From Candidatus Hydrogenedentota bacterium (lineage in GTDB: Bacteria; Hydrogenedentota; Hydrogenedentia; Hydrogenedentales; SLHB01), in contig JACQVH010000285.1 of assembly GCA_016209895.1 (NCBI GenBank), forward strand, positions 1-34,569: a stretch of DNA of 34,569 nucleotides. Direction: 5' to 3'. Both the position numbers and the translations under genes were made by a program. Below the pieces are notes generated by a model that worked only from the letters and a program-made list of their open reading frames with translations, ran no database searches and was not told where the DNA came from. Shown piece by piece: positions 1 through 34,569 of the stretch. The stretch's first letter is position 1. Each line of letters opens with the position of its first letter.

Positions 1-391
1 AATCCATACCTGTGGCACCACACTTTCGCCCTCACCCCCGGCCCCATACCCCCAAGCCTTGCCAATCAACCACTTACAACAATGCACCTACCCCAAATCC
101 AAAACCAACTGTAGAAGATGGGTCAAGAAGGCCATCGAACAGATGGGCGCGCACGCTTAGAGCCACTAACAAAATGCTCCCACGAGTTTCTGTCGTCCCT
201 ACGGGACTTTCTTCCCCGAAATCCAGAGAGAATCCAACAAGGTAGGGCGACGGGTGGCACCCCAAAACTCGCTGGGGGTGTGTGCGCGCCCCCTAACAAG
301 TCACGGGGTGCTATCCGGTTTTGTTAGAAGCTCCAAGATCCGAGGGCTAACGGGTCCGCTGGGACGAATGAAGCCCGTCGGAACTTCCATG
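1..391. other. non-coding stretch, no convincing gene
   Basis: No open reading frame here looks real: the listed ones are short, overlap one another on both strands and show no recognisable domain. The stretch lies downstream of the minus-strand gene ending at 392. It holds a small hairpin element (191-235) and, around 250-310, GC-rich runs with partial inverted symmetry (GTGGCACCCC against GGGGTGCTA) that look like another decayed palindromic repeat. Confidence 0.6.
191..235 (+). repeat. small palindromic (REP-like) element, TCCCCGAAAT family
   Basis: A short hairpin (GTCCC, loop TAC, GGGAC at 195-207) is followed by TTCCCCGAAAT and a GAGA..ATC tail. The same arrangement, GGTCC..GGACC then TTTTCCCCGAAAT and GGGAGATGATC, occurs at 30236-30272, just before the truncated beta-helix gene. 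The shared order of hairpin and tail points to one dispersed element family rather than chance. Confidence 0.55.
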
Positions 392-1051
392 TCACGGGCA
401 TCGGTCGTAGAATTCGGTATCAGGGTAGCCATACATTGCCTCGAGCTCGGTTTCGGTCGACTTGTAGACACCCGCGCCACCCCATTTCCCGACGAACCAG
501 GCAAAATACGACTCAAATTCAATACGCGATCCGTGTTGGTAGTCAAATTCGAAAACTCTCTTGCGACCATGGCCGGCGATATCCGGATCCCATGGATAGG
601 GTTGGGCCGTGTCGTAACAGGCTGCAATGAAAGGCTTCGGGTCATATAACCAGACGTCGGTGCGTCCCACCATGTAGGCATAGCAATCGTAACGCGCGCT
701 TGGCGCGCTCATCCGCCACTGCTCCGGCGGGCCCGAGGGGGCGGTTTCGGTGAGTCTGTTTATGTCTTCTTGCTGTTGTGCAGTAAAATCTGAATCGGCA
801 AGCACGCTATACGCGACGGGGTTTCCTTGGCATGTCTTGACGGGCCAACTTTCACACGCCGGACTACCCAGCACAGGGATTTGATCGTAGACCAGATAGT
901 ACTTCCGAATCCAGTATTCTGTCCCGTTGGGGGCTTTAGCTCCGAAGTCCAGAAATCCCTGGGCCCCGTTCACGGCCCAGCATGCCGTGCAATAGACCCA
1001 AGAACTCGCCACTATCATGATGCTTGGCAGTGCCTTCAACATTCTGCCCAT
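392..1051 (-). CDS. hypothetical exported protein
   Basis: A 219-residue protein of unknown function. The first ~27 residues form a signal peptide: a short basic start (MGRMLK), a hydrophobic stretch (IMIVASSWVYCTACWA), then polar sequence. The mature part is rich in Tyr, Trp and Asp and has several Cys, suggesting a folded extracytoplasmic protein, possibly disulfide-bonded. The start is well supported: a near-perfect ribosome-binding site (AAAGGAGGAG) sits a few bases before the ATG. It lies 26 nt after the stop of the upstream 346-residue gene on the same strand, so the two are probably one operon driven from the promoter near 2150. I recognise no family. Confidence 0.7.
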   Translation of the reverse strand: MGRMLKALPSIMIVASSWVYCTACWAVNGAQGFLDFGAKAPNGTEYWIRKYYLVYDQIPVLGSPACESWPVKTCQGNPVAYSVLADSDFTAQQQEDINRLTETAPSGPPEQWRMSAPSARYDCYAYMVGRTDVWLYDPKPFIAACYDTAQPYPWDPDIAGHGRKRVFEFDYQHGSRIEFESYFAWFVGKWGGAGVYKSTETELEAMYGYPDTEFYDRCP

Positions 1052-1077
1052 GGTATCTCCTCCTTTGAGTATGCGGT

Positions 1078-2118
1078 TTACTTGGGAATATCTCCGTTCG
1101 AAATCGTTGACCCTGCAATGCGCTCAGCGAATTCTAGAATGTCCGATTGGTACGTGTAATATCCTTGGCTACTGTCAGTCCACTTGATGCGGTTTGCGCT
1201 GTACTCGACCAGCATTTGCGCCTGGTCCTGAGTCAACTCCAGTCCCGGTACATTCCCTTCTGCCCATCGGCTTAGGATCTGGTCGCTTGAATACGCCAAC
1301 ACCATTCCGTATCGGCTCATTACGTACGGGTGTTCCAGTAGTACCTTCTGGAAGTCCTCGCCCCTTTGTGTTCGGATATGATCCTTCGTGGCAGCCTGTC
1401 CTCGACGGTGCATTTCCACGATAAGATCAAGACTGCTGGGCGAGCTCTCTGTCTCGGCAAGAACCAAGGACAGACCCAAGGCGCCACCAGGCGATGTTAA
1501 GGTCGGCTGAAAGGGTTCGCCCTCGGGTATAAAGGGTGGCATTTGGTCCAAGGCAGACGAGAGTTTCTCTCTTACTTCTTCAGCCAGCCATTGTCGCTCG
1601 GCGTCGCTACCGTTGCGAGCGATGTCTAGTAGTTTTCTCACGCGGGGTTCGTCCAAGACCCGGTGGAGGTAGGTGCTGTGCGAGCTCGCAAAGTTATCAG
1701 CTAACGGGTCTTCCAGGAGTTTCGCAATCGTCTCTTCAACCGGTTCGTTTCTGACCTCTACCTCGATGGCTTGTTTTCTGAGCTTAGCGGCCGCGAGGCG
1801 GAGGGCCGCGTCCAATCTGGCGCGCTCCCATTTCTCACGGGCGGGGTCTACAGTGGACGTAGGTGCCGCGACTTTCTGAGCCGCACTGTGAGGCGCCGGA
1901 CTTACCTTGGTTACAGGAGTATTTGCAGATTGAACCGCCTTGGGTAACGAAGTTGGTTTCGTGACTTGGCTTGCGACGGTGGAACGTTTTACGCGTGGAG
2001 TGTCGCGCCCGATGAGCACTATCGTGACGAGGATTGCCCCAGCTAACGAAGCTGCAGCAAGAAACACGCCACGGCTTCTGATATCGTTGGTTGCCGGCCA
2101 ACGCTTCCACTTCTTCAT
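1078..2118 (-). CDS. hypothetical membrane-anchored protein, largely helical
   Basis: A 346-residue protein with a basic cytoplasmic N-terminus (MKKWKRWP), one membrane segment at about residues 19-36 (VFLAAASLAGAILVTIVLIG), then a Pro/Ser/Thr/Ala-rich linker to about residue 90. A charged, probably alpha-helical region follows (WERARLDAALRLAAAKLRK and later segments). The topology suggests an inner-membrane protein with its bulk in the periplasm. I recognise no family. It is first in a likely two-gene operon with the exported protein at 392-1051 and diverges from lon. Its predicted promoter has a G10 tract in the spacer, so expression may vary between cells. Confidence 0.7.
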   Translation of the reverse strand: MKKWKRWPATNDIRSRGVFLAAASLAGAILVTIVLIGRDTPRVKRSTVASQVTKPTSLPKAVQSANTPVTKVSPAPHSAAQKVAAPTSTVDPAREKWERARLDAALRLAAAKLRKQAIEVEVRNEPVEETIAKLLEDPLADNFASSHSTYLHRVLDEPRVRKLLDIARNGSDAERQWLAEEVREKLSSALDQMPPFIPEGEPFQPTLTSPGGALGLSLVLAETESSPSSLDLIVEMHRRGQAATKDHIRTQRGEDFQKVLLEHPYVMSRYGMVLAYSSDQILSRWAEGNVPGLELTQDQAQMLVEYSANRIKWTDSSQGYYTYQSDILEFAERIAGSTISNGDIPK

Positions 2119-2423
2119 ATGATAGGAACCCCAAGAACCGAATTACATCGTAGCATACCTCCCCCCCCCCGATGTCAAGGAACTTCTTGCCTGTTATCTT
2201 CATTGGGCACACGGAACTTTGTGGGTGACGAGCGACTTCCGGGGTCGCCGCCGGACGCGTCCGTCCAAGATCACAAACGCGAAATTTCTAGTGGGTTCAT
2301 AGAGCGCCTTGCCGTGTCATATCCCTCAAGTTGGTGCGATTGCCCTGCTCTTAGACTTTCGCTCCCTTATGCGCATATGATGACGTTCAAACCGCATATG
2401 CAAGCGTCCGGGAGTTCTGTTGA
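2119..2423. other. divergent intergenic region upstream of lon
   Basis: This 305-nt gap separates the minus-strand operon from lon. It contains the minus-strand promoter with its G10 tract (2147-2178). Near lon, two copies of GCATATG (about 2373-2400) flank a 15-nt gap and could be an operator, but this is weak. I looked for a CIRCE element or a clear heat-shock promoter for lon and found neither. The 102-residue ORF across this region (2119-2427) shows no protein-like features. Confidence 0.5.
2147..2178 (-). promoter_or_regulatory. sigma70-type promoter with a G10 spacer tract
   Basis: On the minus strand a perfect -35 hexamer TTGACA (2178-2173) is followed by TC, ten G residues, AGGTATGC and TACGAT (2152-2147), the last preceded by an extended -10 TGC. 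With ten G the spacer to TACGAT is 20 nt, and to the alternative -10 TATGCT it is 15 nt; neither is the optimal 17. Gain or loss of G by slippage would bring one of them to 17. The predicted transcript starts about 22 nt before the ATG of the 346-residue gene. The layout resembles the homopolymer-spacer promoter of Neisseria porA. The promoter call is by inspection. Confidence 0.5.
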
Positions 2424-4793
2424 ATGACGGATCGGAATAGCGCTAATTCGGCAACAGGCGACTACTTGCCGCTTCTTCCATTGAAAGACATGGTGGTGTT
2501 TCCGCGCATGGTGGTCCCGTTGCTGGTGGGACGACCGGCCTCGTTGATGGCCGTCGAAGATAGCTTAACTTCGGGCCGATCCTTGTTTCTATGCGCCCAA
2601 CGCGACGCCACCATCGAGTCTCCAGGCCGCGACGATTTGCGCAATGTCGGCACCGTGGCCAGCATCCTTCAAACGTTACGGATGCCGGACGGCAGCCTGA
2701 AAATTATTGTCGAAGGTATGGCGCGCGCGGAACTGCGACGTTTGGTGGACCGCGGAAACTTTGTCGAAGCCGGCATTTCACGGGTTGAAGAACTACCGCC
2801 ATCCGAGCCGGACGCGATCGCGGCCATGCGCTTGGTGTTAACCCAGTTTGAAGGTTATGTCCGTCTAAGCCAGCGAGTCGCGCCGGAAGTCGTGGTCTCG
2901 CTGCGGAATATTGAAGAGGCCGGTCCGTTGGCGGACCTCATCTGCGCCCACTTGCCGCTTCGCGTTGAAGAGCGCCAGGAACTCCTCGAGATAGAATCAG
3001 TCCAAACTCGCTTGGAACGTATCACCTCGATCCTGATACGGGAGCAGGATTTACTCGAGATCGAACGCAAGGTCCGGGAGCGCGTCCGGGAGCAAATGGA
3101 ACGCGGCCAACGCGAGTACTATCTGCATGAACAGTTGAAGGCCATCCACCAGGAACTCGGCAACCGGGAAGAAGGCAGCGACGAATATGCCGAGCTCAAG
3201 AAGCAAATTGAAAAGGCGCAGATGCCGGACGAAGTGCGGGAGAAGGCGGTTCGAGAGTTTGGTCGTTATGAACGCATGCCCGCGATGAGCCCCGAAGGCT
3301 CCGTGATCCGCACCTATCTCGAATGGCTAATTGACATGCCTTGGGCCAAACGTACGCGCGACGCGCTTGACCTCGGAACCGCCAAGCGCGTGCTGGACGA
3401 AGACCACTACGGCCTGAGCAAGGTGAAAGAACGTATCCTGGAGTTCCTGGCGGTCCGCAAGCTGAGTAAGAGCACGCGCGGTCCGATCCTCTGTCTGGTG
3501 GGCCCGCCGGGCGTGGGCAAAACGTCGCTGGGTCAGTCCGTGGCGCGCGCCATGGGTCGCAAGTTTGTCCGTATTTCGCTGGGCGGAGTACGCGATGAAG
3601 CCGAGATTCGCGGTCATCGGAGGACCTATATCGGGGCCTTGCCCGGCCGGATCGTTCAAGGAATCAAGAAGGCGGGTGTGAAGAATCCGGTGTTCATGCT
3701 GGATGAGGTAGACAAGATGAGCATGGACTTCCGCGGCGATCCTTCCTCGGCCTTGCTCGAAGTACTGGACCCGGAACAGAACAAGATGTTCAGCGACCAT
3801 TATCTCGAGGTGGACTTGGACTTGCGCGAAGTCTTCTTCATCACGACGGCCAACAGCGAGTATGACATTCCCCCGGCGCTGCACGATCGCATGGAGTTGG
3901 TGCGCCTGTCGGGATATTCAACCTATGAAAAGGAACGTATTGCCCAGCTATATTTGATTCCAAAGCAGATGAAGGAATGCGGGCTCAAACTCCGCCAGCT
4001 TCACTTCACAGGTGAAGCTATCCGCACCATGATTCAACGCTACACCCGTGAAGCGGGCGTGCGCGAATTGGAACGTCAAATCGCGAACATCTGCCGGAAA
4101 GTGGCCAAGCGCCTGGTAACGCGCGGGCGCGTGCGCAAAGTGAACCTGGATGAAAGACAGGTGCTCGAACTGCTGGGACCCGAAGAATATAGCGAAATGC
4201 GGGCCGAAGTGGAGCCCAAGGTCGGCGTCGCGGTCGGACTCGCCTGGACCATGGCTGGTGGCGACATCTTGCACATCGAGACGAGCACCACCAAGGGGAA
4301 AGGCATTCTCACCCTCACGGGCCAGCTTGGCGAAGTGATGAAGGAATCGGCCCATGCGGCGTACACCTATCTGCGCGCCCACGCGAAAGAACTGCGCATT
4401 TCGCCAACATTCTATCGGAACATGGATTTACACGTGCACGTGCCGGAAGGCGCGATCCCCAAAGACGGTCCGTCGGCCGGGGTAGGAATCGCCGTGTCCA
4501 TGCTCTCCGCCTTGCGCAATCGGCCCCCGAAGGCGCTTTTGGCGATGACCGGTGAAATCACGTTGCGCGGCCGCATCCTGCCGGTCGGCGGCGTCAAAGA
4601 AAAAGTCTTGGCCGCCCACCGCGCCGGTATTAAAGAAGTTATATTGCCCAAAGAAAACCAGAAAGACCTGACCGAAGTGCCGTCCGAGGTTAGAGAAGAA
4701 TTGAAGCTTCTCCCGGTAAGCACCATGGAAGAAGTCCTTCGTCAAACCTTCAGTGACAAACACCCTAAATCTGAATCTGCACAATCGCGATGA
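2424..4793 (+). CDS. lon: ATP-dependent protease Lon (La)
   Basis: A 789-residue cytoplasmic AAA+ serine protease that unfolds and degrades misfolded and regulatory proteins as a hexamer. The length is typical of bacterial LonA. Domains in order: N-terminal substrate-recognition (LAN) domain from about residue 14 (YLPLLPLKDMVVFPRMVVPL), a coiled-coil region (~200-260), the AAA+ module with Walker A GPPGVGKT (360-367) and Walker B FMLDEVDK (Asp about 427), and a C-terminal protease domain with catalytic Ser684 in KDGPSAGV and Lys727 in KEKVLAAHR, spaced exactly 43 as in E. coli Lon. All key residues are present. The ATG at 2424 has GGGAG about 9 nt upstream. It is followed by a palindrome and then engB on the same strand. 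Confidence 0.97.
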   Translation: MTDRNSANSATGDYLPLLPLKDMVVFPRMVVPLLVGRPASLMAVEDSLTSGRSLFLCAQRDATIESPGRDDLRNVGTVASILQTLRMPDGSLKIIVEGMARAELRRLVDRGNFVEAGISRVEELPPSEPDAIAAMRLVLTQFEGYVRLSQRVAPEVVVSLRNIEEAGPLADLICAHLPLRVEERQELLEIESVQTRLERITSILIREQDLLEIERKVRERVREQMERGQREYYLHEQLKAIHQELGNREEGSDEYAELKKQIEKAQMPDEVREKAVREFGRYERMPAMSPEGSVIRTYLEWLIDMPWAKRTRDALDLGTAKRVLDEDHYGLSKVKERILEFLAVRKLSKSTRGPILCLVGPPGVGKTSLGQSVARAMGRKFVRISLGGVRDEAEIRGHRRTYIGALPGRIVQGIKKAGVKNPVFMLDEVDKMSMDFRGDPSSALLEVLDPEQNKMFSDHYLEVDLDLREVFFITTANSEYDIPPALHDRMELVRLSGYSTYEKERIAQLYLIPKQMKECGLKLRQLHFTGEAIRTMIQRYTREAGVRELERQIANICRKVAKRLVTRGRVRKVNLDERQVLELLGPEEYSEMRAEVEPKVGVAVGLAWTMAGGDILHIETSTTKGKGILTLTGQLGEVMKESAHAAYTYLRAHAKELRISPTFYRNMDLHVHVPEGAIPKDGPSAGVGIAVSMLSALRNRPPKALLAMTGEITLRGRILPVGGVKEKVLAAHRAGIKEVILPKENQKDLTEVPSEVREELKLLPVSTMEEVLRQTFSDKHPKSESAQSR

Positions 4794-4830
4794 AGACCGT
4801 TATGTCCTCCGTGGCCTCTTGTACTTCTCA

Positions 4831-4856
4831 GACCCGTCAGACCTGTCGGACGGGTC
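4831..4856. repeat. palindromic element between lon and engB
   Basis: Arms GACCCGTC (4831-4838) and GACGGGTC (4849-4856) are perfect reverse complements around a 10-nt loop, and GTC(G/A)GAC units repeat within and after it. It could form a hairpin in the lon transcript and so terminate or protect the mRNA, but there is no T-run. It belongs with the other small palindromic elements of this window. Confidence 0.5.
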
Positions 4857-4896
4857 GGACCTCTAGGTGCTCCTCTGTGAGGGCTGAGAAGGGGAT

Positions 4897-5496
4897 GTGA
4901 GTGGGGTGAAAATCATCTCCGCCGAATTTCTAAAGAGCACGCTGCGTCCACAAGACTTCCCGAACGATGGCCGCCCCGAAATCGCGTTCGCCGGACGCTC
5001 CAACGTCGGCAAGTCAAGCCTGATTAACGCCTTGCTCAACCGTCGGGGTTTGGCCAAGACCAGCAAGAGTCCGGGTAAGACTCAAACCATCAACTTCTTC
5101 GACATCAACGGCCAATTCTACTTTGTAGATTTGCCTGGCTATGGGTATGCCGAGGTACCGAAAAGCTTGCAACAGGAATGGGGACAGGCCATCACTTCCT
5201 ATCTGACCCATCGTCGGACGTTGCGCCTCGTGGTCCACCTCCTCGATGCGCGCCATCCGCCAACTAAGAATGACTTTCGATTGACAGAAGTGCTCCGTTT
5301 CGCCAATCTTCCCCCCTGCTACGTCGCCACCAAGGCCGACAAGCTTACCCGGAACTCTCTGGTCCAGGCCCTCGCGACCATCCGCCATGAACTCGGCTTG
5401 CCTGATCACGCAACCGTGATCCCGTTTTCCGCCATCACCAGCACCGGCGCAAAAGAACTTTGGCAAGCGATTGGCCAGCGCCTCGGCCGCGGTTGA
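4897..5496 (+). CDS. engB: ribosome-biogenesis GTP-binding protein EngB (YihA/YsxC)
   Basis: A 199-residue TrmE-Era-like small GTPase of the length usual for EngB, needed for late large-subunit ribosome assembly in bacteria where it has been studied. The G motifs are in order: G1 GRSNVGKSS (33-41), G2 around PGKTQTINFF (59-68), G3 DLPGYG (78-83), G4 TKAD in CYVATKADKL, and G5 FSAIT. The annotated start is GTG at 4897 with AGAAGGGG immediately before it; a second in-frame GTG at 4906 is possible and would remove only three residues. It follows lon by about 100 nt and converges on the ATPase gene, whose stop is 7 nt away. Confidence 0.93.
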   Translation: MSGVKIISAEFLKSTLRPQDFPNDGRPEIAFAGRSNVGKSSLINALLNRRGLAKTSKSPGKTQTINFFDINGQFYFVDLPGYGYAEVPKSLQQEWGQAITSYLTHRRTLRLVVHLLDARHPPTKNDFRLTEVLRFANLPPCYVATKADKLTRNSLVQALATIRHELGLPDHATVIPFSAITSTGAKELWQAIGQRLGRG

Positions 5497-5503
5497 GAAG
5501 ACT

Positions 5504-6649
5504 CTATAGGGACGTTCCAATAGCGTTCAATGGTAGGACCTCAATTCGATCATCGAGAGGATAACGTTGAGTACCGGGATACACCACAGAAAGGCGATCA
5601 AGGCGCAGGTCATTCATCACTGCACGCATGGCTTGGGAGGTCCGAGGCGCATCCTGAAACTTGAACTCAAATCCCAATCGCTTCCCTCCCCTGATAAGTA
5701 AGAGGTCCAGCTCTGCGCCGGCGTGCGTCTTGTAGAAATAGGCGTCATGTTCTGCCTGCAAACGGCAAAGCACCTCTTCCATCGCGAAACCTTCCCAGGA
5801 AAAACCAAGCCGTGGGTGCCCCAATACCTGCTCCAAATTGCGCAAGCCAAGGAGAGCGTGCAAGAGACCCGTATCCCGAAAATAGACCTTCGGCGCCTTC
5901 ACAATCCGCTTTCCCACGTTTTCGAACCACGGCGGCAGTTGACGCACCATAAATGTACTGCAAAGAATGTCGAGATAATGGCGAGCGGTGCGTTGATGGG
6001 TGTCAAGCGCCCGCGCGAGTTCAGAGGCGTTCCAGGTTTGGCCGTGCCAGTGCGCAAGCATGGTCCAAAACCGTCGGAGGGTTGGTCCCGGAACTCGAAT
6101 GCCTAATTGAGGTATGTCTCGTTCCAAGAAGGACTGAATGAAATTCTGCCGCCAGGCATAACTGTGCTCATCGTCGGACGCCAGAAACGAAACTGGGAAT
6201 CGGCCGCGACTCCAAAGCTTGCGCCAACGGTCAGCGCCAACTTCATCCAGATCAAATCCGCCCATCGGAACGTACGCGACCCGACCCGCGAGCGATTCAG
6301 ACACACCCTTCACCAACTCGGGTGACGCACTGCCAAGAAGGAGGAAATGCGCCGGCAGAGGATGGCGGTCAGCCAACACCCGGAGCAGATTGAACAACTG
6401 TGGCAGCCGCTGAACTTCGTCAATTACCACGAGACCGCTTAACCCTCGCAGGATTAGCGCGGCGGACTCCGCAATGAGCGGCGTTTCGGGGTCTTCCAAA
6501 TCGAAATAGTGGGCTGAACGCTCGCGGGCTAATGCGCGCGCCAACGTCGTTTTCCCGCACTGACGCGGGCCCAACAATAAAACGACCGGATATGCTCGGG
6601 TTTCTCTCCGCACCCGTTTCTTCAACACAAGTCGTTCGATGTAGATCAT
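5504..6649 (-). CDS. AAA_14 / DUF4143 family ATPase
   Basis: A 381-residue predicted P-loop ATPase of the two-part AAA_14 + DUF4143 family. The N-terminal domain has Walker A GPRQCGKTT (27-35) and Walker B LVVIDEVQRLP (about 73-83), with LLLGSASPEL as a sensor-like strand. The C-terminal part begins around FLERDIPQLG and includes a predicted helix-turn-helix-like stretch and KVYFRDTGLLHALLG, typical of DUF4143, ending in a nuclease-like beta fold (AELDLLLIRGGKRLGFEFK). The molecular role of this family is poorly known; such genes are often scattered and laterally transferred. The ATG has no ribosome-binding site and lies about where transcription would start from the promoter at 6656-6685, so the mRNA may be leaderless. 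Confidence 0.88.
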   Translation of the reverse strand: MIYIERLVLKKRVRRETRAYPVVLLLGPRQCGKTTLARALARERSAHYFDLEDPETPLIAESAALILRGLSGLVVIDEVQRLPQLFNLLRVLADRHPLPAHFLLLGSASPELVKGVSESLAGRVAYVPMGGFDLDEVGADRWRKLWSRGRFPVSFLASDDEHSYAWRQNFIQSFLERDIPQLGIRVPGPTLRRFWTMLAHWHGQTWNASELARALDTHQRTARHYLDILCSTFMVRQLPPWFENVGKRIVKAPKVYFRDTGLLHALLGLRNLEQVLGHPRLGFSWEGFAMEEVLCRLQAEHDAYFYKTHAGAELDLLLIRGGKRLGFEFKFQDAPRTSQAMRAVMNDLRLDRLSVVYPGTQRYPLDDRIEVLPLNAIGTSL

Positions 6650-6655
6650 GCTTGA

Positions 6656-6685
6656 AATTTAGCACTTATTGGTATCAATTTTCAA
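6656..6685 (-). promoter_or_regulatory. sigma70-type promoter for the AAA_14 ATPase gene
   Basis: On the minus strand TTGAAA (6685-6680) is followed by an 18-nt spacer ending in TGC and the -10 TAAATT (6661-6656), an extended -10 promoter. The expected start point, about 7 nt after the -10, falls on the A of the ATG at 6649. The area is AT-rich compared with its surroundings, as expected for a promoter. Confidence 0.5.
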
Positions 6686-6816
6686 GGCTAATCCTGAACC
6701 GGCGTGTCCGACCTTCAAGTGCTTCGATAGGTAAATTTCCGCTCGCGCCGGGCAGCGCGTATTGCACTCATAGGCCGCGGGGCCGTATACTGTCTGTGAC
6801 CCAGGGGACGTTAACC

Positions 6817-7518
6817 GTGCAGGCAGAAGACCGGCTCATTCATTTCTCGACGGAGTGGTTTCATCCGCCCGTTCAGCACAAGGTCGCGGCGCTGCAGAAG
6901 TTGTATTATGAGTTGTCCCAGGTCAGGACGGCGGCTTATGACAGCAGCGATTTCAGTTTGCCGGGTCAGCCTAAATTCCATTCGCGGCGCGGCCAGCGAA
7001 GTCAGTCCATTGCCGTGTTCTTGCCCGATCGAGTGGCGCTAATCGAAGAATGGGCGGACATCCCGCTTTCAACGTTCCTGGAGAAGTGCCAGGAGGTGTC
7101 GCACCGGGTGCTCGAGGTGCTTCAAATCCCGGTCTTTGTTGCCCAAAGCGTCACCTTGCGAGCCACCTTGGCACTAACGCATTTCGAAGATGCGCGCGTG
7201 TTCCTCCTCGAACATGTCTGCTGCCAGGAAGGCCGCATTGGGCCGTATTTCAGCCGTCCGCTGGCCACGGCCGGTCTGCGGTTGGTCTTTCCCGAAACTC
7301 CGGACCATCCCGGAAACTTACAAATCACCATCGAACCCTACCGACACAGCCGGACTGAAGTCTTCGTCGAGGTGCGCGGCATGTTCACGGGATTGCAGAT
7401 CGGTCGCGACACCTGCGACGCGCTGCGCGGAAACATTGTCTCGGTTCGATCCTTCATCACCAACCATATTTTCCCCTACCTGAATCAGTACGATGTCCGT
7501 GCGGGGGATGCGGTGTAG
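6817..7518 (+). CDS. hypothetical protein, 233 aa, unrecognised family
   Basis: The listed ORF begins at 6532, but its first ~95 codons are antisense to the ATPase gene and its promoter, so a later start is needed. GTG at 6817 (reading VQAEDRLIHFSTEWF) has AGGGG about 9 nt upstream and is chosen; GTG at 6796 is an alternative. The 233-residue product has no signal peptide or membrane segment and looks like a soluble cytoplasmic alpha/beta protein with strands such as SIAVFLPDRVALIEEW and LQITIEPYRHSRTEVFVEV. It contains an adjacent Cys pair (HVCCQEG). It has no close gene partner; a decayed repeat follows. I do not recognise the family. Confidence 0.65.
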   Translation: MQAEDRLIHFSTEWFHPPVQHKVAALQKLYYELSQVRTAAYDSSDFSLPGQPKFHSRRGQRSQSIAVFLPDRVALIEEWADIPLSTFLEKCQEVSHRVLEVLQIPVFVAQSVTLRATLALTHFEDARVFLLEHVCCQEGRIGPYFSRPLATAGLRLVFPETPDHPGNLQITIEPYRHSRTEVFVEVRGMFTGLQIGRDTCDALRGNIVSVRSFITNHIFPYLNQYDVRAGDAV

Positions 7519-7660
7519 GGTCCAGGGTCCAGGGTACAGAGTCTAGGGTTCAGGGCAACGGGTTATCGGTACTATGATCGCCAAGAAGACGCGGGCGAGT
7601 TTCGATTGATGATGCGCGATTGGGAATCTGAAATTTGAGATTCGAGATCGGAGATTACGA
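7517..7660 (+). repeat. degenerate short-phrase repeats
   Basis: The gap between the unknown gene and the glycosyltransferase contains GGGTCCAGGGTCCAGGGTAC followed by variants (GAGTCTAGGGTTCAGGG), then at about 7619-7660 a second type, ATCTGAAATTTGAGATTCGA and variants. The opposite-strand form of the first type (CCAGGGACTAG, TACCAGGGACCAG) occurs at 33197-33230. The rest of the 236-nt gap shows nothing I recognise. Confidence 0.55.
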
Positions 7661-7754
7661 GCACCACGAGCAGTTACACGTCCTGACCCCACCCGTCTTT
7701 CAGTCGTATCGGGACAGCGACGCCAACAGTACGACGTGAGGGACGGCGTCTCCT

Positions 7755-8747
7755 ATGAACGTGTCCATTCTGATGCCGGTGTTTAACGCCCAGGAAACTC
7801 TGGGAAATTCGATCGAAAGTATCCGCGGGCAGTCTTGGACCGATTGGGAGTTGATTTTGGTGGACGACGGTTCGACGGACGATTCGGGGCAAATCGGAGC
7901 CAACTTTGCGAATCGCGATTCTCGGATTCACAACATCAGAAAACGTCACGAGGGTATCGTGGCGGCCTTGACCGCTGCAGCCGATCGCGCCGAGGGACGA
8001 TACTTGGCAAGGATGGATGCCGACGATACCGCGCATCCGGACCGGCTTGCCAAACAACTTACCCTGGTGGAACAAGACCCACGAATCGCCCTGTGCGGAA
8101 CTCGCGTGGAAATGGTTGGTTCCGATCTAGGTTTGGGACGACAGCGGTATGAGAAGTGGATAAACAGCCTGTGCTCCCACGAGGAGATCCTGCGTGAGCT
8201 GTTTGTCGAGTGCCCTCTTTCCCATCCCACATTCATGATGCGGCGCGACACCTTCGAAGCCGTCGGCGGTTATCAGGACCACGGCTGGGCCGAGGACTAT
8301 GATTTGTGCATGCGGCTCTTCCTTGCAGGGGCGCGTTTTGGAAAGGTGCCGGAACCCCTGCTGCTCTGGCGGGATTCGCCAGAACGACTCTCCATGAATG
8401 ACGACCGGTACAGTTTCCTCCAATTCCGAAGGTTGAAGCGACACTATCTCTTCAAATCCTATCTGAAAGCTGGAACATCCTTTTTTCAGTGGGGTGCGGG
8501 CGAGGTAGGCAAATATTGGCTAAGAGAATGGGGCCAAGACCGTCCCGAAGCGGTGGTTGACATCCACCCACGCAAAGTCGGTCGGCGCATTCACGGGTAT
8601 CACGTCATCGCACCGGAAGAGTTGCCGGGGCCGGGCGCGGCGTTTATCGTGGTAGCCGTGGGCGCACCCGGCGCCCGCAATGACATCCGGAACTGGCTGA
8701 ACCCTAAAGGGTACGAGGAATTGAGAGACTATTTGTTCTTGGCCTGA
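7755..8747 (+). CDS. family 2 glycosyltransferase with C-terminal Rossmann-like domain
   Basis: A 330-residue protein. Residues 1 to ~230 form a GT-A glycosyltransferase family 2 domain: start VSILMPVFNAQETL, nucleotide-binding DDGSTDD (about 37-43), the metal-binding motif MDADDTAHPDR, and an acceptor-side GWAEDYDLCMRL with the usual ED pair of the catalytic base region. From about residue 245 a second domain begins with FFQWGAGEVGKYW, a GxGxxG-like turn, followed by AVVDIHPRKVGRRIHGYHV and a strand AAFIVVAVG, reading as a small nucleotide-binding Rossmann-like fold. It probably adds a sugar to surface polysaccharide or another glycan; donor and acceptor cannot be told. There is no membrane segment. 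A weak GAGGGACGG precedes the ATG by about 11 nt. Confidence 0.88.
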   Translation: MNVSILMPVFNAQETLGNSIESIRGQSWTDWELILVDDGSTDDSGQIGANFANRDSRIHNIRKRHEGIVAALTAAADRAEGRYLARMDADDTAHPDRLAKQLTLVEQDPRIALCGTRVEMVGSDLGLGRQRYEKWINSLCSHEEILRELFVECPLSHPTFMMRRDTFEAVGGYQDHGWAEDYDLCMRLFLAGARFGKVPEPLLLWRDSPERLSMNDDRYSFLQFRRLKRHYLFKSYLKAGTSFFQWGAGEVGKYWLREWGQDRPEAVVDIHPRKVGRRIHGYHVIAPEELPGPGAAFIVVAVGAPGARNDIRNWLNPKGYEELRDYLFLA

Positions 8748-8903
8748 AGCATACTGGGACCGGCCCGGGCGCCGCAAAAACGTTCAAAGCCGTAAACCTC
8801 TGCCGTAGACGTAGGGCAGAAGGCAGACCTTCTAGCCGGCCCTGTGATTGCCAAGAAAACAGTCGGTACTGTAAACCTTTTACTGGGGATACGCGTTTCA
8901 TCA

Positions 8904-9494
8904 ATGGTCAATGGAAATGAGGCAGACCGGCGTCAACTTGACGACGAAACCTTGGCGCTGGCTTTGCAGGCCGGTGACGATCTCGCGTTTGCGGAACTTG
9001 TTCACCGGCACCAGGGTCGTGTGTACGCCGTAGCATACCGCGTCACATCGAACCGGGAAGACGCGCTGGACGTGGCCCAGGAGGCCTTCATCCGCGTTTA
9101 CCGAAAGATCAACGCTTGGCGGCCGACGGGAAACTTCCTGAGTTGGCTGCTGCGACTGACTACGAACCTGGCGATAGACATGCTGCGCAAGCAGCGACGG
9201 CGTCAAGTCGAGCCCCTCGAAGACCGTACCGGACGAGAGCCACTGATAACGCAGTCCCTGATGTCGGACACGGCCCGACAAGCGGGCGCTCAGGAGATCG
9301 CGGTTCGGGTTGAAAGCGCCCTGACGGCCTTGTCGCCGATGCAGCGGACGGTGTTTGTGTTGCGCCATTACGAGGGTCTGCAATTGGCAGATATCGCGAA
9401 AGCGCTCGGATGCACCGTAGGCAGCGTGAAAGTACACCTGTTCCGGGCGCTGAAGAAACTTCAGCAGGAATTGGCCGATCTGCATGAACGATAA
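8904..9494 (+). CDS. RNA polymerase ECF-type sigma factor (sigma-70 family)
   Basis: The ORF track starts at GTG 8844, but the in-frame ATG at 8904 (MVNGNEADRRQLDDETLALA) fits the usual ECF length (196 residues) better; neither has a strong ribosome-binding site. Sigma region 2 is seen as FAELVHRHQGRVYAVAYR, DALDVAQEAFIRVYR and the LLRLTTNLAIDMLRKQRRR helix. Region 4 is LSPMQRTVFVLRHYEGLQ followed by a helix-turn-helix, ADIAKALGCTVGSVKVHLFRA. There is no region 3 or sigma-1.1. The next gene, 32 nt downstream, is a zinc-finger membrane anti-sigma factor, so the pair forms a regulated module. Its targets cannot be read from the window, but the T2SS cluster directly downstream is an obvious candidate. 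Confidence 0.92.
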   Translation: MVNGNEADRRQLDDETLALALQAGDDLAFAELVHRHQGRVYAVAYRVTSNREDALDVAQEAFIRVYRKINAWRPTGNFLSWLLRLTTNLAIDMLRKQRRRQVEPLEDRTGREPLITQSLMSDTARQAGAQEIAVRVESALTALSPMQRTVFVLRHYEGLQLADIAKALGCTVGSVKVHLFRALKKLQQELADLHER

Positions 9495-9526
9495 GAGCTG
9501 CTGAATCATGAAGGAGCACTGAGACC

Positions 9527-10582
9527 ATGTGGGGATGTCGGAAAGCGCAAGGGCTAATCGCGGCTTCAATTTACGAGGCGCTGGATGACGGGGACCGGCG
9601 GCGGCTGGACAGACATCTGGCCAGTTGCCCGGCGTGCCGGGCGGAGGCGCAGGCGATGATTTCGGTCGCCCGTCGAATACCCGAAGCCCCGATTCCCGAA
9701 TTGCCGCGCAGTCTGATGCCGGCGATAAAGGCCCGCCTCGCCCAAAATGAGGTCCCAGTGCCTTTTGCCTGGCGGTACGCCGCCGCGGCCATGGCTACGG
9801 TGGTCGTGCTCGGCTCGGTCTCCTATGGGCTTCTATATTCAGGACTCTCCGGTTCCGGGGTGCAGAACCTAGCTGACAATCGCCCTGTCCAAGTAGATTC
9901 CGCACTGCAGCCGACGCTCGATCAGGCGGCAGCGCTCATGGAACAACGTCAGTACGCCGATGCGTACCGTGTCCTCGAAGCCGGACTACGAGTGCACTAC
10001 CGCGATGCCCGCGCGGGCGAAGGCCAGTTGCTCTTGGCGGACATCGCATTCACGCATTTGAAACAATATCCAGTGGCCTATTCCGCCTACCAGCGGGCGC
10101 AGCAGTTTTACTCCTCCGCGATCCTGGCCAGTCCGGACCGAAATACGATCCTGGAACGCTGGGAAACACTCGCAGAGGCGCGAAAAGTGGAATACGCCTC
10201 GCTCTATGCGCTGGACGCCGCGACGCGCGATCGGTCCGATACCTTCGCAAAGCTCGAGCAAGTCGTAGCCCGATATCCCGAAAAATACGTGGGGGCGATG
10301 GCCGCTGAGGAAATGGCGAAGCTGATGGTGGCCGCCGGGGCGGTCCAGGTGGGCGAACAAACACATTTTCTGGCCATGCAAGAAGCCAGCCTGCGGTGTA
10401 AAGACCCCATCGCAGCGACACGGCTGAAGCTTGAAATGGCGCATATCTACCGCGATGAGCTTAATAACCCGGAAAAGGCGCGCGAGTACTACGGGGAAAT
10501 CGCTGCCAATTCGAACGAGGTGTTGGCCCGACTTGCCCGGGAATCGCTTTCCAGCCTGGAAGCTGGGGCATCCCGCGAATAG
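9527..10582 (+). CDS. zinc-finger anti-sigma factor with TPR-like periplasmic domain
   Basis: A 351-residue protein. The N-terminus is a zf-HC2 (ZAS-type) anti-sigma domain with the H-x3-C-x2-C motif at His30, Cys34 and Cys37 (HLASCPAC) and an extra Cys4. A membrane segment follows at about residues 82-104 (YAAAAMATVVVLGSVSYGLL). From about residue 125 to the end the protein is helical with TPR-like units (ALMEQRQYADAYRVLEAGL, AFTHLKQYPVAYSAYQRAQ, MAHIYRDELNNPEKAREYY). The expected role is to hold the preceding ECF sigma factor inactive at the membrane; the periplasmic TPR part would be the sensor or partner-binding arm. GAAGGAG precedes the ATG. It is longer than most simple anti-sigma factors because of the TPR part. 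Confidence 0.85.
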   Translation: MWGCRKAQGLIAASIYEALDDGDRRRLDRHLASCPACRAEAQAMISVARRIPEAPIPELPRSLMPAIKARLAQNEVPVPFAWRYAAAAMATVVVLGSVSYGLLYSGLSGSGVQNLADNRPVQVDSALQPTLDQAAALMEQRQYADAYRVLEAGLRVHYRDARAGEGQLLLADIAFTHLKQYPVAYSAYQRAQQFYSSAILASPDRNTILERWETLAEARKVEYASLYALDAATRDRSDTFAKLEQVVARYPEKYVGAMAAEEMAKLMVAAGAVQVGEQTHFLAMQEASLRCKDPIAATRLKLEMAHIYRDELNNPEKAREYYGEIAANSNEVLARLARESLSSLEAGASRE

Positions 10583-10644
10583 ACATCGGTCGGATACGCC
10601 GTCCACCTTATAAAGACTTTGACAACGCCCTACGATAGTAGTCG

Positions 10645-10673
10645 TTGCGGTTACCCCACATGTGTGCTAACAT
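10645..10673 (+). promoter_or_regulatory. possible promoter of the T2SS operon
   Basis: TTGCGG (10645-10650), a 17-nt spacer ending in TGC, and TAACAT (10668-10673) form a plausible extended -10 promoter about 45 nt before gspE. The -35 is weak (3 of 6). A perfect TTGACA at 10619-10624 has no matching -10 at the right distance. An ECF-type promoter recognised by the neighbouring sigma factor cannot be excluded. Confidence 0.3.
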
Positions 10674-10716
10674 ACGATCAAATAAGGACTTCGAGCATGA
10701 ATACGGAATTTCTTGA

Positions 10717-12453
10717 ATGAAGAGCCCCTTCGAAAAACTGTTGGTTGCCGACGGCATCGTAGATGAAGCCATGTTGGCCCAATTGAGGTCGGAAGGGCCC
10801 AACGGCACCCCTCTACATGAAGTCCTGGTACGGCTAGGACATGCCTCGGCTGACAAGGTATACCGTTGTCTGGCCAAATTCTGTGAACTGCGGTTCGTCG
10901 TGCCGTCGAAAATGGACATTCCGGCCAACGTGGTAGCCAAAGTCCCAGCCCGATTTGCCACCCACTATCGGTTCGTCCCAATTGGCGAGAACAACGGCGC
11001 CCTGATGATCGCGGTGGGCGACCCTTTGAACTCGCAACTTCTCGACGATATCCGACTGGTTCTAAAGCGACGTATCGAGGTCGTAGTCGCGACTCCGGAT
11101 GAAATTGAGCGCGCCACCAAGGTCTTGTACGGCGTCGGCGCGGAAACGGTAGAACGTATTCTGAGCGAGACCGAGCCGAGCGCGGCCGCGCTCAATCTCG
11201 ACCTAACCGCCGGCACCAACCTGGCCGACGACAGCCTTGAAGCATCTATCATCAAGTTTGTAAATGAGCTCTTGGTGGAAGCCATTCGTTCAGCAGCGAC
11301 CGACGTTCACCTGGAACCGTTTGAGGACCAACTGCGGGTGCGCTATCGAATAGACGGGATTCTGCACCAGGCGCCCACGCCGCCGAACATCCGTGGTCTG
11401 CACGCTGCTATCGTCTCCCGCATCAAGATCATGGCGAATCTCAATATCGCCGAGCGTAGACTACCGCAGGATGGAAAGATTTTGGCTACTCTTGCCGACG
11501 GGCAGTATGACCTCCGCGTATCGGTCCTGCCCACTCCCCACGGCGAGACGGTCAATATTCGTATCCTGAGCCGATCCTCCATGTTTCTAACCCTCGAACA
11601 GCTCGGGATGCTTTCGGACGACCTCCAACTATTCAACACCTTCATCCACCGCCCGCACGGTATGATCCTGGTCACGGGTCCCACCGGCAGCGGCAAAACC
11701 ACGACCCTTTACGCGGCCTTGAGCAAGCTAAACAAGCTCGAACACAAAATTATCACCATTGAAGACCCGATCGAGTATCAACTCAAGGGGGTCACTCAGA
11801 TGCAAGTCCTTCCGCAGATCGGGTTCGACTTTTCGAATGCATTGCGGTCCATGCTGCGCCACGATCCGGATATCATGCTGGTCGGAGAAGTTCGGGATTA
11901 TGAGACGGCCGAGATGGCGATTCGTTCTAGTCTAACCGGGCACCTGGTATTCAGCACGCTGCACACGAACGACGCTGCGGGCTCCATTATACGGCTGACG
12001 GACATGGGCGTCGAGCCGTATCTGATCGCGAGCACGATGATCGCCGCCATTGCTCAACGGTTAGTGCGCGCAATCTGCGAGGAATGCGCCGAGGATTTCC
12101 AGCCAGAACCGGAACTCCTGCGGGAGTTTCATGCCACGACAGCGCAGGTGCGGGCGGCGCGGTTCCGGCGCGGTCGCGGGTGCGATGCCTGCAGAAACAC
12201 CGGATATCGCGGACGATTTGCAATCTATGAGTTCCTACCTTTCACCCATGCCGTCAAAGATTTGACCGTACGCCGCGCCCCTTCCACCGAGATCAAGCGC
12301 AAAGCCGTGGAAGGGGGTCTGAGGACCCTGCGCCAAGTCGGCTGGCAACGCGTGTGTGAAGGCAGGACCACTTTTGAAGAAGTGTTGCGAGTCACCGGAG
12401 ACGTGGACATCGCCGATCCAACCGAGGCGGGCAATGCCGCAGTTCCGGTATGA
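10717..12453 (+). CDS. gspE: type II secretion system ATPase GspE
   Basis: A 578-residue cytoplasmic secretion ATPase that powers pseudopilus assembly. An N-terminal T2SSE_N/MshEN-like domain (to about residue 145) precedes the ATPase core. Visible motifs are DVHLEPF, Walker A GPTGSGKTT (321-329), the Asp box (ITIEDPIEYQL), Walker B DPDIMLVGEVRD (about 383-394) and the His box (GHLVFSTLHTNDAA). Near the C-terminus a four-cysteine zinc site (CEECAEDF and CDACRNTGYRGR) marks the GspE/PilB type. The ATG at 10717 gives a full-length protein. It is first in the gsp cluster, and its 3' end overlaps the start of gspF by 20 nt. PilB of type IV pili is similar, but the surrounding gspG-D genes favour GspE. 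Confidence 0.93.
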   Translation: MKSPFEKLLVADGIVDEAMLAQLRSEGPNGTPLHEVLVRLGHASADKVYRCLAKFCELRFVVPSKMDIPANVVAKVPARFATHYRFVPIGENNGALMIAVGDPLNSQLLDDIRLVLKRRIEVVVATPDEIERATKVLYGVGAETVERILSETEPSAAALNLDLTAGTNLADDSLEASIIKFVNELLVEAIRSAATDVHLEPFEDQLRVRYRIDGILHQAPTPPNIRGLHAAIVSRIKIMANLNIAERRLPQDGKILATLADGQYDLRVSVLPTPHGETVNIRILSRSSMFLTLEQLGMLSDDLQLFNTFIHRPHGMILVTGPTGSGKTTTLYAALSKLNKLEHKIITIEDPIEYQLKGVTQMQVLPQIGFDFSNALRSMLRHDPDIMLVGEVRDYETAEMAIRSSLTGHLVFSTLHTNDAAGSIIRLTDMGVEPYLIASTMIAAIAQRLVRAICEECAEDFQPEPELLREFHATTAQVRAARFRRGRGCDACRNTGYRGRFAIYEFLPFTHAVKDLTVRRAPSTEIKRKAVEGGLRTLRQVGWQRVCEGRTTFEEVLRVTGDVDIADPTEAGNAAVPV

Positions 12454-13642
12454 AGTAAAGCGCGCGCCCGGTCAGTCTGCCAGCGGAGTCATCGAGGCCG
12501 AAAGCCAGCGAGCCGCAGTGGCCCGCCTCCGCGACTTGGGGTATATACCGGTTGCGGTCGAAGAGGATTCGGGCAAACCGGCGAGAACGCTCAAACACAC
12601 CCTGTCCCGGATACGCCTGAAAGACCGTAACGTCTTTTTGCGCCAGTTAGCCAATCTCTTCGAGTCCGGGATGCCCATCACGCGTGCGCTGGGCACACTG
12701 ATCCAACAGACTGAGAATCCCAAGCTGACCGTGGTCATCGAAGAAATCCGCGATGATGTGCAGCGCGGGAGCACGCTCGCCGAGGCGTTTGAACGCCATC
12801 CCAAGGTTTTTTCGGCAATCCACTGTAATTTGGTCCGTGCGGGCGAAGCGGGCGGCATGTTGGACGAGGTCTTCTGGCGGCTCGTAGCTTTCGGAGAACA
12901 AGAAGAAGAATTGCGCGGGAAAGCAGTATCGGCGCTGGTTTATCCGATTTTCCTTCTCATAATGGGCAGCATTTCAGTGTTCATACTGGTGTCCTTCGTG
13001 TTTCCCAAGTTTGTCGTGATCTTCAACGATTTCAACGCGCGGCTGCCTTGGCCTACTTTAGTTGTGATGGGGCTGTGCTCGTTTATGGGCCGCTTCTGGT
13101 GGGCGGTGCTGCTGGCGATCAGCTTGCTAGCGGCCGCCGGCGTTTCGTACCGGCGCAGCGATTCTGGCCGAAAGCAACTCGACCATCTGGTGTTGCGGCT
13201 GCCCGTCATCGGCAAAGTCATTCAGAAATACGAGATGGCTAAGTTCGCTCGGACGCTCGGCACTTTGCTGGACAACGGTGTGCCTATTCTGTCCGCGTTG
13301 CGGATCACCGAAGATACCCTGAACAATACCGCCATCGCCTCGGAACTTAACGCGGTTCAGGGGCGCGTGGCCGAAGGCGACAGCATCAGCGAGAGTCTGG
13401 ACGGAGCCGTCCATTTTCCGCCGCTCGTGGTCAACATGTTTGCCGTGGGTGAGGAAAGCGGACGCCTGGGCGCCATCACGAAACGGATTGCGGAAGCCTA
13501 CGATGCGGAAGTGGACCGTGCTGTGAAGGGCATGGCGGCCCTGTTCGAGCCGCTCATGATTGTAGTCATGGGCGCGATCATCGGCTTTTTGGTGATCGCG
13601 ATGCTGTTGCCGATGTTAACTTTAAGTGCCAATGTCTCATAA
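12434..13642 (+). CDS. gspF: type II secretion system inner-membrane platform protein GspF
   Basis: The ORF track starts at 12356, inside gspE; the ATG at 12434 (MPQFRYEVKRAPGQSASG) is the standard GspF beginning and has GAGG a few bases upstream, giving 402 residues, the usual length. Two T2SSF repeats are seen, each opening with a helical segment: FLRQLANLFESGMPITRALG (first) and KFARTLGTLLDNGVPILSAL (second). Membrane segments lie around ALVYPIFLLIMGSISVFILV, WWAVLLAISLLAAAG and the C-terminal MIVVMGAIIGFLVIAMLL. It couples the ATPase to the pseudopilus in the inner membrane. The gap to gspG (204 nt) is the longest inside the core cluster and carries palindromes. Confidence 0.93.
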   Translation: MPQFRYEVKRAPGQSASGVIEAESQRAAVARLRDLGYIPVAVEEDSGKPARTLKHTLSRIRLKDRNVFLRQLANLFESGMPITRALGTLIQQTENPKLTVVIEEIRDDVQRGSTLAEAFERHPKVFSAIHCNLVRAGEAGGMLDEVFWRLVAFGEQEEELRGKAVSALVYPIFLLIMGSISVFILVSFVFPKFVVIFNDFNARLPWPTLVVMGLCSFMGRFWWAVLLAISLLAAAGVSYRRSDSGRKQLDHLVLRLPVIGKVIQKYEMAKFARTLGTLLDNGVPILSALRITEDTLNNTAIASELNAVQGRVAEGDSISESLDGAVHFPPLVVNMFAVGEESGRLGAITKRIAEAYDAEVDRAVKGMAALFEPLMIVVMGAIIGFLVIAMLLPMLTLSANVS

Positions 13643-13648
13643 ATGTGA

Positions 13649-13665
13649 AGACGAGATTCTCGTCT
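13649..13665 (+). other. 17-bp palindrome just after gspF
   Basis: AGACGAGA and TCTCGTCT flank a single T, forming a perfect palindrome 7 nt after the gspF stop. CTCGG..CCGAG follows shortly after. It could be a DNA-binding site or part of an mRNA-processing hairpin separating gspEF from the pseudopilin genes; there is no T-run, so a classic terminator is unlikely. Confidence 0.4.
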
Positions 13666-13736
13666 GGACTCGGAACTCCCGAGCGGCGTGTCTCAACCAA
13701 CACGACATGTCTGCATACCAAAAACACCATCTAGGT

Positions 13737-13813
13737 GTCATTCTGAGCGCAGCGAAGAATCTCGCATACCGTGGACTTGGGCGTGAGAGATTCTTCGCCG
13801 CGCTCAGAACGAC
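13737..13813. repeat. 77-bp long palindromic repeat (TCATTCTGAG family), copy 1
   Basis: GTCATTCTGAGCGCAGCGAA and AGAATCTC at the left are mirrored by GAGAGATTCTTCG and CGCTCAGAACGAC at the right, giving an imperfect hairpin about 77 bp long. Two further copies lie at 23985-24070 and 24110-24187. The element sits between gspF and gspG, ending about 33 nt before the gspG ATG, and would fold strongly in the operon mRNA. Similar sequences are known as dispersed elements in several bacterial phyla (general recollection, not searched). Confidence 0.75.
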
Positions 13814-13846
13814 AGATGGAGGATCGCCCTCACGAAGGAGATACCG

Positions 13847-14248
13847 ATGAAAGACAACGCAGGTTTTACACTCATCGAATTAATCCTGGTGACGATCATT
13901 ATCGGGATTCTCGCCGGGATGGTCGTAATCAATGTGGCCGGCCGCGCGGAAGAGGCTCGAGTTCGACGCGCGCACGGCGATATCGCCACCTATCAGAATG
14001 CCATTGATCTCTACGCCCTGGACCACAATGACAAATATCCAAAATCGTTGAACGAATTAATGGGTGGGAAAAGAGATTACGTCCGCAAGCTGACCAAGGA
14101 CCCCTGGGGCAATGACTACGTGGTCGTGGTTCCGGGCAAGTACCGAAAGAACAGTTATGACTTGTACTCGCGTGGTCCGGACGGGATCGCGGGCAACGGC
14201 GACGATATAACCAGTTGGAGCGACCAAGCACCCGACGCGGCCTCGTAG
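13847..14248 (+). CDS. gspG: type II secretion system major pseudopilin GspG
   Basis: A 133-residue pseudopilin, the usual length. A short leader MKDNAG is followed by the prepilin-peptidase site G|FTLIE with Glu at mature position 5, then a hydrophobic helix (LILVTIIIGILAGMVVINV). The C-terminal part has YKYP-like DKYPKSLNEL, DPWGNDY and GPDGIAGNGDDI, the latter matching the calcium-binding loop of GspG. It would polymerise into the periplasmic pseudopilus that pushes substrates through the secretin. A good ribosome-binding site (GAAGGAG) precedes the ATG. A prepilin peptidase must be supplied from elsewhere. Confidence 0.95.
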   Translation: MKDNAGFTLIELILVTIIIGILAGMVVINVAGRAEEARVRRAHGDIATYQNAIDLYALDHNDKYPKSLNELMGGKRDYVRKLTKDPWGNDYVVVVPGKYRKNSYDLYSRGPDGIAGNGDDITSWSDQAPDAAS

Positions 14249-14285
14249 GATACATCCGACGCTGGCCCCGGCGGTTAGAAAAATC

Positions 14286-14786
14286 ATGCAGCCTTTCGAG
14301 CGACACGGCTTTTCCCTCCTTGAGCTAATCGTGGTACTGACGATACTCGCGGTCATGTCCGCGGCGGTAGTGCCCCTATATCGGAATTCGTTGATCCGCT
14401 CCCGCGGAAACGCCGCCCTCCAGGACCTGCTTGCCACCTTGAAGTACGCCCAGCAACGCGCGGTCACAGACACTCAAGAATATAGGGTCTACCTCAATCA
14501 CAAGACAGGTCATTACTGGGCGGCTCGCCCAGTCGTCACGAAAGAGGAGGAAATAAGCTTCGAGACCTTGGGCGAGCCGGGCACGGAGCCCGTGAAACTC
14601 CCGGAAGGCGTCAAGATGAGCCAGCCCAAGGCGCGAAAGGATCGGGACCAGGAAGCGTACTACATTAGCTTCTATCCCAGCGGCGCGTGCGACGTAGCAA
14701 CGGTCGCATTGGACTATGAGGACGGCAAGACGGTGCGAGTCCAAACAAAGGGAAAGATCGGACCCTTCGAGGTGAAAGAGCTGTGA
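14286..14786 (+). CDS. gspH: type II secretion system minor pseudopilin GspH
   Basis: A 166-residue pseudopilin with leader MQPFERHG and cleavage site G|FSLLE, Glu at position 5, and hydrophobic helix LIVVLTILAVMSAAVVPLY. The following QDLLATLKYAQQRAVTDTQEYRVYL matches the GspH/FimT pattern of a long helix leading to a beta domain, and FYPSGACDVATVAL resembles the family's C-terminal strands. It lies 37 nt after gspG and overlaps gspI by four bases (GTGA), so the two are translationally coupled. FimT-like minor pilins are similar, but the gene order supports GspH. Confidence 0.85.
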   Translation: MQPFERHGFSLLELIVVLTILAVMSAAVVPLYRNSLIRSRGNAALQDLLATLKYAQQRAVTDTQEYRVYLNHKTGHYWAARPVVTKEEEISFETLGEPGTEPVKLPEGVKMSQPKARKDRDQEAYYISFYPSGACDVATVALDYEDGKTVRVQTKGKIGPFEVKEL

Positions 14787-15256
14787 GGCGGCCGACCACG
14801 ATACGAGGGTATATCCTGGTAGAGGCGATGGTGGCCATGGTCGTGCTCAGTCTCGGCATCTTGGCATTACGCAGCGCGCAGCAGCAGACAACCCTGGCCC
14901 GTGGTCAGGCTCGGGACTATACGCAGGCCCGATTTCTTCTCGAACGACTCATAGCCGAACTTGAAATACTGCCAATCTTACGGGAAGGGGCAAGTTCGGG
15001 CGTGTTTGAAGGCGATTTCTCACGCTTCCGTTGGTCTCGAACGGTATCCAGAGTAAGCCTTCCGGGAATGGAGCCACCAGTACAACTCTTGCCGGGAATG
15101 ATGGTGCAGGCCCCGGACGCTTTTGTCGGAAAAATCACTGCCACGGTTTTCTGGACCCGCAGCGGTCAGGAATTTCAAGAGACGGTCGAAACCTTGGTTG
15201 CTCCCGCGAAACTTCCACAGGCGGAAAATGAGATCACACTCTCCCCTACATCCTAA
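14783..15256 (+). CDS. gspI: type II secretion system minor pseudopilin GspI
   Basis: A 157-residue pseudopilin starting at GTG 14783 in a four-base overlap with gspH. The N-terminus reads RG|YILVEAMVAMVVLSLGILA: Glu5 is present, but mature residue 1 is Tyr instead of the usual Phe. The LEAMVA-like segment and the following ALRSAQQQTTLARGQARD fit GspI. GspI is expected to form the pseudopilus tip with GspJ and GspK. Its 3' end overlaps gspJ by 29 nt. Confidence 0.82.
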   Translation: MRRPTTIRGYILVEAMVAMVVLSLGILALRSAQQQTTLARGQARDYTQARFLLERLIAELEILPILREGASSGVFEGDFSRFRWSRTVSRVSLPGMEPPVQLLPGMMVQAPDAFVGKITATVFWTRSGQEFQETVETLVAPAKLPQAENEITLSPTS

Positions 15257-15998
15257 CGGTGGATTTACGCTCGCTGAACTTATCGTAGCGAGTGCCGTTC
15301 TGGCGCTGGTCATGGGCGGAGTTTACACGGGCTTCAGTGCGTCCGTGCGCACTTGGCGCATCGGCGAAGCGGACCTGGCCGTGTATCAAGACGCCCGACT
15401 AACCTTGGGAATCGTGGCCCGGGAACTGCAATGTGTATTGCCGCAGACGGCGCACCTGTTCGAAGGCGAAGACGATGAAATCCAGTTCTACGCCCTGACC
15501 GCCCCAATGAACCTCGAAGATGGTTCTGATCCGCGAATCCTACGCATTCGGTATCGTCTCAAGCCCGATCCCAATGGCCGTGGATCGGTGTTGCTTCGTG
15601 AAGAAGCGCCCATCGAGAGTCCTCTCCCCCCGCCGCCGGTCAAGGGTCAAGAATTGGATACGAGTATTATCGAAGAAGGTCGAGAACAGTCCTTCGAATT
15701 GGTCGCCGGCGTCGAGGCCTTCGACGTGGAATATCTCTGGGCACCGTCGCCAGAACCCGGAGTTTCCACCATGTCACCATTTTCTCTGGCCCAGCCGCCC
15801 GTCATTACCATGACCGAGAATCCGATCAGGTCAGGATTGCCCCAAGGGCTGAATATCAGACTTGCCCTCTACGAGCCGAGCGCCGAAGCCGGAGTGACCA
15901 GTTATTCTACCCACCTCGTGTTCCGCGGCCCGACGACGCCGTATGACGAAGGAGAATCCGAGGCTACTTCTCCAACCCTGGGAGCCGGCGGCGTATGA
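15228..15998 (+). CDS. gspJ: type II secretion system minor pseudopilin GspJ
   Basis: The ORF begins at 15123 inside gspI, but the ATG at 15228 gives a proper pseudopilin leader (MRSHSPLHPNGG) ending in G|FTLAE with Glu5 and the helix LIVASAVLALVMGGVYTGF. The resulting length is 256 residues. The body contains YQDARLTLGIVARELQCVLP, like the conserved region after the GspJ helix, and a Pro-rich loop (PLPPPPVKG). It overlaps gspI at the 5' end and gspK by four bases (ATGA) at the 3' end. It should bind GspI and GspK at the pseudopilus tip. Confidence 0.85.
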   Translation: MRSHSPLHPNGGFTLAELIVASAVLALVMGGVYTGFSASVRTWRIGEADLAVYQDARLTLGIVARELQCVLPQTAHLFEGEDDEIQFYALTAPMNLEDGSDPRILRIRYRLKPDPNGRGSVLLREEAPIESPLPPPPVKGQELDTSIIEEGREQSFELVAGVEAFDVEYLWAPSPEPGVSTMSPFSLAQPPVITMTENPIRSGLPQGLNIRLALYEPSAEAGVTSYSTHLVFRGPTTPYDEGESEATSPTLGAGGV

Positions 15999-16936
15999 GA
16001 AACTCATCTCAGGGCTTTGCGCTCGTGTGTGTCTTGTGGGTCTTGGCTATTTTGACGGTCATTACCATCAGCTACGGCCATCGCGCGATGCTCGATCGCC
16101 GGGCTGCAGCCTATTCCTTGGACTATCTCCAGGCCATGCAGATGGCGCGGGGCGCGGTCGAACGAGGGATCGTGGCCATGCGCCACAAAGCATCTGTGGA
16201 TGCCGCGGCAAGAGCGTCGCGACGCTCGACGCGGGAACCGTGGCGATTCGACACTGTGGACCTCCTCGCCGAAAGGCGATTCTACTCGTTGAGCGGCGGC
16301 CAAGAATTGGAGGGGGAAGAATGCACGTACCGCCTTCGTGACGAGGAACGTCGCATTTCGCTCAACAAGAGTCCCAAAGAAGTACTGGATGAAATTGATG
16401 ACCTGAGTTTCACGGTCGTGAATGAAATCATAGACCGGCGTCGCGAGGGAACGATCTCGGGGCGACCGTCCCTCTTCGTAGCCGTGGAAGAGTTGCTCAA
16501 CTTGGACGACGTAAGCGAGTCTACGTGGTACGGCGACGAGTCGCGTCCGGGTCTGCGCGACCTGTTGACGCCGTGGGGCGACGGCCGCATCAATCTTAAT
16601 ACCGCCTCCGCGGACGTGTTGCGATGCATCCCGAATGTTCGCGGTGATCTCGTGGACGAAATCGTCGCGTACCGGGCCGGGCCGGATGGAAAACCGGATA
16701 CGGCGGACGATCAGGTGTTCAGTAGTCTTGGGGAAATCTCAGGCGTGGTCAATGCCAGCGCGGATGATATGAAGCAGTTGGAACCTTATTGCAAGCTGGA
16801 TTCGCAGTTCTTTACAATCACCGGCACGGCCACGCAACGGCAGAAGCGTGTGCGCGCAATCTGTTCAGCATTGGTACGGATCGAGGCGGAAAACTTCGAG
16901 GTGCTCCAATGGCGGGAGGGGGATTTTGGCTCGTAA
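15995..16936 (+). CDS. gspK: type II secretion system minor pseudopilin GspK
   Basis: A 313-residue large minor pseudopilin. Leader MRNSSQG is followed by G|FALVCVLWVLAILTVITIS, which lacks Glu5 as is normal for GspK, the tip subunit that caps the pseudopilus. The large alpha-helical insertion is seen in RRISLNKSPKEVLDEIDD and the helix-hairpin-helix-like INLNTASADVLRCIPNV, both typical of GspK. The start ATG overlaps the gspJ stop (ATGA). Confidence 0.9.
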   Translation: MRNSSQGFALVCVLWVLAILTVITISYGHRAMLDRRAAAYSLDYLQAMQMARGAVERGIVAMRHKASVDAAARASRRSTREPWRFDTVDLLAERRFYSLSGGQELEGEECTYRLRDEERRISLNKSPKEVLDEIDDLSFTVVNEIIDRRREGTISGRPSLFVAVEELLNLDDVSESTWYGDESRPGLRDLLTPWGDGRINLNTASADVLRCIPNVRGDLVDEIVAYRAGPDGKPDTADDQVFSSLGEISGVVNASADDMKQLEPYCKLDSQFFTITGTATQRQKRVRAICSALVRIEAENFEVLQWREGDFGS

Positions 16937-18482
16937 ATCAGGAAACATCAGCATCCTGCAGATTGGCGAGCATCTCATCTCCCGGCTGCGGGTCCGTCCC
17001 AGCCTGCGTGGAGTGGAGGTACTCGACTTCGCGCAAGAACGCGGTACCTGGGCGCTCCAGGACGGCTCCCTACAATCCGCGCTAACGGCGTTCGCCCACC
17101 AGCATCGCCTCGTCGAAGATGCGGTATATGTGGTGCTCCCTCGTCATGAAGTAGCCGCCCGCATTGTTACGTTTCCTTCCCATGACCTGACTGAAATCAA
17201 AGGAATGGTCCGCCTCAGCGCGGAAGAGTACGTGCCGTATCCGGCGGAAGAGTTGGTTATAGACGAATGCATCTTGGAGAAACTGCACGGCGGCGAGGCG
17301 CGTGTTCTTGTGGTGCTGGCGCACCGCGACGTCGTCGAGGGTTACGTCCGGCTTCTGCGGCAAGCCGGGTTGGAGCCCCAGGAAATCCTGGTGAGCACCG
17401 CCTGCCTTGCGTCCGCCATGGCCGCGACCGGTGTGCTCAGGAAGGACGCTATTCCGCCGCAACAGACCGATGTCTCTCTCGTCGTGCCTGCCGCCCGGGA
17501 AACTGAACCGAGACGAGCCGCGCTGGTACATCTCTTACCGGGGGGTATCGAGATTCTGATCTTTCGCGGCAACCATTTGGAGGCGGTACGAGGCGTCGCG
17601 AACGCTCAAGATTGGATGCGCGACAGCATTCAGTCCGCAGCAGCTATAGGCGAACTCGCAAGTGAAGTGCGTGGGGCCTTGGCGTCTTTCCGCCGCGAAT
17701 TAGAAGAAAGCACCACAATCGAGTCGCTACTGGTGAGTTCTGACGTCGCGGACGCGACTGAATGGGCCAAGGCCCTCGAGCCGGAGGCCGGGCTATTATG
17801 CTCGTCCGTTCCGGCCATGGGTACTCTCGTAACCCGCGGCCAGGAGCACTTGGCCAACGCTCAGCCGTTGGCGCTGCTGGGGGCCGCCTGCGTAGCTCAA
17901 GCCCGCGCGGCCGTACCGATCAGCCTCGTGCCGGAATCGGTGCTCCACGCTCGCCAACGGCTCGCCCTGCGGCGAATCGCGCGGCGCGGCGCTCTGCTGG
18001 TCGGAGCGGTGCTTGTCGCGTGGTTTGGACTGTTCTTTCAGGCGGTAGCCAAACGAGCGCACTACGCACACGAATTGGAAGACCGCCATCACAGCATCGC
18101 GCAGGACGCGCGAGGCGTAGCCGAAAAGCACCGGCAATTGCAGGCTATCTCGCGTCAGGTGGACCGTAAAGGGACCGCCGTCGAGCTCTTGGCACGACTC
18201 TGCGAAGTGGCCCCCTCCTCCGGTTTGAACATCACGCGCGTCGTGTTTGTGCGCGGGCAGGGCGTGACCGTCGAAGGGCGCGCATTGGACGTGTCCGCGG
18301 TAGATCAATTCGCGGAGAACCTGCGGCAGTCCGGTCGTGAACGGGTGCCGCAATTCGCTCAGGCCCGTACGATCAGCACCCAAGGCCAGACCGAGCAGAA
18401 TCAAGGCGTCACCCAATTCGAAATCAGCGTTCCATTTCCGCAAATCGAGGAGTCCGAACAAGCCGAGGCCGCGGTTGAATAA
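16926..18482 (+). CDS. gspL: GspL-like T2SS assembly protein with PilM-like and PilN-like parts
   Basis: The ORF opens at 16848, but TTG at 16926 has a strong ribosome-binding site (GGGAGGGGG) 4-5 nt upstream and reads LARKSGNISILQIGEHLISR, a good start for the actin-like cytoplasmic domain; the product is 518 residues. The first ~350 residues resemble PilM/GspL (VYVVLPRHEVAARIVTFP, then AEEYVPYPAEELVIDE). A single membrane segment (ALLVGAVLVAWFGLFFQAV) precedes a coiled coil and a PilN-like periplasmic part (LARLCEVAPSSGLNITRVVF). So cytoplasmic actin-like and periplasmic ferredoxin-like parts are in one chain, as in GspL. It should bind GspE and GspM. It overlaps gspK by 11 nt and the next gene by 8. 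Confidence 0.8.
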   Translation: MARKSGNISILQIGEHLISRLRVRPSLRGVEVLDFAQERGTWALQDGSLQSALTAFAHQHRLVEDAVYVVLPRHEVAARIVTFPSHDLTEIKGMVRLSAEEYVPYPAEELVIDECILEKLHGGEARVLVVLAHRDVVEGYVRLLRQAGLEPQEILVSTACLASAMAATGVLRKDAIPPQQTDVSLVVPAARETEPRRAALVHLLPGGIEILIFRGNHLEAVRGVANAQDWMRDSIQSAAAIGELASEVRGALASFRRELEESTTIESLLVSSDVADATEWAKALEPEAGLLCSSVPAMGTLVTRGQEHLANAQPLALLGAACVAQARAAVPISLVPESVLHARQRLALRRIARRGALLVGAVLVAWFGLFFQAVAKRAHYAHELEDRHHSIAQDARGVAEKHRQLQAISRQVDRKGTAVELLARLCEVAPSSGLNITRVVFVRGQGVTVEGRALDVSAVDQFAENLRQSGRERVPQFAQARTISTQGQTEQNQGVTQFEISVPFPQIEESEQAEAAVE

Positions 18483-19572
18483 TTGGTGGAAAAAACTCTC
18501 TAGCCGGGAGCGCAACCTTGCGTTCGCTACGCTGGTGGTCGCCATAGCTTCCGTTTTGTACTTTGCCGTCTCCTGGGCATGGGATACCGTACGGGATTTA
18601 GACGCACGCATTGACCGATTACAACAAGACGTTCTGAACTCGGTATATGAGGCTGCCCTCCGATATAGCGTCGAGACTGCGTACGTCGAAATTGCGGCGC
18701 AGCATTCCAGTAAGTGGACGCAAGAGGAAATCCATGATCGGTTGCGCCAGGAAATCTACCGGCTTGCCCAAAAGAACCCGCCGCATCCGGGCAGTAAAGA
18801 GGCCCTGGCGGGGACGACCAATCCCCAGTGGCTGCTGGAAATCCGCTCCCTCGGCGAAGGAAAGCTGGAGGACAGTGGGAGGGGTTATCGCGAGTACAAG
18901 ATTGGCTTCAAGACTCTACCTACGGATATTCAATCGGTTATCTTGTATCTATCGCGATTGCAGCAGAGTCCGCAATTGTTGCGCATTGACAATCTGGAGA
19001 TCGTTAGGCCGGTTCCGGAAACGCCGGGCGTGATAGCGACCATCGAAGTAACCCGTACCGTGGTGGATAGCGCCATCGAGGGAGTGTCCGAAACCCCCAC
19101 GATATCCCCAATACTAGCCGGCGCCGGCAATTTGAGTCGAAACCCGGGATTCGAAGAATGGGACCGCCTCCAAGGTAAGTTCCCCCAATGGGATTCCGCA
19201 AGCTGCCGGTTGCTCGAGGACACGGAACATGCAACTGAAGGGTCGGCTTGCGTGCGCGTCGAGACGGCCGGCGACGGGGCGGCGTTCTACCAGCAACAGG
19301 AACTCGTGGCCGGGAACGTCTATGAATTGACGATGGATATTACGGCATCCGCACCTATGCGGCTGGCAGTAATGAATGACCGCGAGAAAGCGATTCTGCC
19401 GGAAACTCAGGACATAGTCGGAGACGGTCTCCCGCGGCAGTATTACTGTGAGCTTCGTGTCCCTGGAACGCCCGGCACCAAAGCAAGTCTCCGTGTTCCA
19501 TGTATCATCATGTCCCAACAAGGCTCCGTGGCATACGTAGACAATGTACTCTTGATGGAACGCAAGAACTAG
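18475..19572 (+). CDS. GspM/PilO-like T2SS protein fused to a CBM4/9-like domain
   Basis: The ORF begins at 18337 inside gspL; TTG at 18475 (reading LNNWWKKLSSRERNLAFA) with GAGG upstream is the likely start, giving 365 residues. Residues to about 45 fit the GspM N-terminus: a short WWKKLSSRER cytoplasmic part and one membrane helix (FATLVVAIASVLYFAVSWAW). A coiled coil and a PilO/GspM-like domain (KIGFKTLPTDIQSVILYLSRL, LLRIDNLEIVRPV) run to about residue 200. From residue ~219 a second domain begins with NLSRNPGFEEWD and ends AYVDNVLLMERKN, with SACVRVET and VYELTMDITASAP between, the classic layout of a CBM4/9-type jelly roll. I know of no standard GspM with such a module. Confidence 0.75.
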   Translation: MNNWWKKLSSRERNLAFATLVVAIASVLYFAVSWAWDTVRDLDARIDRLQQDVLNSVYEAALRYSVETAYVEIAAQHSSKWTQEEIHDRLRQEIYRLAQKNPPHPGSKEALAGTTNPQWLLEIRSLGEGKLEDSGRGYREYKIGFKTLPTDIQSVILYLSRLQQSPQLLRIDNLEIVRPVPETPGVIATIEVTRTVVDSAIEGVSETPTISPILAGAGNLSRNPGFEEWDRLQGKFPQWDSASCRLLEDTEHATEGSACVRVETAGDGAAFYQQQELVAGNVYELTMDITASAPMRLAVMNDREKAILPETQDIVGDGLPRQYYCELRVPGTPGTKASLRVPCIIMSQQGSVAYVDNVLLMERKN

Positions 19573-19574
19573 GA

Positions 19575-20063
19575 ATGATAAGAATCCTTTTCACGTTCGG
19601 TTGGTGCGCTTTGGCAGTGGCGGTTGCGCTGCTGATCCTCGGCGTTTTCACGGATCCAGTTAGAGACCAGCGCGTGTGGCTTGAGACCGAGCTGACCAAC
19701 GTGGCGCCACCGGCTATCACTTTCGACACGGCTCCGGACGTGGACTCGACCGCGCTTCAACGGACCATTACCGGCAAAGCCAATCTTTGGCGCGGCCTCG
19801 TAGCGCCACCCAAACAGGCGGCTACAGCCCCGAATTTCGGTAACGAAATGGCGGGGGTGGTGATTACGCGAGACCAGATCGGTACGGGAGACCAGGTTCA
19901 GGTACGGGTGCGGGTGGGTAACGACACGCGGGGTCAGTGGATGGGTAAGGGCGCTGTCGTCAAAGGATGGACAATTGTTGAAATCTTACCGCGTGAAGTG
20001 AAGTTCTCGAAAACGCAGAATGGTACCGAGTATACTGGCGTTCTTCCGCGAGGGAACAGATGA
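19575..20063 (+). CDS. gspC: GspC-like T2SS inner-membrane protein
   Basis: ATG at 19575, two bases after the previous stop, gives 162 residues (the ORF at 19500 starts inside the preceding gene). Residues 1-22 form a membrane anchor (ILFTFGWCALAVAVALLILGVF). A linker follows, and the last ~65 residues (VVITRDQIGTGDQVQVRVRV, then KGWTIVEILPREVKFSKTQN) resemble the homology-region (HR) domain of GspC, which contacts the secretin N0 domain. The usual PDZ or coiled-coil C-terminus of longer GspC proteins is missing. PilP-like proteins are also similar, so the label rests partly on its position just before gspD. Confidence 0.65.
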   Translation: MIRILFTFGWCALAVAVALLILGVFTDPVRDQRVWLETELTNVAPPAITFDTAPDVDSTALQRTITGKANLWRGLVAPPKQAATAPNFGNEMAGVVITRDQIGTGDQVQVRVRVGNDTRGQWMGKGAVVKGWTIVEILPREVKFSKTQNGTEYTGVLPRGNR

Positions 20064-20179
20064 CCTTGATCGGCCTTTGCGCTCTAGAGGAAGACGTGTC
20101 AGCGTTGGGAGAGCGCAAAACGTTATAAGTGGGAGTAGTCGCCGCGGGATAATGGTGGCTGCAAGCGAGAAGGAACTAT

Positions 20180-22543
20180 ATGAAGCCATCTTTTAACACC
20201 ATTCTGCACGGAATCGTATTCGCCTTCTTGCCTTCTGTTCTCGCCGTAGCGCAATTACAGTCGCCGACGAGTCCGGCACCCGAAACTGACGTAACCGGCC
20301 TCGCGGAGCAAGCCTTTCGTGGTGGCACCGCAACACAGCGTTATCCCGGACGCAAAGGTGCGACCGCACCGACTCCGAAGACCGGCACGCCTGAGCGCGA
20401 GCGACCTCGTTCGACCGTGCGAACCATTCAGCCGGGTACGAGCGGCCCGGTGCATACCACGGGCCAAGGCGCATTTGAGCCGGTCCTGAATAACAAAATC
20501 GAGTACGGCGACATCCCGGAAATGGGCGAGCTAATTTCCCTCGCCGCCACCGATCAGCCCATTAAAGTCCCCCAGTTACTGGATACCTTGGCCGTAGCGA
20601 CGAATTGGAACATTGTGGCCTCGGAAACACTCGAGAACAAGAGTGTTCGCTTCTGGATCAATCAAGTTACCGCGAAGCAAGCCCTCGATGTTCTCCGATT
20701 CAACGGCATCTATTACGAATTCATCCCGGAGACTAAATTCCTCTACGTGATGACGCAGGAGGAATATTTACGGCAAGAGCACGGCGCCATTGAACATTCG
20801 GAATTCGCAATCAAGCACGCCGAGGTGGCGGACATGGAAGCCATCCTCACTTCGTTGCTCTCGTCTTCCGGCCGGATCATCTCCGATCCGCGCACGGGGC
20901 GCATTCTGGTCTGGGACACCGAGGCGAACCTGAAAGCGATGCAAGAGGCCGTCGTTCGGCTCGACGTGCAACTTGAGCCGCGCGTATTCGCCCTAAAATT
21001 CGTGTCCGCCGAGAGTTTGCTCGAGAGCATCAGCAGCCTCCTGACGGAACGCGGTCTGGCGCAAGCGGACCCTCGCACCAACACGCTGGTCATCAGCGAT
21101 CTGCCTTCACGTCTCGACCAAATTGCCGCGGTCTTGGAGGCACTGGACAAGAAGGTGGAAACGAAGACCTGGACCCTCAGCTACGCCGACCCCAAGAGTA
21201 TAGTGGAACGCCTGGAGAATATCGTTCCGGAAGAAATGGGCATCGTAACAGTGGATGAAGATACACACCAAGTCAGCGCCACTGCGATCCCCGAGCGATT
21301 GACGGAGATTGACGAGTTAATCAAAGCCTGGGACAAGAAGCGAAAACAGGTCGAGATTGAAGCCTACTTGGTGGCGGCTTCAACCGAGATTACGCGAAAC
21401 CTGGGTGTTGACTGGTCCTACTTTGATCAACATTCCGGCGGTCCCTTTGCCATCCAGAGCGGTCCCAACGTGCCCGATTACTCGGCGATACCGGAAAGCG
21501 GGCAGCGTTTGACCATCGGGACGTTGCCGTTCCAGGTCCCGTTGCGAAATCCGCTCACGAGCGCGCCAATTCTGGATATCAATGGAAACGCGATACCGGA
21601 TGATGAATTCCGTGGGAACCGTATTTCGGTCGTGCTCAACTACCTGGATTCCAAAGGCGATGTGACGATTCTTTCACGCCCGCGTGTAACCGTCATGGAC
21701 GGTGAAGAAGCCAACTTCCAAAACACCGAAGACCGGCCGTATCAAGAGGGCGGCTATTCGCAGTTCACGGGCACCAGCGTGCTTGATCCCAGTTTCAACC
21801 GGGTCATCCCGCTGCGCGTGCAGTTTATCAAGGTGGGCACCATTCTCAAAGTCACCCCGTTGATCGGCGAGGAAGCGAATATCCAAATGAAAATCTCTGC
21901 GGAAGACAGTACGGCCGAGAACGTAACCGTCACCGTTGGCGACCAGAGGAGCACCATTCCACAGAAGCGCGAGAATAAGACCGAAACCCAGGTGCTGGTG
22001 CACGACGGACAAACGTTGGTGATCGGCGGCTTGCGCTCCGCCACCATCGAGGATCAAGTGCAGAAGGTTCCGTTCCTGGGCGACGTACCGTTCCTGGGCC
22101 GCTTATTCAAAAACACCGAAAAAGACCATCGGCACCGGGAGTTGCTCATCTTCATTACGCCGACATTGGTGGATGAGTACACGCGTCCCGAAGCCGAGCG
22201 CCTGGCCGACTTGGAAGGGACCGTCTCCGAGACTCTGCGTCACTCTCAGAAACCTATGCTCGAGCGGATGGAAAGCCGACTCTCCCGAGGACGAAACGAA
22301 ATCGGCGTCTCCATCGGCGAGAGCGGGAGCATCCATTCCAAGGGGAACCTAGTGACTCTGGAAGACTTGGAAAAAGTGTTCGGCGAGGTCCAATCCTCCC
22401 CCAAGACCACTGCGGTCGTGATCCGCAAACATCCCAATGCGCCCGAAAATGTGAGCGCGACCATCGCGGAACTAGCCAAAACGGCGGGGTTGGAAGTCGA
22501 ATTCGACGAGAAGATGGTACCCTTTGTTCCCGCCTCGCCATAG
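20180..22543 (+). CDS. gspD: type II secretion system secretin GspD with C-terminal ExbD/TolR-like domain
   Basis: A 787-residue outer-membrane secretin, with AAGGA before the ATG. A signal peptide (1-24, ending FLPSVLAVA) is followed by a Thr/Pro-rich linker to ~105. An N0-like domain comes next (SLAATDQPIKVPQLLDTLAV, about 120-195), then N1-N3 modules with the repeated IISDPRTGRILVWD / QADPRTNTLVISDLP pattern (about 205-400). The secretin core follows (VEIEAYLVAASTEITRNLGV to VQKVPFLGDVPFLGRLFKNT, then ELLIFITPTLV, about 395-670). The last ~82 residues (706-787) are not a standard S domain: IGVSIGESGSIHSKGNLVTL, DLEKVF, AVVIRKHPNAP and LAKTAGLEVEFDEK match the fold pattern of ExbD/TolR periplasmic domains. 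It forms the outer-membrane channel. Confidence 0.93.
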   Translation: MKPSFNTILHGIVFAFLPSVLAVAQLQSPTSPAPETDVTGLAEQAFRGGTATQRYPGRKGATAPTPKTGTPERERPRSTVRTIQPGTSGPVHTTGQGAFEPVLNNKIEYGDIPEMGELISLAATDQPIKVPQLLDTLAVATNWNIVASETLENKSVRFWINQVTAKQALDVLRFNGIYYEFIPETKFLYVMTQEEYLRQEHGAIEHSEFAIKHAEVADMEAILTSLLSSSGRIISDPRTGRILVWDTEANLKAMQEAVVRLDVQLEPRVFALKFVSAESLLESISSLLTERGLAQADPRTNTLVISDLPSRLDQIAAVLEALDKKVETKTWTLSYADPKSIVERLENIVPEEMGIVTVDEDTHQVSATAIPERLTEIDELIKAWDKKRKQVEIEAYLVAASTEITRNLGVDWSYFDQHSGGPFAIQSGPNVPDYSAIPESGQRLTIGTLPFQVPLRNPLTSAPILDINGNAIPDDEFRGNRISVVLNYLDSKGDVTILSRPRVTVMDGEEANFQNTEDRPYQEGGYSQFTGTSVLDPSFNRVIPLRVQFIKVGTILKVTPLIGEEANIQMKISAEDSTAENVTVTVGDQRSTIPQKRENKTETQVLVHDGQTLVIGGLRSATIEDQVQKVPFLGDVPFLGRLFKNTEKDHRHRELLIFITPTLVDEYTRPEAERLADLEGTVSETLRHSQKPMLERMESRLSRGRNEIGVSIGESGSIHSKGNLVTLEDLEKVFGEVQSSPKTTAVVIRKHPNAPENVSATIAELAKTAGLEVEFDEKMVPFVPASP

Positions 22544-22549
22544 CCCGAA

Positions 22550-23008
22550 ATGCCCGTCCCGGTCCGTAAGATAGTCTCCGGCGGCCAAACCGGTGTAGAC
22601 CGTGCGGCACTGGACGTGGCCCTGGACGTAAACATACCCTGTGGCGGCTGGTGTCCCCAAGGCCGCCTTGCTGAAGACGGCGTCATCCCCGCGCAATATC
22701 CACTTCGAGAAACTCCTTCTTCTGATTATGCCGAACGAACGGCCTGGAATGTCCGCGATTCGGACGGGACATTGATCTTGACCTGGGGACCACCCACGGA
22801 AGGCACGGCCTTCACTATCGCAATCGCGGAGCAACTCGGAAAACCAGATTTGACCGTGGACCTCTACGAAACTTCAGATACGGAACCGATCGAGCAATGG
22901 ATTCGCCAAAACTCCGTCCGAACACTTAATGTCGCCGGACCCCGCGCCAGCAAATGCCCCGACATCTACGAACACGCGGCGGAACTACTGCGGCGCTTGC
23001 TCGCCTAA
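22550..23008 (+). CDS. SLOG-superfamily putative molybdenum carrier-like protein
   Basis: A 152-residue protein beginning KIVSGGQTGVDRAALDVAL, then GGWCPQGRLAEDG and IPAQYPLRETPSSDYAERT. These motifs are the hallmark of the family annotated as putative molybdenum carrier (cpSLOG, a circularly permuted YpsA/SLOG Rossmann fold). SGGQTG and WCPQGR would form the nucleotide- or ligand-binding pocket. The C-terminus LNVAGPRASKCPDIYEHA fits the same family. The actual ligand is unproven. It starts only 6 nt after gspD, so it is probably read from the same transcript, which is an odd neighbour for a secretion operon. A strong hairpin follows the stop by 11 nt. Confidence 0.85.
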   Translation: MPVPVRKIVSGGQTGVDRAALDVALDVNIPCGGWCPQGRLAEDGVIPAQYPLRETPSSDYAERTAWNVRDSDGTLILTWGPPTEGTAFTIAIAEQLGKPDLTVDLYETSDTEPIEQWIRQNSVRTLNVAGPRASKCPDIYEHAAELLRRLLA

Positions 23009-23018
23009 CACACCGACC

Positions 23019-23044
23019 GTAGCGCCCGCCCTCTGCGGCGGGCG
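23019..23044 (+). repeat. 26-bp hairpin element (GTAGCG family), copy 1; possible terminator
   Basis: GTAG then arms CGCCCGCC and GGCGGGCG around loop CTCTGC, followed by TTCTT. The exact reverse complement of these 26 bases lies at 29844-29869, and a variant with two exchanged base pairs lies at 29784-29809. Its place 11 nt after a stop codon, with a short T-rich tail, suggests it also ends the gsp/SLOG transcript. Confidence 0.7.
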
Positions 23045-23426
23045 TTCTTCAGACCCGGGCGGTACCAGGACGGCGGTTGGATGAATCCCCACAAGGGCCT
23101 CTATTCGACCGTCGCGGCTGACGGCAGTATGGGGGCGACGGGAATAATCTGCCAGAAATATTACGCCGAAACTGGCCGCGCTGAATCGACACTTCAAATG
23201 TAAAGCCTTATAGTGTAACGCTTTATTGTCGCCATGGATTTGTTAGAAATTTATTCCGGAATAGCCGTCATAGAGTGGAACGACTTCTGAGCTTCCCTCC
23301 CGAATCGGGCTGAATCAATTTGTAGTGAGACCTGGTTTCAACCAAGCTCGGCACAACTGAATATCCAAACGTAATCGAATTATGCACGATTCATCGAAAG
23401 CGCAGTCCCTGTTCATTAGAAATGTG

Positions 23427-23455
23427 TTGACAAGGGGCCATCTCGGGCTTATACT
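23427..23455 (+). promoter_or_regulatory. near-consensus sigma70 promoter for the small secreted protein
   Basis: A perfect -35 TTGACA (23427-23432), a 17-nt spacer and -10 TATACT (23450-23455, 5 of 6) form the best housekeeping promoter in the window. Transcription would start near 23462, leaving a leader of about 70 nt before the ATG at 23533. Confidence 0.75.
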
Positions 23456-23532
23456 AAGTAAACATCCTATTTCATTGGAAATTGGGAAAGGGAAGCCAGT
23501 TCGGTGGGAAGCGCAAAAGGGAGGGTCATCAC

Positions 23533-23901
23533 ATGAAACTCAGGCGAATGTTCATTGCATTAGGCTTGGTGGGGGTAGCGATTGCTACGGGCGTGTTCAC
23601 CGCGTATGCCAGTTATTTCAGTAGCCTGGCTACGGGCACGAACGGCGGCGTTTATGTGGGAATCGGTACCGATACGAATCCAGGGACGCGAACGCTGCAA
23701 TTCGCCGAACCGGGAGCATTGGGCCAGGTAGAAGGGCTAATCTTGTTTGGGAACAACAACGTCAATCAGATTAGCACGGCAGAAACGCCGGCCGGTTATG
23801 AGACCATGGAGTTGAAGGCCACCGAGGTTCGACTTGCAACGCCCAATAACGCCCAAGTTATCGCTAGCGGCAAAGATGTGATCGTTCAGCTTGGGCAATA
23901 A
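23533..23901 (+). CDS. small secreted protein, unknown function
   Basis: The ORF opens at 23482, but ATG 23533 has GGGAGGG 7 nt upstream and starts a typical signal peptide: MKLRRMF, hydrophobic IALGLVGVAIATGVFTAYA, cleavage near AYAS. The mature part is about 98 residues, rich in Gly, Thr and Asn (GTNGGVYVGIGTDTNPGTRT), with alternating patterns such as METMELKATEVRLATP-like strands that suggest a small beta-structured domain. It may be a surface or secreted structural protein. It has its own strong promoter and is followed by two palindromic repeats. No family recognised. Confidence 0.7.
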   Translation: MKLRRMFIALGLVGVAIATGVFTAYASYFSSLATGTNGGVYVGIGTDTNPGTRTLQFAEPGALGQVEGLILFGNNNVNQISTAETPAGYETMELKATEVRLATPNNAQVIASGKDVIVQLGQ

Positions 23902-23984
23902 GTGAGAGGCACGCAACTGGTCGCAACCAGCAATGAGGAGTATCGGGAACGATATGGGATGTACGCGAAAGCCACTTCCGCCTT

Positions 23985-24070
23985 GTCATTCTGAGCGCAG
24001 CGAAGAATCTCGCATGCCGAAGTCTCGGGTGCAAGAGATGCTTCATCCGCCACGGCGGACTCAGCATGAC
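23985..24070. repeat. long palindromic repeat (TCATTCTGAG family), copy 2
   Basis: The left half GTCATTCTGAGCGCAGCGAA with AGAATCTCGCAT is the same as in copy 1 (13737). The right half is a variant: AGAGATGCTTCATCCGCC..GGCGGACTCAGCATGAC, so the hairpin has a distinct inner stem (CCGCCACGGCGG). About 86 bp. Confidence 0.75.
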
Positions 24071-24109
24071 AGGTGGGGCAGGTGTTTGGGATGAAGACAT
24101 AGCCCTTTT

Positions 24110-24187
24110 GTCATTCTGAACGGAGTGAAGAATCTCGCATACCAAAGACTGGTGTACAAGAGATTCTTCGCTGGCGCTCAGAATGAC
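24110..24187. repeat. long palindromic repeat (TCATTCTGAG family), copy 3
   Basis: GTCATTCTGAACGGAGTGAA and AGAATCTCGCATACC at the left are mirrored by AGAGATTCTTCGCTGGCGCT and CAGAATGAC at the right, about 78 bp. It lies 39 nt after copy 2 in the same orientation. Confidence 0.75.
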
Positions 24188-24339
24188 AGAGGGGCGGGCA
24201 TAGGACAGCCCCAATCGAGGCGAAAGCGAATAACGTATCGGGAGCTTATTACGGTTTACGTTTCCAATTGAGGCCGTTCCAGAGTAAATCGAAAACAGAC
24301 TCGTACTCCTAATCGGGGAGGACGGGGGAGGGGTGAACG

Positions 24340-27300
24340 ATGGCGGGACGCACGGCAGTAGCGACACGGGGTATAATAGTGTTGGTGACGGTCATGACGT
24401 TGGGAATTCAGCGCGCAAGTAGCGGGGCAGCGAGGCCGACCGGCTACGATGCCGTAGCGCCGGACTGGCAGGAGCGGCCGGCGGAGGCGACCTACTACGG
24501 CTGGCGCGGAGTGCGAACACCGCTGTATCTATCCTCCGGACGCGTCGGCATCACGTTCGAGCCGGGAGTCACAGCGGACGCGATGCGCAGCGCCCTGACT
24601 ACCGCGCCGACCTTGAACGCGGGCACGGTCACATTGGACTTCGAACGGTTGGACTATGCCCGTACCTTCGTGGTGGACACCGCGGCGGGAACGCCGACGG
24701 AATCCATCACCGGTATCGTGCAAGCGCTGCGCGCCTTGCCCGGCGTCGAGTCCGTGAACCCGGTATTTGAGACCTCACCCGGCAAAGAGTCGTTGCTTAC
24801 CGATTATCTCTACATCAACGTTTCCTCAGCGACGCCCGAATCGCAAGTGCAGAGCCTGATCACGGCCAAGCGTCTGGAAGTCTTCAAGCGCAACGACTAC
24901 AGCGAGATCGGCATTATCGGCTACCGGCTCAAAGTCCCCAAAGCCACGCGCGCCGCCACGGGCAAGCACGCCCTGGACCTCGCCAATGAGCTGCAAAGCG
25001 ACCCACTCGTTCTGGAATCGGCGCCGACCTTCGCGCCGCTGTACAATCTTTTCACCGACATAGTCCCGAATGATCCGGTCTATCCGGCACCCAATCAATA
25101 TCCCGAAGACCTGGGTGCGCGCGTTGGTCAGTGGCACCTTCCGCGCATTAGGGCGGAGCAGGCCTGGGGTCTCGTCTATGGCCAAACCGGGCTCTATTAC
25201 TGGCCCGCATGTGGGAGCACTTCTCCTATTGAAAACGACCCGCCTTCGTGTGACCCGCCAGCCGGCACACCCCGGATCGTTGTTGCCGGGCTGGACGACG
25301 GCGTTTCGCTGGATTACATCACTGCGTCGCGGACCTACAACGGTCAGTCGTACACCATTCCGGGACCCGGTCCCGGCCCCGATAATGGTCTCTATATTCT
25401 GGATAACTCGAAGAACGAGAACTTGCTCGGTCACGTGGACTTGAATTCGAATCAATGGTTGAACTTGGTGGAAATTCAGGGCACGTTGAATGCTGATGAC
25501 GATGGCAATGGAAAGGATGACGATTACTTCGGCTGGGACTTTGTCGGGAAAGACCCCTTTGTTGATACCGAAGACGACCGTATACCATTCCCGGATTTTC
25601 AGAGCAATCCGATCCTGGCCACGAGCCGTGGTCACGGCAATGGAACTATCTCTCGGGCTGCCGCGCGCGGCCACAATTACAAGGGCGTTGCCGGAGTGTG
25701 TTGGAGCGCCCGAATCATGCCGATACGCTACCACATTAACACGGCATCTAACGACAACACCCGGAGTTACGATGTGTATTATGCCGGGCGCGGTGAGGAC
25801 GCAATTAACTACGCCGTAGACACCGGTGCAGACGTGCTCTCGATCATGATGCCTCTGGACGTTTACGATCCGGGTATTTACAACGCCGTCAAGAGCGCGC
25901 GAAAGGCGGGCCGGGTGATCGCGGTACCCGCGGGCAACGACAGTTGGTCCATGGATGCGTATCCCATCTATCCGGCCGTATGGCCGGAAGTGATTGCGGT
26001 GGGGGCTTCGACCAAGGTTGAAGACCCGGAAAGACGCAGCAGCTATTCCAGCTATGGCTGGGCGCTCGACGTGGTAGCTCCATCGAGCGACGCGTTAACG
26101 CTCAACAACCACGCGGGCGCCTCCATGGGCCGCCAAGTGTTTGACGACCAGGGGAACCTGCTCTATACTGATCCTCCCGCTGAACCATACCACCGCTACG
26201 GAGCCGGGGGCGGGACATCTTCCTCGACGCCCACCACAGCAGGCTTGGCCGCCTTAGTATTGACCGTGAATCCTGACCTCTGCCCCGCCGAGGTTCAGGC
26301 CATCTTGCAATGGTCAGCCCATGATTTCGTATACACCTATGGTAGCGAGGAAGCGGCGGCCGGTCGAGATTATTACACAGGTTGGGGCCGGCTGGATGCC
26401 GAGCAGGCAGTTTTACTGACTCAGAAAGCCCGGTTTGCCTTCAAGAATCCAGAAGGTCGCACCGTAATGTCCTGGGACGAGGACGGTCGATTCGTTATGG
26501 ATGGAGTGCTGAAACAGAACGCCACCCCGGCCGAACTGACGCCGCTCGACACCGTCGGTGAGTTCATTCTTAAGAACGCTGTGGGAACGGTGGTTGCGCG
26601 GTTGGACCCGACTTGGACGAGCCCCTATCAGGGCGGCGCGTACCATCCCGCGACTTTATACCTCAATGGACGCATTCAAACCACTTGGCAACCTCCAAAT
26701 CCGGGGGTGGCGGCGTTCAAGATCAATAACCCCACCGGAACCACGGTCGCCTATATTGATGCGGCTGGGAACATGTACCTGAACCTACAACAGAAGTTTA
26801 TAACCGCGAGTGCGGACGCCAACGGGACCTACACGGTGAACGCACCGTTGGGTAGCGAAGGTATTGTCGATTTTGCATACGACAATGGGAACGGCCTGCA
26901 GACGGCTATTACGGCGGTACCTGTCCACAGCATCATCATCGTGTTTCCCGGACCAAACAACCAGCCTTATAATCCGATCGGTTTTGATGGCAAGAATGTG
27001 GTGGTCCGTTCAAGCAATCCCTATGACGCGACCACCGTGGCAAACACGATCATCCAGGGAACCGCTTCGGCACGCTGCGTAACGTTTGCTGGGACGGAGA
27101 CGACGGACTGTGCCTTGATCGGCTTTACGATCAAGGGTGGACATCAGTCTATCGGAGCCGGAATCCTGGGATCGTACAATCCGAGTCCGATCAATGGCAC
27201 CAAGGCCCGTATTGAGAACAATGCGATCTACGGCAATGTCGCGACACTGTGGGGCGGGGCCATCGCCTATTGTCATGGGGTGATAGCGTATAACGTGATC

Positions 27301-28161
27301 GGGAAGATTGGCCAAGGAAACACCGCCCAGCACGGTGGCGGCCTTTACATCTGCAATGGCCGCATTTGGCGAAACAAGATCATGTACAACCAGGCGACGG
27401 CGTCGAACGGCGAGGGCGGTGGACTGCTCCAATGCGACGGCGATGTCTGGCAGAACTATATCGCGCGCAACACAGCGGTCTATGGCGGCGGACTTTCTCA
27501 ATGTGACGGGTATACCCGCAGCAACCTCATTTATGCCAATACGGCCACGACCCAAGGCGGTGGACTGTACAATTGCGACAAACTCCTGTCCGGCGACCCG
27601 AATTACGGTGACGCGCTCGACGACTCACTCGGCACCGCGCCGAGCCGCGGCATGATCGAGCACAACACGATCGTCTCCAACGCGGTCACGGTCGCGAGTA
27701 AGTTTGGCGGCCTTTACGACTGTGACTCGACGGCCCAGCGCCTGCGTAACAACATTGTTTATTGGAACACCTCGGCCGGCAGCGAGACTAACGCCCAAGT
27801 AGACGGCGGCTCGGAAGCCCCCCGGTACTGCTGCATCGAAGGCTGGCCCGCCGGAAACGGCAACATTTCCAGCAACCCGACTTTTGTCAACTACGTTCCC
27901 AATCCTACCGCGCCGTGGGAAGAGTTCCTGCATCTACGGTCGGATTCGCCATGTATCGATAAAGGGGAGACACCGAGGAAAGACAACGATCCTAACAAAC
28001 CGTACCGATTTCGCGATTTCGACCATCGAAGCGGACCGGTGGACGGCGACAATGATCAAGAGCACACAATCTTGCGTGATATGGGCGCGGATGAGTATCC
28101 CACGCCGTCTCCCGGTATGTTTACATACTGGTGGGAAGGTTTTGGCAGTTCGCCAGAATAG
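24340..28161 (+). CDS. secreted subtilisin-family (S8) protease fused to a beta-helix domain
   Basis: A 1273-residue multidomain protein. A signal peptide (GIIVLVTVMTLGIQRASSGA) is followed by two propeptide-like segments (about 60-145 and 150-235; GRVGITFEPGVTADAMRSAL and YLYINVSSATPESQVQSLI), both ending in PxF/AP-type strands. The S8 domain has Asp319 in VAGLDDG, His432 in GHGNGT, oxyanion Asn533 in PAGND and Ser627 in GTSSSTPTTAG. Three short repeats of the FKNPxGxxV..D..GxxxL type follow (about 700-830). From about 860 a right-handed beta-helix runs to the end with a Cys in almost every coil (YCHG, ICNG, QCDG, QCDG, NCDK), closing in TYWWEGFGSSPE. The triad is complete, though HGN replaces the usual HGT. 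It is probably exported and surface-bound or released through the T2SS. Confidence 0.88.
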   Translation: MAGRTAVATRGIIVLVTVMTLGIQRASSGAARPTGYDAVAPDWQERPAEATYYGWRGVRTPLYLSSGRVGITFEPGVTADAMRSALTTAPTLNAGTVTLDFERLDYARTFVVDTAAGTPTESITGIVQALRALPGVESVNPVFETSPGKESLLTDYLYINVSSATPESQVQSLITAKRLEVFKRNDYSEIGIIGYRLKVPKATRAATGKHALDLANELQSDPLVLESAPTFAPLYNLFTDIVPNDPVYPAPNQYPEDLGARVGQWHLPRIRAEQAWGLVYGQTGLYYWPACGSTSPIENDPPSCDPPAGTPRIVVAGLDDGVSLDYITASRTYNGQSYTIPGPGPGPDNGLYILDNSKNENLLGHVDLNSNQWLNLVEIQGTLNADDDGNGKDDDYFGWDFVGKDPFVDTEDDRIPFPDFQSNPILATSRGHGNGTISRAAARGHNYKGVAGVCWSARIMPIRYHINTASNDNTRSYDVYYAGRGEDAINYAVDTGADVLSIMMPLDVYDPGIYNAVKSARKAGRVIAVPAGNDSWSMDAYPIYPAVWPEVIAVGASTKVEDPERRSSYSSYGWALDVVAPSSDALTLNNHAGASMGRQVFDDQGNLLYTDPPAEPYHRYGAGGGTSSSTPTTAGLAALVLTVNPDLCPAEVQAILQWSAHDFVYTYGSEEAAAGRDYYTGWGRLDAEQAVLLTQKARFAFKNPEGRTVMSWDEDGRFVMDGVLKQNATPAELTPLDTVGEFILKNAVGTVVARLDPTWTSPYQGGAYHPATLYLNGRIQTTWQPPNPGVAAFKINNPTGTTVAYIDAAGNMYLNLQQKFITASADANGTYTVNAPLGSEGIVDFAYDNGNGLQTAITAVPVHSIIIVFPGPNNQPYNPIGFDGKNVVVRSSNPYDATTVANTIIQGTASARCVTFAGTETTDCALIGFTIKGGHQSIGAGILGSYNPSPINGTKARIENNAIYGNVATLWGGAIAYCHGVIAYNVIGKIGQGNTAQHGGGLYICNGRIWRNKIMYNQATASNGEGGGLLQCDGDVWQNYIARNTAVYGGGLSQCDGYTRSNLIYANTATTQGGGLYNCDKLLSGDPNYGDALDDSLGTAPSRGMIEHNTIVSNAVTVASKFGGLYDCDSTAQRLRNNIVYWNTSAGSETNAQVDGGSEAPRYCCIEGWPAGNGNISSNPTFVNYVPNPTAPWEEFLHLRSDSPCIDKGETPRKDNDPNKPYRFRDFDHRSGPVDGDNDQEHTILRDMGADEYPTPSPGMFTYWWEGFGSSPE

Positions 28162-28227
28162 CCGTGAGATCAATTGATGCTGCACATTGCCATTGTAGGA
28201 AGCATTTGTGAATATCGGACGTAACTT

Positions 28228-29787
28228 ATGAAAAACCACGTTTGGCAGTCATCAGGATGCACGGTTTGTCGCGACTCCCTAGTCAAATGGACGGTCCCTC
28301 TTGTAGGCATCCTTCTTGTGACCAGCGACGTGACGGCGGCGGTATGGTACGTGGATAGGGACAACCTGTCGGGAATGCAGGACGGGTTACGTTGGGCCAC
28401 GGCTTACAACGCGATCCAGCCAGCGATTGATGCAGCTTACGCAGGCGGGGGTGGCGAAGTTTGGGTGGCCGAAGGCATTTACGATGAGCGACGGACGACT
28501 TATGTGTACCCTCGCATACCAAGTGTCAATAACGGGGCATTGCTGTTGAAGTCGGGTATTGAACTCTATGGGGGATTCTCCGGGATTGAAACCGTGCGCG
28601 AGGAGCGGGACTGGAGAATGCATCCTACGGTAATTGATGGAAGCACTGCCCGCGACGGTTATCCGAGCTATCAGGTGGTTTGGGTCGAGAGTCGCGCCAC
28701 GATATTGGACAGCGTCATTGTCCGGGGCGGTCGAGCAGAAGGGGACTACGCGGAAATGAGCAGTGGCGGTGGCATCGGCGGCTATGATCCTGCAGTTACC
28801 GCCAACTGCACGATTAAAGAGAACTTCGCCGTCGCTCCGGGCGCCGGCATGGTTATCGGTGAGGGAACCCCGGTTATTGTCAACTGCACGTTTCAAAATA
28901 ATGAATCCATGCAGAGCGGTGGCGCGGTCGACCTCGCGAACAGCGCGTCGCGACCCGAGATCGTCGGCTGTTGGTTCATCGGAAATACGTCGCAATCGGG
29001 CGGCGGCGGTGCCATCGGTGGATTTGGCGGGCATCTCACGGTGCGCAATTCCGTGTTCGTAGGCAATCGCGCGGGAACAATACCCGGAGGGGACGGATAC
29101 GGGGGCGCCATTCACAAGTTTTTTGACGTGATGACTTTAGAAAACTGCGTATTTTTCGGGAACCACGCTTCCACTGAGGGGGCCGCGCTTAGAACCTCCG
29201 GGTCATTCAACCCGGAAATGGGGGAGTACGATACGCGCATCTACCTACATAATTGTACGTTCTGGGCCAATGTGGCCGGCGAGGGCAGCGCGGTGTTGCA
29301 CAACACGGGCGCGGTAGTAAACGTTCGGAATTCCGTTTTCTGGAACAACACGCCGCTGCAGATCGTGAACAACGTGACAGACTACCCGCCGCTCTTCTCG
29401 GTGCATCATTGCTTGGTGCAGGGCGGTTATGAGGGCGAAGGCAACCTTGATCTCGACCCGCAGTTTGTGGACGCCGTTAACGGCGACGTGCGCCTTCGCC
29501 CGACGTCGCCGTGTATTGACGTCGGAACGGTGGACTTCGCCCCGGCCGCGGACATCCGCGGCGTGGCGCGTCCACAGGGCGCGGGCGTGGATATCGGCAC
29601 GTACGAATACCAGGCCGGCGACGAACTCGATATAGACGCCAGCGGCGGCACGGACGCGGTAGACGTCCAACTGGTCATCAACGGCGCCCTCGGCCTCGAC
29701 TCCCGCGCAAGCTCCGACGTAGACGGCAACAGCGTCGTAGACGCGATAGACGTGCAACTCGTGATCAACGCCGCGCTGGGATTGTAG
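28228..29787 (+). CDS. secreted beta-helix protein with dockerin-like repeats, copy 1
   Basis: A 519-residue protein. A signal peptide (VKWTVPLVGILLVTSDVTAA) leads to VWYVDRDNLSG and GGEVWVAEGIYDE, the usual opening of polyguluronate-lyase-like parallel beta-helix surface proteins. Coils with NCTFQNNESMQSGGAVDLAN-like repeats follow, and then a choice-of-anchor-Q-like closing segment (DIRGVARPQGAGVDIGTYEY). Residues 468-519 hold two dockerin-like calcium loops, DIDASGGTDAVD and DVDGNSVVDAID, each followed by VQLVINxALGL. Dockerins normally bind cohesins on a scaffold or cell surface; no cohesin is in the window. No catalytic residues can be assigned. The stop codon lies inside the start of a palindromic repeat. 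It is 66 nt after the protease gene. Confidence 0.85.
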   Translation: MKNHVWQSSGCTVCRDSLVKWTVPLVGILLVTSDVTAAVWYVDRDNLSGMQDGLRWATAYNAIQPAIDAAYAGGGGEVWVAEGIYDERRTTYVYPRIPSVNNGALLLKSGIELYGGFSGIETVREERDWRMHPTVIDGSTARDGYPSYQVVWVESRATILDSVIVRGGRAEGDYAEMSSGGGIGGYDPAVTANCTIKENFAVAPGAGMVIGEGTPVIVNCTFQNNESMQSGGAVDLANSASRPEIVGCWFIGNTSQSGGGGAIGGFGGHLTVRNSVFVGNRAGTIPGGDGYGGAIHKFFDVMTLENCVFFGNHASTEGAALRTSGSFNPEMGEYDTRIYLHNCTFWANVAGEGSAVLHNTGAVVNVRNSVFWNNTPLQIVNNVTDYPPLFSVHHCLVQGGYEGEGNLDLDPQFVDAVNGDVRLRPTSPCIDVGTVDFAPAADIRGVARPQGAGVDIGTYEYQAGDELDIDASGGTDAVDVQLVINGALGLDSRASSDVDGNSVVDAIDVQLVINAALGL

Positions 29788-29869
29788 CGTCCGACCTCTG
29801 CGTCGGACGAGAACCTTGGCGAGCCGGCGTTGGCAAGGATTTACGCCCGCCGCAGAGGGCGGGCGCTAC
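29784..29869. repeat. composite palindrome made of two inverted GTAGCG hairpins
   Basis: Left unit 29784-29809: GTAG, arms CGTCCGAC and GTCGGACG, loop CTCTGC. Right unit 29844-29869: the exact reverse complement of the hairpin at 23019-23044. The two units are inverted to one another (GTAGCG at the left end, CGCTAC at the right end, 22 of 26 positions matching), so the whole 86 bp is a palindrome built of palindromes, with CCTTG/CAAGG in the middle. The left unit includes the TAG stop of the preceding gene. Confidence 0.75.
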
Positions 29870-29890
29870 CGGTGACCGTGGACTGGGCAT

Positions 29891-29984
29891 CGTGCTGTAG
29901 GTTTACGTAGACGCGACGTCCTCGGCGCGTTTTATCGGGAGGCGCATGGACAACGCGACGAGGACGTCGCGTCTACACAGCACG
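29891..29984. repeat. two-tier inverted repeat (GTAGACGCGACGTCCTCG)
   Basis: GTAGACGCGACGTCCTCG (29907-29924) is matched perfectly by its reverse complement at 29959-29976, 18 bp with a 34-nt loop. Outside it CGTGCTGT (29891-29898) pairs with ACAGCACG (29977-29984), leaving an 8-nt bulge on the left only. This is the longest perfect stem in the window. Confidence 0.8.
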
Positions 29985-30008
29985 TGGATGCGGCGCAGAC
30001 CCAGGTTG

Positions 30009-30064
30009 GTAGTGCGCCCGTCAGGGCGTGATGGATGGGCTCGAACGCCTGACGGCGTCACTAC
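30009..30064. repeat. imperfect palindrome (GTAGTG..CACTAC)
   Basis: GTAGTGCGCCCGTCAGGGCG on the left and ACGCCTGACGGCGTCACTAC on the right are near reverse complements around a ~15-nt loop, with a slipped base in the left arm. It lies in the palindrome array between the duplicated genes. Confidence 0.65.
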
Positions 30065-30159
30065 GAACGAGGCCGAGTCGCGGAGTTGTGTCAAATTCGA
30101 AGGCCGGTGTGATAGCGCATTGGCTGCGGTGGGCCGCCAGAATCTTGGTCGTGGAAAGG

Positions 30160-30272
30160 GGTTCTGTCGTCCCGAGGGGACTTATAATGGCCGGACGACT
30201 GGGACCCAGCGATAAATCGCTGGGCTATGTTCGTTGGTCCTTATGGGACCTTTTCCCCGAAATTGGGAGATG
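30160..30272. repeat. palindromic element with CCCAGCGAT hairpin and TCCCCGAAAT tail
   Basis: TCGTCCCGAGGGGACTT is followed by a perfect hairpin CCCAGCGAT-AA-ATCGCTGGG (30205-30224), then GGTCCTTATGGGACC and TTTTCCCCGAAAT. The last part matches the element at 191-235. The tail supplies the GGGAG that serves as ribosome-binding site for the ORF at 30277. Confidence 0.65.
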
Positions 30273-30276
30273 ATCG

Positions 30277-31590
30277 GTGCAGAAGGCATCGTTGGGGCCG
30301 ATTGTCGAACACAGCGTGATTGTCGTCTATCCGAACTACGATGCCGGCTGGAATCCGGTCGCGACGCCGTTTAGTCCGATTACGTTTTCGGGTGTAGACG
30401 TGGTGGTGCGTTCGAACGACCCGGCCGACGAGAATGTCGTGGCGGCGTGCATCATCCAGGGGACGAGTTCGTTGCGTTGTGTCACCTTTGACGGCGATGA
30501 GACGGCGGATTGCGCCTTGATCGGCTTCACGATCAAGGGCGGCCACCAATCGCCCGGTTCGGGAATTCTGGGCGCGACCAACGGCAGCCCTACCGTGGGT
30601 ACCAAGGCGCGCATCGAATACAACGTAATCTACGGCAATGGGACCGCGAGCACTGGAAACGGCGGCGCGATCGCCTATTGCCACGGTCTGATCCACGGCA
30701 ACATCATCGGCAAGGCTGGGAGCGGCAACGCCAATCTGGCCCAGTACGGCGGTGGCCTGTACGTATGCAACGGCACGATCCGCCGGAATAAGATTTGGTA
30801 CAACACGGCCTCCGCGGCCGGCGGCGGCCTGTACAACTGCGATGGGACCTTCACCTCCGGTGTGGACCAATTCAACCAGCCAATCCCTGCGGCAATTGCC
30901 GAAAACTACATCGCCCACAACACGGCGTACAACGGGGGCGGGATGGCGGCGTGTGACGCCAGGATTCGCAGCAATCTGATCTATGCTAACACGGCCAACG
31001 GCCAGGCGGGCGGGATGTATAACTGCGACGCCATCGCGCTCGAACAGAACACCATTGTCTCCAACACCGCGCCAGGCGGTACGGGCAAGATGGGCGGTCT
31101 GTGGGGTTGTAACCCCGGGCTCGGACCGGCACCAGACTACGTGTCTTGGCTCCGCAACAATATCATCTATTACAACACCGCCGGTGGTGCAACTACGGGT
31201 AAGCAACTCGACACCACTTCGTCCACCCCTGAGTACTGCTGCATCCAGGAATGGAGCGGGAATGGTCGAAACAATATCGTTGCGGACCCGGCTTTTCGGA
31301 GTAATTATCCGATCGCGCCCTGGGAAGAGTTCCTACACCTCAAAAACAAAAAGGACACGCCGCCCCAGCAGTCGCCATGTGTTGACGCGGGGTATACGGA
31401 AACCTATACCGACCAACAGGGAAAGACTCAGTTGAAGAGATTCTATGATTTCGACCACCAGGCCAGCCCGATCGATGGGACAGAAAACGGAACTATCGAA
31501 CGCGATATCGGTGCAGACGAAGCCCCGACACCACCGCCTGGGAGTCAGACTTACTGGTGGGAAATATTTGGTCCAGCACCAGAGCCGTGA
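30277..31590 (+). pseudogene. 5'-truncated copy of the protease's beta-helix domain
   Basis: A 437-residue ORF starting at GTG. From about residue 11 (EHSVIVVYP) it aligns along its whole length with residues ~862-1273 of the S8 protease (shared CALIGFTIKGGHQS, GTKARIE, GGAIAYCHG, RSNLIYANTA, PWEEFLHL, and the ending TYWWEIFGPAPEP). The signal peptide, propeptides and protease domain are absent, so as it stands the product could not be exported by the Sec route. Its start and ribosome-binding site come from the tail of a palindromic repeat. The reading frame is fully open and the Cys ladder is kept, so either the truncation is recent or the protein still has a use. I call it a truncated gene; a functional cytoplasmic protein is possible but less likely. 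Confidence 0.7.
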
Positions 31591-33136
31591 TATGGATAGC
31601 AACATGATTTGGAGATCGCATGGCCTTAATCAACAGACAAGGTTGAGAACTGCGGCTATCGCGCTAGGGAATTTTGTGGTCGTTGTCTCGTTGTTCTTCT
31701 CGGTTTTTTCAACCGGTATCCACGCAGGGGTCTGGTATGTAGATGTGGATAATACGTCTGGGATCGAGGACGGAAGAGCGTGGGGCACGGCATTCCGAAC
31801 GATTCAACCTGCAATAGATTGGGCCGTCGAACCGAGCGGTGGCGAGGTCTGGGTCGCGGAAGGCGTGTACAGCGAAGATCGGGCGAGGTCGTCGCCCGAC
31901 GGCTCTTTCGACGGCGCTTTAAGGGCGCGCGCCGGTGTCGAGCTTTACGGCGGGTTCACTGGAGGAGAAACTGAAAGGGGTCAACGTGATTGGCAAGCTC
32001 ATGTTACAGTCATTGACGGTAGTCAGGCGCGCCGAGGACAACCCGCTTATCACGTGATAAAAAGTGTCGGCGACGAGACCGTGCTCGACGGCTTTACCGT
32101 TCAAGGTGGCAACGCAAACGGACTATATGCTGATGACAGAATTACCGGCGGAATCGGTGTCATCGGGGCGGCTGTAATTGCAAATTGTATCATTCGCGAC
32201 AACCGATCGGATCTGAGCGTGGGAGGCATCGGTATTGGTGGAGCTGAGCCGCTCATTGTCAACTGCACGTTTGTAAACAATCAGACCAGTCAGAGTGGCG
32301 GCGCTATAGACCTGGCAAACGCCTTCTCTCGTCCTACGATCATTGGGTGTTTGTTCATCGGAAACCGCAGCGGCAGCGCGGGCGGCGCGATCGGCGGCGG
32401 CTTTGGTGGAGACCTCGTGGTGCGAGACTCGATTTTCCTCAATAATGAGAGCGGTTTCGGTGGTGCGATAGGTAAATTCTCTGAGGATCTGACGCTCGAG
32501 AATTGCCTGTTTATCGGTAATCATGGTTGGACCGGCGGTGCCGTGTCCACCGGTGGCGAGTACGAGTGGGAACTGGGTGTGTACGGTACCCATGTCTCGA
32601 TTAGAAATTGTACCTTCTTCGCTAACGTCGCGGCTGAAGGGAGCGGGGCAGTTCACAACGGCGGCGCAGTCACTACCGTCTGGAATTCCATTTTCTGGAA
32701 CAACACGCCGTTGCAGATCGTGAACAATGTCACAGCGTTCCCGCCGCCGTTCTCGGTGCATCATAGCCTGGTCCAGGGCGGCTATGAAGGCGAAGGCAAT
32801 CTCGAACTCGACCCACAGTTTGTAGACGCCATCGCCGGCGATGTGCGCCTGCGGCCCACGTCGCCGGCGATTGACGCGGGCACCGCTGTGGACGCCCCGG
32901 CGGCGGATATCCGCGGCGTGGCGCGTCCACAAGGCGCGGGCGTGGATATCGGCGCGTACGAATACCAAACCGGCGACGAACTGGACATAGACGCCAGCGG
33001 CGGCACGGACGCCGTGGACGTCCAACTCGTGATCAACGGCGCCCTCGGCCTCGATTCCCGCGCAAGCTCCGACGTAGACGGCAACAGCGTCGTAGACGCG
33101 ATAGACGTGCAACTCGTGATCAACGCCGCGCTGGGA
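30310..33136 (+). repeat. second copy of a ~2.8 kb tandem duplication
   Basis: The first copy spans about 26926-29781 (protease beta-helix plus dockerin gene 1) and the second 30310-33136 (truncated beta-helix ORF plus dockerin gene 2). Gene order, reading direction and length agree (about 2856 and 2827 bp), and the two dockerin genes are both exactly 519 codons. The protein-level similarity is obvious throughout; the DNA is nearly identical only in the last ~170 bp. Confidence 0.8.
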
Positions 33137-33151
33137 AAGTATGAAGTATGA
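31592..33151 (+). CDS. secreted beta-helix protein with dockerin-like repeats, copy 2
   Basis: The ORF opens at 31445, but ATG 31592, one base after the preceding stop, gives 519 residues, exactly the length of copy 1; ATG 31604 is an alternative. A signal peptide (LGNFVVVVSLFFSVFSTGIHA) is followed by GVWYVDVDNTSGIEDG and GGEVWVAEGVYSED. Beta-helix coils (NCTFVNNQTSQSGGAIDLAN and similar), a DIRGVARPQGAGVDIGAYEY closing segment and two dockerin-like loops (DIDASGGTDAVD, DVDGNSVVDAID) follow. The N-terminal half has diverged from copy 1, but the last ~55 residues are nearly identical. The C-terminus reads AALGKYEV, not AALGL, because the gene runs into a repeat tract. Function is probably surface attachment or polysaccharide binding; no catalytic site is seen. 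Confidence 0.85.
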   Translation: MDSNMIWRSHGLNQQTRLRTAAIALGNFVVVVSLFFSVFSTGIHAGVWYVDVDNTSGIEDGRAWGTAFRTIQPAIDWAVEPSGGEVWVAEGVYSEDRARSSPDGSFDGALRARAGVELYGGFTGGETERGQRDWQAHVTVIDGSQARRGQPAYHVIKSVGDETVLDGFTVQGGNANGLYADDRITGGIGVIGAAVIANCIIRDNRSDLSVGGIGIGGAEPLIVNCTFVNNQTSQSGGAIDLANAFSRPTIIGCLFIGNRSGSAGGAIGGGFGGDLVVRDSIFLNNESGFGGAIGKFSEDLTLENCLFIGNHGWTGGAVSTGGEYEWELGVYGTHVSIRNCTFFANVAAEGSGAVHNGGAVTTVWNSIFWNNTPLQIVNNVTAFPPPFSVHHSLVQGGYEGEGNLELDPQFVDAIAGDVRLRPTSPAIDAGTAVDAPAADIRGVARPQGAGVDIGAYEYQTGDELDIDASGGTDAVDVQLVINGALGLDSRASSDVDGNSVVDAIDVQLVINAALGKYEV

Positions 33152-33245
33152 AGGCTGAAGTCTGAAAGCTGGAAACTCCAAGCCGGGAACCCTTAACCAG
33201 GGACTAGAAACCAAGTACCAGGGACCAGATAACCGGAAACTGAAT
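33133..33245. repeat. degenerate short-phrase repeats
   Basis: GAAGTATGAAGGCTGAAGTC, GAAAGCTGGAAACT and then AACCAGGGACTAGAAACCA and GTACCAGGGACCAG form a degenerate phrase-repeat tract like that at 7517-7660 in the other orientation. It supplies the last codons of the preceding gene and separates it from the convergent pilin gene. Confidence 0.55.
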
Positions 33246-33248
33246 CCG

Positions 33249-33755
33249 CTAACCGATTGGCGTTGACGACACGCTCGGGGCGCTGCCATCGGCGGTGAAT
33301 CGGATGATCGAGCTTTCGTCCACGAAGAACTGCCGGACGCCGGTCCGTCCCGGGCTGGTTGGAACCGCGAGGCATTCGTAGGCCGGCGTTTGTGTCGCGG
33401 TTCCCGGCGTCACCGCGATGGTAAAGGAGTAACCGTGCTTGGCGCCGGAACCCAGCGAGGGATCGATGAACGGCGCCTGCTGTCCCGTGCTCGGGTTAGC
33501 AAGGTCCTGAAGCGCCCCGTAGTCTCCGTCGCCGTTCCCGTCCGCGTCCAAGATGATCGCCGAGCGGAAGGCCTGCTCGGCGGTCGAGATGGTGCGAACA
33601 CACCCGACGGCCGCCGTCTCGTTGACGTTCATGCGGGTGCGCAGCATGAGCGGCACGGCAATCCCGATGATGATCGTTATGATACTAATCACGATCAGCA
33701 ACTCAATTAATGTGAACCCTTCGCGCTGATGCGTAAGGCCATACCATTGGCCCAA
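33249..33755 (-). CDS. type IV pilin / pseudopilin-like protein
   Basis: The N-terminus contains the prepilin site QREG|FTLIELLIVISIITIII with Glu5 and the standard hydrophobic helix. The body has a Gly/Asp-rich loop (DADGNGDGDYGAL) that could bind calcium and a C-terminal beta part (RQFFVDESSIIRFTADG). The listed ORF starts at 33854 inside nadA; I prefer TTG at 33755 (reading LGQWYGLTHQREGF), with GAGG just upstream, giving 168 residues, but GTG at 33767 is possible. The start is uncertain. The gene lies 28 nt after nadA on the same strand and is separate from the gsp cluster. It could be a T2SS-type or type IV pilus-type subunit. Confidence 0.8.
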   Translation of the reverse strand: MGQWYGLTHQREGFTLIELLIVISIITIIIGIAVPLMLRTRMNVNETAAVGCVRTISTAEQAFRSAIILDADGNGDGDYGALQDLANPSTGQQAPFIDPSLGSGAKHGYSFTIAVTPGTATQTPAYECLAVPTSPGRTGVRQFFVDESSIIRFTADGSAPSVSSTPIG

Positions 33756-33783
33756 CGTGCCTCGCACCCGATACCGCGCGGCC

Positions 33784-34569
33784 TCAGCGGATGGCAAGCA
33801 TACGGTCAATGGGAAGTCGCGCCTTTTGAACGAGGTCGGGCGAAAGCTCGACACGATATTGAATGTGCAAGAGTGATTCCAACGTATCTTCCAAGGTAAT
33901 TTGATTCATGTGCGGACACCGGATGCCGCAGAGCCGCAGCATCTCGCGGTCCCGAAACTCCGCCGCAATATTGTCGCCCATGCTGCATTCGGTCAGTAGC
34001 AGATAACGGGGCGCCTTGACGTCGCGGACGTAATCAATCATTTGTTTCGTGCTGCCGGAGAAATCGCAACGCGCGATCACTTCCGGACTGCACTCCGGAT
34101 GGGCCAGGATCACGACGTCGGGGAACTGTCGCCGCACGTTCTCGACGTCCTCGACCGTGTATTTCTCGTGCACTTCGCAACGGACCCGCAGCCCCAGAAT
34201 CACCGGCTCACCCTCCGCCAGCGGAGGCTCGAGTTCGGAACCGGCCGCCGGCACAAATCGAAACGCGATACCCATTTCGGCCGCCGTGTTCCGCGCCAAA
34301 TACTCGTCCGGAAGAAAGAGTATTCGCCGGTGTCCCTGTTGAAGCAGGTATTTGATCATTTTCGCCGCATTGCCGGACGTGCAGCAATAATCGGACTCGG
34401 CCTTCACTTCGGCATAGGTATTCACGTAGCTCACCACCGGCACGCCCGGAAACTGCTGCTTCATCCGCCGAACGTCCCCGGCGTTCACGCCCGCCGCCAA
34501 CGAGCATCCCGCTTTCGTTGACGGGATCAACACGGTCTTTTGGGGATTCAGTATCTTCGCGGTCTCGGC
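33784..34569 (-). CDS. nadA: quinolinate synthase NadA, 5' end outside the window
   Basis: A partial gene of 262 codons; the frame stays open to the window edge (reading AETAKILNPQKTVLIPSTKA), so the start is missing, and the listed start at 34533 is an internal GTG. NadA is a cytoplasmic 4Fe-4S enzyme that condenses iminoaspartate with dihydroxyacetone phosphate to make quinolinate for NAD. The three cluster-binding cysteines are visible in KAGCSLA, AHPECSPEV and IRCPHMNQITLED, and substrate-binding YVNTYAEVKAE and FLPDEYLARNTA are present. The sequence reads intact to the stop. Confidence 0.95.
   Translation of the reverse strand, partial: AETAKILNPQKTVLIPSTKAGCSLAAGVNAGDVRRMKQQFPGVPVVSYVNTYAEVKAESDYCCTSGNAAKMIKYLLQQGHRRILFLPDEYLARNTAAEMGIAFRFVPAAGSELEPPLAEGEPVILGLRVRCEVHEKYTVEDVENVRRQFPDVVILAHPECSPEVIARCDFSGSTKQMIDYVRDVKAPRYLLLTECSMGDNIAAEFRDREMLRLCGIRCPHMNQITLEDTLESLLHIQYRVELSPDLVQKARLPIDRMLAIR

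What the first reader, a model, noticed from the sequence alone, without database searches (positions are those of the whole stretch)
22295..22540. Secretin GspD carries a C-terminal ExbD/TolR-like domain
After a complete secretin core (ending ELLIFITPTLV), about 82 extra residues read IGVSIGESGSIHSKGNLVTL, DLEKVF, AVVIRKHPNAP, AGLEVEFDEK. This is the strand-helix-strand layout of the periplasmic domain of ExbD/TolR. In TolR this domain can bind peptidoglycan. It takes the place of the pilotin-binding S domain, so it may anchor or open the secretin in the cell wall without a pilotin, or couple it to a Tol/Exb-like motor. I know of no described secretin with this module.
Basis: partly seen in the sequence, partly recalled or inferred. 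Interest (0 to 1): 0.72.

Follow-up and report, generated by a model that had tools for sequence, protein, structure and literature searches.

The report
Secretin with built-in ExbD/TolR-like domain
The outer-membrane pore protein (GspD) of a type II secretion system in an uncultured bacterial phylum ends in an extra domain that is truly related to the cell-wall-touching part of the ExbD/TolR motor proteins, so it probably ties the pore to the cell wall from an unexpected end; the relationship is solid, the anchoring job is an inference.

Summary
The 787-aa secretin (20180-22543, + strand), last gene of a T2SS operon, ends in a ~70-residue domain (residues 706-777) homologous to the periplasmic domain of ExbD/TolR. 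Pfam alone is sub-threshold on this protein (14.9 bits, cut-off 25.4), but every stronger test agrees: 36 of 50 orthologues hit ExbD (best 1e-6); hhalign against 30 true ExbDs gives 97% (150 column-shuffled controls at most 5%); AlphaFold2 gives the ExbD strand/helix order, mostly at pLDDT >90; the five best Foldseek matches in the PDB are all ExbD (TM 0.61-0.78). The domain is in 58 of 68 genomes of the phylum (Hydrogenedentota) and in every orthologue whose C-terminus is intact, but in no secretin among ~700 other genomes searched. I found no description of it. The ExbD dimer interface has been rebuilt, reminiscent of the truncated TolR that binds peptidoglycan, and relatives pair the domain with SPOR or LysM wall-binding domains. 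Best reading: a built-in peptidoglycan anchor. Binding is untested.

The parts
20180..22543 (+). gspD-type secretin ORF, 787 aa, last gene of a T2SS operon
   Evidence: Pfam Secretin E 5.6e-45 and Secretin_N x3; NCBIfam PilQ/GspD/SctC models match below their cut-offs; Foldseek top hits are GspD secretins
21644..22174 (+). Secretin (beta-barrel) domain, residues 489-665
   Evidence: Pfam PF00263
22187..22282 (+). S-domain-like helical linker, helices about 670-690 and 693-701
   Evidence: AF2 DSSP H341-361 and H364-372 of the segment starting at residue 330; profile alignment enters the PulD S domain
22295..22510 (+). ExbD/TolR-like periplasmic domain, residues 706-777 (b-b-b-a-b-a-b)
   Evidence: Pfam, hhalign, AF2, Foldseek
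22424..22444 (+). Signature R-x-H-P-x-A-P (residues 749-755), where ExbD has R-A-D; H in 46 of 50 at the position of the invariant ExbD Asp
   Evidence: column counts
22493..22510 (+). Last strand (beta6 position), residues 772-777: charged (55% DEKR over 50 sequences) where ExbD is hydrophobic (10%)
22520..22531 (+). Conserved P-[FI]-V-P tail, residues 781-784
   Evidence: P 48/50, V 44/50, P 44/50
10717..20063 (+). T2SS operon upstream: gspE (10717), gspF (12356), gspG (13847), three more N-methyl pseudopilins (14286, 14783, 15123), gspK-like (15995), PilM/PilN = gspL-like (16848), gspM-like (18337), gspC-like (19500; by position and anatomy, no Pfam hit)
   Evidence: Pfam scans

Best explanation
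This is a type II secretion system secretin (GspD) that has gained, behind its barrel and its S-domain-like helices, a soluble copy of the ExbD/TolR periplasmic domain without the transmembrane helix (shown by sequence profile and predicted fold). In the ring (15-fold in known GspD) the copies would hang around the outside of the barrel on its periplasmic side, within reach of the peptidoglycan (inferred from secretin topology). There each copy most likely binds glycan strands of the wall, as TolR(60-133) and the ExbD periplasmic domain can, fixing and perhaps locally ordering the mesh around the pore (inferred). The ExbD dimer interface (aromatic residue, hydrophobic last strand, N-terminal swapped strand) has been lost or made charged, so the domain should stay in the binding-competent form instead of being switched by a motor (inferred from residue counts). 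It would do the job done elsewhere by N-terminal AMIN domains (PilQ), an N-terminal SPOR domain (LspD), TsaP, or GspA/GspB.
For: Homology: 36/50 orthologues match Pfam ExbD; hhalign Prob 96.9-97.7 vs at most 5.2 in 150 shuffles, 1.3 reversed, 6.0 for the protein's own N3 domain; a profile of the secretin domain finds true ExbD genes in its own and many other phyla down to E about 2e-9. Fold: AF2 domain mostly pLDDT >90, ExbD element order; top five PDB matches are ExbD, Foldseek prob 1.00, TolR 5by4 rank 11; the longer model hits GspD first and ExbD next. Conservation: 58/68 genomes, every orthologue with an intact C-terminus. Wall link: three secretins of one genus add a C-terminal SPOR domain over the Pfam cut-off (24.9-26.7 vs 21 bits) and a relative's GH3 enzyme joins a like domain to four LysM repeats. 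Literature: truncated TolR binds sacculi, the full-length domain does not (PMC4646322); ExbD binds glycan chains transiently with opening of the dimer interface (PMC10771500). Interface rebuilt: aromatic in 28/30 ExbD vs 2/50 here, last strand 10% vs 55% charged.
Against: No binding experiment. ExbD's invariant Asp is His here and the R-x-H-P-x-A-P surface is distinctive, so the ligand may differ from that of ExbD/TolR. ExbD's binding to the wall is weak and transient. The SPOR fusion is seen in one genus only and the LysM fusion in one genome. S-domain-like helices remain, which might place the domain close to the outer membrane. A short last strand is still predicted, so the match to TolR(60-133), which lacks it, is only partial.
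Confidence: 0.55

Rival explanations
1. [quoted passage not shown]
For: It sits where pilotin-dependent secretins carry the pilotin-binding helix; no known pilotin family is found in the genome while the E. coli control is found. ExbD itself binds a peptide by strand addition (PMC10771500). The domain is kept in every intact orthologue, as a structural part would be.
Against: S-domain-like helices remain. The last strand, which ExbD uses for both peptide binding and dimerisation, is charged here. Known pilotin families are poorly defined outside Proteobacteria, so absence says little.
Confidence: 0.25
2. The domain couples the pore to an energised Tol/Exb/Ton-like motor (ExbB/TolQ with TonB/TolA), so that the proton-motive force acts on the secretin.
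For: Homology to the motor-linked ExbD/TolR domain; ExbD genes exist in all 70 genomes searched.
Against: No transmembrane helix in the unit (maximum Kyte-Doolittle 0.53 vs 2.4 in a true ExbD), exbD genes on other contigs, dimer and peptide-binding residues not conserved, no Tol/Ton gene among the window genes scanned.
Confidence: 0.07
3. The likeness to ExbD is convergence on a common small alpha/beta fold, not homology, and the domain is an unrelated C-terminal cap.
For: Pfam on this one protein is below the curated cut-off; identity to ExbD structures is only 14-15%; the profile finds PDB ExbD sequences only at E about 0.8.
Against: Profile-profile score, reciprocal finding of true ExbD genes, and specificity of the structural hits (ExbD ranks 1-5 of 350,542 chains) all speak for homology.
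Confidence: 0.03

Closest known systems
T2SS secretin GspD (PulD, EpsD, ExeD, XcpQ)
   Same: Secretin and Secretin_N domains, T2SS operon, S-domain-like helices after the barrel
   Different: Carries an additional C-terminal ExbD/TolR-like domain; NCBIfam GspD model matched only below its cut-off
ExbD/TolR (PF02472), periplasmic domain
   Same: Sequence profile and fold of the periplasmic domain
   Different: No transmembrane helix; invariant ExbD Asp of the periplasmic domain replaced by His; dimer-interface aromatic and hydrophobic last strand lost
Legionella LspD, T2SS secretin with SPOR domain (PMC9239104)
   Same: A wall-binding domain built into a T2SS secretin
   Different: SPOR, at the N-terminus before N0; here an ExbD/TolR-like domain at the C-terminus
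PilQ with AMIN domains / TsaP LysM (PMC9239104)
   Same: Secretin pore tied to peptidoglycan
   Different: AMIN is N-terminal, TsaP is a separate protein; other folds
GspA/GspB (OutB) scaffold (PMC9239104)
   Same: Role: anchoring the secretin to the wall
   Different: Separate inner-membrane proteins; no T2SSB match above the cut-off in this genome, search inconclusive

Membership tests
T2SS GspD secretin | Secretin plus Secretin_N domains | tested here: met
   Pfam E 5.6e-45 and 5.2e-32; PDB GspD chains E about 1e-43
T2SS GspD secretin | Gene context of a T2SS operon (E, F, G, K, L, M, C) | tested here: met
   C by position and anatomy only
T2SS GspD secretin | Score over the NCBIfam TIGR02517 equivalog cut-off | tested here: not met
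   221.8 vs 351.35 bits; the PilQ model scores higher, also below its cut-off. The claim 'T2SS secretin' rests on the operon, not on this model
T2SS GspD secretin | Pilotin-binding S domain with pilotin partner (only in pilotin-dependent members) | tested here: inconclusive
   S-like helices predicted, no PF09691/PF16549 pilotin in genome
ExbD/TolR (PF02472) | Periplasmic b-b-b-a-b-a-b domain homologous to ExbD | tested here: met
ExbD/TolR (PF02472) | N-terminal transmembrane helix that sits in the ExbB/TolQ pore | tested here: not met
   profile match begins at position 52-53 of 128; no hydrophobic segment in residues 665-787
ExbD/TolR (PF02472) | Dimer interface (aromatic at Tyr112/Tyr117 position, hydrophobic last strand) | tested here: not met
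   2/50 aromatic; 55% charged strand
Peptidoglycan-binding modules | Binds sacculi or glycan fragments | not testable with these tools
   needs a pull-down; only indirect evidence (PMC4646322, PMC10771500)

The most novel reading that the evidence does not exclude
A whole phylum has taken the motor-driven ExbD/TolR periplasmic domain, stripped it of its membrane helix and its dimer switch, and turned it into a permanent C-terminal wall anchor of the secretin ring; the same domain also serves as a portable wall-binding module in other envelope proteins (GH3-LysM enzyme, TPR protein), i.e. a so far unrecognised family of free-standing ExbD-like peptidoglycan-binding domains.
Probability: 0.4. 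Interest if true: 0.7.

Novelty: new variant of a known kind. Interest (0 to 1): 0.56.

Why it matters
How secretins cross and hold on to the cell wall is known mostly for Proteobacteria and a few pili, and it varies. A secretin-borne anchor at the C-terminus would be a further, self-contained solution and one that can be tested with a fragment of about 85 residues. It also shows the ExbD/TolR periplasmic domain, known as part of proton-driven motors, occurring as a separate module, and it offers a natural test of the idea that the TolR core binds the wall once its swapped strands are out of the way.

Tried and rejected
Single-sequence phmmer of the C-terminus against the PDB gave no informative hit, and the A1 profile against PDB sequences gave ExbD only at E about 0.8; the evidence comes from profile-profile and fold comparison. 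The genome-contig scan with the whole protein returned one locus only. Long open frames outside the phylum that matched the domain profile were read and are not secretins: unknown 553-aa protein with C-terminal ExbD domain (L116), 827/821-aa envelope-like proteins (L117, L118), IF2 (L119, chance), polysaccharide synthesis protein (L120, chance), ordinary exbD with upstream open frame (L122, L123, L127, L128), TPR protein (L126). The closest secretin outside the phylum that was read (L124, 34% identity) ends soon after the core, without the domain. GspB search inconclusive: sub-threshold hits here and in 10 of 14 control genomes. The idea that the domain is another secretin N-type domain was rejected (hhalign vs N3 Prob 0.4).

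Full report
What was checked. The ORF 20180..22543 (+) encodes a 787-aa secretin. Pfam finds Secretin (489-665) and three Secretin_N domains; ExbD appears at residues 706-772, profile positions 53-119 of 128, E 0.028 and 14.9 bits against a cut-off of 25.4. The ORF ends a T2SS operon: GspE, GspF, GspG and further pseudopilins, GspK-, GspL-, GspM-like proteins, a GspC-like protein by anatomy, then GspD.

Orthologues. The whole protein finds orthologues in most genomes of the same family and order; alignments run to residues 783-787, i.e. through the extra domain. One orthologue lies on a named contig, Candidatus Hydrogenedentota bacterium SLHB01000458.1, and its two secretin C-termini are identical to those of G005, a genome of the same family as the window's; hence the phylum. 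All 50 distinct secretin C-termini collected (window included) carry the domain. With a profile of these (A1), 58 of 68 genomes of the phylum match. Of the ten without, G001, G002, G011, G015, G019 and G023 show only distant secretins, no orthologue of this one, G040 and G045 have fragments that stop before the domain, and G050 and G057 show no orthologue. No orthologue with an intact C-terminus lacks the domain. Mean column identity of the C-terminal alignment is 46%, of the longer secretin alignment 48%.

Homology to ExbD. Scanned singly, 36 of 50 members match Pfam ExbD with E <= 0.1, best 1e-6; no other family recurs in more than three. Thirty true ExbD proteins of the same phylum were aligned (A2). 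hhalign A1 vs A2: Prob 96.9, E 1.7e-10, 65 columns; domain alone vs ExbD periplasmic part: Prob 97.7, score 63.7. Controls: 150 column-shuffled versions give at most Prob 5.2 and score 17.8, the reversed profile 1.3, the linker alone 0.3, the secretin's own N3 domain 6.0. In reverse, the A1 profile finds ordinary exbD genes (open frames mostly of 130-180 aa) in its own phylum (several are the same places as) and in many other phyla, down to E about 2e-9.

Fold. AlphaFold2 on A1 gives strands 43-48, 54-56, 59-61, helix 63-72, strand 81-86, helix 92-104, strand 108-111 (add 664 for protein numbering), pLDDT above 90 over most of the domain. Foldseek against 350,542 PDB chains: ranks 1-5 are all ExbD periplasmic domain structures (prob 1.00; TM by target 0.61-0.78), NMR ExbD rank 9, TolR 5by4 rank 11; the other hits near them are ribosomal proteins at lower probability and TM about 0.3. 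A second model (residues 330-787) gives the same domain behind two helices, and its PDB hits are GspD/PilQ/InvG secretins first and ExbD next. The profile of this longer stretch aligns about 18 residues into the S domain of PulD. The domain is therefore appended to S-domain-like helices; only the place of the last, pilotin-binding helix (alpha-12 in PMC6532946) is plausibly taken.

What changed relative to ExbD. Column counts: R749-x-H-P-x-A-P755 stands where ExbD has R-A-D; the position of the invariant Asp (30/30) is His in 46/50. The aromatic residue after it (28/30 in ExbD; Tyr112 of ExbD and Tyr117 of TolR lie in the dimer interface, PMC10771500 and PMC4646322, matched to this column by me) is aromatic in 2/50. 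The last strand is 55% charged (ExbD 10%; acidic 40% vs 0%). There is no transmembrane helix. TolR's full periplasmic domain does not bind sacculi but the core without its swapped N- and C-terminal strands does; ExbD binds glycan chains with reorganisation of its dimer interface. The secretin domain resembles the core form. This step is inference.

Wall-linked company. Three secretins of one genus (L010, L011, L020) carry a SPOR domain over Pfam's cut-off behind the ExbD-like domain, and a GH3 enzyme of a relative (L121) joins an ExbD-like domain to four LysM repeats. SPOR and LysM are wall-binding domains (established knowledge). PMC9239104 states that among T2SS secretins only LspD of Legionella is known to have a specialised PG-binding domain, an N-terminal SPOR.

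Distribution outside. About 318 genomes of other phyla and 392 of one other phylum (a few shared) gave ExbD genes and a few other proteins with the domain, but no secretin with it; the longest matching open frames were read. These searches scored only the best candidates per genome, so rare cases may be missed.

Literature. No paper found mentions a secretin with an ExbD-like domain or describes the T2SS of Hydrogenedentota; most subscription papers are not held, so this is not proof of novelty.

Verdict. Homology and architecture: shown by computation (about 0.97). Appended behind S-like helices: likely. Peptidoglycan anchor: most likely function, 0.55. Motor coupling: unlikely.

Noticed in passing
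L010, L011, L020 (secretin C-termini): Secretins of one genus (G004, G020, G024) carry a SPOR domain behind the ExbD-like domain, joined by a long Pro/Ala/Glu-rich stretch.
   Followed up: partly
L121:1661-4900 (-): 1080-aa protein: GH3 glycosidase, ExbD-like domain (Pfam 22.2 bits, sub-threshold), four LysM repeats.
   Followed up: partly
L126 (G428:C192), L117/L118, L116: ExbD-like domains without an ExbD membrane helix in a TPR protein, in 820-aa envelope-like proteins with an I-H-P-R-A-P-Y motif, and at the C-terminus of a 553-aa protein (37.7 bits, over the cut-off) in other phyla.
   Followed up: partly
L036:2021-7177 (+): Two secretin genes in tandem, both with the ExbD-like domain; same in G005.
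   Followed up: no
window 22520-22531: Conserved P-[FI]-V-P tail just behind the domain in nearly all orthologues; role unknown.
   Followed up: no
window 8844-10582: ECF-type sigma factor and a zinc-finger (zf-HC2, anti-sigma-like) protein directly upstream of gspE.
   Followed up: no
window 24340-28161: 1273-aa protein with an S8 subtilase domain downstream of gspD, a possible substrate of the T2SS.
   Followed up: no
window 22550-23008: Circularly permuted YpsA-type SLOG protein (cpYpsA) starts a few bases behind gspD.
   Followed up: no
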